Shown one piece after another: positions 1 through 42,996 of a stretch of 42,996 nucleotides of DNA. Source of the DNA: a virus; the IMG/VR virus record IMGVR_UViG_3300032282_004968, positions 1 through 42,996 of that record. The stretch is one strand, 5' to 3'. Made by a program: the position numbers and the translations under genes. Position 1 is the stretch's first letter; every line of letters starts with the position of its first letter. Under the pieces are notes generated by a model. That model ran no database searches. It was given only the letters and a program-made list of their open reading frames with translations, and was not told where the DNA came from.

Positions 1-43
1 CCACGCGACATGGATTTGGCTTCATAGCCACGAAGACGGGATA

Positions 44-131
44 GCCAAAAAATCAAAACAAAAGGCTCCGCACACCACTGTGTACGGAGCCCTGATAGCC
101 GCACTCACGGCACACCACGAAGTGTTGTGCC
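44..131 (-). terminator. Tandem hairpins and U-tract ending the tail sheath transcript
   Basis: Read on the minus strand just after the sheath stop codon. The first hairpin (109-131) has a 9-bp stem with one mismatch and a CTTCG loop. The second (64-91) has a 7-bp GGCTCCG/CGGAGCC stem with an inner ACAC/GTGT pairing. It is followed on the minus strand by a T-rich run (63 down to 44), the classical layout of a factor-independent terminator. It closes the virion gene to its right and supports the TAG at 131-133 as a real stop. Confidence 0.8.
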
Positions 132-3100
132 TAGATTGACGAGCGCAGGCTGAAAGTGATGACCACGTAGAGTAGCGGGAATACGGGAGCAATCGCTGCC
201 GTAACCTCGCAGACTGTGGGGTCATCAGGGCTTACGCGGGCGGAAACGCCCGTGAAGCCCGTGATGATCTGGGCTTGCACCAAGTCTTTGAGGGTCGAGG
301 ACAGTTGGCCTTCGATCTGACTTGTGATCCCGGGCAGGAATTTGACACCTACGAAACGGTCGAGCGTCGCGCGGGCCTGCTTTTGAACCTCATCTGCGAT
401 CTGAATCACAGTGGGTGTCTTTGTCAGGATGTTGGACATATCCGTCGTGAAGCCTTGACGGATGCGGATTACCGGGTTGCGGTCTTCGAGAATCGTGACG
501 CCGCGAACGGCGACCTGATTTTGCTGGACCGCATCCAGCACTCGGGCGAGACGGTCAAAGCCGAAGATGCGGGTGTTCGTCCATGGCGTAGCAACATCGA
601 CCGTGGGGGCGACGCGCGTACCTACCACAGAGGCCGCGAGGAACGTACCGTCCACCAGATACGAATCGTTCGTGCCGTCCGCCCGGGAGAGGGTCAGCGT
701 GGCGATATCGGGGTAGACCATACGCATACGGGTACGAGCGACACCCGCAGCAATATTGCCGGCGTCACGGGGCTGTGTGCCTGCCGAAAAACCGCAAACG
801 GCCGTGCGTTCGGCGCGATACCGGATGCTCGACTGAATGTCACAGTGTTTGGCCAGATACGCGAACAGCGACGTATCGTCACCCTTCAGCGGGACCAAGA
901 TATCGGGATAGACACCGCCGGGCAGGGCGCCTTCAACGGCATCAATCGCCGCGATATACGCAGCGGTGGAAGCGGAGTCGTTGTTACCGTCCGCGTTGCT
1001 ATCCTGGTCTTTCTCTACCTGCTTGACGGCCACAAGAACCGCACCGTTCAAGAACGTCAAGTAGCTGGCCAGCGTCACGGGGTTTGTCGGACTATTAGGA
1101 CCGTAAGCGGCTTCAACCGCGCTCAGGCGGGTGTAAAGCTGCGTTGAGAAGTCCTGCTTCCGATAGTTGTAGGAGACATAGTATACGTCACCTACGGCCG
1201 GTTGTGCCCCGCTACGATTATGCGTCGTGACCAGTGCAGTGTCGCCCACGCCCACACCCGTCGTGTTCGCCACGATAAGTTGGAGACCGGGGACCGCGTA
1301 GGTCGGCAGATTCGAATCGCACGTTGCGATGGCGCGGACCTTTAACGTGAAGCTCTGACCAATCGGGTAACTTGCCCCGCCTGCACGATCCAGAATCGTG
1401 AAAGTCAGGCCCGTCACCAAGTCGCGGTAGGTCTGGCCCACTTGACCATCCTGACCTACGCCGCCGTTCAGCAAGGAGTTGTTGGCCGAACCCGAGCCGT
1501 TGACCGGATCGGACGAGGTAACGAAGAAGCCGTCGATAGCCGCTTCGCCCACATTGCCGTCACCCGCCACAACGCCGAGGCCGACGCCGGGATACAAAAT
1601 AGAGCCCCCGGACTCAAACGCCACGCTGGACGAATTACCGAGAGTGAGGCTTTGCAGATACAGATAATCTGCGCCTGCCTGATTACTCACGGTCTTAGCG
1701 ACCGCAAGCTCCGTGAAGTAACCTGCGTCCGGACCCGTGAAGTCCAACAGATAGTCAGCAACGCTGGCATTCGCGTGGGCCATGAGGCCGGAAACGAGAA
1801 CCTGCGGAGTCAAAACGGTGCGGCTAGAGGCCGCGTTCGTGCTCAACCCGAGGGTTGCATTCGCATTACCGCTGCCGATGACAATCTGAGCCGAGGCTTC
1901 CGACGAACCGGAACGGAAACGAATGCCCGCGCCTTCTTGCTGGACGGAGCCTGTACCCGTGATTGCGGCGTTGATCTGCCACAAAATCGTGTTGGCCGTC
2001 CCGATAGGGCCGAAGGGCACGTCAGCGGACCCGCCAACAGGAATGGCCGCGCCCGCGTCATCCGTGAACTCCACGGTGTAGGGCTGGCCATCCATCGTGA
2101 ACTTGAACACATTGTTCTGATCAACAGTGCCGCCAGAGGCGTAGAGGGTCAGGAGCGGTTGACTGTCACGGGCATCGCCATAGGCCGATGCCTGGTCTGT
2201 ATAGCTCACGCGGCCAAAAGCCGTCGCCTCCAAAACCGTAGCGCGAAGGCCCGCGTAACCACGCTCTTGCGCGACCAAGCCAGCCTGGGAAGCACCCGTG
2301 CCGCCGACGATCTGCAACTCGCATTGATCAAGCTGGGACTGGCCGTCGATAGAGCCGGAACCAGGGACGATGCGGTTGCGAATGATGATGCGGTCGTAGA
2401 GCAGCGGAGAACCGCCGAGGGACATGCTACGGGCAATCTCGCCTTGGAACAGCTTGGTCTGATTGCCGAGAGCCGCAGCGTCGGTGCTCAACCCCGCTGT
2501 GATGCAGAAGTCACGAGCGGGGGCCGCGTTCGTGATGAACTCCAGGAAGCCATTGTTGTCCGTACCATCCAGCGTAAGGGCGAACTGTAGCTGACTCGAT
2601 GTGTTCGCCGTAACGGCCACGCTGAAGGTGCCGCCGCCAATCGCCGCCGTCAACGCCGCATCCACAGCAGCGGCCAAAGCCGAGGCCGTGTTGTAGGTGC
2701 CCGCTGCGATTGTCGCCGTCAAGTTACCCGAGGCACCTGACACGTCACCCGTGTAGTGCAGGGTGATTCGGTCGTATTGACCCACAACCACCGTCAGCGG
2801 ACTAGAGAACCGCGTCGTCGCCAAAAGAACCGGGGCTTCTGCCAACGCCGCCGTGTTGATCGCCGAAACATAATCCGCGACCGTAGCTGCGACATTTGCA
2901 CCGGCCACCGCCTGGATCAAAACACCGTCTACCATGAGATCGATAGCGTCGTTCGTCGCGTCAATCTCGAAGGTTGAGCCGCCCGTGGCCGGATCGTAGG
3001 AAACTTCGTTGCCGACGATCTGAGCGAAGAAGCCACAACCTGCGTTTGTCGGGTCACCCAGGTCCACCGAGATTGACGATCCGTCAACGGCCACATCGAA

Positions 3101-5026
3101 GCCATCGGATTGGCTATTGATGGGGTAATACGGACCATGCGAGGGCACCGTATATTTTGCGGGGGTGGCTGCACGGGCGGCAAACTCGACGGTCACGTCT
3201 TCCGCAACCGGACCCTCGAAATCCGTCGTCGTGTACGGTGTTTCCAGACGGGCGTCCGGCAAACGCTCGCTGCCCGAAGGGAATTGAATCTGAACGGTCG
3301 CCAGACCGGCAGACTTTGACCCGAACGTCGGAATATAGACGGTGTTGCCATCCTGGTTCGTGATCGAATATGTGCCAATACCAGACGGACCCGCCGTCTC
3401 GGCCTTGACCGTGTATTCCACATCCTGAATGGTGTTGTAGTAGAACGTCGCGTAGACTTCCGCGCCAACAGGCACCGGCTCGGCCAACGTGATCGTCGCC
3501 GTGTCCGACTCAACCTTAATGACCGTCACACGCCCGCGTTCGATGGCATCTTGGAGTGAGAAGCCCCAATAAGCCCAAACCAGATCCGGGCGGTTTGTCG
3601 GAAGATCGACGCGGCCGTTGGCCACTTGGTTGAAGGTCGTAGCGCCGAGGGGGCTGTTACGACCGTTGCCCGTGGTTGGCGTCAGAGGCAGGATGAACTG
3701 CTTGCGATCTTCTTGCGCTGGATTGACACTGGTATTGACGTAGGCTGCACACAACGCCAGATATTCACGAACGTCAACGAGGGTGGGCAACACCTGTGTC
3801 TCGTTCAAGTAGTCGGTGCCTGTCGTGTGTGTGTCAGGACTCACAACAACGGCGGTGCCCCACAAAATCTGGTCATCCTGGAGAACGAAGTCCACATTCT
3901 CCACGAAGTCGTTGCGATCTGGAGTCAGACCGCAAAGCGTAACTTCGGTCACGTCACGATTGACAAGATAGTCGAAAGTGTCTTGCCACGAGTTGAAGTA
4001 ATACTGGATTGTTACCTTAGAACCGGATTGAGGTGCGAAAGGCAACGTCACAGCCCCGGACTGGCCATCGACAGCCGTGGGGATGACCTGAACGTTATCG
4101 ACCTTGACTGTCATGTCTGCGGGATCTGTGGTGGTCACGCCACCATTGGACCCGTCCACGACAGGACGCTGGAAAACGTAGAACGTCTTGTTACGACCCG
4201 TGTAGCTCCCCGACGTAAAACCCAGGGTGGCATTTAGGGAGCCGTTGCCAATCGTGATGTTGCGGTTTGCCGTGAGCTTGAGTACGGTTTGGCCAAAGTT
4301 GTTGACTGCCGTGCTGGCAACCAAGCTTGTGCTGGCAGCGGCACCATTGACGAAGGCTGCAATCTGGGCAGCGGTCCAACCTCCGACCGGAGAAGCGGCG
4401 ACGGTGACGGTAAGGGTTGTCGTGTCGTCAACCGTCAAGGTAAGTTCGTCATTGGTGCCGGTGACGACGGTGTAGCTCTGACCAACCGCACCATACAGGA
4501 CGCCTGCGTTTGCCGTAACCTGATCACTCAAGTCATCCGTGATCAGCGTATCTGTACGGTTGAAATAGTAGGTCACCCGCACGTCATCCGTCGAGGCGGG
4601 CTTGACAGACAAGCGCAAAATGCCACGGGCACCATCCATGCTCAAAACAACGACGGGGATGCCGTTGACCGTAACGGCAATCGAAGCCGTATCGGTCGCC
4701 GTGGTACCTGTGCCATTCCCCGTCACGATGGGGAAATTACGGACCTGAATGCGATCATAAGTGCCGTTGAATGCGCCAAGCGACACTTGACCCGCTGGGC
4801 TGATGCTGGTGACAGCGCGACCGGCCTCATCTTCCTGGACAACACGTTGGTCTACAGACGAGGACGAACCGCGAACCAACTCCACTGCCGACTGCGACAG
4901 GATCTCAGACCCGGGGCCGAGGATCAGTGGTATGCGTGCTGCAACGCCGGCCCCTGCATTGGGGGGGTTGAAGTTCGTCTGTGTGTAAACACCAGGAGGT
5001 GCGTAGATTCCAGAAGGGAAGGCCAT
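131..5026 (-). CDS. Contractile tail sheath protein, greatly enlarged
   Basis: Predicted 1631-residue tail sheath subunit, the protein that polymerises around the tail tube and contracts during injection. The N-terminus (MAFPSGIYAPPGVYTQ) has the usual sheath start, and the last ~250 residues (from about 'VYPDILVPLKGDD' to 'VVITFSLRSSI') look like the conserved sheath C-terminal domains. Most sheath proteins are about 400-700 residues, so roughly 1000 residues are extra. The extra part is rich in beta-type segments and contains recurring phrases ('YDRI..RN' twice; 'TYYFN', 'QYYFN', 'TFYYN' each before an acidic turn), suggesting serial beta-sandwich decorations. ATG at 5026 is chosen because GGAG lies 7 nt upstream; an in-frame TTG six bases earlier is too close to that site. 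It stops with TAG, directly followed by a terminator. Confidence 0.85.
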   Translation of the reverse strand: MAFPSGIYAPPGVYTQTNFNPPNAGAGVAARIPLILGPGSEILSQSAVELVRGSSSSVDQRVVQEDEAGRAVTSISPAGQVSLGAFNGTYDRIQVRNFPIVTGNGTGTTATDTASIAVTVNGIPVVVLSMDGARGILRLSVKPASTDDVRVTYYFNRTDTLITDDLSDQVTANAGVLYGAVGQSYTVVTGTNDELTLTVDDTTTLTVTVAASPVGGWTAAQIAAFVNGAAASTSLVASTAVNNFGQTVLKLTANRNITIGNGSLNATLGFTSGSYTGRNKTFYVFQRPVVDGSNGGVTTTDPADMTVKVDNVQVIPTAVDGQSGAVTLPFAPQSGSKVTIQYYFNSWQDTFDYLVNRDVTEVTLCGLTPDRNDFVENVDFVLQDDQILWGTAVVVSPDTHTTGTDYLNETQVLPTLVDVREYLALCAAYVNTSVNPAQEDRKQFILPLTPTTGNGRNSPLGATTFNQVANGRVDLPTNRPDLVWAYWGFSLQDAIERGRVTVIKVESDTATITLAEPVPVGAEVYATFYYNTIQDVEYTVKAETAGPSGIGTYSITNQDGNTVYIPTFGSKSAGLATVQIQFPSGSERLPDARLETPYTTTDFEGPVAEDVTVEFAARAATPAKYTVPSHGPYYPINSQSDGFDVAVDGSSISVDLGDPTNAGCGFFAQIVGNEVSYDPATGGSTFEIDATNDAIDLMVDGVLIQAVAGANVAATVADYVSAINTAALAEAPVLLATTRFSSPLTVVVGQYDRITLHYTGDVSGASGNLTATIAAGTYNTASALAAAVDAALTAAIGGGTFSVAVTANTSSQLQFALTLDGTDNNGFLEFITNAAPARDFCITAGLSTDAAALGNQTKLFQGEIARSMSLGGSPLLYDRIIIRNRIVPGSGSIDGQSQLDQCELQIVGGTGASQAGLVAQERGYAGLRATVLEATAFGRVSYTDQASAYGDARDSQPLLTLYASGGTVDQNNVFKFTMDGQPYTVEFTDDAGAAIPVGGSADVPFGPIGTANTILWQINAAITGTGSVQQEGAGIRFRSGSSEASAQIVIGSGNANATLGLSTNAASSRTVLTPQVLVSGLMAHANASVADYLLDFTGPDAGYFTELAVAKTVSNQAGADYLYLQSLTLGNSSSVAFESGGSILYPGVGLGVVAGDGNVGEAAIDGFFVTSSDPVNGSGSANNSLLNGGVGQDGQVGQTYRDLVTGLTFTILDRAGGASYPIGQSFTLKVRAIATCDSNLPTYAVPGLQLIVANTTGVGVGDTALVTTHNRSGAQPAVGDVYYVSYNYRKQDFSTQLYTRLSAVEAAYGPNSPTNPVTLASYLTFLNGAVLVAVKQVEKDQDSNADGNNDSASTAAYIAAIDAVEGALPGGVYPDILVPLKGDDTSLFAYLAKHCDIQSSIRYRAERTAVCGFSAGTQPRDAGNIAAGVARTRMRMVYPDIATLTLSRADGTNDSYLVDGTFLAASVVGTRVAPTVDVATPWTNTRIFGFDRLARVLDAVQQNQVAVRGVTILEDRNPVIRIRQGFTTDMSNILTKTPTVIQIADEVQKQARATLDRFVGVKFLPGITSQIEGQLSSTLKDLVQAQIITGFTGVSARVSPDDPTVCEVTAAIAPVFPLLYVVITFSLRSSI

Positions 5027-5176
5027 GTTCAATCTCCAAAAATTGAGTGCAAGCAGTCGATGTGTCAGTACCCCGAGTGATATAGACAGATTAATCTAGC
5101 TAGGTGTATCGTCATCCGTTGTAATGTGCTTCTACCAGCAATGTGCTGTGTCAGATATGAAAGGACGACCCCCGCC
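5027..5176. promoter_or_regulatory. Divergent intergenic region between sheath and zinc ribbon gene
   Basis: About 150 bases separate the minus-strand sheath gene from the plus-strand FmdB-like gene, so promoters for both should lie here. It is AT-richer than its surroundings and holds a short palindrome (AGATTAATCT near 5087-5096) followed by CTAGCTAG. The sheath ribosome site (GGAG) is at its left end and AAAGGA for the plus gene at its right end. I cannot name a specific promoter box with confidence. Confidence 0.4.
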
Positions 5177-5650
5177 ATGCCCATTTACGAATTCGGTTGC
5201 CGAAAGTGCGGGCTGAGATTCGAAAAGATTGCCCCCAGGATGACGGCCGATAAATCTGCGTCATGCACTTCTTGTGGGGCTGATGCCGAGCGTCTAGTCT
5301 CTGCGGCATCTTTCTCTTTTGCACACACACCCGTCAATGGCCCTGTACCCCAGAATACGGGGGTACATGGGATTGACTACAATCCAGATCAGGTGATTGG
5401 TCGAGACGCGGCGGAAAAGTGGAAGACGATTGAGGTGCGAAACAAAGCGAAAGATGAAGCAATCCGGGATGCCCGCCGTGAGGGTAAGAACGTAATCTCA
5501 CGGGACCAACTCGCCAAAACGGCCGAGGGCTATCGACCGATCACTGAAAAAGAGCGTGCGGCTGCCAACGAAAATCGTGTCATGGCCAATGATGTGAACA
5601 AGGCGATCTCTGATCAGATCAGGTCTACCAGAAACACGGAGAAGACGTGA
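5177..5650 (+). CDS. FmdB-type zinc ribbon protein
   Basis: 157-residue protein starting MPIYEFGCRKCG, the hallmark of the FmdB-type putative regulatory zinc ribbon family. A CxxC pair (CRKC) and a second one (CTSC) about 20 residues on should bind one zinc ion. The remainder is a charged, helical, lysine- and glutamate-rich tail. An in-frame GTG exists 51 bases upstream, but the ATG at 5177 matches the family start and has AGGA 11 bases before it. The stop overlaps the GTG of the next gene (GTGA), so the two are translationally coupled. It is one of two plus-strand genes embedded in a minus-strand structural block. The function in phages is not established; a DNA- or protein-binding role is an inference. 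Confidence 0.7.
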   Translation: MPIYEFGCRKCGLRFEKIAPRMTADKSASCTSCGADAERLVSAASFSFAHTPVNGPVPQNTGVHGIDYNPDQVIGRDAAEKWKTIEVRNKAKDEAIRDARREGKNVISRDQLAKTAEGYRPITEKERAAANENRVMANDVNKAISDQIRSTRNTEKT

Positions 5651-5907
5651 ACGACGAGGAATGGCTTGCCACACACAACTTCGTATTGATCCGACCTGGA
5701 TGCTATCGGTCAGTTGTTGGCGGCAAGCATTGGCTCACGCTTTTGTGTGAGTGGGATGGACTCGAAAATCGACCTGAGTGGGAACTTGCTGGCGCGGGCG
5801 TTGTAGGACATGGGAGCAGCCCACAGGCTGCATACGCAGGCTTCCAGAAAGCGATACTATCCCGCGTTGAGTCCCTACAGGACTTGTCGGTCTTGCTTAC
5901 CGAATGA
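5647..5907 (+). CDS. Small hypothetical protein coupled to the zinc ribbon gene
   Basis: 86-residue protein of unrecognised family. It starts at GTG 5647, overlapping the previous stop as GTGA, with GGAG just upstream. The sequence is compact and globular-looking, with several tryptophans (EEW, HWL, CEWDG, PEW). Its 3' end overlaps the end of the convergent structural gene by 11 bases, which is typical of a packed phage genome. No catalytic motif is visible. Confidence 0.6.
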   Translation: MNDEEWLATHNFVLIRPGCYRSVVGGKHWLTLLCEWDGLENRPEWELAGAGVVGHGSSPQAAYAGFQKAILSRVESLQDLSVLLTE

Positions 5908-7123
5908 TCTCGAACTGATCGTTCCGGTTTACAAAAAATGGATCGCGGATCGCTTGTAGGTTCATGTTTTGATAGACATGAATGCCTGTCGGGCTGCCCG
6001 TAGCGTAAAGCTGGTCCCCGGATAGCCCAGAAATGGCTTCCTCTTCTTCCAGGGTGTTCGGCAGAATACGGTTGAATTCCCAGTTCAGGGGCACATGCAC
6101 GGACCATTCAGTCTGAAGGGTCAGGCTGACAGACGCCGTGTAAAAGTAGTCGTCTGCGTTCTCGTCATAAGCCTCTTCAGCTTCGCCCCCCATACTTACT
6201 TGGGAGAGGTCGATGCCCTCGCCTGCAAAACGTGCCCGCAAGTCCGTATAAAGGAACATGATCGTTCGATCTGTAACTTCGCCCGTGGCAAGTACGTCGC
6301 GAGTCATCACGTCCATGTCGAGGTTGATCTCCCACCGCCCGCCATATTCCAAGGCACAGGCTTCGCGAGAACGTCCAACGACAACGGACATGACATCGTT
6401 CTCCTGGGCGCGGCGGCCAAAGGCAAGCACCACTCCAGGGATCGCGTTGTTATTCGATCCGTTGACCGGAAGCAAAAAAGGTCCCCGACTCTCAGCCGCA
6501 TACCGATAGTCTATGGAGAAATAGGTGTTCGGTGCGGGCGGGTCGGTGAGCGTAATCTGTCCTGTTGCGGGGTCCGCACTATACTGGATGCCCTCATACT
6601 GGACGATATTCCCGGGCATCTCATACACCCGGAGGCTTCCAGGATGGAAAGCACCATGGGAAACCTCCAACAACCTAGGCCCGAGCGTTATGGGGCGCTC
6701 ATCCAGAATTTCCAGGAGCGGGTCCACATAGAACACCAGTTGTTCACTTGGAGTCGGTGACCCATAGGGTTCACGCAAAACCTGTATGTAATACACCCCA
6801 GGTGGAGATGGAAACCGTCCTGCATTCCGCTGAATCGCAAGGCCGTCCTCACGAACCCACTCAATCGAGTGGCCAGGATGCCCCAGAACACGAGTCAGAT
6901 TAACATAGCTAACGACAGTGCCCTGGAAGTGGTCTGCGCTCAGGCTTTGAGCGTTGGCGCTCGCGCCTTTAAGGATGATCCCTTGTTGGGGGCGCTCTTG
7001 GAAGGAATATCGACCTTGAATGTTCGGGACAAGCGAGTCCCGATAATTCGGGTCATCGGACCAGAATCGACGAAGCTCTTGGAGCAATCGCCGCTTTATC
7101 GACTCAGTGAGGTTTGCGAACAT
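5897..7123 (-). CDS. Putative virion structural protein
   Basis: 408-residue protein I cannot assign to a named family. It is rich in beta-type segments, glycine and proline, with hydrophobic strands such as VVSYVNL, YYIQVL and VVLAFG, and its C-terminal third ends in an acidic turn region followed by 'ASVSLTLQTEWSVHVPL'. This composition and its place in the sheath/virion block suggest a neck, tail-completion or baseplate component. The ATG at 7123 has no Shine-Dalgarno sequence; instead a perfect 7-bp hairpin sits immediately before it. It is downstream of the small basic gene at 7146-7397, separated by about 22 bases. Confidence 0.55.
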   Translation of the reverse strand: MFANLTESIKRRLLQELRRFWSDDPNYRDSLVPNIQGRYSFQERPQQGIILKGASANAQSLSADHFQGTVVSYVNLTRVLGHPGHSIEWVREDGLAIQRNAGRFPSPPGVYYIQVLREPYGSPTPSEQLVFYVDPLLEILDERPITLGPRLLEVSHGAFHPGSLRVYEMPGNIVQYEGIQYSADPATGQITLTDPPAPNTYFSIDYRYAAESRGPFLLPVNGSNNNAIPGVVLAFGRRAQENDVMSVVVGRSREACALEYGGRWEINLDMDVMTRDVLATGEVTDRTIMFLYTDLRARFAGEGIDLSQVSMGGEAEEAYDENADDYFYTASVSLTLQTEWSVHVPLNWEFNRILPNTLEEEEAISGLSGDQLYATGSPTGIHVYQNMNLQAIRDPFFVNRNDQFEIIR

Positions 7124-7125
7124 GA

Positions 7126-7143
7126 CGCTATCTGGCGATAGCG
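7126..7143 (-). promoter_or_regulatory. Hairpin immediately before the start codon at 7123
   Basis: Perfect 7-bp inverted repeat CGCTATC / GATAGCG with a 4-base loop. It fills the gap between the stop of the preceding gene and the ATG, where a ribosome binding site would normally be. It may control initiation or allow start by coupling. Confidence 0.45.
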
Positions 7144-7145
7144 GG

Positions 7146-7397
7146 TTAAGCGTGCCCGACCGTTGTGACGCTTTCGGCCAAGGCTGCGGAAAGTTCTTCC
7201 GGGGATGATGCCTGGAATGCCGGGAACCCCGGCATGGGAACGAAGGATAGTGCGAGCCCGCCTCGGGTGGTCAGATTGCTCCAGCGTGCGGAGCAATCCT
7301 GACCCTCATAGGTCCAGTTCAAATGACGGGCTTCGTGAGAAGCAGCGCGCTCACGCTGCTTCTTTTTCCTGGCCTTATGTTGTGCTTTTCTCGACAT
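7146..7397 (-). CDS. Small basic-headed hypothetical protein
   Basis: 83-residue protein of unknown family. Its first ~20 residues are strongly basic (MSRKAQHKARKKKQRER), suggesting nucleic-acid binding or electrostatic packing. The rest is a mixed, apparently folded segment with WTYEG and a proline/phenylalanine-rich patch. There is no clear Shine-Dalgarno sequence at the ATG; a long imperfect hairpin lies directly upstream. It is in line with the flanking minus-strand virion-type genes, so a minor virion or assembly protein is plausible but unproven. Confidence 0.55.
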   Translation of the reverse strand: MSRKAQHKARKKKQRERAASHEARHLNWTYEGQDCSARWSNLTTRGGLALSFVPMPGFPAFQASSPEELSAALAESVTTVGHA

Positions 7398-7404
7398 TGT
7401 TGTT

Positions 7405-7455
7405 CTAGGTTCTAGTAGTTGACAAAATTTGGGGACATCAACAAATAGAACCTAG
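7405..7455 (-). promoter_or_regulatory. 51-nt hairpin in the leader of the small basic gene
   Basis: A perfect 10-bp inverted repeat (7405-7414 with 7446-7455) encloses a second perfect 5-bp repeat (7418-7422 with 7438-7442) and an AT-rich loop. No T-run follows on the minus strand, so it is not a simple terminator. It ends 7 bases before the ATG at 7397, whose ribosome site is not recognisable. A translational control element, processing site or operator are all possible. Confidence 0.45.
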
Positions 7456-7486
7456 CGCGAACCGCCCACGATTGTCCAGTGGATCG

Positions 7487-9184
7487 TCACGCAGCGTGTG
7501 CGCTTTCGCCCTGCTTCCACTTCCTGAAATCCTTGACGACACCATCCCGGAACCTCTTGTCCTTCATGGCGGTCGAGAAGGTCACCTCTTTGAACCGATC
7601 TCGGTTTTCGGGATTTGGGTTGCGGACCTTCTTCTTGCCGTCATCCCACTTGGTCTTCATATACTTGTCGAAACCCGAAAACTCTTCCTTCTTTTTGTCC
7701 TTCTTGGCCTTCTCAGCGGCGGCTTTAGCCTCTTCAGCTTCCCGTATCGGGCGGTTCACGGCCGCGATATCCAAGAGCTTGGGCACGTCAGATTTCGCCA
7801 AAGGGGATGACCCAGATGTCCAAGGATGGGTGGTATCCCAATCGAATCCCAAATCGAAAGAGATGCCGCGACCTTTCGAATAAAGGTTCTTGCCCACCTC
7901 GGCGCTCCAAGACGGAGAGCCATCAGCCTTAATCGCCGCGACGGCCTTCTTCTGTTCAGGGTAATACATGCCAATTACATTGTCCTTGGACTTGTAGATG
8001 ACAGCATCCTGCTTGAAGTGGTCCCCGAGCTTGTGCAAATCCTCAAAGGATATCTCAGGCACCATGTAAGACCTCTCGGTGTGGGTCTTACCTTTCTTGT
8101 CCTTCCACTTGCCCTGCACTGGATACAGTTTCTTGTATCCCATGTCCGCAAGCATACGGATCAGTTCGCCGCTGCTATCCTGATTTTCGGATTTCGAGGA
8201 GTCCCCTCGGTACGGGGACAAAACCCCGAAGGACTTACCCAAACCCATCAATGCTTCGACGTTCTTCAAACGAAGCTCGTCTGCCTGACGGTCCAAGCTT
8301 GCCTGATGATACGTGGTCTGCGGCAGGAAAGACCAAGCAGCCATGAGACGCCGATGGTGTTCGGCCGCAGGCTTGATGCTAGGATCTTCCGAGTCCAAAA
8401 CTAGCCGGCTCAGGGTCGAAGCACCTTCGCTACCGGGATGCTTCAAAATCTCAGTCGGTGTCGGAGGCGCTCTCCGTACAGCGGAGAGAACGTCACCGTC
8501 ACCATGGATCTCCGCAATGTCGTGCCCCACGTCCGATATATTTGTAGGCGCACCAGACTCCGCAAACTCGCGTGTCTCACGCTTTCGCGGATTCTTGAAG
8601 AAGTGACCTTCGGCGGATGGCGCTGACCCCCCTCGCATCGAACCTGAATAGCCTATGAGGGCCTTACGACTATCGGGTACGGCTTTTGGGCGGGACGCCT
8701 GCCTGTCGAATCCCTCGTCAAGTACCTGCTGAAGAAGATAGATGTTTGACTCATGGGCATTTGCTGTTGCCATGAGCCAATCGTCCAACCCAATGGGCAT
8801 GGGGGAACGTTCTGGCCAGACATCAAACACGAAAGACAGGGCCTTCTGAAGCTCCTGTTCAGACAGAAGCCCCCGTCGAACCATGTCTTCTTCGGCGTGC
8901 CACCGCTCGATCATGTCATTGATCAAAGTCAGCGAGACTTCCAAGTCCACAGCGGGCACACCAAAGTAGCCCACCAGTTTCTCGCCGATGGCGTCAATCT
9001 CAGCCTGCACGGAACCGTACAGACGCTCAAATAGCAGATGATTACCGTAGTAATTCGGGCCACGGGCCTGCCAATGACTCGTCTGGTAGCTAAGAGCTTG
9101 TGCCCGCAAAATCGCCAAGACGATGCGGAGCATCGGCAGGACTTCTTCGCGGATCGAAGCGTCAAGGTAGGCTTTTCGTTTCAT
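7487..9184 (-). CDS. Protein with N-terminal Dps/ferritin-like domain
   Basis: 565-residue protein. Residues about 10-170 resemble the Dps/ferritin-like four-helix bundle: 'SYQTSHWQARGPN', then a second histidine in 'NHLLFERLY', then 'EIDAIGEKL', in the order of the Dps ferroxidase motif (HW..KGP, H..F..LY, D...E). A closing helix contains 'NAHESNIYLLQQ'. The middle is a low-complexity linker. The C-terminal half holds a separate alpha/beta segment and then a highly charged Lys/Glu region (EEAKAAAEKAKKDKKKEE). ATG at 9184 is chosen because GGGGA lies 5 bases upstream; the in-frame TTG further up lacks a site. Dps proteins bind DNA and store iron; fusion to a long tail in a virion-gene neighbourhood suggests a DNA-packing or virion role, which is inference. 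Confidence 0.6.
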   Translation of the reverse strand: MKRKAYLDASIREEVLPMLRIVLAILRAQALSYQTSHWQARGPNYYGNHLLFERLYGSVQAEIDAIGEKLVGYFGVPAVDLEVSLTLINDMIERWHAEEDMVRRGLLSEQELQKALSFVFDVWPERSPMPIGLDDWLMATANAHESNIYLLQQVLDEGFDRQASRPKAVPDSRKALIGYSGSMRGGSAPSAEGHFFKNPRKRETREFAESGAPTNISDVGHDIAEIHGDGDVLSAVRRAPPTPTEILKHPGSEGASTLSRLVLDSEDPSIKPAAEHHRRLMAAWSFLPQTTYHQASLDRQADELRLKNVEALMGLGKSFGVLSPYRGDSSKSENQDSSGELIRMLADMGYKKLYPVQGKWKDKKGKTHTERSYMVPEISFEDLHKLGDHFKQDAVIYKSKDNVIGMYYPEQKKAVAAIKADGSPSWSAEVGKNLYSKGRGISFDLGFDWDTTHPWTSGSSPLAKSDVPKLLDIAAVNRPIREAEEAKAAAEKAKKDKKKEEFSGFDKYMKTKWDDGKKKVRNPNPENRDRFKEVTFSTAMKDKRFRDGVVKDFRKWKQGESAHAA

Positions 9185-9196
9185 ATCTGTCCCCAA

Positions 9197-9637
9197 TCAC
9201 ATGCACTGAGAAGCAGTCTTGAACTTATCGCCGTACTTCTCTTTATTCGCAGCCCAATCATCTTGAACAGACTTAGGCTGAGTCTTGAGCCACTTCTCGA
9301 AGCCGGCCGTATCACCCTCTTCAAAGCGGGCGTACCGGCGACGTGAACCACCGCTCTTGAGCATGGCATTCAACTCGGCCTTAATCGCCTTGGCCACCGG
9401 ACCACGCCACCGGGTTGCGTTGCTGAGGAAATACCGGACAATCATATCCCCGGGATCTGCGCCGTAATTATCATCCACGGACTCTAACTGCGCCATCGCA
9501 GCCATATACGGACGGGCGCCAAAATACACGTCTTTCCAATCGCGAGCGATTTCGCGAGCAATTTCGTACAGCGGGCGGGAAGCAATCTTCATCGCCGCTG
9601 TGCGGGACTCGAAAGCAAGCTCAACGGGCAATTTCAT
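9197..9637 (-). CDS. Conserved phage hypothetical protein (virion block)
   Basis: 146-residue protein. Its 'VYFGARPYMAAM' stretch and 'MIVRYFLSNATRWRGPVAKAIKAEL' region resemble a small conserved protein found in large phages, of unknown role. It looks mainly helical. ATG at 9637 is preferred because GGAG sits 6 bases before it; the ATG twelve bases upstream overlaps that site. It lies 12 bases before the Dps-like gene and is probably co-transcribed with it. The ending is lysine-rich (KEKYGDKFKTASQCM). No catalytic residues are apparent. Confidence 0.65.
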   Translation of the reverse strand: MKLPVELAFESRTAAMKIASRPLYEIAREIARDWKDVYFGARPYMAAMAQLESVDDNYGADPGDMIVRYFLSNATRWRGPVAKAIKAELNAMLKSGGSRRRYARFEEGDTAGFEKWLKTQPKSVQDDWAANKEKYGDKFKTASQCM

Positions 9638-9687
9638 GGTAGACTCCATAGTCTTGTGCTCAAAGCACGGTTACAAGTCAAAAAGAC

Positions 9688-10119
9688 TCAAACAAAAACG
9701 TCATAACCAACCTGGCCCGTAATCGTTGCACCTGCCTGAACCGTAAAACCTGTGACAAGTTTATTGACGATTCGCAATGGGGCGAAAATCCCAGGCGAAA
9801 GCTGAACCCTGTAGTTCGTGTTCGTCAAAGGCGTGGCGAAAACGACGTCCTTGTACGTCTCGGCGGTGAAAGTCAGTATGCCGTTGATTGCGCTTACAAG
9901 GGCCAAGATCGACTCCACCTGAGAAGTAGCCGAACAGATGTCGTCCGTCACCGATTGCGGCAAGCGGGTATAGGGGCTAACCACCATGCCATAGCGGTCG
10001 GTGATTTCACGGACGTACACGCGGCCTGTCGTCGCGTCCGCGCCAATCGTGAACGTGAAATACTCAGGGGGAACCCCCGAGCGGTACACGAATTCCGATA
10101 TGACGAGGGAAGCCGACAT
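9688..10119 (-). CDS. Putative virion or tail fibre-associated protein
   Basis: 143-residue beta-rich protein. The C-terminal half ('TNTNYRVQLSPG', 'RIVNKLVTGFTVQAG', 'GQVGYDVFV') has the pattern of a beta-sandwich repeat seen in phage tail fibre and receptor-binding proteins. The N-terminal half has 'FVYRSGVPPEYFTF' and 'GRVYVREITDRYG'. Its ATG follows the TGA of the preceding gene without a gap, implying coupled translation. Precise location in the virion cannot be told. Confidence 0.55.
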   Translation of the reverse strand: MSASLVISEFVYRSGVPPEYFTFTIGADATTGRVYVREITDRYGMVVSPYTRLPQSVTDDICSATSQVESILALVSAINGILTFTAETYKDVVFATPLTNTNYRVQLSPGIFAPLRIVNKLVTGFTVQAGATITGQVGYDVFV

Positions 10120-10431
10120 TCACCAAATCCCCGAAGTCTCACAGCCGTGTTTCTGGAACCAAGCGTCCAGTTCGACCAGACCCTTATGATCCGAGGACCA
10201 GACCTCAAGGAGGTCCAATCCGACACGGATACCCAGATCCGGTATCGGCTTGACGGAGCCCATCTTCACCCGACCATCCCGGAAAGACCGGAGCATGGTC
10301 GGGAGATTCTTGATGGGGCTCGCAGGTTGATATACCGTCAGCCGGTACTCGTCCCGGACACTGGCCTCTAGCCAGCGTCTTGCAACCTTATGCGCAAGGT
10401 CTACGACTTTTTTAGAAGATGGTTCGTCCAC
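10120..10431 (-). CDS. Small hypothetical protein
   Basis: 103-residue protein of no recognised family, with an N-terminal helical stretch ('KVVDLAHKVARRWLEASV') and a C-terminal alpha/beta part ending GCETSGIW. The start is taken as GTG 10431, but no ribosome site is evident and the true start could be elsewhere. It directly abuts the following virion-like gene. In other large phages proteins at this place belong to the head or tail completion set, but I see no motif to prove it. Confidence 0.5.
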   Translation of the reverse strand: MDEPSSKKVVDLAHKVARRWLEASVRDEYRLTVYQPASPIKNLPTMLRSFRDGRVKMGSVKPIPDLGIRVGLDLLEVWSSDHKGLVELDAWFQKHGCETSGIW

Positions 10432-10460
10432 GCAGATGCGTGTGTATAGACAACCTAAAA

Positions 10461-11075
10461 CTAAGCAATCACGTAAATCAGGGGGTCATTCCACGCCCCA
10501 CGTTGGACCTGCTTCATAATGTTCAAGTGTGCTGCAACATGCTTGAACAATAGCACATATGCCTCCATCCCCCGCATCCCGTTCAGTGCGCGCAAGGTTC
10601 GGAAGAACCGATGCCGGACATAACCCTGGGTCACACCAAGGCTTCTGGCCACGGTGCTTTGACACGTAGACTCCAGCATCTCAAGCATGATCCGGATATC
10701 CACTGGGTCTGAAACAACGGATTTGAGGTCCGCTTCAATCTGGTCGTGGTCGTATGCGGGCATCGTCAGGATATATTTGATCCTCGTCGCAGCCCTACGG
10801 AGTCGATAGCAGACGGTTGGCTGGCTGACTCCAAATAGATCAGCGATGGCGGACTGCCGCAACCTATGGAAGAAATACAACTCTAGGTAGTCTGCCTCGC
10901 GTGGGTGCAAATAAGGTAGTGCATCCCGGACTTTAGAGAAGTCCGCCGCACGGTCTTCACGCAAAGCCTCGACAAAATCCAAATCGGACACGCTCATGGA
11001 GTCCTCATTGGAAAAGACCGCCTCTAAGTCAGAAGGGTCCATCACAACATGCCTATTCCAGAAGCTATCACACAT
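10461..11075 (-). CDS. Sigma-70 region 4-like transcription factor
   Basis: 204-residue DNA-binding protein. The segment 'LHPREADYLELYFFHRLRQSAIADLFGVSQPTVCYRLRRA' (split here by text only) contains a helix-turn-helix of the sigma region 4/LuxR kind: a helix, the turn 'LFGVSQ', and a recognition helix. A second HTH-like stretch follows ('STVARSLGVTQGYVRHRFFRTL'). No clear region 2 for -10 recognition is seen, so it could be a divergent phage sigma factor or an HTH regulator. ATG at 11075 is favoured because AGGAGG lies 9 bases upstream; it overlaps the NusG-like stop by 8 bases. The stop is TAG. Adjacency to a NusG-like gene supports a role in redirecting RNA polymerase. Confidence 0.6.
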   Translation of the reverse strand: MCDSFWNRHVVMDPSDLEAVFSNEDSMSVSDLDFVEALREDRAADFSKVRDALPYLHPREADYLELYFFHRLRQSAIADLFGVSQPTVCYRLRRAATRIKYILTMPAYDHDQIEADLKSVVSDPVDIRIMLEMLESTCQSTVARSLGVTQGYVRHRFFRTLRALNGMRGMEAYVLLFKHVAAHLNIMKQVQRGAWNDPLIYVIA

Positions 11076-11721
11076 CAGAATCATCCTCCTGGGACTGGTT
11101 GGGGTTGTCTCCAAAAATAGATGATGATTGTGTGTGGTAACTCGGATAGATGTCAGAAGGCGAATCGAAACCTAAAACACCATCGGCGGGACGCAAAGAA
11201 TAACGCGGGAATACTCGAATTGCTTCTATCGTCCTCATCTTCACAAGAACAAAAGCGTCATCACCGTGGACTTCAACAACTTTGCCGACCAGACCCTTGT
11301 GCAGTCCCTCGTGGACTCTAACTTCGGAGTCCAGTTCGATCTCACATGAGATCATCTGGCGCAGCCGATTTTGTAGATCCTGCACCGACTTGTTCGGTGC
11401 AGGGGTTAAGATCGCAAGCTTGCCCGCACCTACCCGGTGCATGACGGACTTGATGTTTGGGCTTCTATTTGGAAGGGAGAGATACTGAGTGTCCGGCAGG
11501 CCCGTCGCCACGAAGGCGTAACCTTCGATCACGTTAATCACCGCACGGCGACGATGCCTCACGATGACTGTATATGGGACGAAGATCGGGTGTTCTTCGT
11601 CGCAATTCAAAATTGCACGTAGATGTGATTCTAGCCCACCTTCTTCCGCGAGACGTTCACCCACTTCGGTGAGTTCAAGTACAACCCATGTCAGTTCGTC
11701 ACGTTGATCTTTGACCCGCAC
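11068..11721 (-). CDS. NusG/Spt5-like transcription elongation factor
   Basis: 217-residue protein with NusG architecture. Residues ~10-110 match an NGN domain: 'WVVLELTEVGE', 'PIFVPYTVIVRHRRR', then 'VIEGYAFVATGLPD', the counterpart of the NusG 'fPGYVFV' strand. Residues ~130-175 form a KOW motif ('VRVHEGLHKGLVGKVVEV'), the ribosomal or Rho contact module in bacterial NusG. The tail is acidic and Ser/Gln-rich. NusG proteins bind the beta-prime clamp helices of RNA polymerase and promote processivity. It starts at GTG with GGAG 8 bases upstream, overlapping the dnaX end by 23 bases and followed by the sigma-like gene. An antitermination role is inferred. Confidence 0.72.
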   Translation of the reverse strand: MRVKDQRDELTWVVLELTEVGERLAEEGGLESHLRAILNCDEEHPIFVPYTVIVRHRRRAVINVIEGYAFVATGLPDTQYLSLPNRSPNIKSVMHRVGAGKLAILTPAPNKSVQDLQNRLRQMISCEIELDSEVRVHEGLHKGLVGKVVEVHGDDAFVLVKMRTIEAIRVFPRYSLRPADGVLGFDSPSDIYPSYHTQSSSIFGDNPNQSQEDDSDV

Positions 11722-13060
11722 TCGTCAGTCTCCGTAAGTGAAGGCTGACAATGCCCCGGAATATTTCAGGGTCCAGACTGTCCGTTCCCATAGAAACGGA
11801 CGGGCTATGTACGCGACGTGATGCTGCCCCGCCCCCAACGGCACGGGGATCAACCTTGACTGTAGAAGGTGCTGTGGGTTTAGTAGCATTTGTGGCTACA
11901 TTACCCACGGCCATACTTTTTTCTGCTGAAGTTGTGGCCGGCGCAATCAAAGGCTGTTGCATGACCACGGGCGCAGGCACAAAACTTACCTGAGCACCAT
12001 TCGTAAGCTCATTATGAATGGCCACCGCATCAAGAATCAATGTCTGCGACGTGGGCCTGCGAGGTGGGGCAGAAAAACGGGTGCATACAGAAAGCAACTG
12101 AGCACCACGGCTCGACAAGGTTTCCATCTTACGGGCATTCCAATGGGCTGGAGCCTTGCCCACGCCCAGATGCAAGCGGTAGGCAATCAGAGAAGCCTCG
12201 GCCAAACGCCCATAAAGCGAAGTCGGGCTCGCCCCATCAGCGAGGGCTGCCGCCATAGACACGACGGCGCCTACGTCCGTGCCCATCGCGGAAATCAAGT
12301 CAAGCACCAGATCGTTCGCACCCAAGCCCAAATAAGAGGCCACGCTTGCTTGCGTCACCGGACCCAACACCGACACACCCTCAAGGGTCTTCAGCGCGTC
12401 CCGAATATGGCACTCGACGACTTCGGCGATGGTCACCAACGCATCATGGTCGAAGGACAGACCCTCTTGCCCACAGACCCATGCTAAACGAGCGGCGATG
12501 CCTTCCGGGGATACGGCCTTGATCGTAAAAGCAGGGGCGCACCGCGAGAAAATCGTCGGTTGCATCTTGTCCGGCTCAGTCGTACAGAAGATGCAGACAA
12601 GTTGTTTGTCCTGCGTGCCTGAGATGCAATCCTCCATCGGCTTGAGCAGCGCGTCTAAGGCGGATTTTGACAGCCGATGGGATTCGTCGATCAAGTAAAT
12701 GCGGCGCTTCCCCGAGAACGACGAATACTGGATGTCTTCGGTAATCCGAAGCATGTCGTCCTTTGTCGAACGAGTCGCGGCATCAATCTCAATCAGGCAT
12801 TCGTGTGGGCGTTCTTCGAGAAGTGTGGTGCAAGACGAGCAGACATCACAGGGATCCCCCTCAACGGGAGATGTACAAAGCAATGCACGCGCTAGGATGC
12901 GCCCCGTAGTTGTCTTTCCAGATCCGAACTGGCCACAAAAAACATAGGATTGGTGATACCCCCTGTTTTCCTTGACTAGCTGGCGAAGAACGTGGACAGA
13001 CGCCTCTTGGCCCAGAACGTCAGCATATCGACGAGGACGATATTTTGTGTCAAAGGCCAA
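11699..13060 (-). CDS. dnaX: DNA polymerase III gamma/tau clamp-loader subunit
   Basis: 453-residue clamp-loader ATPase. 'TKYRPRRYADVLGQ' is the family N-terminal signature. Walker A is GQFGSGKTT (43-51). A zinc module of cysteines C62, C71, C74 and C77 follows, as in bacterial DnaX. The DEAD/H-type Walker B is DESH (125-128), and the SRC arginine-finger motif is at 172-174. 'DALLKPMED' matches the conserved 'NALLKTLEE'. The C-terminal ~100 residues are Ala/Pro/Thr-rich linker-like sequence, shorter than the tau tail of Escherichia coli. The start is TTG with AAGGTG upstream; no ATG fits the conserved N-terminus. It would load the DnaN-like clamp encoded at 16220-17368 together with delta and delta-prime at 34-36 kb. 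Confidence 0.93.
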   Translation of the reverse strand: MAFDTKYRPRRYADVLGQEASVHVLRQLVKENRGYHQSYVFCGQFGSGKTTTGRILARALLCTSPVEGDPCDVCSSCTTLLEERPHECLIEIDAATRSTKDDMLRITEDIQYSSFSGKRRIYLIDESHRLSKSALDALLKPMEDCISGTQDKQLVCIFCTTEPDKMQPTIFSRCAPAFTIKAVSPEGIAARLAWVCGQEGLSFDHDALVTIAEVVECHIRDALKTLEGVSVLGPVTQASVASYLGLGANDLVLDLISAMGTDVGAVVSMAAALADGASPTSLYGRLAEASLIAYRLHLGVGKAPAHWNARKMETLSSRGAQLLSVCTRFSAPPRRPTSQTLILDAVAIHNELTNGAQVSFVPAPVVMQQPLIAPATTSAEKSMAVGNVATNATKPTAPSTVKVDPRAVGGGAASRRVHSPSVSMGTDSLDPEIFRGIVSLHLRRLTSAGQRST

Positions 13061-13069
13061 GGGGCACCT

Positions 13070-13147
13070 TTATCGGAGGTCGATAAGCAAAGGCATGGTC
13101 TGAGGCTGATTAGATAAGGCGGCCTCCATGAGGCGCCGAAGGATCAC
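13070..13147 (-). CDS. Possible 25-residue micro-gene
   Basis: The 122-base gap between dnaX and the next gene carries a short open frame beginning GTG at 13147 and ending TAA: MILRRLMEAALSNQPQTMPL and five more residues. It is amphipathic and protein-like and stops 9 bases before the dnaX start, so it may serve as a translational coupler. No clear ribosome binding site precedes the GTG. It could equally be chance. Confidence 0.3.
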   Translation of the reverse strand: MILRRLMEAALSNQPQTMPLLIDLR

Positions 13148-13182
13148 GTCGATGCGGTGGCGAACTTATGGATGGGCACAAG

Positions 13183-13650
13183 TCAGTCGTCAGACCCGAA
13201 GAGGTCTTCCACGGGCGACGCCTTCTCATTCTCGTCCCCCTCATCCTTGGGGAACCACATGCCGTACCGTTCAATATTGTCCCGGAAAGCCGCGATATCG
13301 GGCTTGGCAATCGAACACTTCGGCTCCGCTGTCTTTTCGTCCTCTTCGCACCGACATGAACAAAGCAGATGATCCAGCAAGGCTTCCTGCTGCGTGTGAT
13401 CCAATTCATGCTCCCACACATCGGCTCCGATTTCGAGCATGAACTTGTAACTCGTGTTTCCGATGGCATTCGCCACCGGAGTCACCTTGCGACTCGTACC
13501 GAGGGTCACACGCCCACCAGACTTGCCAGCCTTGTCCCGAAACACAACGACGATTTCATCCAGAACCAGAGCCAGATCCGGGTGATTGTTCGCCACCAGC
13601 TTCCGCACGATGCTGTGGACATCTTCGCCAGCTTTCCAGAAATCAGCCAT
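13183..13650 (-). CDS. Phage metallopeptidase-like protein with degenerate HEXXH
   Basis: 155-residue protein resembling the putative phage metallopeptidase family (Pfam PhageMetallopep). The family block 'W....Q..ALLDHELCHC....KPDF..F....ERHG.W' is matched by 'VWEHELDHTQQEALLDHLLCSC' and 'IAKPDIAAFRDNIERYGMW'. At the zinc-site position the sequence is HLLCS rather than HELCH, so the catalytic Glu and second His are missing; an HELDH lies about twelve residues earlier and could be a shifted metal site. The tail is acidic. ATG 13650 has GGGAG nine bases upstream. It is likely not a conventional protease, and its substrate is unknown. Confidence 0.6.
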   Translation of the reverse strand: MADFWKAGEDVHSIVRKLVANNHPDLALVLDEIVVVFRDKAGKSGGRVTLGTSRKVTPVANAIGNTSYKFMLEIGADVWEHELDHTQQEALLDHLLCSCRCEEDEKTAEPKCSIAKPDIAAFRDNIERYGMWFPKDEGDENEKASPVEDLFGSDD

Positions 13651-13652
13651 CT

Positions 13653-14393
13653 TCAAAATCTCCCATTCAAGTATTGGACAAAGGCAGCCTGCAACGCGGG
13701 CTTGCCACCGGCTTCCCAGATCGCACCTGGGTCTTTGCCCCCTCGGTAGCGAACGGTTTGGACACGCAGGTTTACGTCTTCAAGACGTTGACGTGCCCCC
13801 TTATGGAATCTCCCAGTAGCATCCGTGCGCCCATCTGCCATCCCCCTGCCCGTGGCATCCTCATCGAAGGCCAAGTAAACATTCGCCTGGGGTTGCATGA
13901 ACCGGGACAAGAAGTTTACCTGATCCGAAGACAAATGTGCGCCTCCACAAGCTAAGGCAACTGCACGGCGGGGAAGCGCATGAATGATGGCAAGGTCGAA
14001 TACGCCCTCCACAAGCCAAATGTCCGCGCCATCCCAGATGTGGGATAGTGACGTTGGCGTCATGCCATAGAATGTCGGTGTCCATTTTGATGGGGGCAGG
14101 AAGTGCTTCATCACCCCCTTCTCCCCACGCCATCGTCGGTACTCCACACCGAGCAACTTTCCGGAGGGCGCCCAAACAGGAACCGACAACCATCCGAGCA
14201 CGGCTTCGCCGTGTGGGCCAAAACGACGTGTGTATTCTGGGTCAGGACAAGGGGACTCCGAGAGCGCCCACATGCCTATCCGACACTCTTGCATGAAGGG
14301 TTCGGGTAGGCCCCGGCCAAGGCAGTACCCCATGGCTTCTTCAGGTATGTGCCCCGCAGCGATTTGTAGGGCGTCATGCAACCATGTTTTCAT
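13653..14393 (-). CDS. DnaG-type TOPRIM primase-like protein
   Basis: About 246 residues. The core is a TOPRIM domain: 'IWLVEGVFDLAIIHAL' with the conserved Glu (129), a glycine turn near 'ALACGGAHLSSDQ', and the acidic motif FDEDATGR (Asp177, Asp179). The N-terminal part ('AMGYCLGRGLPEPFMQECRIG') matches the segment preceding TOPRIM in DnaG-type primases. There is no N-terminal zinc finger and no fused helicase domain, so it is a compact version. ATG 14393 is chosen by the domain boundary; there is no ribosome site, and it overlaps the upstream gene by 20 bases, implying coupling. It probably makes primers or initiates phage replication. Confidence 0.75.
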   Translation of the reverse strand: MKTWLHDALQIAAGHIPEEAMGYCLGRGLPEPFMQECRIGMWALSESPCPDPEYTRRFGPHGEAVLGWLSVPVWAPSGKLLGVEYRRWRGEKGVMKHFLPPSKWTPTFYGMTPTSLSHIWDGADIWLVEGVFDLAIIHALPRRAVALACGGAHLSSDQVNFLSRFMQPQANVYLAFDEDATGRGMADGRTDATGRFHKGARQRLEDVNLRVQTVRYRGGKDPGAIWEAGGKPALQAAFVQYLNGRF

Positions 14394-14856
14394 GGGGGCG
14401 AACGATGCAAATTCCGCGAGATGGGTTATGCACAACGGCGGCGGCACTGTCGTCCGCCACGAATACCGTGCCCACATAAGCACGGTCTGTGGGCACGATG
14501 GCGAAACGGACGGACGCAGGCAACCACGGAGCATTTTCGTGGTCCAACACGTCGTACTCCGAGAAATCATATTCCTGCATCCGAGCTTCAGCTTCCCCCA
14601 CGGATGCTACAACGGACCCCCAACCGTATGTCTCCGAAGCCGCCATCACGGCCTCCAGAAGCTCAGCGAACAAAAGGTTCGGTTGTACCTGACGAACAAC
14701 GGCACGTACAAAACCCCCTGAGAAGGGGGCTTCCCTCCAGGTCACGGCCTTAGATGATGTGACTAAGTACGGCCCGGATTCAGGTGGGACAGGCACCTCG
14801 ATCATAAGGGGCAGCTTTCCCGCTGCGAGCGGGACGAAATCCAACAATGGGATCAT
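14374..14856 (-). CDS. Hypothetical protein between primase and membrane protein
   Basis: 160-residue protein, unrecognised. It has an alpha/beta pattern with alternating hydrophobic stretches (VRAVVRQVQPNLLFAELLEAV; YVGTVFVADDSAAAVV, both shown in part). ATG 14856 overlaps the upstream stop as ATGA and has GGAAG six bases before it. It sits upstream of and overlaps the TOPRIM primase gene, so its product may work with it, but nothing in the sequence shows how. Confidence 0.6.
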   Translation of the reverse strand: MIPLLDFVPLAAGKLPLMIEVPVPPESGPYLVTSSKAVTWREAPFSGGFVRAVVRQVQPNLLFAELLEAVMAASETYGWGSVVASVGEAEARMQEYDFSEYDVLDHENAPWLPASVRFAIVPTDRAYVGTVFVADDSAAAVVHNPSRGICIVRPHENMVA

Positions 14857-15587
14857 GGCTTCTTCCAGATTCCCCAGAAAAGCGCCCCTAACGCTAGGCC
14901 CACGGCCAATAGAAAAGGCCGTACTTTCGCGGCAGCCACACGATTTGCGTTTGCTGCCACCACGAGTCGATGCACATCATCATTGATTGTGGTCAGGGAG
15001 ACCTGAATCGACTTTATGTTATCGCTCAGAGAGTCCAGTGTCTCTTGACGATAGAGGGGCTTGGCTGTTTTCTGTTTCTGATCGAGTGCCCGTTCAACCC
15101 GAAGGGCAACCAGTTCCCGTGCATTATCCTCAAGCTTGGCTCGAATCTCCGTAGCTGCCTCGGGCGTGTCTGCCCAAATGGGCAGATCCCCCACCGTGCC
15201 GGCGTGACATGGATCTGTGGGTTCTGGGCGGGCTCCGTCCAGAACCCACAACAGGGCCGCCACGTCAGCATATTTTGCGGCGATCTCAGAAGGCGGTGCA
15301 TCCTTAAAGAAGGTCTTTACTTGGACCCGAGCATCTTCCGGTGTATGCAATGGCTCGAAAAAACCGCAACTGGAGGCAACCCGCTCTATCCGGTCATCAC
15401 ACGGCGATCTATAGCGGGGACAACCTTCGGCCCCACACGTCCCGATCTTGCCGACCTTCCCCGTATCCAGCAAGATATTGTGGGTGCAGTTCGAAGACAC
15501 AATCGCAAGTCTGGATTCGATTTCGCGTTTGGCGTGGCGAAATTGCACCTGTTTTAGCTTCTGGGTTATGTCGGCTTGGCTTTTCAC
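14853..15587 (-). CDS. Cysteine-containing protein with C-terminal membrane anchor
   Basis: 244-residue protein. The N-terminal third has a cluster of cysteines (NCTH, GTCGAEGCPRYRSPC, SSCGF), suggesting a small zinc-binding unit. The middle is helical and charged, with a likely coiled coil ('LSDNIKSIQVSLTTINDDVHRL'). The C-terminus is a single hydrophobic helix ('PFLLAVGLALGALFWGIW') followed by KKP, i.e. a tail-anchored inner-membrane protein with the bulk in the cytoplasm. It starts at GTG 15587, three bases after the previous stop. The role is unknown; attachment of a replication or recombination complex to the membrane is speculation. Confidence 0.6.
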   Translation of the reverse strand: MKSQADITQKLKQVQFRHAKREIESRLAIVSSNCTHNILLDTGKVGKIGTCGAEGCPRYRSPCDDRIERVASSCGFFEPLHTPEDARVQVKTFFKDAPPSEIAAKYADVAALLWVLDGARPEPTDPCHAGTVGDLPIWADTPEAATEIRAKLEDNARELVALRVERALDQKQKTAKPLYRQETLDSLSDNIKSIQVSLTTINDDVHRLVVAANANRVAAAKVRPFLLAVGLALGALFWGIWKKP

Positions 15588-15590
15588 TTG

Positions 15591-16232
15591 TCACCGGGCA
15601 TGGAGGAGCTTGAAGGTGGCTTCGCCATCTTTTTTTTGAATCCGATAGGCGCAGTCAGCCTCCTCAACAAGGGTCTGACTATGAGACACCGCCAGGATAT
15701 CAAGGTCTAGCCGCTTCGCAAGCAATCTCAAAAAACGACCTACGCGAGGGACGTAGTGCTCTGCAACAGCCGCCAAGGATTCGTCCAACAAGATCAAAGG
15801 ACGTAGCCCTCTGCGGTGAGTCACGACAATGCGAAGCAGTACAGACTGCACGGTGGAGATCGATCCACCGTAGGCGTCAACACTTGAACCTTCCACAGTC
15901 CCATGTGCGTCAGTTTGACTGGTAAGGAGGTCCACTGACACCTTACCTCTCTGCACATCGACATCGGCCCGAACCGTCAGATGAATGTCATCGAAAACAG
16001 CACGCAGACCCTCAGTAAGGAGATCCTGCGCGAGCTTTGCGTTGTCCACCACCTCGCGGTCAATCAAAGCGCGAAACACCTCGGCCACCCGAGCAAGCAC
16101 TTGATCCTCATGCTCTAAATTCCGAATGCGAGCGCACACATGCTCAAGCTCAGACGTGGCTACGGCACGGACCCCTGAGATCCGTGCCGCATCCAAACGC
16201 AACCGATCTAGTCGTGTTGTCAGTTCTTCCAC
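15591..16232 (-). CDS. Rad50/SbcC-like ATPase, C-terminal half
   Basis: 213-residue protein representing only the second half of a Rad50/SMC ATPase. Residues 1-60 look like a coiled-coil return helix. The ABC signature motif is 'YGGSIS' (121-126), Walker B is LILLDE (146-151) and the H-loop is VSHS (182-185). There is no Walker A and no CxxC hook. The matching first half, with Walker A and a zinc hook, is encoded separately at 20915-22084. Together they would form a Rad50-Mre11 type nuclease with the product of 18617-19582. The start is GTG 16232, overlapping the sliding clamp gene by 13 bases. Splitting is unusual because Rad50 is normally a single chain. Confidence 0.72.
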   Translation of the reverse strand: MEELTTRLDRLRLDAARISGVRAVATSELEHVCARIRNLEHEDQVLARVAEVFRALIDREVVDNAKLAQDLLTEGLRAVFDDIHLTVRADVDVQRGKVSVDLLTSQTDAHGTVEGSSVDAYGGSISTVQSVLLRIVVTHRRGLRPLILLDESLAAVAEHYVPRVGRFLRLLAKRLDLDILAVSHSQTLVEEADCAYRIQKKDGEATFKLLHAR

Positions 16233-17368
16233 ACGAGAACCGCAAAATAATCCGTGCCGCCAGCTTCAACGGGGTCAGTGTGTCGAACCCCAATGAAGCC
16301 GCCCTTGCCACGGATGTTCACGCCCAGTTTCAGTTCAGCCACACCGAAGGTATCAGCAATCGACTTGATATACTGATGCCCGATGATAAAGCCCTCGCCA
16401 CCGAACACGTCTCCGTTGACAATATCCCCCTTGACCGTCAAGGGGTAATCATCGTCACCACCGGCATCTGATGGCATGGATGCCATCACACGTCCATCGA
16501 GATAGCGGAGACGAATTGTCTCGTGGTTCTTCGGGGCAGACGCAGACAGGATGCTGATTGCGGACTTGAAGTCTGCTAGGTCGAGCGTAAACGACGCAGC
16601 ATCCTGGTTGTCGGGGTTCACGTCGAGCTTGGGGAAAGCAACCGTAGGCCGGGTGATCCCAACGTAGCCGCCATCGGCACGACGGAACAAGGCACACGCC
16701 CCACCGCCTTCCGACGATGAACGTTCGGAAGTCAAAATTTCCACGTCTGAAAGCAGCGTGTCCTTGAGCGACAAGAAGCGCGTCACGGTGCTCACGTCCT
16801 TGCCAGGAAGGCGGACATTGAGCCCAGGCATGCCCACTCGAACATGCGACAACGCGCGACGATCCGTAGACCAGAGCGTGCCGTTGATCGCCTCAATCTG
16901 GCAAATTTCAGGCTTTGTCGTGTCATCAGACGACACAAAGCACTTGGACACGTTGATCGCCCGAAGCAACGTCGTCGGGGCAATCGACCCATCGGACTTG
17001 GCCTCCGAGTAGAGGCGATCCCAGTATGGAAACTTGTTCGGGTCAAGGGACCGCAGACGAATGCGGCCCTTGGCGCCCTTGGCCGTGACCTCGCCACTGG
17101 TATCGGACGTGATCGTCAGCACACCATCAGCGACACCAGACAACCACTTGTCCAGACGCCAAGCCTCGACCGTAAATGAGTCCTCACCCTCGACGAGGCA
17201 CTTCAGCGGAATACCGCTGAAAGTACGCATATCATAGGCAAGGATTTCAACACCGGCACCTGCACGTCGGAACAGGTAATGCGACGACAGGTCCGTACCC
17301 GAACCCACCGTCAGGCCAGAAACGGAAAGAGCGCACTCCAAATCCACCTTGGATACTTCGATTTTCAT
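16220..17368 (-). CDS. dnaN: DNA polymerase III beta-like sliding clamp
   Basis: 382-residue protein with the size and pattern of the bacterial beta clamp. The N-terminal domain follows the DnaN order: 'MKIEVSKVDLECALSVSG', a strand with 'EILAYDMRTFSGIPL', 'FTVEAWRLDKWL', then 'GRIRLRSLDPNKFPYW', equivalent to the beta 'f.l..l....FP' element. Two further domain repeats of similar length follow, e.g. 'FTLDLADFKSAISILS' and 'RVMASM'. The clamp encircles DNA and tethers polymerase. ATG 17368 has GAGG seven bases upstream; an in-frame TTG earlier is discarded. It lies upstream of the Rad50 C-half with a small overlap. Sequence identity to cellular clamps looks low, so the call rests on pattern plus the presence of three clamp-loader genes. 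Confidence 0.75.
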   Translation of the reverse strand: MKIEVSKVDLECALSVSGLTVGSGTDLSSHYLFRRAGAGVEILAYDMRTFSGIPLKCLVEGEDSFTVEAWRLDKWLSGVADGVLTITSDTSGEVTAKGAKGRIRLRSLDPNKFPYWDRLYSEAKSDGSIAPTTLLRAINVSKCFVSSDDTTKPEICQIEAINGTLWSTDRRALSHVRVGMPGLNVRLPGKDVSTVTRFLSLKDTLLSDVEILTSERSSSEGGGACALFRRADGGYVGITRPTVAFPKLDVNPDNQDAASFTLDLADFKSAISILSASAPKNHETIRLRYLDGRVMASMPSDAGGDDDYPLTVKGDIVNGDVFGGEGFIIGHQYIKSIADTFGVAELKLGVNIRGKGGFIGVRHTDPVEAGGTDYFAVLVWKN

Positions 17369-17376
17369 TAAAATCC

Positions 17377-17640
17377 TCAAATATTGCGGTATGGCGCTAG
17401 AGCCTGGTCCACAATTTCAAGCTCAGCTTGAAATTTACTCAGAGCGGCCTCGTAGGCTGCCTCTAATTCCTGAATTGTCTCGTCGATCTTGTCAGGGTCG
17501 ATGCCTTTACTGCGAATCTCGGCGTCTACGTCCGAGAGATTTTTGAGTGCCAGATCACGACGGGCTTCAATTCGGTGAAGCTCAGCAGCAAGCTGGTCAC
17601 GCAAAGCGAGGGCTTGTTTCAGACGGTCTGCGGGTTCCAT
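17377..17640 (-). CDS. Small coiled-coil protein
   Basis: 87-residue, almost entirely helical protein with heptad character on both sides of a short turn ('IRSKGIDPDKIDETI'). It forms a helical hairpin in prediction by eye: helix 'RLKQALALRDQLAAELHRIEARRD', shown only by its ends, then the turn, then 'ELEAAYEAALSKFQAELEIV'. It is placed 8 bases upstream of the sliding clamp gene. Similar short coiled-coil proteins accompany replication genes in phages; no specific function is known. It might pair with the two Rad50-like halves, which is speculation. Confidence 0.6.
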   Translation of the reverse strand: MEPADRLKQALALRDQLAAELHRIEARRDLALKNLSDVDAEIRSKGIDPDKIDETIQELEAAYEAALSKFQAELEIVDQALAPYRNI

Positions 17641-17683
17641 AGACAGATGTACCTACAATATCAGCCCGCATAACCCCCATCTC

Positions 17684-18607
17684 TCAAAGGGACAAGTCAC
17701 CAAATCCATCGGGGTTTGTCGCCAGCTTTGGCGATTCACTTTCACTTTTAGGTTTGCGACGTGCAGCATTGAACTCCCGCTGGGCTTGACGGGCTTCACA
17801 GACATCTTCGTAGTCGCAATATTTGCACGTTGGCGGCGTCGGCGTCGGGTCAAACTTGCCCTTGCGCATATTCAACCGCGCCTGAATGACGCGCTGCGCC
17901 AAGCCCTCAAGATCGGCTTCGTTGAATGGAACCCAATCGACCCCGGATTCCCCAAATTCTTCGTTGTAAGGGAAGCGGTACCAGACGAACCCGATGCGGT
18001 CAGGTACTTCCTTGTACGACAGCTTGAACAGCAGCGCGTACCACCGTAACTGATCGGGGTCGGGATCTTTGCGCTTTGTGTTCTTACCATCCAGAATCGT
18101 CAGGCCCGTGTCGTCCCTACGAATGATCACGTCAGCACGACCACCTACTTGGGTGTACTGATCTGCCCAACCCACAAGGCCGACCTCAGCTTTTGCGTAT
18201 GGACCGAGGAACCGATGCGCCTTCATGGTCTTGAGATAGCCCACAACAGCATCTCGACAATGCTGCATCATTTCAGACCGCGTAAGTTCCATCTCGCGGT
18301 AATCCATGAAATTGCGGGGGTCCATTTCTTGTCGCTCCCATTCACGGTCGACAATCGCAAGTAGCGTCGAAGATAGTGTCTGGGGCTCTTTATAAAGCTC
18401 ATCATTATACATGCGCTCGATGGCGTACTGGATCACCGTGCCCATGACGGCATGGTGCCGTGGGCTTGGCTTCGCCGCCAGAGGCTTGGGCTTACCCGGG
18501 CCACCACCGCAGTCCACACCGTCCCAACCCCGAGACCACAGGAACTTTTGCGGGCACGTTTCGTACAGGGCGAAGCTAGACCAATAGATCGTGCTGCGTT
18601 CATTCAT
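17684..18607 (-). CDS. Cas4/RecB-type PD-(D/E)XK nuclease
   Basis: 307-residue nuclease. The active site is 'GRADVIIRR' (Asp159) followed by 'ILDGKNTK' (Asp173, Lys175), with the trailing 'DQLRWY' (Gln186, Tyr190) of the RecB family. Four cysteines flank it: C18 in 'YETCPQKF' and C261, C264, C270 in 'CKYCDYEDVC', the arrangement that binds an iron-sulphur cluster in Cas4 and AddB. It is therefore a likely 5'-end-processing exonuclease. It follows the Mre11 gene, which ends in TAG in the same reading frame only four codons upstream; the ATG at 18607 has a poor ribosome site. The C-terminus is Ser/Glu/Lys-rich. Confidence 0.82.
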   Translation of the reverse strand: MNERSTIYWSSFALYETCPQKFLWSRGWDGVDCGGGPGKPKPLAAKPSPRHHAVMGTVIQYAIERMYNDELYKEPQTLSSTLLAIVDREWERQEMDPRNFMDYREMELTRSEMMQHCRDAVVGYLKTMKAHRFLGPYAKAEVGLVGWADQYTQVGGRADVIIRRDDTGLTILDGKNTKRKDPDPDQLRWYALLFKLSYKEVPDRIGFVWYRFPYNEEFGESGVDWVPFNEADLEGLAQRVIQARLNMRKGKFDPTPTPPTCKYCDYEDVCEARQAQREFNAARRKPKSESESPKLATNPDGFGDLSL

Positions 18608-18616
18608 GGGCCTATT

Positions 18617-19582
18617 CTACACTTTCTCCAGATAAAGCAGCACCCGTTCTCGCACATATTCGGGCAAGTCCGGCATAGCCCTGACTGCATCCGAAAGTGT
18701 GTGTCCATGCCCAATGGGCACCAAGGCGTCTCGAATATGCTCCACAAACGATGCCATCTCTTCTTGCTGCCGTACTTGACGATCCCTGCCCGTTAAGTCA
18801 AATACTTCTTCGGGAGGTGGCACCCTAATCCGGACGGTCTTGATCTCCAAAGGCTTGCCCCGCTCCGCTGTGATCAACACGCAAGCGGGCTGACGGCTCA
18901 GGTCATCCTGAGACAATGTGCCCCGAGTCAAACTGCCGACGTTCACGAACGTCTTGCCCCCCATGTGTTCGACACCTTGGTCTTTATGCCAGTGTCCAAA
19001 CATGAAGCAATCCGGGGCTGTGCCCAGCAAGTCCGCGTATTTGACGATGTCCTCACCCTCGAACATCGTGCCACCTTGCTTCGATGCGAGCACATGAGCG
19101 GCACAAATCAGGAAGTCTTCATCGCCACGCTTTATTCCCGTGAACCGGGTCATATCGTATGACGTTCCGTGATACGGAACACCGACGACACGGACCTTTA
19201 CGCCATCTTGAACGAAGGTGGCCTCATGTTGGTCATACAACGGGCGAAAGATCCCGGCTGCATACAAGACCCCAAGAGGCTGTTGGGGCAGGAATGAGTA
19301 GTCACCGTAGATGCAATCGTGATTCCCCGGCACGCAATAAATCGGGCACGGGTAATTCGCGTGATGCTCTGCCGTGCGACGAACGAGTTCATGCGAATTT
19401 CGAGACGGGGCTTTCACATGAAAGAAGTCCCCGCCATCGATGATCGCATGGGCGTTGACCTTGCGGGCATAATCCCGCACTCGACTGAGTTTGTCGAATA
19501 CGGTGCTCGCCCAATCGTCCGTGCGTGACGCGGGTGGACGGTCGGACAGATGCACGTCAGTTCGCCATACCAGCCGGATCAT
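18617..19582 (-). CDS. Mre11/SbcD-like double-strand break nuclease
   Basis: 321-residue calcineurin-type metallophosphoesterase. The five metal motifs are present: D9-x-H11 (TDVHLSD), GGDFFH (50-55), GNHD (86-89), H163 in 'AAHVLA', and GHWH (196-199). This is the nuclease partner of Rad50, equivalent to phage T4 gp47. The C-terminal ~70 residues form the capping/Rad50-binding region. The ATG overlaps the methyltransferase TAA (TAATG). The stop is TAG. Partners are the two separate Rad50-like halves, one on each side of this gene (20915-22084 and 15591-16232). Confidence 0.9.
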   Translation of the reverse strand: MIRLVWRTDVHLSDRPPASRTDDWASTVFDKLSRVRDYARKVNAHAIIDGGDFFHVKAPSRNSHELVRRTAEHHANYPCPIYCVPGNHDCIYGDYSFLPQQPLGVLYAAGIFRPLYDQHEATFVQDGVKVRVVGVPYHGTSYDMTRFTGIKRGDEDFLICAAHVLASKQGGTMFEGEDIVKYADLLGTAPDCFMFGHWHKDQGVEHMGGKTFVNVGSLTRGTLSQDDLSRQPACVLITAERGKPLEIKTVRIRVPPPEEVFDLTGRDRQVRQQEEMASFVEHIRDALVPIGHGHTLSDAVRAMPDLPEYVRERVLLYLEKV

Positions 19583-20826
19583 TATCCCTCATCGTTACCA
19601 AATAGATCGAACACGGAATCCGATTCTGAGGATTCGGATTCCCCCGATTCCTCAGAATCGGGAGGGCTATCACCAAGAATCCTAGACTCAGCCAACTTCG
19701 CGTATTCGGGGTTCAGTTCACAACCCACAAAGTTACGTCCAAGACGCAGGGATACAGCCCCCGTAGTGCCTGATCCCGTGAAGGGGTCAAGAACTAAACA
19801 GGGGACGGGTTTATGCTCGGGACACTTGCAGGTAGGTTCCCACGATTCCGATACAAATGCCCCTGGAAAAAACCGACCCCCTCGGAGGACTAGACCATCA
19901 GGTCTTCCCGGATTGTATGTGTTATTGCGTCCAACGATGCCCGGACCCCGCCCCACCACACGCCCCCACGGTGCCCCGCACGAAGGGCAACAGCCGATTT
20001 CGCTACTGCCTGCGAGGACCATTGGCTCTACCAGCTTCTCGGGGAAAGTAGCAAAGTGAGCACCCGTGTAGGGTTTAACCTTAATGGACCAAACCGAACG
20101 ACGGTTTCTACGGTCTCCCACCAAAGTATCATGCTGCGAGAAACCAGCCGAAGTGCCACCAAACACACCTTTGGCCGCGTTTTTTGCTGTTTTAGAGTCG
20201 CTTGCTTTAACCAAAGCACCCGCGCAATTAGCGGGTTCCATGATTGCCGTCGAGTCAAAGTAATAGCGGCTACTCTTAGATAGAAGAAAGATATACTCGT
20301 GGGCTTTGGTACAGCGATCCGTCATGCTTTCGGGCATTGGATTCGGCTTGTGCCAAATAATATCCTGCCGCAGCCACCAACCGTCTGCTTGAAGGGCTAA
20401 AGCGACACGCCAAGGGATGCCAACAAGGTCTTTGGGCTTGAGCCCGGTGGACTTTCGCCCACGCCCGATGCCCGTGGCACCATGCAGCGACTTGACGTGC
20501 TTCCCTCCGCTGGAGCCGCCCCACTTGTCATCGTTGGCGTAGGAGTCACCCAGGTTCAGCCACAGCGTCCCGTCGTCCCGCAGCACGCGGCGAACCTCGC
20601 CAAACACCTCGACCATCTTGGCGATGTATTCATCTGGCGTTTGCTCAAGCCCGATCTGCCCGTCATGTCCATAATCGCGTAGCCCCCAATAAGGCGGGCT
20701 CGTGATGCACGTCTGAACTGAGTTTTCCGGTATTGACTTCAAGGACTCGATACAATCCCCGATGTAAATTGTCGCGGAGTTTCGAGAGTCACCAAAGCCG
20801 GGAGTCAGGATGATCTTGTCGCTCAA
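19582..20826 (-). CDS. Site-specific DNA methyltransferase (adenine-N6 or cytosine-N4)
   Basis: 414-residue beta-class amino-methyltransferase. Motif IV is TSPPYWG (42-48) and the AdoMet-binding motif I is DPFTGSGTTG (347-356), in beta-class order. 'SPPYWGLRDYG' is common in solitary phage and type II enzymes. A zinc-ribbon-like insert lies before motif I: CPSC (280-283) with CKC (333-335). The last ~25 residues are a Ser/Glu/Asp repeat encoded by a long hairpin. The start is TTG 20826 with AGGA six bases upstream. No restriction endonuclease gene is adjacent, so it probably protects phage DNA or modulates expression. N4 versus N6 specificity cannot be told from sequence. Confidence 0.85.
   Translation of the reverse strand: MSDKIILTPGFGDSRNSATIYIGDCIESLKSIPENSVQTCITSPPYWGLRDYGHDGQIGLEQTPDEYIAKMVEVFGEVRRVLRDDGTLWLNLGDSYANDDKWGGSSGGKHVKSLHGATGIGRGRKSTGLKPKDLVGIPWRVALALQADGWWLRQDIIWHKPNPMPESMTDRCTKAHEYIFLLSKSSRYYFDSTAIMEPANCAGALVKASDSKTAKNAAKGVFGGTSAGFSQHDTLVGDRRNRRSVWSIKVKPYTGAHFATFPEKLVEPMVLAGSSEIGCCPSCGAPWGRVVGRGPGIVGRNNTYNPGRPDGLVLRGGRFFPGAFVSESWEPTCKCPEHKPVPCLVLDPFTGSGTTGAVSLRLGRNFVGCELNPEYAKLAESRILGDSPPDSEESGESESSESDSVFDLFGNDEG
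19621..19660. repeat. 17-bp inverted repeat inside the methyltransferase tail
   Basis: 19621-19637 pairs with 19644-19660 with a single mismatch and a 6-base loop. It lies in the last codons of the methyltransferase, within the Ser/Glu-rich repeat. The mRNA would fold into a very stable stem just before the Mre11 start at 19582. Confidence 0.75.
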
Positions 20827-20855
20827 TGGAATTCCTAATGGTCAGTTTTTGGGCG

Positions 20856-20919
20856 CGGTTTCAATATGCGATCCTGCGGCTCACGCGGCCCCCTAGAAAG
20901 TTTTCCGAGCGGTTTTAGG
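20856..20919. repeat. Dispersed intergenic element, copy A
   Basis: 64-base element in the gap between the Rad50 N-half and the methyltransferase. It opens with CGGTTTCAATATG, shares CTGCGG a few bases on, and closes with AAAG-TTTTCCG-GCGGTT; the middle is variable. The closing block overlaps the TAA of the Rad50 N-half. The same blocks occur in the same order at 38878-38940. No protein start fits. Function is unknown. Confidence 0.55.
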
Positions 20920-22084
20920 TGCCGTGACCGCAGGTAGGGCATTCGCCCATCGCGTGCAAAGCGTCATGCGCCTCCTGCACGGCTTGGGCATGGTCTGCCT
21001 TGGCTTTTATCTGGGATTGGTCTAGCTGTTCCAGATTCTCTGAAAAAGACCTGCGACGGGCAGCCCAATCACAAATCTTGGTGATCCCCCTTGCGTACTT
21101 GTCGAGCCGGGCACTGTCTGGCACCTCCGGAAATGATTTAGGCCAGACAGCATTCTCCAAGGCGGTCTTTCGAGAGGCCGCAAGACGTCTGACAAACATC
21201 AGACCGGACACGTCATGTGCGAAAAAAGGCAACTCGACCTGCAAATTATAGTCTTGTGAGACTCTACGGGCCTTTTCGAGTCGTTGTCGCAGCGTACTGG
21301 CCGTGATCACCGCCTCGAACTGGTCTTTCGGCGTGCGTGCGGGCATCGAAATCCGTGTAAATCCCGTAAATGCCGCAAATTCATCGCGGCATTTACGGAG
21401 TTTCGCCGCTAAATCTTTGGCCTCGGCCAAAGATTTAGCCAAAGTCCCGACTAAATCTCCCAGGCTAGAAAGCTGGTCGATCTGTGTAAGCACGGGGTCC
21501 AACCCGTCGAACTTCTGAACCCGCTCCTGCAACCGTGATTCATCGACGCGGCGCACCTTGATCTCCGAAGAGATGGTCCTGCGGTCGGACTCGCTTGCCC
21601 TGAGCGCATCAGACAGTTTGCCCACACGCTCTACATCGGATAGGGCTTCGGCCACGACCGAACCGGGACGGTCGACCAGAAACAGGGTGCCGTCAAATTG
21701 CTTGGCGATCTGGGGCCAGAGTCCGCCGCTGATTTCTCTAACACCGAGGGCTTCGACTTCAGGTGGGACACCGCGACCGACACCGTCCAACACTTTGGAG
21801 TTGATGGTGTAACGATTGATCGCCTTGCCCTTACCGTCCGGTTTTTCGTGACCTTTCTCCCAAGTCACGGTTTGCCCATCATCGAACGACAGGTCTACCG
21901 TCAAGTACCCCTCGCCTTGACGGATGAGAGGGCCAGCGGGGGCATTCGTAAAGGCCCCCCGAATGGCGCGCAAAACGCTGGTCTTGCCTGAGTTGTTGGG
22001 GCCAGTGATGACGGTCAGACCCGCTACACGAAGCGTAGCGTCTTTGATAGACTGGAAGTTACGAACGCGGACGGTGAGGGGCAT
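20915..22084 (-). CDS. Rad50/SbcC-like ATPase, N-terminal half ending in a zinc hook
   Basis: 389-residue protein representing the first half of Rad50. 'VRNFQSIKDATLRVAGLTVITGPNNSGKT' (split here) carries Walker A GPNNSGKT (28-35). A Q-loop-like 'GLWPQIAKQF' follows, then a long charged helical region (about 165-375) that should be coiled coil. The protein ends with CPTCG (Cys382, Cys385), the zinc-hook motif that joins two Rad50 molecules at the apex, only four residues from the C-terminus. The signature motif and Walker B are absent here and present in the separate gene 15591-16232. The ATG at 22084 lacks a strong ribosome site. Two perfect hairpins lie within the coiled-coil coding region. 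Confidence 0.75.
   Translation of the reverse strand: MPLTVRVRNFQSIKDATLRVAGLTVITGPNNSGKTSVLRAIRGAFTNAPAGPLIRQGEGYLTVDLSFDDGQTVTWEKGHEKPDGKGKAINRYTINSKVLDGVGRGVPPEVEALGVREISGGLWPQIAKQFDGTLFLVDRPGSVVAEALSDVERVGKLSDALRASESDRRTISSEIKVRRVDESRLQERVQKFDGLDPVLTQIDQLSSLGDLVGTLAKSLAEAKDLAAKLRKCRDEFAAFTGFTRISMPARTPKDQFEAVITASTLRQRLEKARRVSQDYNLQVELPFFAHDVSGLMFVRRLAASRKTALENAVWPKSFPEVPDSARLDKYARGITKICDWAARRRSFSENLEQLDQSQIKAKADHAQAVQEAHDALHAMGECPTCGHGT
21364..21439. repeat. Two tandem perfect hairpins within the Rad50 N-half
   Basis: The first is 21364-21376 with 21386-21398: 13 bp perfect, 9-base loop. The second is 21408-21422 with 21425-21439: 15 bp perfect, 2-base centre. Both fall inside the coiled-coil coding sequence, where there is no protein reason for perfect palindromes. 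Confidence 0.85.
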
Positions 22085-22108
22085 GATAGGTGGGACTCTA
22101 CCGCAAAA

Positions 22109-23335
22109 TTAGGTGTCGGAGTCGAAAATCCCGTCCAGTTCCTCATCCATGGAGAGCCCACCCGTAGCGGGTTCGTCCTCACCAACCACGGGTTCGTAAT
22201 CTTCGTCTTCAACAAACTGCTTGGTGGACTCGCCGCTTCCAAGAAGCGGGCGAACAATCGAGTCCAACACCGCATAGTCGGCGGGGGTGTCAACCATGTG
22301 TTGACGCAACTTTTCGACACCCTGAACCTTGATTGCAGACCCATCGGGCTTGACCCAAGTGATCCAGGCACCCGCTTTTTTGATCATGCCGTGGGCAATG
22401 GCAATCTCCAGAATCGACCGGATGTTATCGATGCCATATCCACCGCGCAGGTAGAAGATTTCCTCTCGACCCTGCGAACGGCTCATCTTGCACTTGACGG
22501 CTTTGACCTTGACGACCGAACCGGACACCTTATCCTCGACCTTGTGTGTCAAGGTGTTCATTTCTTTTGTGTTCTCGTACTGAACACGCCGAAGTTCCAG
22601 GCGCACACTGGAATAGAATTTCCAGGCGTTGCCGCCCTGGGGCTTGGTTTGTGGACCATGCCCCATTTTGCCGATCTCGGCACGAATCTGGCTGATGCCG
22701 ATCACCGCCGTACCAGAACGAGCGATCAGCCTTTTCAAGTTGGGGAGTTCCTGCGACCACACGGCCTGGACTTCACCGACCTTGCCCTGTTCGGCAGCGT
22801 CATTCAGATCGCGTTCGGTGAGTCGTCGGGGAATGGCGGCGCCCACGGAGTCAAACACGATCAGGTCTACCCCGGCTGCCGCATAGATCAAGGCGTACTT
22901 GATACCATCTTCGAGATTGTCCGGCTGGAGAAGCTCAAATTTGTTTTCGTCCGTGACGGGCACGCCGAGGGCCATGGCGTAGTCAGGAACAATGTCGTTC
23001 TCCCAGTCCACGTACAGAACAGAGCCACCTTCCTTACACACTTGCGCTGCAACAGAAAGCGCCAGGGTAGTCTTTCCGGCACTTTCATGCCCCCATAGCT
23101 GACTCACCCGACCGCGAGGGAACCCTGGACATGGGGCCACACCAAATGAGTTAGCAATTCCGCCGATCAAGTGGTCAACCACCACTGACCCGGAAGACAC
23201 ATGAGGCAGGGACTCATTCATGTCCTCCAATGACATTTTGACTCGAACGTTGTCGAATTCTTCCTTGCGCTTATCTTGGGCGAACTTCCTCGCCTTCGCA
23301 AGCGCCCCTACGGGGGCCGCAACAGCTTTAGCCAT
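22109..23335 (-). CDS. recA: RecA-type recombinase
   Basis: 408-residue recombinase of the RecA/UvsX family. Walker A is GHESAGKTT (82-90), Walker B lies around 'VDLIVFDSVGA', and the L2 region is 'KPQGGNAWKFYSSVRLEL'. 'VDWENDI' and 'IGISQIRAEIGKMG' are typical RecA stretches. The C-terminus is acidic, as in other RecA proteins. It forms filaments on single-stranded DNA and drives strand exchange with the help of the SSB and RuvC genes nearby. ATG 23335 has AAGGA eight bases upstream, two bases after the RuvC stop. Confidence 0.93.
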   Translation of the reverse strand: MAKAVAAPVGALAKARKFAQDKRKEEFDNVRVKMSLEDMNESLPHVSSGSVVVDHLIGGIANSFGVAPCPGFPRGRVSQLWGHESAGKTTLALSVAAQVCKEGGSVLYVDWENDIVPDYAMALGVPVTDENKFELLQPDNLEDGIKYALIYAAAGVDLIVFDSVGAAIPRRLTERDLNDAAEQGKVGEVQAVWSQELPNLKRLIARSGTAVIGISQIRAEIGKMGHGPQTKPQGGNAWKFYSSVRLELRRVQYENTKEMNTLTHKVEDKVSGSVVKVKAVKCKMSRSQGREEIFYLRGGYGIDNIRSILEIAIAHGMIKKAGAWITWVKPDGSAIKVQGVEKLRQHMVDTPADYAVLDSIVRPLLGSGESTKQFVEDEDYEPVVGEDEPATGGLSMDEELDGIFDSDT

Positions 23336-23337
23336 GT

Positions 23338-24000
23338 TCAGAGTCCTTCCGACCGTTCTACGGCCGACCAGAGGAAGAAGCGTTCATCTTCGCGGTAGAT
23401 CACGCCGGTCTTCTTCTCCTGACCAGCGTATTTCCCACGAAGAAATTGTTTGACCTCGGTGAAATACTTGGATTCAACCGGAGTCATGCCCCCTTCGATG
23501 GGGTCATCTTGATACAAGTGCCAGAACCGTGCGGACAGTCGAGCAACCAAATAGGCATCAGCCTCGTTATGATTCCAACGAGCGCCCGATGCATCCTTCA
23601 TTGCGGCATCAACCATGTCTTTTTTGTCCATGACCCAACCTTTCGGTCGAGCCAAGGATTCACGGGCATGGGCTTTGACTTGAAGTGGGGACCAGAAGAC
23701 CACATCGCAGCCCTCGGTCTTGAGGGCTTCACAGGAATAGAGGAAAAGTCCCCACATGCCCTCACTGTACGAAGACCCCAAGACGGGGTATTCGACGCCC
23801 ACACGGTCAGGCTTATATTGTCTTATGAGGGTTCTAAGGGATTCCCGCTGCGCGATGTAGCGGTCAACAAAAGTCATGTCCGCAGGGGTCTGGAAACGAC
23901 CCCTAGACTGACACCGAGCGGGGGAACCTACAGGATGGCCGTCGTCATGTACGGCCCATCCGTAGTTCGTGAGTGAGGGATCAAGTCCAAGGCAGATCAT
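23338..24000 (-). CDS. ruvC: RuvC-like Holliday junction resolvase
   Basis: 220-residue RNase H-fold nuclease. The first acidic motif is 'GLDPSLTNYGWAV' (Asp7), the second 'VGVEYPV' (Glu70), and the last 'HNEADAYLVA' (Glu146, Asp148), giving the RuvC catalytic set. It cleaves four-way junctions formed during recombination or replication, probably before packaging. It has an extra C-terminal tail of about 50 residues relative to bacterial RuvC (typically ~170 aa). It is followed two bases later by recA and preceded by the SSB-like gene with a 29-base gap. Confidence 0.85.
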   Translation of the reverse strand: MICLGLDPSLTNYGWAVHDDGHPVGSPARCQSRGRFQTPADMTFVDRYIAQRESLRTLIRQYKPDRVGVEYPVLGSSYSEGMWGLFLYSCEALKTEGCDVVFWSPLQVKAHARESLARPKGWVMDKKDMVDAAMKDASGARWNHNEADAYLVARLSARFWHLYQDDPIEGGMTPVESKYFTEVKQFLRGKYAGQEKKTGVIYREDERFFLWSAVERSEGL

Positions 24001-24029
24001 AATGGCAAACTGCCTTGTGGCGAACTTGA

Positions 24030-24728
24030 TTACAGAACGTCGTCGAGTAGAGCGTCCGCATCCTTGACGGTGCGGCTACCCGTCACCGTACCCTGAGTGT
24101 CAAGGTTCAGCTTCTCACGGATCTCATCCAGCGAGAGATCCCGGGCCAGATCGCGACGGATGTTGTTTGCAATCGCGTCCACATCCGCGTAAATGGACTT
24201 CAGAAGGGACTGGGCGCTATCCTTCGTGGAAGCCCGAAGAAGATTCATCACACTCCGATTGTCCGGCGTGATGGTGATCTTCTTGAACTTGCTGTCAGTA
24301 CAGGTGATGCTCACGTCCGTGGTGACGAGCGGGAACTTGTCATTCACCCGGGACAAAATCTCGTACTTGTCTGAAGAGAAGATCCAAGGCATGACCTCGA
24401 CTTCCGACAGACGATTCATGTCGACATTGCCCTTGTTGTCAACGGCCCACACAGCAATGATCGTCGCAATTGCCGACTTGGGCTTGCCGAAATCAGCATA
24501 CGCCGGACCCTTGTAGAGGAAGTATCCGACGCCCTCCTTGTAGATGCGCTCGCAGTTGGTAAACCGCAGGTTCTTTGTCAGATCCGGGGTGCCATCCGCA
24601 TTGTAGGTGCGATACCAGACGAAAGAAACCTGATAGGTCTTCCCCGCCTCGGGGTCGAACTTCTTGGTCTTCCGACCGAGATTCTTGTCGCCATCACCAA
24701 AACCAAAATCCACAAAACCGTCACTCAT
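24030..24728 (-). CDS. Probable single-stranded DNA-binding protein
   Basis: 232-residue protein. Position (just upstream of ruvC and recA), the central beta-rich segment ('ATIIAVWAVDNKGNVD', 'SITCTDSKFKKITITP') and an acidic C-terminal end ('KDADALLDDVL') fit a phage SSB of the gp32-like or jumbo-phage type, where the acidic tail docks partners. The classical gp32 zinc knuckle is not seen. ATG 24728 is certain: AGGAGG sits four bases upstream, the best ribosome site in the window, consistent with high expression. A promoter-like motif lies 25 bases before the start. The family call is tentative. Confidence 0.55.
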   Translation of the reverse strand: MSDGFVDFGFGDGDKNLGRKTKKFDPEAGKTYQVSFVWYRTYNADGTPDLTKNLRFTNCERIYKEGVGYFLYKGPAYADFGKPKSAIATIIAVWAVDNKGNVDMNRLSEVEVMPWIFSSDKYEILSRVNDKFPLVTTDVSITCTDSKFKKITITPDNRSVMNLLRASTKDSAQSLLKSIYADVDAIANNIRRDLARDLSLDEIREKLNLDTQGTVTGSRTVKDADALLDDVL

Positions 24729-24753
24729 GTGACCTCCTTGGGTTATCACCCGT

Positions 24754-24766
24754 ATTGTCTAGCCGA
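24754..24766 (-). promoter_or_regulatory. Promoter-like motif shared with 30826-30838
   Basis: Minus-strand TCGGCTAGACAAT, 25 bases before the SSB-like start. The same 13-mer with one change (TCGGCTATACAAT) lies 36 bases before the start at 30789. The AT end resembles a -10 element, but no convincing -35 box is present, so a phage-specific promoter is proposed. Confidence 0.35.
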
Positions 24767-24819
24767 CATTGGCAAGGACTTCTTTCGGGCAGGGATATTC
24801 TACTAACTCGACGCCCGAG

Positions 24820-24844
24820 CACACCCCCCTTTTTGGGGAGTGTG
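24820..24844 (-). terminator. Terminator-like hairpin before the SSB gene
   Basis: On the minus strand CACACTCCCC / GGGGGGTGTG forms a 10-bp stem with one G-U pair and an AAAAA loop, starting 11 bases after the stop of the upstream gene. No T-tract follows, so it may be a weak or factor-dependent terminator, or an mRNA 3' end stabiliser that isolates the SSB transcript. Confidence 0.45.
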
Positions 24845-24855
24845 TTAATCGCCCA

Positions 24856-25647
24856 TCACAGAAAATCCAACAGGTCGTCGATAGAGGGTTTGGGAACTTG
24901 CTTGTCAGCGGGTTCGATGACAACCGAATCAAGGTACGCATCGAATTCCGACTGTGGCATGGAAGATCCCTTGAAGGTGTCTTCCACCGAGGGCACCACC
25001 ACGGGCTTATCCAATGACAGCCCTTGCCGGACGACTACGGTGGACAGATCGGATTCGGAGTTGCCTTCCAGAAGGGCATTGATGTCCTTCATGGTGATTG
25101 CGTCTACCGAAGGCGTAGTGTTCAAAATACCTGACGGCTGAACGCCAGCCTTGGACCCCCACTTGGAACCGAGTCCGATTTCCTCCTGGCATAGCTGCTT
25201 TTGCTCGCGCAGGTTGCCCTGCACACCACGTAGTTCGATCCGCTTCGACTTGATCACCGTCATCAAGGCTTCAAGGTCTTGAATCGTGATCCCAAGTTGG
25301 TCGATCTCTTCACGACGAGCGCGCATCTTGGTGGTGGCGATGGCATCGCGGTCTTTGACGTTGCGTCCTGCCCGAACTTCGGGGTCATTCGCCAGCATGT
25401 CTTGCATGGCAAGGTCAAAATCCAACTGCCCAGCCCGGTGTGCGCGCTTATAAAGCTGAAGCCACTGAGCAACCCGTGTGAACAATTGCTCGCAACGGGT
25501 CAGGTAAGACCGAGCCTCTGCGACCTTGCTGTTCAACCGCTTCGGGCCAAACTCCAAGGGATCATTGTCCAGAATGATGTTCATGGATTCGATCTCCTTG
25601 AAGATCGAATCCGTGATCTCTTCAGAAATCCCGGGCAATTCAGACAT
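24856..25647 (-). CDS. Hypothetical protein in the recombination cassette
   Basis: 263-residue protein, family not recognised. The first ~150 residues are helical and charged, with a conserved-looking 'FDLAMQDMLANDPEVRAGRNVKDRDAIA' stretch (shown in part). The second half is a flexible, acidic region with several short 'SIDDLLDFL' or 'DINALLEG'-type motifs, similar to protein-docking tails. Its ATG shares a base with the previous TGA (TGATG), and AAGG lies 7 bases upstream. The position between RecD and SSB suggests a replication or recombination accessory factor; that is inference. Confidence 0.6.
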   Translation of the reverse strand: MSELPGISEEITDSIFKEIESMNIILDNDPLEFGPKRLNSKVAEARSYLTRCEQLFTRVAQWLQLYKRAHRAGQLDFDLAMQDMLANDPEVRAGRNVKDRDAIATTKMRARREEIDQLGITIQDLEALMTVIKSKRIELRGVQGNLREQKQLCQEEIGLGSKWGSKAGVQPSGILNTTPSVDAITMKDINALLEGNSESDLSTVVVRQGLSLDKPVVVPSVEDTFKGSSMPQSEFDAYLDSVVIEPADKQVPKPSIDDLLDFL

Positions 25648-26063
25648 CACACAGCCTTTTCAAGGCGGGGAGGGTTTGCTTTGTCCAACAGCAAAGACAC
25701 CTGCTCCATCGTGCGCTGTCGAACCTTAGTGACCCGATGTTCAAACTCGGCCGCCGTGATTGCACCTTCAATCAAGGCGGCACGCCAAGCGGCAATGCTC
25801 GTCTCCATTGCCAGCACAGCGGCAGAGATTCGGGCTTCAGACAAAGTCATACCCGAGGATTTGCAGGCGGCATCGTCAACCAGCAGGTTGAGGTCAGAAC
25901 CGGGACCACCGGCATCATCTTGGGTGGTATCCCATGCGGCGCTCATACCTGCGAAAAAATCACCGGAGCGTGTCTTGACGGCCCGAGTAGCGACGACCTT
26001 CGTGACACGCATACGTTCGCGCAAATTTCGCAGAACGTCCCGTACCTCTGAAATATCAGCCAT
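25647..26063 (-). CDS. Small helical hypothetical protein
   Basis: 138-residue, largely helical protein. Two helical halves are joined by a Gly/Asp-rich linker (TTQDDAGGPGSD). It is not recognised. ATG 26063 has GGAG nine bases upstream and overlaps a TAA that is in frame with RecD (TAATG). Coupled at its 3' end to the next gene by TGATG, it clearly belongs to the recD-ssb transcription unit. Confidence 0.55.
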   Translation of the reverse strand: MADISEVRDVLRNLRERMRVTKVVATRAVKTRSGDFFAGMSAAWDTTQDDAGGPGSDLNLLVDDAACKSSGMTLSEARISAAVLAMETSIAAWRAALIEGAITAAEFEHRVTKVRQRTMEQVSLLLDKANPPRLEKAV

Positions 26064-26101
26064 TAGTTTGTGCTCCGCATACTGTTCTGAGATCCTGATA
26101 C

Positions 26102-29100
26102 CTATTCAGGTCTAAAAACGAACCCCCCAGCAAGGCTAGATCGCACTATCCTTGCTGCGAGCAGGGTCTTTCGATGTTCAGCGGAATCGTTCTGAACGGC
26201 CTTCGAAATTGCCGATGCCTGTCCGACAATGAGCACCCGTTTTTTTGCACGGGTGATTGCTGTGTAGAGCAGATTACGCTGCAATTGCCGACCAAATGTG
26301 GCCAGTAGGGGCAACACGATCACGTCATATTCCTGGCCCTGTGAATTCCAGCCCGAAAACCCATTTTGGATGAACTTGTGAGTGCCCGGTACTTCGACAC
26401 ACATGGACGGTCCCCAAGAGGGGACCACACTCACAATTCGCTCGTGATGATGACGTGCCCGAATCCCCAGCATCGGGATATGCCGCACGGCAATATCCAC
26501 AGGGGCTCCTGTAAATTTACCTTGACGGTAAATGACCGAGGCTTCGCTAGAAGTCAACGGCACCCGTTCGTCATCGGGATATGTCAGACGTGCTCGATTA
26601 GCAAGTCTGGCGGCATCCGGATGGTCGAAGCCAATGCGACTCAGAAAACGGTCGAGACTTCGGCCACGGATCGTGATGTTGTTCTTCATGCGACAACGGG
26701 CGAAGATGCCCTCGTCGAGAAGCATCGCCCGAATTGCGATGTTTGCGTTCTCGGACCAGCATCGTATCCAGATATTATCTACTAGGCTCTCAGTGTCGTC
26801 CCAAACCTCATACTTGGTCATGGACGACAGGAAGTATCCGCGCAAAAAAGACCTGCGAATTGACCGGCTTGAAGCAAGAATTAGTCGTGGGATGCCCTTG
26901 CCGTGTTCTGGGTACATCTCAGGGAAGTGCTGCCACAACCAATGCGTCACATGATTCCCAAACAGGCGAAAGCAATGCGGCTTGTCCAATTCGAGGATCT
27001 GTGGACAGATGCCGAAATGCCTCAAAAAGCCGCTGTTGATCTTGTCCAGGAGAAGGACGACATCGTTTCGACCGCAAGAATACATCCGAGTATGGAGCCA
27101 TGGGCTCATGTTCGTGCTGAATCCACAGCGCCAGAATTTCGAAAAGGCCAGGAGCATTCCGAGAAATTCTGCGAAGTCCTCATCCAAGATCAAAGGGGTC
27201 TTTACACCTGCAACAGGATCAAATTGATGCGGCGGGCGCTCCGCAGATACGGATGGCCCTGGGACCATATACAACCAATCGTTCTTCTTTACCTCTTGAG
27301 CTTCTTTGCGTACATAGCGACCCTGATCGCGGTCCCAAACATCCAATCCATGTTCAGGGGTCACGTAAATCACATAACCACCCTCGGTCTTTACCTTCAA
27401 GAGCGGGCCGGCAGGGTACTCGCTCTTATTGTGATAGGTCTTCAACCCATCAGGCGCGCTGATAGTGCCGTCAGTCGGTAGATGGCGGATCTGATGCAGC
27501 CCACCGTCGTGCCACGTAATTGTGGTCGGATGCACACATTTGTGGATTGTCTGTGCATAGGCCAAACGCAGCATTTTTGCTGCATCCGACATTGAAAAGC
27601 GGACGGTAGCAGAGGGCATTCCGGGAATGCCGAAAATGCTAGCCTCGATTTCTTTCGCGGCGCGGTCGATACGACGAATTGTGCCCACGTCGCCATTGAA
27701 CACGCCTTTCTGATAATCGTTTTTGACAATGATGATGCGGTCACCTTCGCGGACGACCGACCCACCAAGTTTCGTTTCACTCATGCCCGACATCGGTGGG
27801 TTTAGCTGGGAACGAATCCGGTCGTTGAGCGCGGTCACACCTGCCCCCCCTGAATGGCGAGGGGACAGCACTTGAAAGTTCTCCCGCTTCTCGTAGAGCT
27901 TCTGGGAAATACGCAGAATCAAAGACGCGGCTTCTTCTTCCGAAGAAGCCGGAAGAAGAACAAAATCCCGTCCATCGGACTCCGGTGCCGTCCCCCTATG
28001 AACTGCGTGTGCAGCGAGAACAATGCCGCTGGTGCCCTCTTGACGAAACACGCGGTCCAAATGGACATGCGGGAACACCTTGCTCTCGACCAGATCCCCC
28101 AGAACGTCACCGGCACCCACGGAGGGTAGCTGATACGGGTCACCTACAAAAACCAAACGGCAGTCTGGCCGAGTCCCCAACAAGATACGATTGATCATGT
28201 TGAGATCAACCATGGAAGTCTCATCCACGATGAGGATTTCAGCAGGGTGTGGGTTATCAGGACCGAAGCCCCAACTGGCCGTGTCTGCCGATGACTTCTT
28301 GCCATCGCCATCCCCAAGAAAGCCCTCGTAGGCAACCTCGCGATCTTCAGCCTCGTACTTGCCCCGAGCACCGAAAGCGCGATGAATCGTCGAGGCATCG
28401 GCATTCACGACGTTCGAAAGTCTTTTGGCTGCGATACCCGTTGGTGCGGCCAAAAGGAAGCTGATCCCTGCATCTTTGAGCAGCGTGACTACCGCCCTTA
28501 AAGCCGTTGTCTTACCGGCACCCGGCAAACCCGTAATCAAACTCACATTGTCCGTCAATGCGGATAGAGCAGCCCGCAACTGATCTTCCGTCAACATGAC
28601 GCCGGAACCAGCGGACCAGTCCGCCAAAGCCGCCCTCACGACGGTCTTGAGACTTGCATCAGCGTTCACAGCCGCTTCCGTCTGTGGACCGACACGGGCA
28701 AAAAGTTTACGGAAGTCCTTCTTGGACTCCATCTTCAAACGAGCGACCAAAGCCGCTGCAACGGAACACTCGACCTCATACAAATCCGGCTCATATAGGG
28801 CCACCGTGCCCGGGAGGGTCACGCGATCCAGAATCATCTGGTCATCCCGGACAAGATCCTTGACTGCTGCGGCTACCGAAACATCCGTAGCGTTTGGAAT
28901 CAAGGTTAGAACGTTCGACAGGATGTCGTTCATGGAGGCATAGACGTGGCCATCCCCAAATGAATCACCCATCGTGGCCAAGACAGCCCCGCACAAACGC
29001 CCTGGGGAATCCAGCGGAACCCCGAGCTTCATTGCAATTTCATCGGCCTTGCCAAATGTGATGCCGTCTACCTGAACAAGTGCCCATGGATTCTTTGTGA

Positions 29101-29614
29101 CAATGGCTTCAACGTCAGTGGAATATTTCTTCCACACGCGGTCGATCACGGATGCGGGCACACCGGCATCTGCCAGAAATGCCGAGGCGTATAGATGCGC
29201 CTTGGCAGCCTTCCAGCGTTCTGTGACAAAAGACAATTCAGACGGCAGGGAGTCCGAGTCGAGGACTTCGAGCAAAGCCTTGCCGTTTGCATGATTCGAC
29301 AGAGACATCCTGATTGTCGGACCTACGCCTTGGGCCGACAAAATGTTCAAGATGCGGTCGTCAGTCCAGGTCTTCGGGACAACCGGAGACTTGATGACGG
29401 ACACTTGTCGACCGTACACGGCATGTACGGTGTATGTGCCCTCAAAGCAAACCCACGTTCCCGGGACAATGACCTGTCCCGGGAAATGGCCTTTAGCCGT
29501 GACCGTTGATTTGCCTTCGTCTAGGACGATTTTAGCAATGAAGAAATCAGCGCCGTCGTTGTAAGTGACGGCGCTGACTCTGCCGCTGAAGGTTTCGGTG
29601 TGGGTATCTGCCAT
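26102..29614 (-). CDS. recD: RecD-like helicase interrupted by an intein
   Basis: 1170-residue precursor; removing the intein leaves a 772-residue superfamily 1B helicase of the RecD2 type. The N-terminal ~340 residues are the OB-like and helix-hairpin region. Walker A is GLPGAGKTT (362-370), 'APTGIAAKRL' (390-399) is motif Ia, and Walker B is IVDETSM (462-468). 'VFVGDPYQLPSVG' is motif III, 'VFRQ' is motif IV, and 'TAITRAKKRV' is motif VI. The intein splits the motif 'TIHK|SQGQEYDVIVLPL'. The ATG at 29614 lacks a ribosome site and lies inside a palindrome. It ends in TAG; reading on, the frame reaches a TAA that overlaps the next gene's ATG. The likely role is 5'-3' unwinding in replication or recombination. 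Confidence 0.9.
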   Translation of the reverse strand: MADTHTETFSGRVSAVTYNDGADFFIAKIVLDEGKSTVTAKGHFPGQVIVPGTWVCFEGTYTVHAVYGRQVSVIKSPVVPKTWTDDRILNILSAQGVGPTIRMSLSNHANGKALLEVLDSDSLPSELSFVTERWKAAKAHLYASAFLADAGVPASVIDRVWKKYSTDVEAIVTKNPWALVQVDGITFGKADEIAMKLGVPLDSPGRLCGAVLATMGDSFGDGHVYASMNDILSNVLTLIPNATDVSVAAAVKDLVRDDQMILDRVTLPGTVALYEPDLYEVECSVAAALVARLKMESKKDFRKLFARVGPQTEAAVNADASLKTVVRAALADWSAGSGVMLTEDQLRAALSALTDNVSLITGLPGAGKTTALRAVVTLLKDAGISFLLAAPTGIAAKRLSNVVNADASTIHRAFGARGKYEAEDREVAYEGFLGDGDGKKSSADTASWGFGPDNPHPAEILIVDETSMVDLNMINRILLGTRPDCRLVFVGDPYQLPSVGAGDVLGDLVESKVFPHVHLDRVFRQEGTSGIVLAAHAVHRGTAPESDGRDFVLLPASSEEEAASLILRISQKLYEKRENFQVLSPRHSGGAGVTALNDRIRSQLNPPMSGMSETKLGGSVVREGDRIIIVKNDYQKGVFNGDVGTIRRIDRAAKEIEASIFGIPGMPSATVRFSMSDAAKMLRLAYAQTIHKCVHPTTITWHDGGLHQIRHLPTDGTISAPDGLKTYHNKSEYPAGPLLKVKTEGGYVIYVTPEHGLDVWDRDQGRYVRKEAQEVKKNDWLYMVPGPSVSAERPPHQFDPVAGVKTPLILDEDFAEFLGMLLAFSKFWRCGFSTNMSPWLHTRMYSCGRNDVVLLLDKINSGFLRHFGICPQILELDKPHCFRLFGNHVTHWLWQHFPEMYPEHGKGIPRLILASSRSIRRSFLRGYFLSSMTKYEVWDDTESLVDNIWIRCWSENANIAIRAMLLDEGIFARCRMKNNITIRGRSLDRFLSRIGFDHPDAARLANRARLTYPDDERVPLTSSEASVIYRQGKFTGAPVDIAVRHIPMLGIRARHHHERIVSVVPSWGPSMCVEVPGTHKFIQNGFSGWNSQGQEYDVIVLPLLATFGRQLQRNLLYTAITRAKKRVLIVGQASAISKAVQNDSAEHRKTLLAARIVRSSLAGGFVFRPE
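26345..27538 (-). mobile_element. Intein in the RecD helicase, with degenerate homing endonuclease
   Basis: 398 residues (693-1090 of the precursor) inserted between 'AQTIHK' and 'SQGQEYDV'. It begins with Cys ('CVHPTTITWHDGG'), contains a TxxH block B ('VTPEHGLDV') and ends in 'THKFIQNGFSGWN' before Ser+1. The terminal Asn is present, but the usual penultimate His is Trp. The centre has two remnants of the LAGLIDADG (DOD) endonuclease blocks: 'AEFLGMLLAFSKF' and 'RSFLRGYFLSSMT'. In both, the acidic residues that hold metal are gone. Splicing is probably retained because RecD is likely essential; homing activity is probably lost. Confidence 0.88.
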
Positions 29615-29625
29615 ATTGGCAGATA
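29605..29625. promoter_or_regulatory. Perfect palindrome over the recD start codon
   Basis: TATCTGCCA and TGGCAGATA (9 bp perfect) with a 3-base centre that includes the first base of the ATG. The start codon and its immediate upstream bases would lie in the stem-loop, and there is no Shine-Dalgarno sequence. This could be an operator or a translational control hairpin. Confidence 0.5.
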
Positions 29626-29634
29626 TTTACCAAA

Positions 29635-30789
29635 TCAGCCGAGGGACAGACCCCGTTTCTGCAAAAATAGCGAGACAACACGCTGCGCAGAAGCACGCTT
29701 GAGCCGTGCCCGGCGATTGATCTCCTGCCGATACACCTTGGCAAGGCCAATCTTGCGGTCCAGCGTATTCTGAAACGAGTCGCTGCTGAAAACACGCTTC
29801 AAGTCCTGACCAATCGTATCTCTGAAAATACGGCCAAGAACCTTGGGGCTCGAATCCTTGCCCGTGTTGGCATTGATGATCGGTGCCAATTCCTGCTGCT
29901 TGACCGTAAATTCAAACGTGCCAGGGTCCACGTTGAAAAGATCCGGATGCTTCTGCAAAGCCTCCCAAAGGGCCATCTCAATCACCATCCGGTATTGAGT
30001 GTCCGTGTTACCGTGTGCATGATTGGCGCGATCTTGAATGCGCCGCATGATCGAATTCTCGACCATATTTGACAAATCAGGGTCCTGCATGACCACAGAG
30101 AGATCAATGTCGGGCACTTCAACCGAAAGTTGATTGAGATATGCGTCGTTGTCCTGCTCAGGATCCGAACCCTGGGGAGGGGCTTGGATGCGAATCCGCT
30201 CGTCTTTACGTTGGATGTCGCCATAAACCCAAAGAGCATTTTTTGTGCCCATGGCCTTGATCTGGACAATCAGGCGGTTGGACCCCTTTTTCCCGCCATG
30301 CTGGAAAAGGGCACCAATGTACCAGTAAAGCGGACGACCCGTTGTCCGTGACAGTGGGTCGTTGTCTATGGGATCCAGACCCCATAGAAGCGACTGCACA
30401 ATTTCCTCAACCGAAACCGACCGGATGCGGGTGCTGCCCGCACTGCGGTCTTTTTTGTTCAGGTCGTTGTACAGCATCCTGTACAGGCCCGAGCTTTCAC
30501 CCTGGAAAAGCTCCACGAGTTCTTCCTGTGAGTAAACCTCACGGAGGGTGTCCAGATACGGTAAAGGCTTACCCGTCTCCAGGGACTTCCGAATGGATGC
30601 CAGGACTGAATCTGTCCGATTCACGAGCGTACCCGGCGGAAGCTGGTTGTACCCCTCAACAAACGAGATCCGGATGAACTTGTCGAAGGCAGCGTCAGCA
30701 TTAGCACGCACGGCCAGGGCACCGCTCTTGAACAACCCGCCCAAGTACGGGTGATCTTCCAATGCTTGGCGAATTTTCGGATGGAGCAT
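29635..30789 (-). CDS. Hypothetical protein, first gene of the minus-strand replication block
   Basis: 384-residue protein I cannot assign. It is soluble and mixed alpha/beta, with a basic C-terminus ('RQEINRRARLKRASAQRVV'). Segments such as 'EEIVQSLLWGLDPID', 'GRPLYWYIGALF' and 'KNALWVYGDI' recur in hypothetical proteins of large phages, as far as I recall. ATG 30789 has GAGG nine bases upstream and a promoter-like box 36 bases upstream. It is divergent from the plus-strand HTH gene, so it probably begins a long minus-strand operon with recD and the genes after it. Confidence 0.6.
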   Translation of the reverse strand: MLHPKIRQALEDHPYLGGLFKSGALAVRANADAAFDKFIRISFVEGYNQLPPGTLVNRTDSVLASIRKSLETGKPLPYLDTLREVYSQEELVELFQGESSGLYRMLYNDLNKKDRSAGSTRIRSVSVEEIVQSLLWGLDPIDNDPLSRTTGRPLYWYIGALFQHGGKKGSNRLIVQIKAMGTKNALWVYGDIQRKDERIRIQAPPQGSDPEQDNDAYLNQLSVEVPDIDLSVVMQDPDLSNMVENSIMRRIQDRANHAHGNTDTQYRMVIEMALWEALQKHPDLFNVDPGTFEFTVKQQELAPIINANTGKDSSPKVLGRIFRDTIGQDLKRVFSSDSFQNTLDRKIGLAKVYRQEINRRARLKRASAQRVVSLFLQKRGLSLG

Positions 30790-30825
30790 GAACGGCTTCC
30801 TCGGGGATTTGGTGTCGCTGACGGA

Positions 30826-30838
30826 ATTGTATAGCCGA
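30826..30838 (-). promoter_or_regulatory. Promoter-like motif shared with 24754-24766
   Basis: Minus-strand TCGGCTATACAAT, located 36 bases before the ATG at 30789 in the divergent gap that opens the minus-strand operon. It matches the box before the SSB-like gene at 12 of 13 positions. Confidence 0.4.
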
Positions 30839-30952
30839 ACAAACGAATGTCCTTGCCCGCATCAGCATGTAGGTGCTATCAAGTGGATGTGCGCCATTGA
30901 CCTGCCGTCTAGGCCCGTCCCGGCTCACGAAACACCCCCAAATCTGGAGCCC

Positions 30953-32125
30953 ATGCTCACCATGAAAATCCGAACTTTGCGCCTTGTCGCCGTTCTTTCC
31001 CACGTTTTTGCCGCCAAGCCCACGACCGAACCCGGGACGTGGGACTGCATCTCGACCGCAATCAAGGCGGTCGCCGCGCAACCCGCCCCTGTGGGGAACA
31101 ATCACCACCTGATCCGTCGCGACGTGCTGCACATGCACGGCTACCCGGGCCAAGCTCAATTGGTGATGGAAATCCTGTCGGCAGTTCATGTTGGCAATGC
31201 CGACATTTTCTCGCGGCATCTACCCCCAGAATCAATCCGGCAACTCAATCAGGTCATTCAGCCCGGCCAGCCCAGCCAGAACGTGACCCGTGCATGGTTT
31301 GAACAGGCGCTCAAACAAGGGCTACTGAAGCGGCTGGTCCAGCGTATCAAGATGCGCTTCCCGTCCGAAGACGTGGCCGAAATCAACAGCATGGCCAATC
31401 TCAGCATCGCCCGATGGTGCAACAAGGACATGCTCAAAATCGTTCTCGACAAGGGCATCCGTCCTTCGGAGAAAGTCCTGGCCAATTACTTGGTTCGGAA
31501 CCTCACGTCGGAATTCATGGCCCGAGGCGTAGATGCCCACTGTCGGGCGCGAAATCGGGCGCGGACGGCCGCCGAATTGCGGGGTCGTGACCTCGGCAAT
31601 CTTTCACCCGAGAACCCGTACAAGATCATCATCGCCCCCGGATCAGATATGACTCCGGATCAGCATGAGTCTTTCGACTTTGAAGACCAACAGCCCAATG
31701 CCGAGCATCGACTTTGCGAGGTAGACCTGCTGGCCGAAGGTTCAGCCATTATCGAAAGCATCGTGCCCAAAGGCGGGCTTCGCCGCAGTCAGATTTTGGA
31801 AGCTGTTCTGGCCGGGGCCGAACGTCAGGACATGATGCGGACGTTCGATTTGACTGAAACTCGGGTCAACCACCTGACTGCGGAAGTCCGGCAGCTAATC
31901 CGTCAAGGTGAACTGCTCGTCCAACAGGCACAGTCCGTGTCGGACCTCTTGACGGAAGAACCCTGGTCATCCGTCAACGAAATCATGGACGATCTCAGTC
32001 TGACTAAGAAGCAGACGAAAACCGTCCTCCGGTACATGCTCAAGAAGGGGCTTATCCGCCCTTCTGCCGACAAGAAGTGCTACGCCCTGACCCACACGGG
32101 GGCAGACCTCCCCCTTCGCCTCTAA
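30953..32125 (+). CDS. Putative DNA-binding protein with two C-terminal HTH modules
   Basis: 390-residue protein if started at ATG 30953 (GGAG only three bases upstream); ATG 30962, with GGAG twelve bases upstream, is an alternative, and the frame is open further up. The N-terminal two thirds are helical and unrecognised. Near residues 285-330 'ILEAVLAGAERQDMMRTFDLTETRVNHLT' (shown in part) resembles a sigma region 4/LuxR-like HTH. The last ~60 residues ('SSVNEIMDDLSLTKKQTKTVLRYMLKKGLI') look like a winged helix. A transcription regulator or divergent sigma factor is likely. It is divergent from the minus operon and starts the plus-strand block. Confidence 0.55.
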   Translation: MLTMKIRTLRLVAVLSHVFAAKPTTEPGTWDCISTAIKAVAAQPAPVGNNHHLIRRDVLHMHGYPGQAQLVMEILSAVHVGNADIFSRHLPPESIRQLNQVIQPGQPSQNVTRAWFEQALKQGLLKRLVQRIKMRFPSEDVAEINSMANLSIARWCNKDMLKIVLDKGIRPSEKVLANYLVRNLTSEFMARGVDAHCRARNRARTAAELRGRDLGNLSPENPYKIIIAPGSDMTPDQHESFDFEDQQPNAEHRLCEVDLLAEGSAIIESIVPKGGLRRSQILEAVLAGAERQDMMRTFDLTETRVNHLTAEVRQLIRQGELLVQQAQSVSDLLTEEPWSSVNEIMDDLSLTKKQTKTVLRYMLKKGLIRPSADKKCYALTHTGADLPLRL

Positions 32126-32526
32126 GCCTGCCCTACGGGGCTACGACCCCACCAAGATTCTAGCGAATCCGAACCCACATCCACACCGAAGTCGTCAACC
32201 CCAACATCATCGACGACGGACACCCCGATGACCACAACCCCAACTAAAGAGTTTGGGCCATAAACCTCGACGGCCTCGGCAGTTCCGTCATCAACTGCCA
32301 ATGGCGACAACTCCGAGGATTGAGTCTGAACACGGGTTGTCCTGACACGCATGTCCGTGATGCCCATAGCAGACAAAATCTCACCCGCTCGACCCAAGGC
32401 CACCTCTGGGTCTTCGGTTGATCCAATCAAATGGATCAACTTGGGCCGAATCATCTGCGCTGAACTCAAATGACGACTCGCACTTACAGACACCCACATC
32501 GAATAAACTACCTTGTCCGCAGGCAT
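32122..32526 (-). CDS. Small hypothetical protein with acidic, valine-rich tail
   Basis: 134-residue protein, unrecognised. The N-terminal half reads as a small alpha/beta unit ('KVVYSMWVSVSAS', 'LIHLIGSTEDPEVALGRAGEILSAMG'). The tail is unusual: 'VVVIGVSVVDDVGVDDFGVDVGSD'-like Val/Asp repeats, shown only in part. ATG 32526 is chosen because GGAG lies six bases upstream; longer versions lack any site. It overlaps the convergent HTH gene end by four bases and stops with TAG. Two hairpins lie upstream of it. Confidence 0.5.
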   Translation of the reverse strand: MPADKVVYSMWVSVSASRHLSSAQMIRPKLIHLIGSTEDPEVALGRAGEILSAMGITDMRVRTTRVQTQSSELSPLAVDDGTAEAVEVYGPNSLVGVVVIGVSVVDDVGVDDFGVDVGSDSLESWWGRSPVGQA

Positions 32527-32578
32527 AGGATTCTCCACTACAACCAGCACAAAGACATGAACTAACGGCATTCTGAAA

Positions 32579-32632
32579 AACTTGAAAAAAAGTGCTTTCA
32601 AGTTCTGGCTCAGTTCAGTATAACACTGAGCC
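32579..32632. terminator. Two adjacent hairpins, one with a minus-strand T-run
   Basis: 32579-32587 pairs with 32596-32604 (9 bp perfect, AACTTGAAA/TTTCAAGTT). On the minus strand this stem is followed by TTT, giving a terminator-like shape. 32607-32614 pairs with 32625-32632 (8 bp perfect, GGCTCAGT/ACTGAGCC). They separate the small minus-strand gene from the AT-rich tract to the right. Confidence 0.45.
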
Positions 32633-32634
32633 GG

Positions 32635-32976
32635 TTGACTCAGCACCCCCGACGACGCACACAGGTTGTCAAAGGTGTTGACGCTCTGAATCCTTGGGAG
32701 ACCTCTAAAGAACGTCCGGTTCTTTATGTTGATCCCAAGAGGAGCAGGGCAAGTGAAAACTTGGTGGCAAGGAACTCCACCGTCAACCTCGGTTCTCTGA
32801 ATCCGCTTGATCAGTCAATCGACCAACTGGAACTTACAAGGTTCGTCACCCTCGATTTTGATACCTACGTGTGGGTGTCAAACATACAAGGTGATAAGGA
32901 TCTGGGTAGGACAGCAGTTAAATCTGCTTCTACTAGGATCTGTAGGTCAGATGCGATCTTCCAACCTATCCCATGA
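32635..32976 (+). CDS. Doubtful open frame of 113 codons
   Basis: An open frame beginning at TTG 32635 with no good ribosome site, ending TGA. The product ('VVKGVDALNPWETSKERP...', 'LELTRFVTLDFDTYVWVSN') has a protein-like pattern and reasonable codon phase but no recognised domain. It is in the same frame as the TAG-containing frame that follows (32989-33609), separated by TGA-CCG-GAC-GAG-TAG. It could be a short gene, part of a longer broken gene, or chance. Confidence 0.3.
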   Translation: MTQHPRRRTQVVKGVDALNPWETSKERPVLYVDPKRSRASENLVARNSTVNLGSLNPLDQSIDQLELTRFVTLDFDTYVWVSNIQGDKDLGRTAVKSASTRICRSDAIFQPIP

Positions 32977-32988
32977 CCGGACGAGTAG

Positions 32989-33609
32989 ATGGGAATTCAA
33001 AGAGGGATCTACCTTTTTGTAGATACGAAGATCGAGGGTTCTGACATACCCGAAAACAAAGCTATCGTTAGGGGTAGCAGAGCAAATCAATCGTTCTTTC
33101 AACTACTGAACTCTCAAAAGAAGTTAAACTACTTCTAGTAGATCCTCAACTATAGTCTAAAGACTAGAGGATACGAAGTAGACTCTAGTAGAGAAGATTT
33201 AGTAGAGCTGAATGAACATGAAGCTCACAAAAAAGCGAATAACAAGACAACGCAAAATCAGAAAACAACCAGTAGTAAGAGTACGAATGAAATGAGTACG
33301 ATGACGACGATGATGAATCAGACAGTGAATTCAAATCAGAGTGAGAGTAGTGAGATGAAGATGAGTAGTACGATAGAGAGTCAGATGAATCAGGTTAAGG
33401 TTGTTCAGGTGAAGGTTGTTCAGGTGAAGGTTGTTGTCCAGTAGGTTGTTCAGGTGAAGGTTGTTGTCCAGTAGGTTGTTCAGGTGAAGGTTGTTGTCCA
33501 GTAGGTTGTTGTCCAGTAGGTTGTTCAGTAGCTCGTTGATAGTGGGAAGCAAGAGACGAGTAGATCCTACTAGGTATCTTATCAAGCGGTTCAAGGTCTG
33601 AAACCTTGA
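32989..33609 (+). pseudogene. Open frame interrupted only by TAG codons
   Basis: From ATG 32989 to TGA 33607-33609 one frame has 206 codons with no TAA or TGA but eight TAG codons (33136, 33139, 33442, 33472, 33502, 33517, 33529, 33571). The first 49 codons read as an ordinary protein (MGIQRGIYLFVDTKIEGSDI...), and after TAG-TAG comes 'ILNYSLKTRGYEVDSSREDL', then a Thr/Ser/Met/Gln-rich stretch and the 15-bp repeat. The other two plus frames are full of TGA and TAA. The frame ends 17 bases before the next ATG, as a gene would. The segment is AT-rich and purine-rich compared with its neighbours. It may be a decayed gene, a suppressed or recoded gene, or not coding at all. Confidence 0.35.
33398..33532. 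repeat. Nine 15-bp tandem repeats of two alternating types
   Basis: Units of AGGTTGTTCAGGTGA (type A) and AGGTTGTTGTCCAGT (type B) in the order A A B A B A B B A-variant. Fifteen bases keep any frame open as five-residue units. On the minus strand they would encode Pro/Gln-rich pentapeptides (SPEQP, TGQQP). On the plus strand the open frame reads VVQVK/VVVQ-TAG. The units are nearly identical at DNA level, pointing to recent expansion by slippage or recombination. Confidence 0.9.
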
Positions 33610-33625
33610 CTAGCTGGTGACTCCC

Positions 33626-34141
33626 ATGGGTAGAGGGATCTTCCGAAGTGGTCCTGGAGCGTTGTTGACTCCAGATCAGCTTGCTGCAAACTTCTCGTTG
33701 CCTGTTTATCGGATTGTGACGGGCAGTGCCCAGGTTACCTTCCCAAATCAAGATCGCGGTAAGCAATCTAGCTACGTTTTGCTGACCGGGACGAACTCCA
33801 GTGTCCACAGTGACATCAACTGGCTTGCCAACTTCCCATTGACATTGAACTGGTTTCAATGGGAGAGCGTGATTGTCCCTGTTTTGTTGGATCCCCGAGT
33901 TTCGGGTTGGTCCGGTGTTCTTCGCAGCAATGGGAAACCTTGCTACCTGTCGAACACGATAGTTGGACCTACAGGTCAAGTAGCTCAAACGACTTCAGGG
34001 CTCGTCCTGGAACAGGGAGTCGAGATAGGTACCGAGGTACTTGGTACAACCGGAATTACCCGGTTGTTGGGTGTCCTCGAATACGTCGAACTCATATCGG
34101 GTCTGATTCGTACTCGGGCCGAGGGGGTTCGCGCCACTTGA
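33626..34141 (+). CDS. Hypothetical protein
   Basis: 171-residue protein of unknown family. ATG 33626 has GGTGA five bases upstream; an in-frame GTG nine bases earlier overlaps that site. The product is beta-rich with Trp-containing strands ('DINWLANFPLTLNWFQW', 'SGWSGVLRSNGKPCYL') and a repetitive 'GTEVLGTTGITRLLGVLEYVEL' stretch. A competing minus-strand open frame (33395-33988) covers the same bases but looks less protein-like. It precedes a zinc ribbon and the delta-prime gene on the same strand. No function is visible. Confidence 0.5.
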   Translation: MGRGIFRSGPGALLTPDQLAANFSLPVYRIVTGSAQVTFPNQDRGKQSSYVLLTGTNSSVHSDINWLANFPLTLNWFQWESVIVPVLLDPRVSGWSGVLRSNGKPCYLSNTIVGPTGQVAQTTSGLVLEQGVEIGTEVLGTTGITRLLGVLEYVELISGLIRTRAEGVRAT

Positions 34142-34160
34142 TTTGAGCGTATCATGGTTC

Positions 34161-34340
34161 ATGGAACCAATCAGACACGATAATCAAGTCGGCCGCCGCA
34201 TTTGGATCAAATGCCGGGCATCGGAAAAGTGCTCAGGCAATCAGGCTGAGATCAAAATGCGATTCAGCCTTCCTACTGGTGGAACCAGTATCAGGTACAA
34301 ATGCCTGACTTGCGGCAAATCGTTCCACATCACGGTTTGA
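34161..34340 (+). CDS. Small zinc ribbon protein
   Basis: 59-residue protein with two Cys pairs: 'KCRASEKC' and 'YKCLTCGKSF', enclosing about 23 residues of mostly beta structure ('AEIKMRFSLP', 'TSIRYKC'). It is a typical one-zinc ribbon. ATG 34161 is in the conserved-looking place ('MEPIRHDNQVGRRIWIKC'); the ribosome site is weak. It lies just before the delta-prime gene, separated by four bases. Similar micro-proteins in large phages often bind RNA polymerase or nucleic acid, but which is not known here. Confidence 0.6.
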   Translation: MEPIRHDNQVGRRIWIKCRASEKCSGNQAEIKMRFSLPTGGTSIRYKCLTCGKSFHITV

Positions 34341-34344
34341 CCTC

Positions 34345-34938
34345 ATGGGAACACCTATCTTGTTCCACGGCCCCGAAGGTCGGGACAAAGCCGTCTCATG
34401 GTCTACTGAGACAGGACGCCCTGTCTCAGAACCCATCGGGGATAATGGACTCAAGGTTGATGATTCAAGGTTGATCGTCAACCTTGCCAACCAAGGGGGT
34501 GTAGGGGACAAGCCCCCAACCCTGGTCATCGGCCCGATTGATCGGGCTACGGTCGAAGCTGCGGACGCCTTGTTGAAAACCCTTGAAGACTTGGCCGAGG
34601 GACCGCTCAGAATCGCCCTTTGGGCTGACTTTTTGATCGGGGTGTCACCGACCATCCGGTCCAGGACGCAAGACCTTTGGTGCCCCGGCACGGTACGTTT
34701 CCCGAGGTCGGTCAAACAGGCTGCGGAGAACATCATCACAGCCTCTCGACAAGGCGTTGGGGTTCTCGATGCGGTTTGTTCCGCACTCGACGGGAACGAC
34801 CCCGAAATCTTGCTTGATGCCGTGGTGGCAAATATGTCCGTTGAGGACTTGGCTCTTTGGGAAAGACTACGACCCATGCTGGGAGCCAAGTGGGTGACTG
34901 CAAAGACCGCCTTCATCGATACGGTCTTGGGATACTGA
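34345..34938 (+). CDS. holB: Clamp-loader delta-prime-like subunit
   Basis: 197-residue AAA+-derived protein. The diagnostic segment 'EAADALLKTLEDLAEGPLRIALWA', then 'SPTIRSRTQDLW', matches the DnaX/delta-prime 'NALLKTLEEP...L.l......PTI.SRc' order. The P-loop is degenerate (HGPEGRDKAV), as in delta-prime, which does not hydrolyse ATP. It is shorter than bacterial HolB (~330 residues): the zinc module and part of the C-terminal collar domain are reduced. The stop is one base before the delta gene, so the two are co-expressed. It would work in a pentamer with DnaX (11699-13060) and delta. Confidence 0.72.
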   Translation: MGTPILFHGPEGRDKAVSWSTETGRPVSEPIGDNGLKVDDSRLIVNLANQGGVGDKPPTLVIGPIDRATVEAADALLKTLEDLAEGPLRIALWADFLIGVSPTIRSRTQDLWCPGTVRFPRSVKQAAENIITASRQGVGVLDAVCSALDGNDPEILLDAVVANMSVEDLALWERLRPMLGAKWVTAKTAFIDTVLGY

Positions 34939-34939
34939 T

Positions 34940-35872
34940 ATGAGCGCCGCCAAGCCCATTATGATTCTCCTGGGGTCCGAAGAATTCTTGCGTGACCGCG
35001 AAAAGAGACGACTGATCTCTATCGCATACCAGAAAAACTACAGAATCGTACATGCGTCTACTCAAGCTGAGATCGACTCAGAAGTGAGTACGGCGGGGAT
35101 TTTGAGCATCGAACCCATTCTGATCGTCACAGACTTTGTTCCCGATTTGAGGGACTCAGAGATCGTGAGCTTTCTCGTGGTCCTGGAGGGTGACAAAACG
35201 CCTGAGAACTTGCCGTCCAATGCAAAGACGGTCGTTTTCGCGAAGCCGACGACCAAAGGTGACCGTCGACAGGCTGCCGGGCGTTTCTGCACCCAGGAAG
35301 CCAAACGGCTCGGTGTGCCGTTGGCCGAATCCGATAAACTGGCAGAGGCAATCGTCGGCATCACCGGGGACGACCTCGGTGTGATTTCCTGGGAGATTTA
35401 CAAGGCAAGCCTTTTTGCCAGATCCACCGGATCGCCAACGATTACGCAAGAAATCATCGCGCAAACAGGTCGACGCATGGGCGGGAACCTCGACCTATCG
35501 GCATTGACCAACGCCCTTGGTCGTCAAGATGGCCCCGCATTGGCTCGATTGTTTGCTCGACATGCGGACGATGCGACGATGTTGCTTTTACGAGCCAAGG
35601 GTGGTCCCGCTGATGCGGCTGTTCTCTGGCTACGAATGAGCATGGCCGTGGCCAACAAGCCCGCGAATGTCGATGAACTTGCGGCTTTGTTCGGATGCCC
35701 TACGTGGCAAGTCAAAAATCGCGATATGCCGGCAATCAAACGATGGGGAGTTGAACGTCTGCGTGGCCTATTAAAGGCCATAGCAGAACTGGAACGAAGC
35801 ATCGTCGAAGGACGATGCTCAAACCCATGGCTGGCTTGCCAAGGCATTTTGCTGGCCTCAGTGAGGACATGA
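34940..35872 (+). CDS. holA: Clamp-loader delta-like subunit
   Basis: 310-residue protein with the layout of HolA. The start 'IMILLGSEEFLRDREKRRLI' corresponds to the delta 'YLLYGeDefL' motif. 'ILIVTDFVPDLRD' follows, then 'EAIVGITGDDLGVISWEIYKASLFA' (shown in part), the counterpart of 'GNDLR.L..ELEKL'. The last third is helical and carries 'PTWQVKNRDMPAIKRWG' and 'NPWLACQGILLASV', as in the delta collar domain. Delta opens the clamp ring. ATG 34940 has GGGA seven bases upstream and follows the delta-prime stop by one base. With delta-prime, DnaX and the DnaN-like clamp, it completes a bacterial-type loader in this genome. Confidence 0.75.
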   Translation: MSAAKPIMILLGSEEFLRDREKRRLISIAYQKNYRIVHASTQAEIDSEVSTAGILSIEPILIVTDFVPDLRDSEIVSFLVVLEGDKTPENLPSNAKTVVFAKPTTKGDRRQAAGRFCTQEAKRLGVPLAESDKLAEAIVGITGDDLGVISWEIYKASLFARSTGSPTITQEIIAQTGRRMGGNLDLSALTNALGRQDGPALARLFARHADDATMLLLRAKGGPADAAVLWLRMSMAVANKPANVDELAALFGCPTWQVKNRDMPAIKRWGVERLRGLLKAIAELERSIVEGRCSNPWLACQGILLASVRT

Positions 35873-35875
35873 TCT

Positions 35876-36298
35876 ATGCCGGCGTATCAGAAGAAATCCA
35901 GCATCCTACATAACTTGCGAGGCGAACCTGACCAATTACTGATCATTCAGTGGACAGGTGCCGTCTTGCTTGCACTGGCGATCATCTGGAATTTCGCCGT
36001 AGATGCCTACCTCGGTCACGAAGTAAACATCAGTGAAAATGGCTCCGTGTCCATCCTGCCCACACGATATCGACCCATCAGCGCAGAAACCGTATTGCTG
36101 CTCATGGCCGCAGCCGGTGGCGCAGGCGGCATGTATAACTGGCGCCGAGGTCAAGACCGACGCCATGAAATCGAACGACTCAAAATCACACCCCATAATC
36201 CCACGCTGACCCCGACTTCAGGATCATATGCCCGAGGTCGAAACCCCTCCAAGAACCCCCTCGACACCGACCCCGGTGATCCAGATGCTCGGATCTAA
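35876..36298 (+). CDS. Two-helix membrane protein
   Basis: 140-residue protein with two transmembrane helices: 'LLIIQWTGAVLLALAIIW' (about 22-40) and 'ETVLLLMAAAGGAGGMY' (about 71-87). A ~30-residue loop joins them, and a basic, proline-rich C-terminal tail ('NWRRGQDRRHEIERLK') should be cytoplasmic. ATG 35876 has GAGG nine bases upstream and starts three bases after the delta stop. It could be a holin/spanin accessory or a membrane anchor, but the tail does not fit a typical holin. The family is not recognised. Confidence 0.6.
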   Translation: MPAYQKKSSILHNLRGEPDQLLIIQWTGAVLLALAIIWNFAVDAYLGHEVNISENGSVSILPTRYRPISAETVLLLMAAAGGAGGMYNWRRGQDRRHEIERLKITPHNPTLTPTSGSYARGRNPSKNPLDTDPGDPDARI

Positions 36299-36374
36299 CT
36301 GATAGTTGATAAGCATTGCCGTGTGCTATCGACGCCGCAAATGTTGGCAGCCGTCGCGATTGCGGGAGGACCCA

Positions 36375-36722
36375 ATGTCGGGTGCAGATAAAGAAACGCG
36401 ATTCGATACCGTGAGCTTGCAGGTTGAGATCAAAATGCGTCTTAAAGACGGTGCAATCTGGACCTCACATCGACCGGCTACGCCCGGTGATGCTTCTCGT
36501 CTGGAGAACTGGCCCTCGCGAGGTCTCGTTCAGACAGCCCATGCCTTGATGATTGAAGCCCTGCGCCGTGAAGCCTACACAATGGCTATCACAACCATGT
36601 CGCAAGGTCAGGAAGTAACCGCTGAATCAATGCAAGAATCACTGACCATCATGGTACAACAATTCGTCCAACGTTTCGGCCCAGGCGCCGTCCAAGATGC
36701 CCTGGAAAAAATCAAGACATAG
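36375..36722 (+). CDS. Small hypothetical protein
   Basis: 115-residue protein, unrecognised. ATG 36375 has GGAGG five bases upstream, which fixes the start against a longer open frame beginning at 36306. The product has a beta hairpin near the start ('VSLQVEIKMRLKDGAIWTS') and a long C-terminal helix ('LTIMVQQFVQRFGPGAV'). It ends with TAG; the following peptidase ATG is in the same frame 15 codons further on. It is probably in one unit with the membrane protein and the peptidase. Confidence 0.6.
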   Translation: MSGADKETRFDTVSLQVEIKMRLKDGAIWTSHRPATPGDASRLENWPSRGLVQTAHALMIEALRREAYTMAITTMSQGQEVTAESMQESLTIMVQQFVQRFGPGAVQDALEKIKT

Positions 36723-36738
36723 GAATCCTATTTTCGCA

Positions 36739-36760
36739 ACTCCTGCACATACGCAGGAGT
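36739..36760 (+). promoter_or_regulatory. Hairpin hiding the peptidase ribosome site
   Basis: ACTCCTGC (36739-36746) pairs perfectly with GCAGGAGT (36753-36760), with a 6-base loop. The right arm contains the AGGAG (36755-36759) that serves ATG 36765. The structure would mask the site and could act as a translational switch. Confidence 0.55.
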
Positions 36761-36764
36761 CAGC

Positions 36765-38669
36765 ATGTCCATTAAGACCGTCATCACAGGATATGCCCTA
36801 CTACTGGCGCAGTCCTATGTCGTCACAAATCCGTTCTTCGGCGAAACCGAAATACGGAAGTTCATCGCCCTCCGTGAACGGTTTCACCCCGAATTCACAC
36901 AAGCCTGCCTGCAACTCGCTCAAAATATCGAAAATGGCGACTACGGACACGGACTGGAAACCGCCGTGCCCATCCTGCGCTCCGTCAGCCAAATCACCCG
37001 AAAAGATGTCCACAGGGCAATACTGGCCGTAACCCGCGCATTCCGGAACCTCTTCGCGTCCAACCTGCCCCCAGAAATGCCCGGCGATATACGCAACATG
37101 GTCTATCTGGCCAAAGTCTGCATGCACGCCGACCAATACGGACACGAACACAAATACCTGTTCGAGAAAGTTATCCAGTCAAACCCAGAACCAACCCAAA
37201 TCAAGACCTTCCTGCGCCAAATCATCAAACTGCCCGTGCTCGCAACCATGACGCCCCTCGAAGAGGCAAATCCCGGCGCATGGTTCGATATGACACCAGA
37301 AAAAAGAGTCGCCATACGCTCACGTATGACGCAACTCGACAAAGAACTCAAAAACGCCTTCGACCAGATTCAAGACGCAAACGCCCGCTCTGCCGAATAC
37401 AAACGCATCTCCGCCGAACAAACCGCACTCAATGCCGAAGCCGGTGTGCCCACCCCCATTATCATGCGGGCCGAAGAAGAACCACTCGAAACCACCCTGC
37501 ACCGAGAATCAAAACTCGAAGCAGATGGACCCACCGCATATCTACTCGACAAACTCATTCAAGACATCGAAACACACTTCACCCAATACCCAGATGCCAA
37601 AGTCACAAGACGAATACTCAACGCACTACTCAAAGAACTCGCACAAGCCCGAACTTTGACCACGGCACAACGAATCCTACGCAACGCCATCGACCGGAAA
37701 ATCATCAGCCGCGACTGGGAAGAAAACATCAAGAACCTGATCTCACAAGTCAGCAAAAATAAATGCGTCGCTGAAGGCATACCACTTCAACCACTACGCT
37801 GGAAACACGTCTCGCCCGAAGAATTCATCACACGCCACAAACTCGAATACAATGGCGTCGTATTCCCCAACAACCACGAACCAGATACAAACGTACTCGG
37901 CAAAGTCTCTCGCGCAATCTCAGACCTCGAAATGGTCTTCGGGAATGACTTCTGCCGCATGCACAAAATCCCTCTACAATTCAAGTTCACTGAACCACAC
38001 TCAGGCGCCCTCGCCTCGTACTTCATGTACGACCGCAAACTAAACGCCTTCCAACCACACGTCACACTCGGCCAAGATTTCGACGGCCTGATCGCTCACG
38101 AACTGTCCCACTTCTTCGATGACGCACTCGGATACAAACTCGGCACCGGCGGAACCCTCTTTGTCAACACCGGCGTACCACTGACCTACTTCAACGAATC
38201 ACGCCCCCCACACCCACTCATCGCCGAATTCGTCAAAGCCATACTCGCATCACCCGACTATGCCCGCTGGGAAGATTACCTGTCCGCAGCTTACGAAAAC
38301 GTCATACCCGACGCTCTCGCCAAACACGGCTTCGACCCATACACGGCAAAAGATGCAAACGGCAACCTGTATCTCGATGCCATATACAAATCACAACTGC
38401 CACCCGGCGTCGTCGAAACCGCTGAGAAGAACTATCGCACCCTCACGGGCGGCGATGTCCGGAAACTCACCTATATACAGTCAGGTGTCGAAATCTGGGC
38501 TCGCATGTCCGAACAATACGTCTACACAAAACTCGCACGCATGGGCATCTCAAATCCATGGCTGACCAGAATCACATACGACGATGACCCGAAGTTCATG
38601 GAACAGAAAAGGTTCGAAACCACGCTCGAACCCATACTCGACCGTATCTTCAAAGCCATCAAAAAATAA
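36765..38669 (+). CDS. Large HExxH zinc metallopeptidase-like protein
   Basis: 634-residue protein. The C-terminal ~230 residues hold a zinc peptidase site: HELSH (His445, Glu446, His449) in 'LIAHELSHFFDDALG', with a downstream Glu (576) in 'GVEIWARMSEQYVYTKL' as the likely third ligand. This resembles the peptidase domain found in polyvalent proteins of phages and plasmids ('HE..H..D...E.fAR..E.Yv'). The N-terminal ~400 residues are helical, with a possible coiled coil ('RSRMTQLDKELKNAFDQIQDAN', in part), and are not recognised. The coding strand is strikingly rich in A and C. ATG 36765 has AGGAG within a hairpin. It may act inside the virion or on a host target early in infection. Confidence 0.68.
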   Translation: MSIKTVITGYALLLAQSYVVTNPFFGETEIRKFIALRERFHPEFTQACLQLAQNIENGDYGHGLETAVPILRSVSQITRKDVHRAILAVTRAFRNLFASNLPPEMPGDIRNMVYLAKVCMHADQYGHEHKYLFEKVIQSNPEPTQIKTFLRQIIKLPVLATMTPLEEANPGAWFDMTPEKRVAIRSRMTQLDKELKNAFDQIQDANARSAEYKRISAEQTALNAEAGVPTPIIMRAEEEPLETTLHRESKLEADGPTAYLLDKLIQDIETHFTQYPDAKVTRRILNALLKELAQARTLTTAQRILRNAIDRKIISRDWEENIKNLISQVSKNKCVAEGIPLQPLRWKHVSPEEFITRHKLEYNGVVFPNNHEPDTNVLGKVSRAISDLEMVFGNDFCRMHKIPLQFKFTEPHSGALASYFMYDRKLNAFQPHVTLGQDFDGLIAHELSHFFDDALGYKLGTGGTLFVNTGVPLTYFNESRPPHPLIAEFVKAILASPDYARWEDYLSAAYENVIPDALAKHGFDPYTAKDANGNLYLDAIYKSQLPPGVVETAEKNYRTLTGGDVRKLTYIQSGVEIWARMSEQYVYTKLARMGISNPWLTRITYDDDPKFMEQKRFETTLEPILDRIFKAIKK

Positions 38670-39131
38670 ACCCACCGCACCCACCCACACCCACCTAAAA
38701 TGACGTAGCCTTCCATAAAACCCCCCTCCCCCCAGACAAACTAAGTCACATACCCACGTACCCACGTAGTCAATTAGCCACGTAGCCAATTAGCCAATTA
38801 GCCACGTTGTCAGTCGGTCACGGTCACGCCCGTAAGGGCAGACCTAAACCAATTTCCAGACCGCGTCGTTTTCGGTACGGTTTCAATATGGCTTCTGCGG
38901 TGGACAAAAAGCCACGGAAAGGTTTTCCGCGCGGTTCTGGGGAAATTGCCTTGGGGTGGTCGTGGTGGGGCTGCAAAAATCCGGTTGGCTTGATGCGGCA
39001 AAAAACCGGGGATGGTCCGTAGTACGGACTACCTGAACTACCTGGACAATGAGCGTGGGGGGGGCTACGTGGGGGGGCTACGTGCGGAGGTGATCTACTG
39101 GGGGGGGGCGTGCTTGCTGGAGAGACTGATT
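38670..39131. other. 462-bp convergent intergenic region with repeats and G-runs
   Basis: It lies between the ends of two convergent genes. In order: a CCCACC-rich start; short repeats of CCACGTAG and CAATTAGC (38757-38806); the dispersed element copy B (38878-38940); a GTCCGTA/TACGGAC palindrome near 39016-39030; and three long G-runs (39057-39064, 39071-39077, 39100-39108) around two copies of GGCTACGTG. CCACGTAGCC (38778-38787) and GGCTACGTGG (39063-39072) are an inverted pair. I see no convincing gene. The plus strand changes from A/C-rich to G/T-rich across it. Confidence 0.6.
38878..38940. repeat. Dispersed intergenic element, copy B
   Basis: 63 bases sharing CGGTTTCAATATG, CTGCGG and GGAAAGGTTTTCCG.GCGGTT with copy A at 20856-20919. 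In this copy the middle forms GTGG/CCAC, the next bases form GGAAA/TTTCC, and ACCGCG (just upstream) pairs with CGCGGT, giving a branched fold. It is located between convergent genes, away from any start codon. Confidence 0.55.
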
Positions 39132-39647
39132 TTACGAATGCTCGCGACGCCATTGTTCCTGATGTGGCCTGCCGCAAAAGAACACGCCGATGCGATTGGC
39201 TTTGACGTCAGAGGGTTTGCGGTTGAGGGGTTGTTTGCATACGCCACACTGGACAATGACGCTGCCACGACCTTTGACTGCGGCAACGGGAGACGTGCCG
39301 GTGACGGTGACTGCGGCAACGGGAGACGGGGATGTGGTGTGGGTTGTTTGTCGCTGGAGTCGTGCGGCGTTTGCGACTTCGATGGGGGGCCTGTTGACGG
39401 CAGAGTGTGCCCTGGAACAGAAGAAGACGCCGTTCTTAGACTTGGCGACATCGGATGCGCGTCTTTGAATGTTGATCTTGCATACGGCGCATTTCACGGT
39501 GACAAGAGTCGGATTGGTGTGACTATGTGTAGGTGGGGAGATGGGGGCCTGTAGTCGCAGGTTCTCTTCAGCGCGAGCGCGTACCCTTTCGAGGGTGGCC
39601 TTGACTTGTGCGATGGCGTTTTCGTGTTGTGTGTTTGTTGAGGGCAT
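39132..39647 (-). CDS. Protein with two repeated zinc fingers
   Basis: 171-residue protein. The N-terminal helix ('ENAIAQVKATLERVRARAEENL') is followed by two copies of one finger: 'VKCAVCKINIQRRASDV' with 'GVFFCSRAH', and 'VQCGVCKQPLNRKPSDV' with 'GVFFCGRPH'. The pattern CxxC....FFC.R.H is like the zinc fingers attached to phage HNH endonucleases, but no HNH core is present. A Thr/Pro/Val-rich linker joins the copies. ATG 39647 has AAAGG six bases upstream; the upstream in-frame extension runs through hairpins and is unlikely to be translated. It is a probable DNA-binding protein. The coding strand is A/C-rich. Confidence 0.65.
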   Translation of the reverse strand: MPSTNTQHENAIAQVKATLERVRARAEENLRLQAPISPPTHSHTNPTLVTVKCAVCKINIQRRASDVAKSKNGVFFCSRAHSAVNRPPIEVANAARLQRQTTHTTSPSPVAAVTVTGTSPVAAVKGRGSVIVQCGVCKQPLNRKPSDVKANRIGVFFCGRPHQEQWRREHS

Positions 39648-39732
39648 ATCGGGCCTTTGAGAGGGGCATCCCGTGTACCAGCATGACGTTGCTGCGGCGG
39701 GGATGCGAACGGAGGAGAGGTGATTCAAACAG

Positions 39733-39809
39733 AGCCAAGTGTGTTCATCAAGCCACTTGGCTTTGAGAGTCTTCAATGGGTATATCCCTTCTACAGTTCT
39801 AGAAGGGAT
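39733..39809 (-). terminator. Two hairpins downstream of the VWA gene
   Basis: 39784-39792 pairs with 39801-39809 (9 bp perfect, ATCCCTTCT/AGAAGGGAT, 8-base loop), starting 7 bases after the VWA stop on the minus strand. 39733-39741 pairs with 39754-39762 (9 bp perfect, AGCCAAGTG/CACTTGGCT, 12-base loop). Neither has a T-run. They separate the VWA gene from the zinc-finger gene. I looked for a tRNA here and found none. Confidence 0.45.
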
Positions 39810-39816
39810 CATACCA

Positions 39817-41961
39817 TCAGGCGTGCGTGTTCTTGAAGCCGTTTTCGAGCTTCATCTTGCGTGCTTTGGAGGGGAAGATGACGCCTTCCAGGTAGGAGGC
39901 GAGGGTGGTGGGTAGCGCGGCCATGTCCTGAACGATGACGTTTTCGGGAAAGAGGTGCTTGACGCCCTGAGCGGCGTACTGATCGAGTGCGACCCCGACG
40001 ATGTTGATCTTGGATTCGGCGGCGATGCGAATCTGCCCACGAACGACGCCGGGATTGTCGGGCAATCCATCGGTGAGCGTGAGTACGATGCGGTGTCTTT
40101 CGTGACGTTTGTTGAGCATCTGGAGCGCGTACTGAATGCCATCTTCGAGGGGCGTGCCGCCGGTTGCGACGATGCCGGGGAAACGGGGCAGAGCCTTGTT
40201 CATGGGTTCATCCCAATCCTTGAAGACATCGATAACGACGGGCGCTTGTCGGTGACAATCGACCATGTGTGTGATCTCGGGTGCATGTTCCGAAATCTTG
40301 GAGTAAGAGCCGTTACGGGGTCCGACGACAAGAATGGGGCAACCGAGGGATGCCAATGCGTCTGCGATGGCGACAGCGGCGCGAATGGTGTCCATGCGCA
40401 GGTCGGACATGGATCCCGATTCATCGATGACCAGGGCCACGGCGAGGCTGCAATCAGGTTTCTGATCACGTCGATAGTCGGGGCGCGTAGGTTCGATGCC
40501 GGACTTGATTTCGACGATGGAGTCGACCATGCGACGTTCGCTGATATCGCAACCCTGTCGGACGCCGTGGGTAAACACGGGGGTCCGTGCGGCGAGGAAT
40601 CGATTTCGGAGTCTGGACCGTAGAGCGGCGATTTCCTTACGGACGGAGTTTCGGATGTTGAATCCGGTCTTGGGGTCAAGATTACGACCGAATAGAACCT
40701 CGTCCGCGTTGGGCACGGCAGGTCGCCACGCTACCTCATCAGGTTCGAGGTCTTCGTGAAGGAAGTTGTCAATCGCCTGCGCGAGGGCCTGGGCACCGTC
40801 CTGCACGGCCATTTCGGCGCCATCGGCAATGGCTTCGACCAGCGCCGCCGCAAGCTGCTGAATGTCGTAATCGTTGAGGTACTGGTGGCCGCCACCTTCG
40901 GCGCCGACTTCACCCTCGGATTCCTGACCTTTGGTCCCCTGACCTTTGGTCCCCTGACCTTTGGTCCCCTGACCTTTGGTCCCCTGACCCTCGGATTCCT
41001 GACCATCGGATTCCTGACCATCGGATTCCTGACCATCGGATTCCTGACCCTCGGATTCCTGACCCTCGGATCCCTGACCTTTGGATCCCTGACCTTTGGA
41101 TCCCTGACCTTTGGATCCCTGACCTTTGGATTCCTGACCTTTGGATTCCTGACTTTTCTCCATTTCTTCGCTAAGGGCCAGTACGATATCCATGGCGGCC
41201 CAAGTTGCGGCGAGATCGTCATGCTCACCGAGATTGATCGCGGCATCGAGAATGGGCTTCAAAGGTCCATTGACGATTGCGAATGCCTCGGGGCATTGCT
41301 TCTCATAGAAGGCATAGGCATTTCGCGTGCGAGGGGAATCGTATCCAAGCCCGAGATCGCGAAAGGCCAGCCCGACGAACGTAAGAAGCGGGTTCGAAGG
41401 CATGCTCTTGGCAAAGCCTTCGCTTTCCATCTTGAGGATGAGATCCTGAAGTTCGACCATCTTGGGTTGAGCCCCGGGAAACCGCTTGCATCCGCAGCGT
41501 TCGATGCGGATGTCTTCGACGATGTTCGACCATGTAAGCAACGCAGGAATGGCACCCTTCCAGAAAGCGGCGGGGGCCTTGTTCCAGCGTTCCATGAGGG
41601 GTCCCTCAACCTCATTGAGCTTGAGGGACGTTCGTCGGCTGTAAAGGGTATGCCAAGCCTCATGGTACGCCCCGCCCACCAAGGCAAGGGCCATACCCAT
41701 GGGCAGGTCATCCGGTGTCGCTGCGATCACGATATGCGGGTTGGGGATCGTCATGGAATTCGCTTCTGAGACCAGACTGCGAACGTCCCCAGAAAAGTGC
41801 TTGAGTCCCGCGAACAGCTTACGGGCTGTCCAGGTATCCATGTTCTTGAAGGCAGACCCGTATGAGAACACGGGTCGGGAGATCCCCGTGCCCGTGAGTA
41901 CGGCGTCCACGGACGCCTGGTGCGTCCGACGCCACTTCGATCCGTTAAGCTGACTCAGCAT
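39817..41961 (-). CDS. CobT-like protein: zinc motif, pentapeptide repeat, VWA domain
   Basis: 714-residue protein. The N-terminal part has a zinc-protease-like HEAWH (100-104) with 'NIVEDIRIE' (146-154) after it, the pair also found in CobT/NorD-type proteins. Residues 271-350 are 16 tandem pentapeptides (QESKG, QGSKG, QESDG, QGTKG types). The C-terminus is a von Willebrand A domain with a full metal site: DESGS (513-517), the Thr in 'ATGGTPL', and 'LTDGLPDN'. Such proteins normally work with a MoxR/CobS-type AAA+ ATPase as a chaperone-like remodeller; no such ATPase is in this window. ATG 41961 has AGGAG five bases upstream. The target is unknown; cobalt chelation itself is unlikely. Confidence 0.72.
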   Translation of the reverse strand: MLSQLNGSKWRRTHQASVDAVLTGTGISRPVFSYGSAFKNMDTWTARKLFAGLKHFSGDVRSLVSEANSMTIPNPHIVIAATPDDLPMGMALALVGGAYHEAWHTLYSRRTSLKLNEVEGPLMERWNKAPAAFWKGAIPALLTWSNIVEDIRIERCGCKRFPGAQPKMVELQDLILKMESEGFAKSMPSNPLLTFVGLAFRDLGLGYDSPRTRNAYAFYEKQCPEAFAIVNGPLKPILDAAINLGEHDDLAATWAAMDIVLALSEEMEKSQESKGQESKGQGSKGQGSKGQGSKGQGSEGQESEGQESDGQESDGQESDGQESEGQGTKGQGTKGQGTKGQGTKGQESEGEVGAEGGGHQYLNDYDIQQLAAALVEAIADGAEMAVQDGAQALAQAIDNFLHEDLEPDEVAWRPAVPNADEVLFGRNLDPKTGFNIRNSVRKEIAALRSRLRNRFLAARTPVFTHGVRQGCDISERRMVDSIVEIKSGIEPTRPDYRRDQKPDCSLAVALVIDESGSMSDLRMDTIRAAVAIADALASLGCPILVVGPRNGSYSKISEHAPEITHMVDCHRQAPVVIDVFKDWDEPMNKALPRFPGIVATGGTPLEDGIQYALQMLNKRHERHRIVLTLTDGLPDNPGVVRGQIRIAAESKINIVGVALDQYAAQGVKHLFPENVIVQDMAALPTTLASYLEGVIFPSKARKMKLENGFKNTHA
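40912..41151. repeat. Sixteen 15-bp tandem repeats in the VWA gene
   Basis: Unit on the plus strand is ACC-TTT-GGA-TTC-CTG and close variants, read on the minus strand as Gln-(Glu/Gly)-(Ser/Thr)-(Lys/Glu/Asp)-Gly. Blocks of identical neighbours (four QGTKG, three QESDG, three QGSKG) show local homogenisation. The length is likely to vary between relatives. Confidence 0.95.
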
Positions 41962-42113
41962 AGAAGCTCCTTCTGGTCTGATAGGGCTGGTTTCCCCATA
42001 TAAACGGAAAGATCGACCCCCAGGAATCGACTTTATTCATGTCGATTGTCGGTTCCATTCGGCCCTAGGATGCGTTTGTTTCACGAACATCGCAGTCACA
42101 TAGGAGGTGACCA
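41962..42113. promoter_or_regulatory. Divergent promoter region between VWA and leader peptide genes
   Basis: It contains the VWA ribosome site (AGGAG), a TATAAA-like sequence near 41999-42004, and an AATCGAC/GTCGATT hairpin near 42026-42048. AGGAGG sits at the right end for the leader peptide. No -35/-10 pair is convincing. Confidence 0.35.
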
Positions 42114-42167
42114 GTGACCCTTCCCCAAGCCATTGAGATCGTCGAACTGAGAGGCCGCACATGTTGA
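42114..42167 (+). CDS. 17-residue leader peptide
   Basis: GTG 42114 with a near-perfect AGGAGGTGA site (AGGAGG ends six bases upstream) opens a 17-codon frame, MTLPQAIEIVELRGRTC, ending TGA. It overlaps the next gene's ATG (42161) by seven bases, in a different frame. It is likely a translated leader that couples or regulates the downstream gene. Confidence 0.55.
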   Translation: MTLPQAIEIVELRGRTC

Positions 42168-42397
42168 AGATCCGCACTGCGGCTGACAACAAGCAACTCG
42201 CTCCTGGTGAAGTCCAGTTCGAGTCCATTCAGGGGGCCGTGTCGGCGGCGTTTCACCTGGTGGCATCTGTGCATCCCGTCGTCTGCATCACCACCGTCAG
42301 GGGCATCCCATCGAGAAAGGCCCAGTTCGCTTTCCTCGATGCCGAGGCCCTGGACGCCTTCATCGCCCACCTCCAGACCCTACGGGGTAAGTTGTGA
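42161..42397 (+). CDS. Small hypothetical protein
   Basis: 78-residue protein, unrecognised. ATG 42161 has GAGG six bases upstream within the leader peptide frame. It has an alpha/beta pattern with 'GAVSAAFHLVASVHPVVCITTVRG' (in part) and a C-terminal helix 'AEALDAFIAHLQTLRGKL'. The frame continues after the TGA for 28 more sense codons. Confidence 0.6.
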   Translation: MLKIRTAADNKQLAPGEVQFESIQGAVSAAFHLVASVHPVVCITTVRGIPSRKAQFAFLDAEALDAFIAHLQTLRGKL

Positions 42398-42554
42398 AGA
42401 CGCTGTGAAGGACCCTTCAACACAGGCTGGTATGGCCGCACGGCCACCGCGCTGATCGACGCGGGTCTGTGCAATCCCACGTAAATTCAGTTCTCAAGTT
42501 CACTTGTAGGCGTTTATCAAGTGCATCTTCCAATCAGGAACAGGAGAGAAGAAC
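42398..42554 (+). other. Gap with an in-frame downstream open stretch
   Basis: After the TGA at 42395-42397 the same frame stays open to TAA, reading 'EGPFNTGWYGRTATALIDAG' and a few more residues, which looks protein-like but has no start codon. The rest leads to the GGAG of the next gene. I see no RNA gene. Confidence 0.3.
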
Positions 42555-42851
42555 ATGAGTAATTTCGTCGGTAAGAAGTGTGTTGTCACCACGGCCCATC
42601 GGGGCGTGTTTTTCGGGGAAGTCCTCGCCTATAACGAGGCAACGAAGGTCATCGACATCAAGGACTGCCGGGTAGCAGTCTACTGGCCTGCCGAAGTGCG
42701 GGGGTTCGTCGGGCTGGCCTTTACCGGACCCCTGGAAGGTGCCCGCATCTCCCCCCCTGCGCCATTGTCGCAATTCACGGATGTGACGGGCATCCTTTCT
42801 TGCACGGATGCTTCCATCAAAGAGTGGGAAGCTGACAAGTGGTCCGCATGA
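42555..42851 (+). CDS. DUF6948-like small phage protein
   Basis: 98-residue protein. 'VVTTAHRGVFFGEVLAYN', 'CRVAVYWPAEVRGFVGLAFTGP' (in part) and a late 'DASIKEWEADKW' follow the layout I associate with a small conserved phage family (DUF6948: 'VrTySAGVFaG.L', 'aRRiwYW.Ga.sL..lA..G'). The function is unknown. ATG 42555 has GGAG nine bases upstream. It is followed immediately by another gene starting two bases after its stop. Confidence 0.65.
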   Translation: MSNFVGKKCVVTTAHRGVFFGEVLAYNEATKVIDIKDCRVAVYWPAEVRGFVGLAFTGPLEGARISPPAPLSQFTDVTGILSCTDASIKEWEADKWSA

Positions 42852-42852
42852 G

Positions 42853-42996
42853 ATGAACCTTCCCCATCCATTCGAATCTGCTGAATCCCTAGAGGTCACC
42901 GCCAAAGGGGAAATCCATCTGGTCAACGGTAAGGGGCGGGTGCTTGCGGCGTTGCCGCTGGCAACGGCCTGGAGCCTGTCCAAAGGTGAGTCCGGA
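42853..42996 (+). CDS. 5' part of a gene cut by the window edge
   Basis: ATG 42853 opens a frame of 48 codons that continues past the end of the window (MNLPHPFESAESLEVTAKGE...). It begins one base after the stop of the previous gene, so coupling is likely. Too little is visible to name it. Confidence 0.5.
   Translation, partial: MNLPHPFESAESLEVTAKGEIHLVNGKGRVLAALPLATAWSLSKGESG

Follow-up and report, generated by a model that had tools for sequence, protein, structure and literature searches.

A large-phage gene joining a Dps-like domain to a predicted SAM lyase domain

The gene and its surroundings

The stretch of DNA analysed here (the window) is a 43-kb virus record that is probably a fragment of a larger phage; the phage itself is large and contractile-tailed. 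On its minus strand, one uninterrupted open reading frame runs from an ATG at 9184 to a stop at 7487 (7487-9184) and encodes a protein of 565 residues comprising a Dps-like domain, a conserved motif, a predicted SAM (S-adenosylmethionine) lyase domain and a charged tail. A frameshift artefact was rejected. Downstream lie the gene for a 408-residue protein (5897-7123, minus strand), which is conserved beside the Dps and sheath genes in relatives, and then the gene for a tail sheath protein of 1633 residues (131-5032, minus strand; PHROG 2839, 3e-23). The family match covers only residues 1275-1629 of the sheath protein, the remainder of which looks like a large added region. Between these two genes, on the opposite strand, a zinc ribbon protein is encoded (5126-5650, plus strand; Zn_ribbon_8, 2e-12), whose cluster is present in 14 loci, often adjoining the sheath.

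Upstream, a gene of unknown function (9197-9649, minus strand; PHROG 13953) is followed by genes for a sigma region 4 protein and a DnaX-like clamp loader and, further away, by those for a SAM-dependent N6/N4 DNA methylase (19582-20826, minus strand; 1.5e-47), RecA and a RecD2-like helicase of 1170 residues (26102-29614, minus strand). The preliminary description had placed the fusion gene next to sheath and tail genes, which is correct for its downstream side but not for its upstream side, where the sigma-like factor, the DnaX-like protein, RecA and the helicase are found. With a tail block on one side and a replication block on the other, the gene thus stands where the two meet. The helicase contains a weak match to an intein-splicing family (PF14890, residues 736-957; 5e-5, below the cut-off), possibly marking an intein. 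Two tandem repeats were also seen in the window: a 30-base unit at 33390-33531, encoding a PTGQQPSPEQ-like peptide repeat, and a 15-base unit repeated 16 times at 40918-41157, inside a VWA-domain gene (39817-41961).

The Dps-like and lyase-like domains

Residues 1-165 (8690-9184, minus strand) form a Dps-like domain. A phmmer search against the PDB matched this region to the Dps protein 5i4j (E=3.9e-9), and the NCBIfam model DpsA matched it at 6e-11, yet below that model's cut-off; the Pfam Ferritin match was weak (E=0.007) and under its cut-off. The nearest phage group is PHROG 3636. A profile built from 65 phage relatives matched 53 PDB sequences, essentially all of them Dps, with E-values down to 5e-11. 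Taken together, the phmmer match, the DpsA match and this profile rule out a chance resemblance. A plain host-derived Dps gene was rejected as well, the search patterns having matched 1 contig among about 85,000 species genomes.

An N-terminal Dps domain with a ferroxidase pattern had been proposed earlier from the DNA letters, and both parts of that proposal were borne out. H37-W38, H49, E53, D64 and E68 (8981-9076, minus strand) are exactly in place, and the pattern aligns without gaps to the solved Dps 2d5k, with the same spacing (H..12..H..4..E..11..D..4..E). Across the 65 relatives H37, W38, H49, D64 and E68 are invariant, and position 53 is variable (E, Q, D, A or N). The patterns used to find these relatives included H37/W38 and H49, but neither D64 nor E68, so the invariance of the latter two is not circular. 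Furthermore, an AlphaFold2 model of the domain, built with the 65 relatives, has the expected four-helix bundle together with a BC helix, with residues 9-163 mostly at pLDDT >90, and superimposes on PDB 8ff9 with a Z-score of 18.7 (rmsd 2.3 over 150 aligned residues). In Dps proteins the ferroxidase site sits between two subunits.

The remainder of the protein had been described as a long tail. It is indeed long, but a putative SAM lyase domain within the C-terminal 280 residues, apparent from Pfam and from the predicted fold and accounting for much of that length, had gone unrecognised. SAM lyases convert SAM to MTA and homoserine lactone. On sequence and model, we assign residues ~317-455 (7820-8236, minus strand) to a SAM lyase (PII-like) domain. 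Residues 321-413 match the Pfam family S-AdoMet_lyase (PF23780) at 7.2e-9, with 36.1 bits against a curated cut-off of 28, and DUF3293 (PF11697) at 5e-7, above its curated cut-off; PHROG 2226 is matched at 4e-9. DUF3293 is largely unstudied, and our literature search found no paper on it. Distant lyase relatives came from Rctr197k, a 618-kb phage, Cronobacter phage GAP227, Campylobacter phage CP220 and others, the GAP227 and CP220 proteins matching PF23780 at 2.6e-31 and 4.8e-18, respectively. In alignments with these relatives G358, E370 and Q392 are invariant and correspond to Gly56, Glu69 and Gln104 of Svi3-3, which are the only strictly conserved residues among proven SAM lyases; in Svi3-3, mutation of Glu69 lowers activity 1500-4500-fold (PMC7877911). 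Ser71 of Svi3-3 is kept as S372, Tyr58 is replaced by W360 and Glu105 by D393.

Confidence in the model of this domain is moderate, with a mean pLDDT of 59.6 and values of about 65-88 in the core. Its four best fold matches are T3 and Svi3-3 SAM lyases (Z 10.7, 10.5, 7.6 and 7.1), including T3 SAMase 8bb1 (Z 10.7, rmsd 4.4, 115 residues aligned) and Svi3-3 6znb (Z 7.6), and PII proteins are matched at Z 6.1. Neither the isolated domain nor a profile of it gave a significant match among PDB sequences; the assignment is based on the Pfam and PHROG matches, the conserved residues and the predicted fold. When viral contigs were scanned for the C-terminal part by itself, no relative was found; the lyase relatives surfaced only once Rctr197k and the 618-kb phage were added, and among 49 other phage records PF23780 gave one match, below the cut-off. 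DUF3293 domains were also seen inside two very large phage open reading frames, L095:697-6345 (at least 1883 residues) and L097:1-6321 (at least 2107 residues). The charged tail that ends the protein (residues 456-565; 7490-7819, minus strand), with a predicted helix at residues 474-512 and a small terminal fold, has no relative among the collected loci.

A phage-specific motif and the gain of the lyase

Between the two domains, residues 189-290 (8315-8620, minus strand) carry a conserved phage-specific motif (SAEGxFF..REFAESGAxTN..PPTPxEI..STLxR), with HMM matches in about 25 other phage Dps-like loci. Its arrangement differs between them: it occupies a separate open reading frame in L014 and L064 and precedes the Dps domain in L052, and differing inserts separate the Dps domain from the motif in L009, L011, L012, L015, L017, L020, L022 and L031. 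Long open N-terminal extensions, often very basic, occur in L029, L034, L039, L048, L050, L053 and L056. A block (PQRDRVLPLPSGHPEGR...KPLHQRPRSSGLPGDQYGHPYID) lies upstream of the Dps domain, in frame or in an adjacent gene, in L029, L034, L050, L053, L056 and neighbours. We also observed a recurring tag, LRSKVIRLAHxxPxLRPHLLPLLK, of which ten distinct copies are found in large-phage open reading frames (L044, L051, L052, L064, L092 and L099), two of them in the Dps fusion L064 and one in each of the lone SAM-lyase-like frames L092 and L099. Among annotated isolates, tblastn found the layout of Dps domain plus motif in LR745208 only.

The motif opens with S190-A191-E192 (8609-8617, minus strand). 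A [STAG]xE triplet stands at this point in 21 of 23 relatives, compared with 15% of random 8-mers from the same open reading frames. The prohead proteases of giant phages cleave after SXE or AXE, and head proteins processed at these sites are ejected by such phages (PMC5694885). By analogy, we infer that S190-A191-E192 is a possible prohead-protease cleavage site.

The nearest relatives, L006 and L055, have Dps domains 77% identical to that of the fusion and share its gene order (DnaX, sigma, ..., Dps, 408-residue protein, sheath). Their proteins end where the motif ends, without a lyase, and DNA similarity picks up again at the next gene (7123). Thus, the window carries an extra block of about 1.2 kb, which holds the lyase, the charged tail and an 83-residue open reading frame (7146-7397, minus strand) with no family match. 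The lyase fusion occurs in 1 of about 67 loci. These sequence comparisons indicate that the lyase is a recent gain in this phage; loss from both L006 and L055 would be less simple because all other relatives lack it. Positions 9217-9335 of the window, within the upstream gene 9197-9649, match two adjacent stretches of L006:7375-7613, as if duplicated there.

Possible roles and known systems

We consider it somewhat probable that the gene product forms a ferroxidase particle of the Dps type, bearing an anti-restriction enzyme that destroys SAM. Sequence and predicted fold show the domains, the residues of their active sites and the late arrival of the lyase; how the subunits assemble, that both domains are active, what they act on, and when and where they do so, we infer. 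The N-terminal domain would probably assemble into the usual 12-subunit ferroxidase particle, and the phage-specific motif that follows would be an attachment point for interchangeable modules in this virus family, the module in the present phage being the SAM lyase domain. Dps 12-mers possess three-fold axes. As SAM lyases are trimers with active sites between subunits (PMC7877911), the two symmetries would allow four lyase trimers per particle, seated on these axes. The lyase may destroy SAM or a SAM-derived molecule, and the loss of SAM would disarm SAM-dependent defences (for example type I restriction or BREX), as with the T3 SAM lyase, while the Dps part would oxidise iron and bind it, and would protect phage DNA or associate with it. 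The preliminary description had suggested a DNA shell or a defence against oxidative stress, a reading that agrees with the Dps fold and the ferroxidase residues but overlooks the C-terminal domain, which points towards counter-defence. Counting against a particle that carries an active lyase are the moderate confidence of the lyase model, W360 and D393 in place of Tyr58 and Glu105, and the single occurrence of the fusion. In addition, the same phage has the SAM-dependent DNA methylase, whose work a SAM lyase would impede; the two activities would therefore have to be separated in time or place, whether through early action of a packaged particle or, equally, through timed expression.

It is quite possible, if a little short of an even prospect, that the protein is never packaged, with the Dps part curbing the damage that iron does to replicating DNA and the lyase acting as a cytoplasmic, T3-like SAMase. 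In the window, a block of replication and transcription genes ends with this gene; Dps genes of other phages have been interpreted as oxidative-stress genes (PMC8008677, PMC6669764), and T3 makes its SAMase early, as an intracellular protein (PMC8406200). However, terminase, portal, capsid or sheath genes lie no more than about 8 kb away in 35 of the 67 non-redundant loci (DnaX and a sigma gene are each present in 17), neighbourhoods that are compatible with a virion-linked Dps-like protein. The conservation of the phage-specific motif with its SXE-like start also speaks against a purely intracellular protein, as does the particle proteome of SU10, in which a Dps-domain protein was represented by six peptides (PMC4281155). 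When a library of predicted viral structures was searched with the Dps model, the matches included a 754-residue protein labelled ParB/Sulfiredoxin and proteins of 333, 432 and 763 residues labelled prohead protease, these labels being the library's names of structural matches, taken as given. The loci, the library matches and the SU10 proteome are points in favour of a possible virion association for this Dps-like family.

A stronger proposal, which we regard as unlikely though worth serious attention, is that virions contain the protein in their heads and eject it along with the DNA, as a Dps-based effector carrier, so that the SAM lyase acts before phage gene expression. Besides the virion-gene neighbourhoods, the SU10 protein and the library matches with a Dps-like part, the modular inserts and the motif in separate open reading frames would suit such a carrier, as would the SNF2-type helicase gene directly after the Dps gene in 6 of the 67 loci and the ejection of SXE/AXE-processed head proteins by giant phages (PMC5694885). 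Yet the SU10 preparation also contained non-structural proteins, such as DNA polymerase (PMC4281155), some relatives sit outside virion blocks, and a 12-mer of ~760 kDa would be too big to pass the tail intact. Rather unlikely, in our estimate, is the full form of this proposal, a cargo scaffold in the head in which Dps accompanies the packaged DNA, the motif serves for packaging or prohead-protease release, effectors are swappable, and the SAM lyase arrives together with the genome and clears SAM ahead of restriction.

Two further alternatives concern the lyase-like domain itself. That it lacks activity and has a trimerising or binding function instead seems improbable: DUF3293 is little studied and W360 and D393 depart from Svi3-3, but the domain retains G358, E370, S372 and Q392, and the Glu and Gln are invariant across very distant copies, conservation that would be superfluous in a dead domain. 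It is distinctly improbable that the domain is a SAM-AMP lyase, an anti-CRISPR whose substrate would be SAM-AMP, the signal molecule of type III CRISPR, instead of SAM. SAM-AMP lyases, including the candidate AcrIIIB4, share its fold, Glu and Gln (PMC12255297), and 9gad is among the fold matches (Z 5.4), but SAM lyases match better, and the strictly conserved Cys66 that SAM-AMP lyases have besides Glu71 and Gln108 is without counterpart in a 565-residue protein that is free of cysteine, although the C66A variant stays active. Finally, an assembly chimera is very improbable, since, despite the single copy found, the frame is uninterrupted, both flanks agree with L006 and L055, which makes the extra block internal, and the G+C of the lyase part (0.52) resembles the rest.

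Phage Dps proteins and phage SAM lyases are each known, but the combination of the two looks new; we found no report in the open-access literature of both in one protein. The fusion suggests a carrier that may help viral DNA to survive host defences. Dps genes recur in phages and have been seen as oxidative-stress genes, whereas the present family suggests another use, as a phage-specific Dps carrier that is often encoded near packaging and tail genes and has other domains attached, and the attached SAM lyase offers a direct test of this idea. If the particle is in the virion, an anti-restriction enzyme would arrive with the DNA and need no prior expression, unlike in T3.

With Dps and mini-ferritins (8ff9, 6lkp, 2d5k and 5i4j) the fusion protein, known here from sequence and model, shares the fold, the helix order with its BC helix, and the ferroxidase residues and their spacing, but it adds the phage-specific motif and 400 further residues. 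Its likeness to the T3 SAMase (7ock, 8bb1) and Svi3-3 (6zm9, 6znb) lies in a PF23780 match over the cut-off, the predicted fold and G358, E370 and Q392; these enzymes, however, are small stand-alone proteins, whereas the lyase domain here is the C-terminal part of a 565-residue Dps protein and has W360 for Tyr58. The Dps genes of Gratiaviridae and Lactobacillus phages likewise encode a phage-borne Dps domain, but were interpreted as oxidative-stress enzymes, with no fusion described (PMC8008677, PMC6669764). The polyvalent proteins of phages and conjugative elements (Iyer et al., 2017, PMC5512222) provide another comparison. Dps and ferritin go unmentioned in that paper, and Pfam finds no hub domain of that class in the fusion, but both combine unlike activities within a single phage protein. 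Moreover, the Dps genes of relatives have SNF2 helicase and ParB-like genes as neighbours, and DUF3293 lies inside the L095 and L097 open reading frames.

Follow-up and report, generated by a model that had tools for sequence, protein, structure and literature searches.

An open reading frame (ORF) for a phage RecD helicase is interrupted in motif VI by a long insertion with a degenerate LAGLIDADG domain and a Trp-Asn end. This locus raises the question of whether the insertion is an intein that still excises from the helicase, and why it has been kept.

A RecD2-type helicase interrupted in motif VI

The window analyzed here is the whole 42,996-bp virus record, which also encodes tail sheath, clamp loader, RecA/UvsX, SbcC-like, and metallophosphoesterase proteins and is a fragment of a large phage. 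Pfam domains OB_YrrC, HHH_RecD2, AAA_30, SH3_13, and UvrD_C_2 were identified in the helicase ORF. It matches the NCBIfam model helicase_RecD2 (4.8e-144), with a whole-protein score of 481 bits, slightly under the cut-off of 500, when the intein is included. The extein has the N-terminal OB and HHH region, RecA-like motifs, SH3 insertion, and motif VI of RecD2-type helicases. The RecD gene and the next two genes show synteny with the 485-kb phage LR745208. The RecD of LR745208 (L002:15001-17790) contains a small intein-like insert of ~150 residues (C...VSN/C; slashes mark insertion points or splice junctions) in Walker B (VIDE/CSM), unlike the helicase studied here, whose Walker B is without an insert.

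Two other ORFs on the minus strand are of note. Residues 325-417 of the ORF at 7487-9196 match the S-adenosylmethionine lyase family (PF23780, 7e-9), and this protein possibly has an anti-restriction function. The N6/N4 DNA methyltransferase at 19582-20826 contains a long inserted segment rich in Cys (CCPSCG...CKCPEH) that may bind zinc. A mini-intein was suspected in this gene from a gapped PHROG match and was ruled out, as the protein is an ordinary N6_N4_Mtase.

The intein divides motif VI as TIHK/SQG, with Ser as the +1 residue. Blocks A, B, F, and G lie between conserved extein halves, and the insert is missing in relatives. The first-pass annotation had placed a 398-residue intein in this highly conserved RecD motif and had proposed an intein profile search as a check. 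Its coordinates proved exact (Table 1), and the search found Pfam Intein_splicing (E = 5.3e-6, under the curated cut-off). The AlphaFold2 model of the intein has a pLDDT of 84.6, with 94-98 for residues 1-90 and 93-98 for residues 361-398. Its best PDB matches are the TliVMA (E = 1.3e-20) and PhoVMA inteins, which are also the nearest solved structures by sequence; I-DmoI was matched as well.

Table 1. Positions of the helicase gene and intein features in the window.
Feature	Position	Strand	Remarks
RecD2-type SF1B helicase precursor ORF	26102..29614	-	1170 aa; 772 aa without intein
N-extein, ending ...AYAQTIHK	27539..29614	-	unbroken alignment to inteinless phage RecDs
Intein, Cys1...Trp397-Asn398, 398 aa	26345..27538	-	ORF residues 693-1090
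N-terminal splicing (HINT) half, residues 1-93	27260..27538	-	family alignment
Cys1	27536..27538	-	
Block B Thr60	27359..27361	-	
Block B His63	27350..27352	-	
Degenerate LAGLIDADG endonuclease domain, residues 114-354	26477..27199	-	alignment, branch lengths, structural matches
Block C (LAGLIDADG helix 1), about residues 123-134	27134..27175	-	catalytic Asp replaced by Phe132 (27143..27145)
Block E (LAGLIDADG helix 2), residues 231-241	26816..26848	-	EDG replaced by LSS; Ser238 at 26825..26827
C-terminal splicing half, residues 366-398	26345..26443	-	
Block F Cys380 (F:4)	26399..26401	-	
Block F His387 (F:13)	26378..26380	-	
Block G Trp397	26348..26350	-	
Block G Asn398	26345..26347	-	
C-extein, starting Ser+1-Gln-Gly, motif VI second half	26105..26344	-	

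Empty alleles and the phage intein family

When viral contigs were searched with the helicase in its spliced form, 54 relatives were retrieved, nearly all of which carry HKSQG or a close variant without interruption, and a second helicase scan that avoided the insertion site added further relatives. The closest RecDs (L003, L006, L008, and L011) are empty at motif VI. The closest relatives, which are up to 65% identical, usually have an empty allele at exactly this position. In a tree built from 99 RecD-like helicases, the presence of the motif VI intein changed at least 14 times, which fits a horizontally spreading element. The earlier suggestion that the intein persists because its excision is impossible finds no support in these empty alleles and repeated changes.

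Other catalytic motifs of phage RecDs also carry inteins. Inteins ending in HN interrupt Walker A (GK/T) in L035, L039, and L040 (duplicates L049, L121, and L127), giving at least three intein sites in phage RecDs, namely Walker A, Walker B, and motif VI. The L177 helicase ORF (1532 aa) apparently contains two inteins, one before SMVD in the Walker B region and the other at motif VI.

The intein alone as query retrieved no relatives among viral contigs or phages. Relatives were reached via the helicase, the junction pattern AYxxT[IV]HK/C, the Trp-Asn end pattern, and a family profile search. After removal of duplicates, the family has 32 members including the RecD intein (~31 relatives), nearly all from phages and one from a bacterial genome bin. 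The family inteins reside in RecD-, Dda-, and UvrD-like phage helicases (SF1), nearly all at motif VI, and range in length from 361 to 453 residues, so that the RecD intein with 398 residues is unreduced. Cys1, the block B His, Cys F:4, and the C-terminal Asn are common to the whole family. Since the endonucleases of the family are mostly intact, its members are presumably able to splice; a splicing experiment on the RecD intein or any other family member was not found in the literature searched. In the family tree the RecD intein occupies a long branch with weak supports. Two same-site inteins with the canonical Asp F:4 and a His-Asn end (L144 and L164) stand apart from the family.

The penultimate tryptophan

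A penultimate His is regarded as assisting, almost universally, the step of splicing that is usually the slowest. The Trp397 of the RecD intein had been noted as unusual, and this is true among characterized inteins, where Trp is rare; no description of a Trp-penultimate intein was found in the literature searched. In its own family, however, Trp is the commonest penultimate residue (18 of 32 members), followed by Phe (4), Ser (3), Gly (2), Cys (2), Tyr (1), Thr (1), and His (1). This frequency is not an artefact of the Trp-based search, because Trp is also found in 7 of the 10 members retrieved through the N-terminal junction alone. Judging from the aligned members, a Trp-Asn ending characterizes the family rather than the RecD intein alone. 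As most of the 18 Trp members have an intact endonuclease, Trp is not linked to the loss of homing. Because Trp also occurs beside intact endonucleases, the idea that it arises through decay was rejected.

The suggestion that a different helper residue may be needed for Asn cyclization is reasonable, and a candidate is the His at F:13, present in 15 of the 18 Trp members vs 1 of the 14 others (Fisher P = 4e-5, with members not independent of descent). The three remaining Trp members (L185, L198, and L200) have Ser at F:13, so this His is not the whole answer for the family. For the RecD intein, His387 is the likeliest helper residue, and Trp397 might, for example, pack against the scissile bond. 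As the family is almost never His-penultimate, alternative drivers of Asn cyclization become testable by a one-residue swap.

Loss of the homing endonuclease

The endonuclease had been described as dead, and the present results bear this out: both catalytic motifs are destroyed, no LAGLIDADG model matches anywhere in the window, and the endonuclease branch is long. Active enzymes have an acidic residue in each LAGLIDADG helix, where the RecD intein has Phe132 and Ser238. Block C reads AEFLGMLLAFSK in the RecD intein vs AEFLGLMVADGT in active relatives, with ADG changed to AFS. Block E reads FLRGYFLSSMT vs FLRGLFEDGTV in active relatives. The block E segment given earlier as YFLSSMT has indeed lost its acids, but it aligns to LFEDGT, so that Glu-Asp-Gly is replaced by Leu-Ser-Ser. 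The block C Asp is present in all family members except the RecD intein and L217, and only the RecD intein has lost both catalytic acids together. The LAGLIDADG_3 cut-off was passed by 3 of the 3 ADG-bearing relatives tested; the RecD intein and L217 gave no match. In the domain tree, the endonuclease end branch of the RecD intein is 4.04 vs a median of 0.64 (~6 times).

L217 (4001-5194) is a second member with a dead endonuclease. It has AFG in block C, lies at a UvrD-type site (TIHK/SKG), and ends in Cys-Asn, and its endonuclease end branch is 3.81. The same block C change from Asp to Phe occurs in L217 and in the RecD intein. The two are placed apart in the splicing-domain tree with modest supports, and from these separate positions the two endonuclease losses look independent. 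Comparison of two separate dead-endonuclease members with living same-site relatives allows a test of fold retention after homing loss. In L198, L211, and L168, the block E Asp is changed to Asn (FENG/FEND) with block C intact; these are possibly nicking or early-decay endonucleases.

Splicing activity and alternative explanations

We favor, with a probability of about 0.85, a class-1-type (Cys1) intein that probably still excises from RecD and has lost homing. All splicing residues expected from the family alignment are present, the 398-codon frame and the C-extein are open, and the helicase motifs are intact on both sides. In shuffled endonuclease DNA ~10 stops are expected, and none is observed. 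These observations argue against a decay of the whole intein, in which splicing would be slow or lost and RecD would be non-functional or dispensable in the phage. Such decay is unlikely, although G:6 is without His and the splicing-domain end branch of the RecD intein is 1.56 vs a median of 0.69 (~2 times, domain tree), from which some decay of splicing is conceivable. Still less credible is the earlier proposal that splicing is a regulatory switch for RecD activity. The insertion splits an active-centre motif, and the penultimate residue tuned the splicing of one mycobacteriophage intein (PMC5050341), but no conditional feature was seen and the same Trp occurs in members with intact endonucleases, which look like ordinary mobile elements. 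The possibility that a native helicase domain, rather than an intein, accounts for the segment can practically be dismissed. The first-pass annotation had called for a comparison with inteinless relatives and would have given up the intein if relatives carried the segment as a helicase domain; instead, dozens of relatives are without the segment and join HK straight to SQG, and the structure and profile matches are inteins.

A further reading concerns the endonuclease domain itself, which may have been repurposed as a structural or regulatory splicing partner or as a DNA-binding accessory. This would explain a kept core and a lost catalytic surface. In the RecD intein, 54 of 61 conserved core columns of the endonuclease stay hydrophobic (89%) vs 4 of 21 conserved polar residues kept (19%), and L217 shows the same pattern, which suggests a retained scaffold. 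Neutral drift was simulated from active relatives until the mean identity was equal, and both extremes were attained in ~0.4% of runs for the RecD intein (joint P ~0.004) and in 0 of 164 runs for L217; the simulation is crude, without indels or realistic codon bias. The AlphaFold2 model retains the LAGLIDADG fold, matching TliVMA/PhoVMA and I-DmoI, with pLDDT of 48-70 in parts of the domain. A dependence of splicing on the endonuclease scaffold has been proposed for other inteins (PMC8966425). Fold retention may nevertheless be partly incidental, since read-through in the middle of the ORF permits only in-frame changes, and the net charge (+5 vs mostly +7 to +22 in the family) speaks against a DNA-binding accessory. 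These data are compatible with the dead domain serving a structural role but do not prove it, and we regard repurposing as a tentative explanation.

For the favored class-1-type intein, splicing would begin with an acyl shift at Cys1 assisted by Thr60 and His63, followed by transfer to Ser+1, Cys1 and Ser+1 being the putative nucleophiles of the standard four-step pathway. Asn398 cyclization would be aided by His387, with Cys380 in place of the usual Asp, and a final acyl shift would complete splicing and yield an active helicase. The intein would be kept because lost splicing leaves motif VI split, whereas its precise removal requires an empty allele to recombine with. The dead endonuclease perhaps keeps its fold as a support for the splicing domain. 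It is possible, but rather doubtful, that the family represents a lineage in which replacement of the penultimate His is the rule, with Trp standing in its place, an unvarying Cys at F:4, and a His at F:13 that goes along with Trp; Asn cyclization would then be driven by a non-canonical active-site set, and the endonuclease of at least two members would be only a structural scaffold needed by the splicing domain.

Comparison with known inteins

The RecD intein has the class 1 residues Cys1, block B Thr60 and His63, Asn398, and Ser+1, with Trp397 in place of the canonical penultimate His (G:6). Class 2 (KlbA type, Ala at position 1) was ruled out by Cys1. Class 3 inteins have Trp-Cys-Thr at B:12, F:4, and G:5 and are without a Cys1 or Ser1 N-terminal nucleophile. 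Class 3 was considered for Cys F:4 and ruled out, as the WCT triplet is missing and Cys1 is retained. The class 3 inteins MchDnaB1 and Bethlehem DnaB are similar to the RecD intein in Cys F:4 and in being phage-linked; unlike them, the RecD intein has Cys1, Leu at B:12, and Gly at G:5.

Trp397 does not disqualify the RecD intein from class 1, because a residue other than His occupies G:6 in ~5% of functional inteins (PMC4031507). Mycobacteriophage class 1 inteins have Gly, Lys, or Ser at this position, and the Bethlehem RDF intein with its native Gly splices well (PMC5050341). They resemble the RecD intein in being phage-borne and non-His at G:6 but differ in having these residues rather than Trp, in their host proteins, and in that some of their endonucleases are active. 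Among solved structures, TliVMA (PDB 7QSS) is the best match across the splicing and endonuclease domains, but it is archaeal and its endonuclease is presumed active. The endonuclease of PhoVMA (Pyrococcus horikoshii V-ATPase, PDB 7QST) is degenerate yet foldable (PMC8966425). PhoVMA and the RecD intein thus both have a LAGLIDADG domain with both catalytic motifs degenerate and the fold kept, whereas PhoVMA is archaeal, interrupts VMA instead of a phage helicase, and shares ~15% identity with the RecD intein in the structural alignment.
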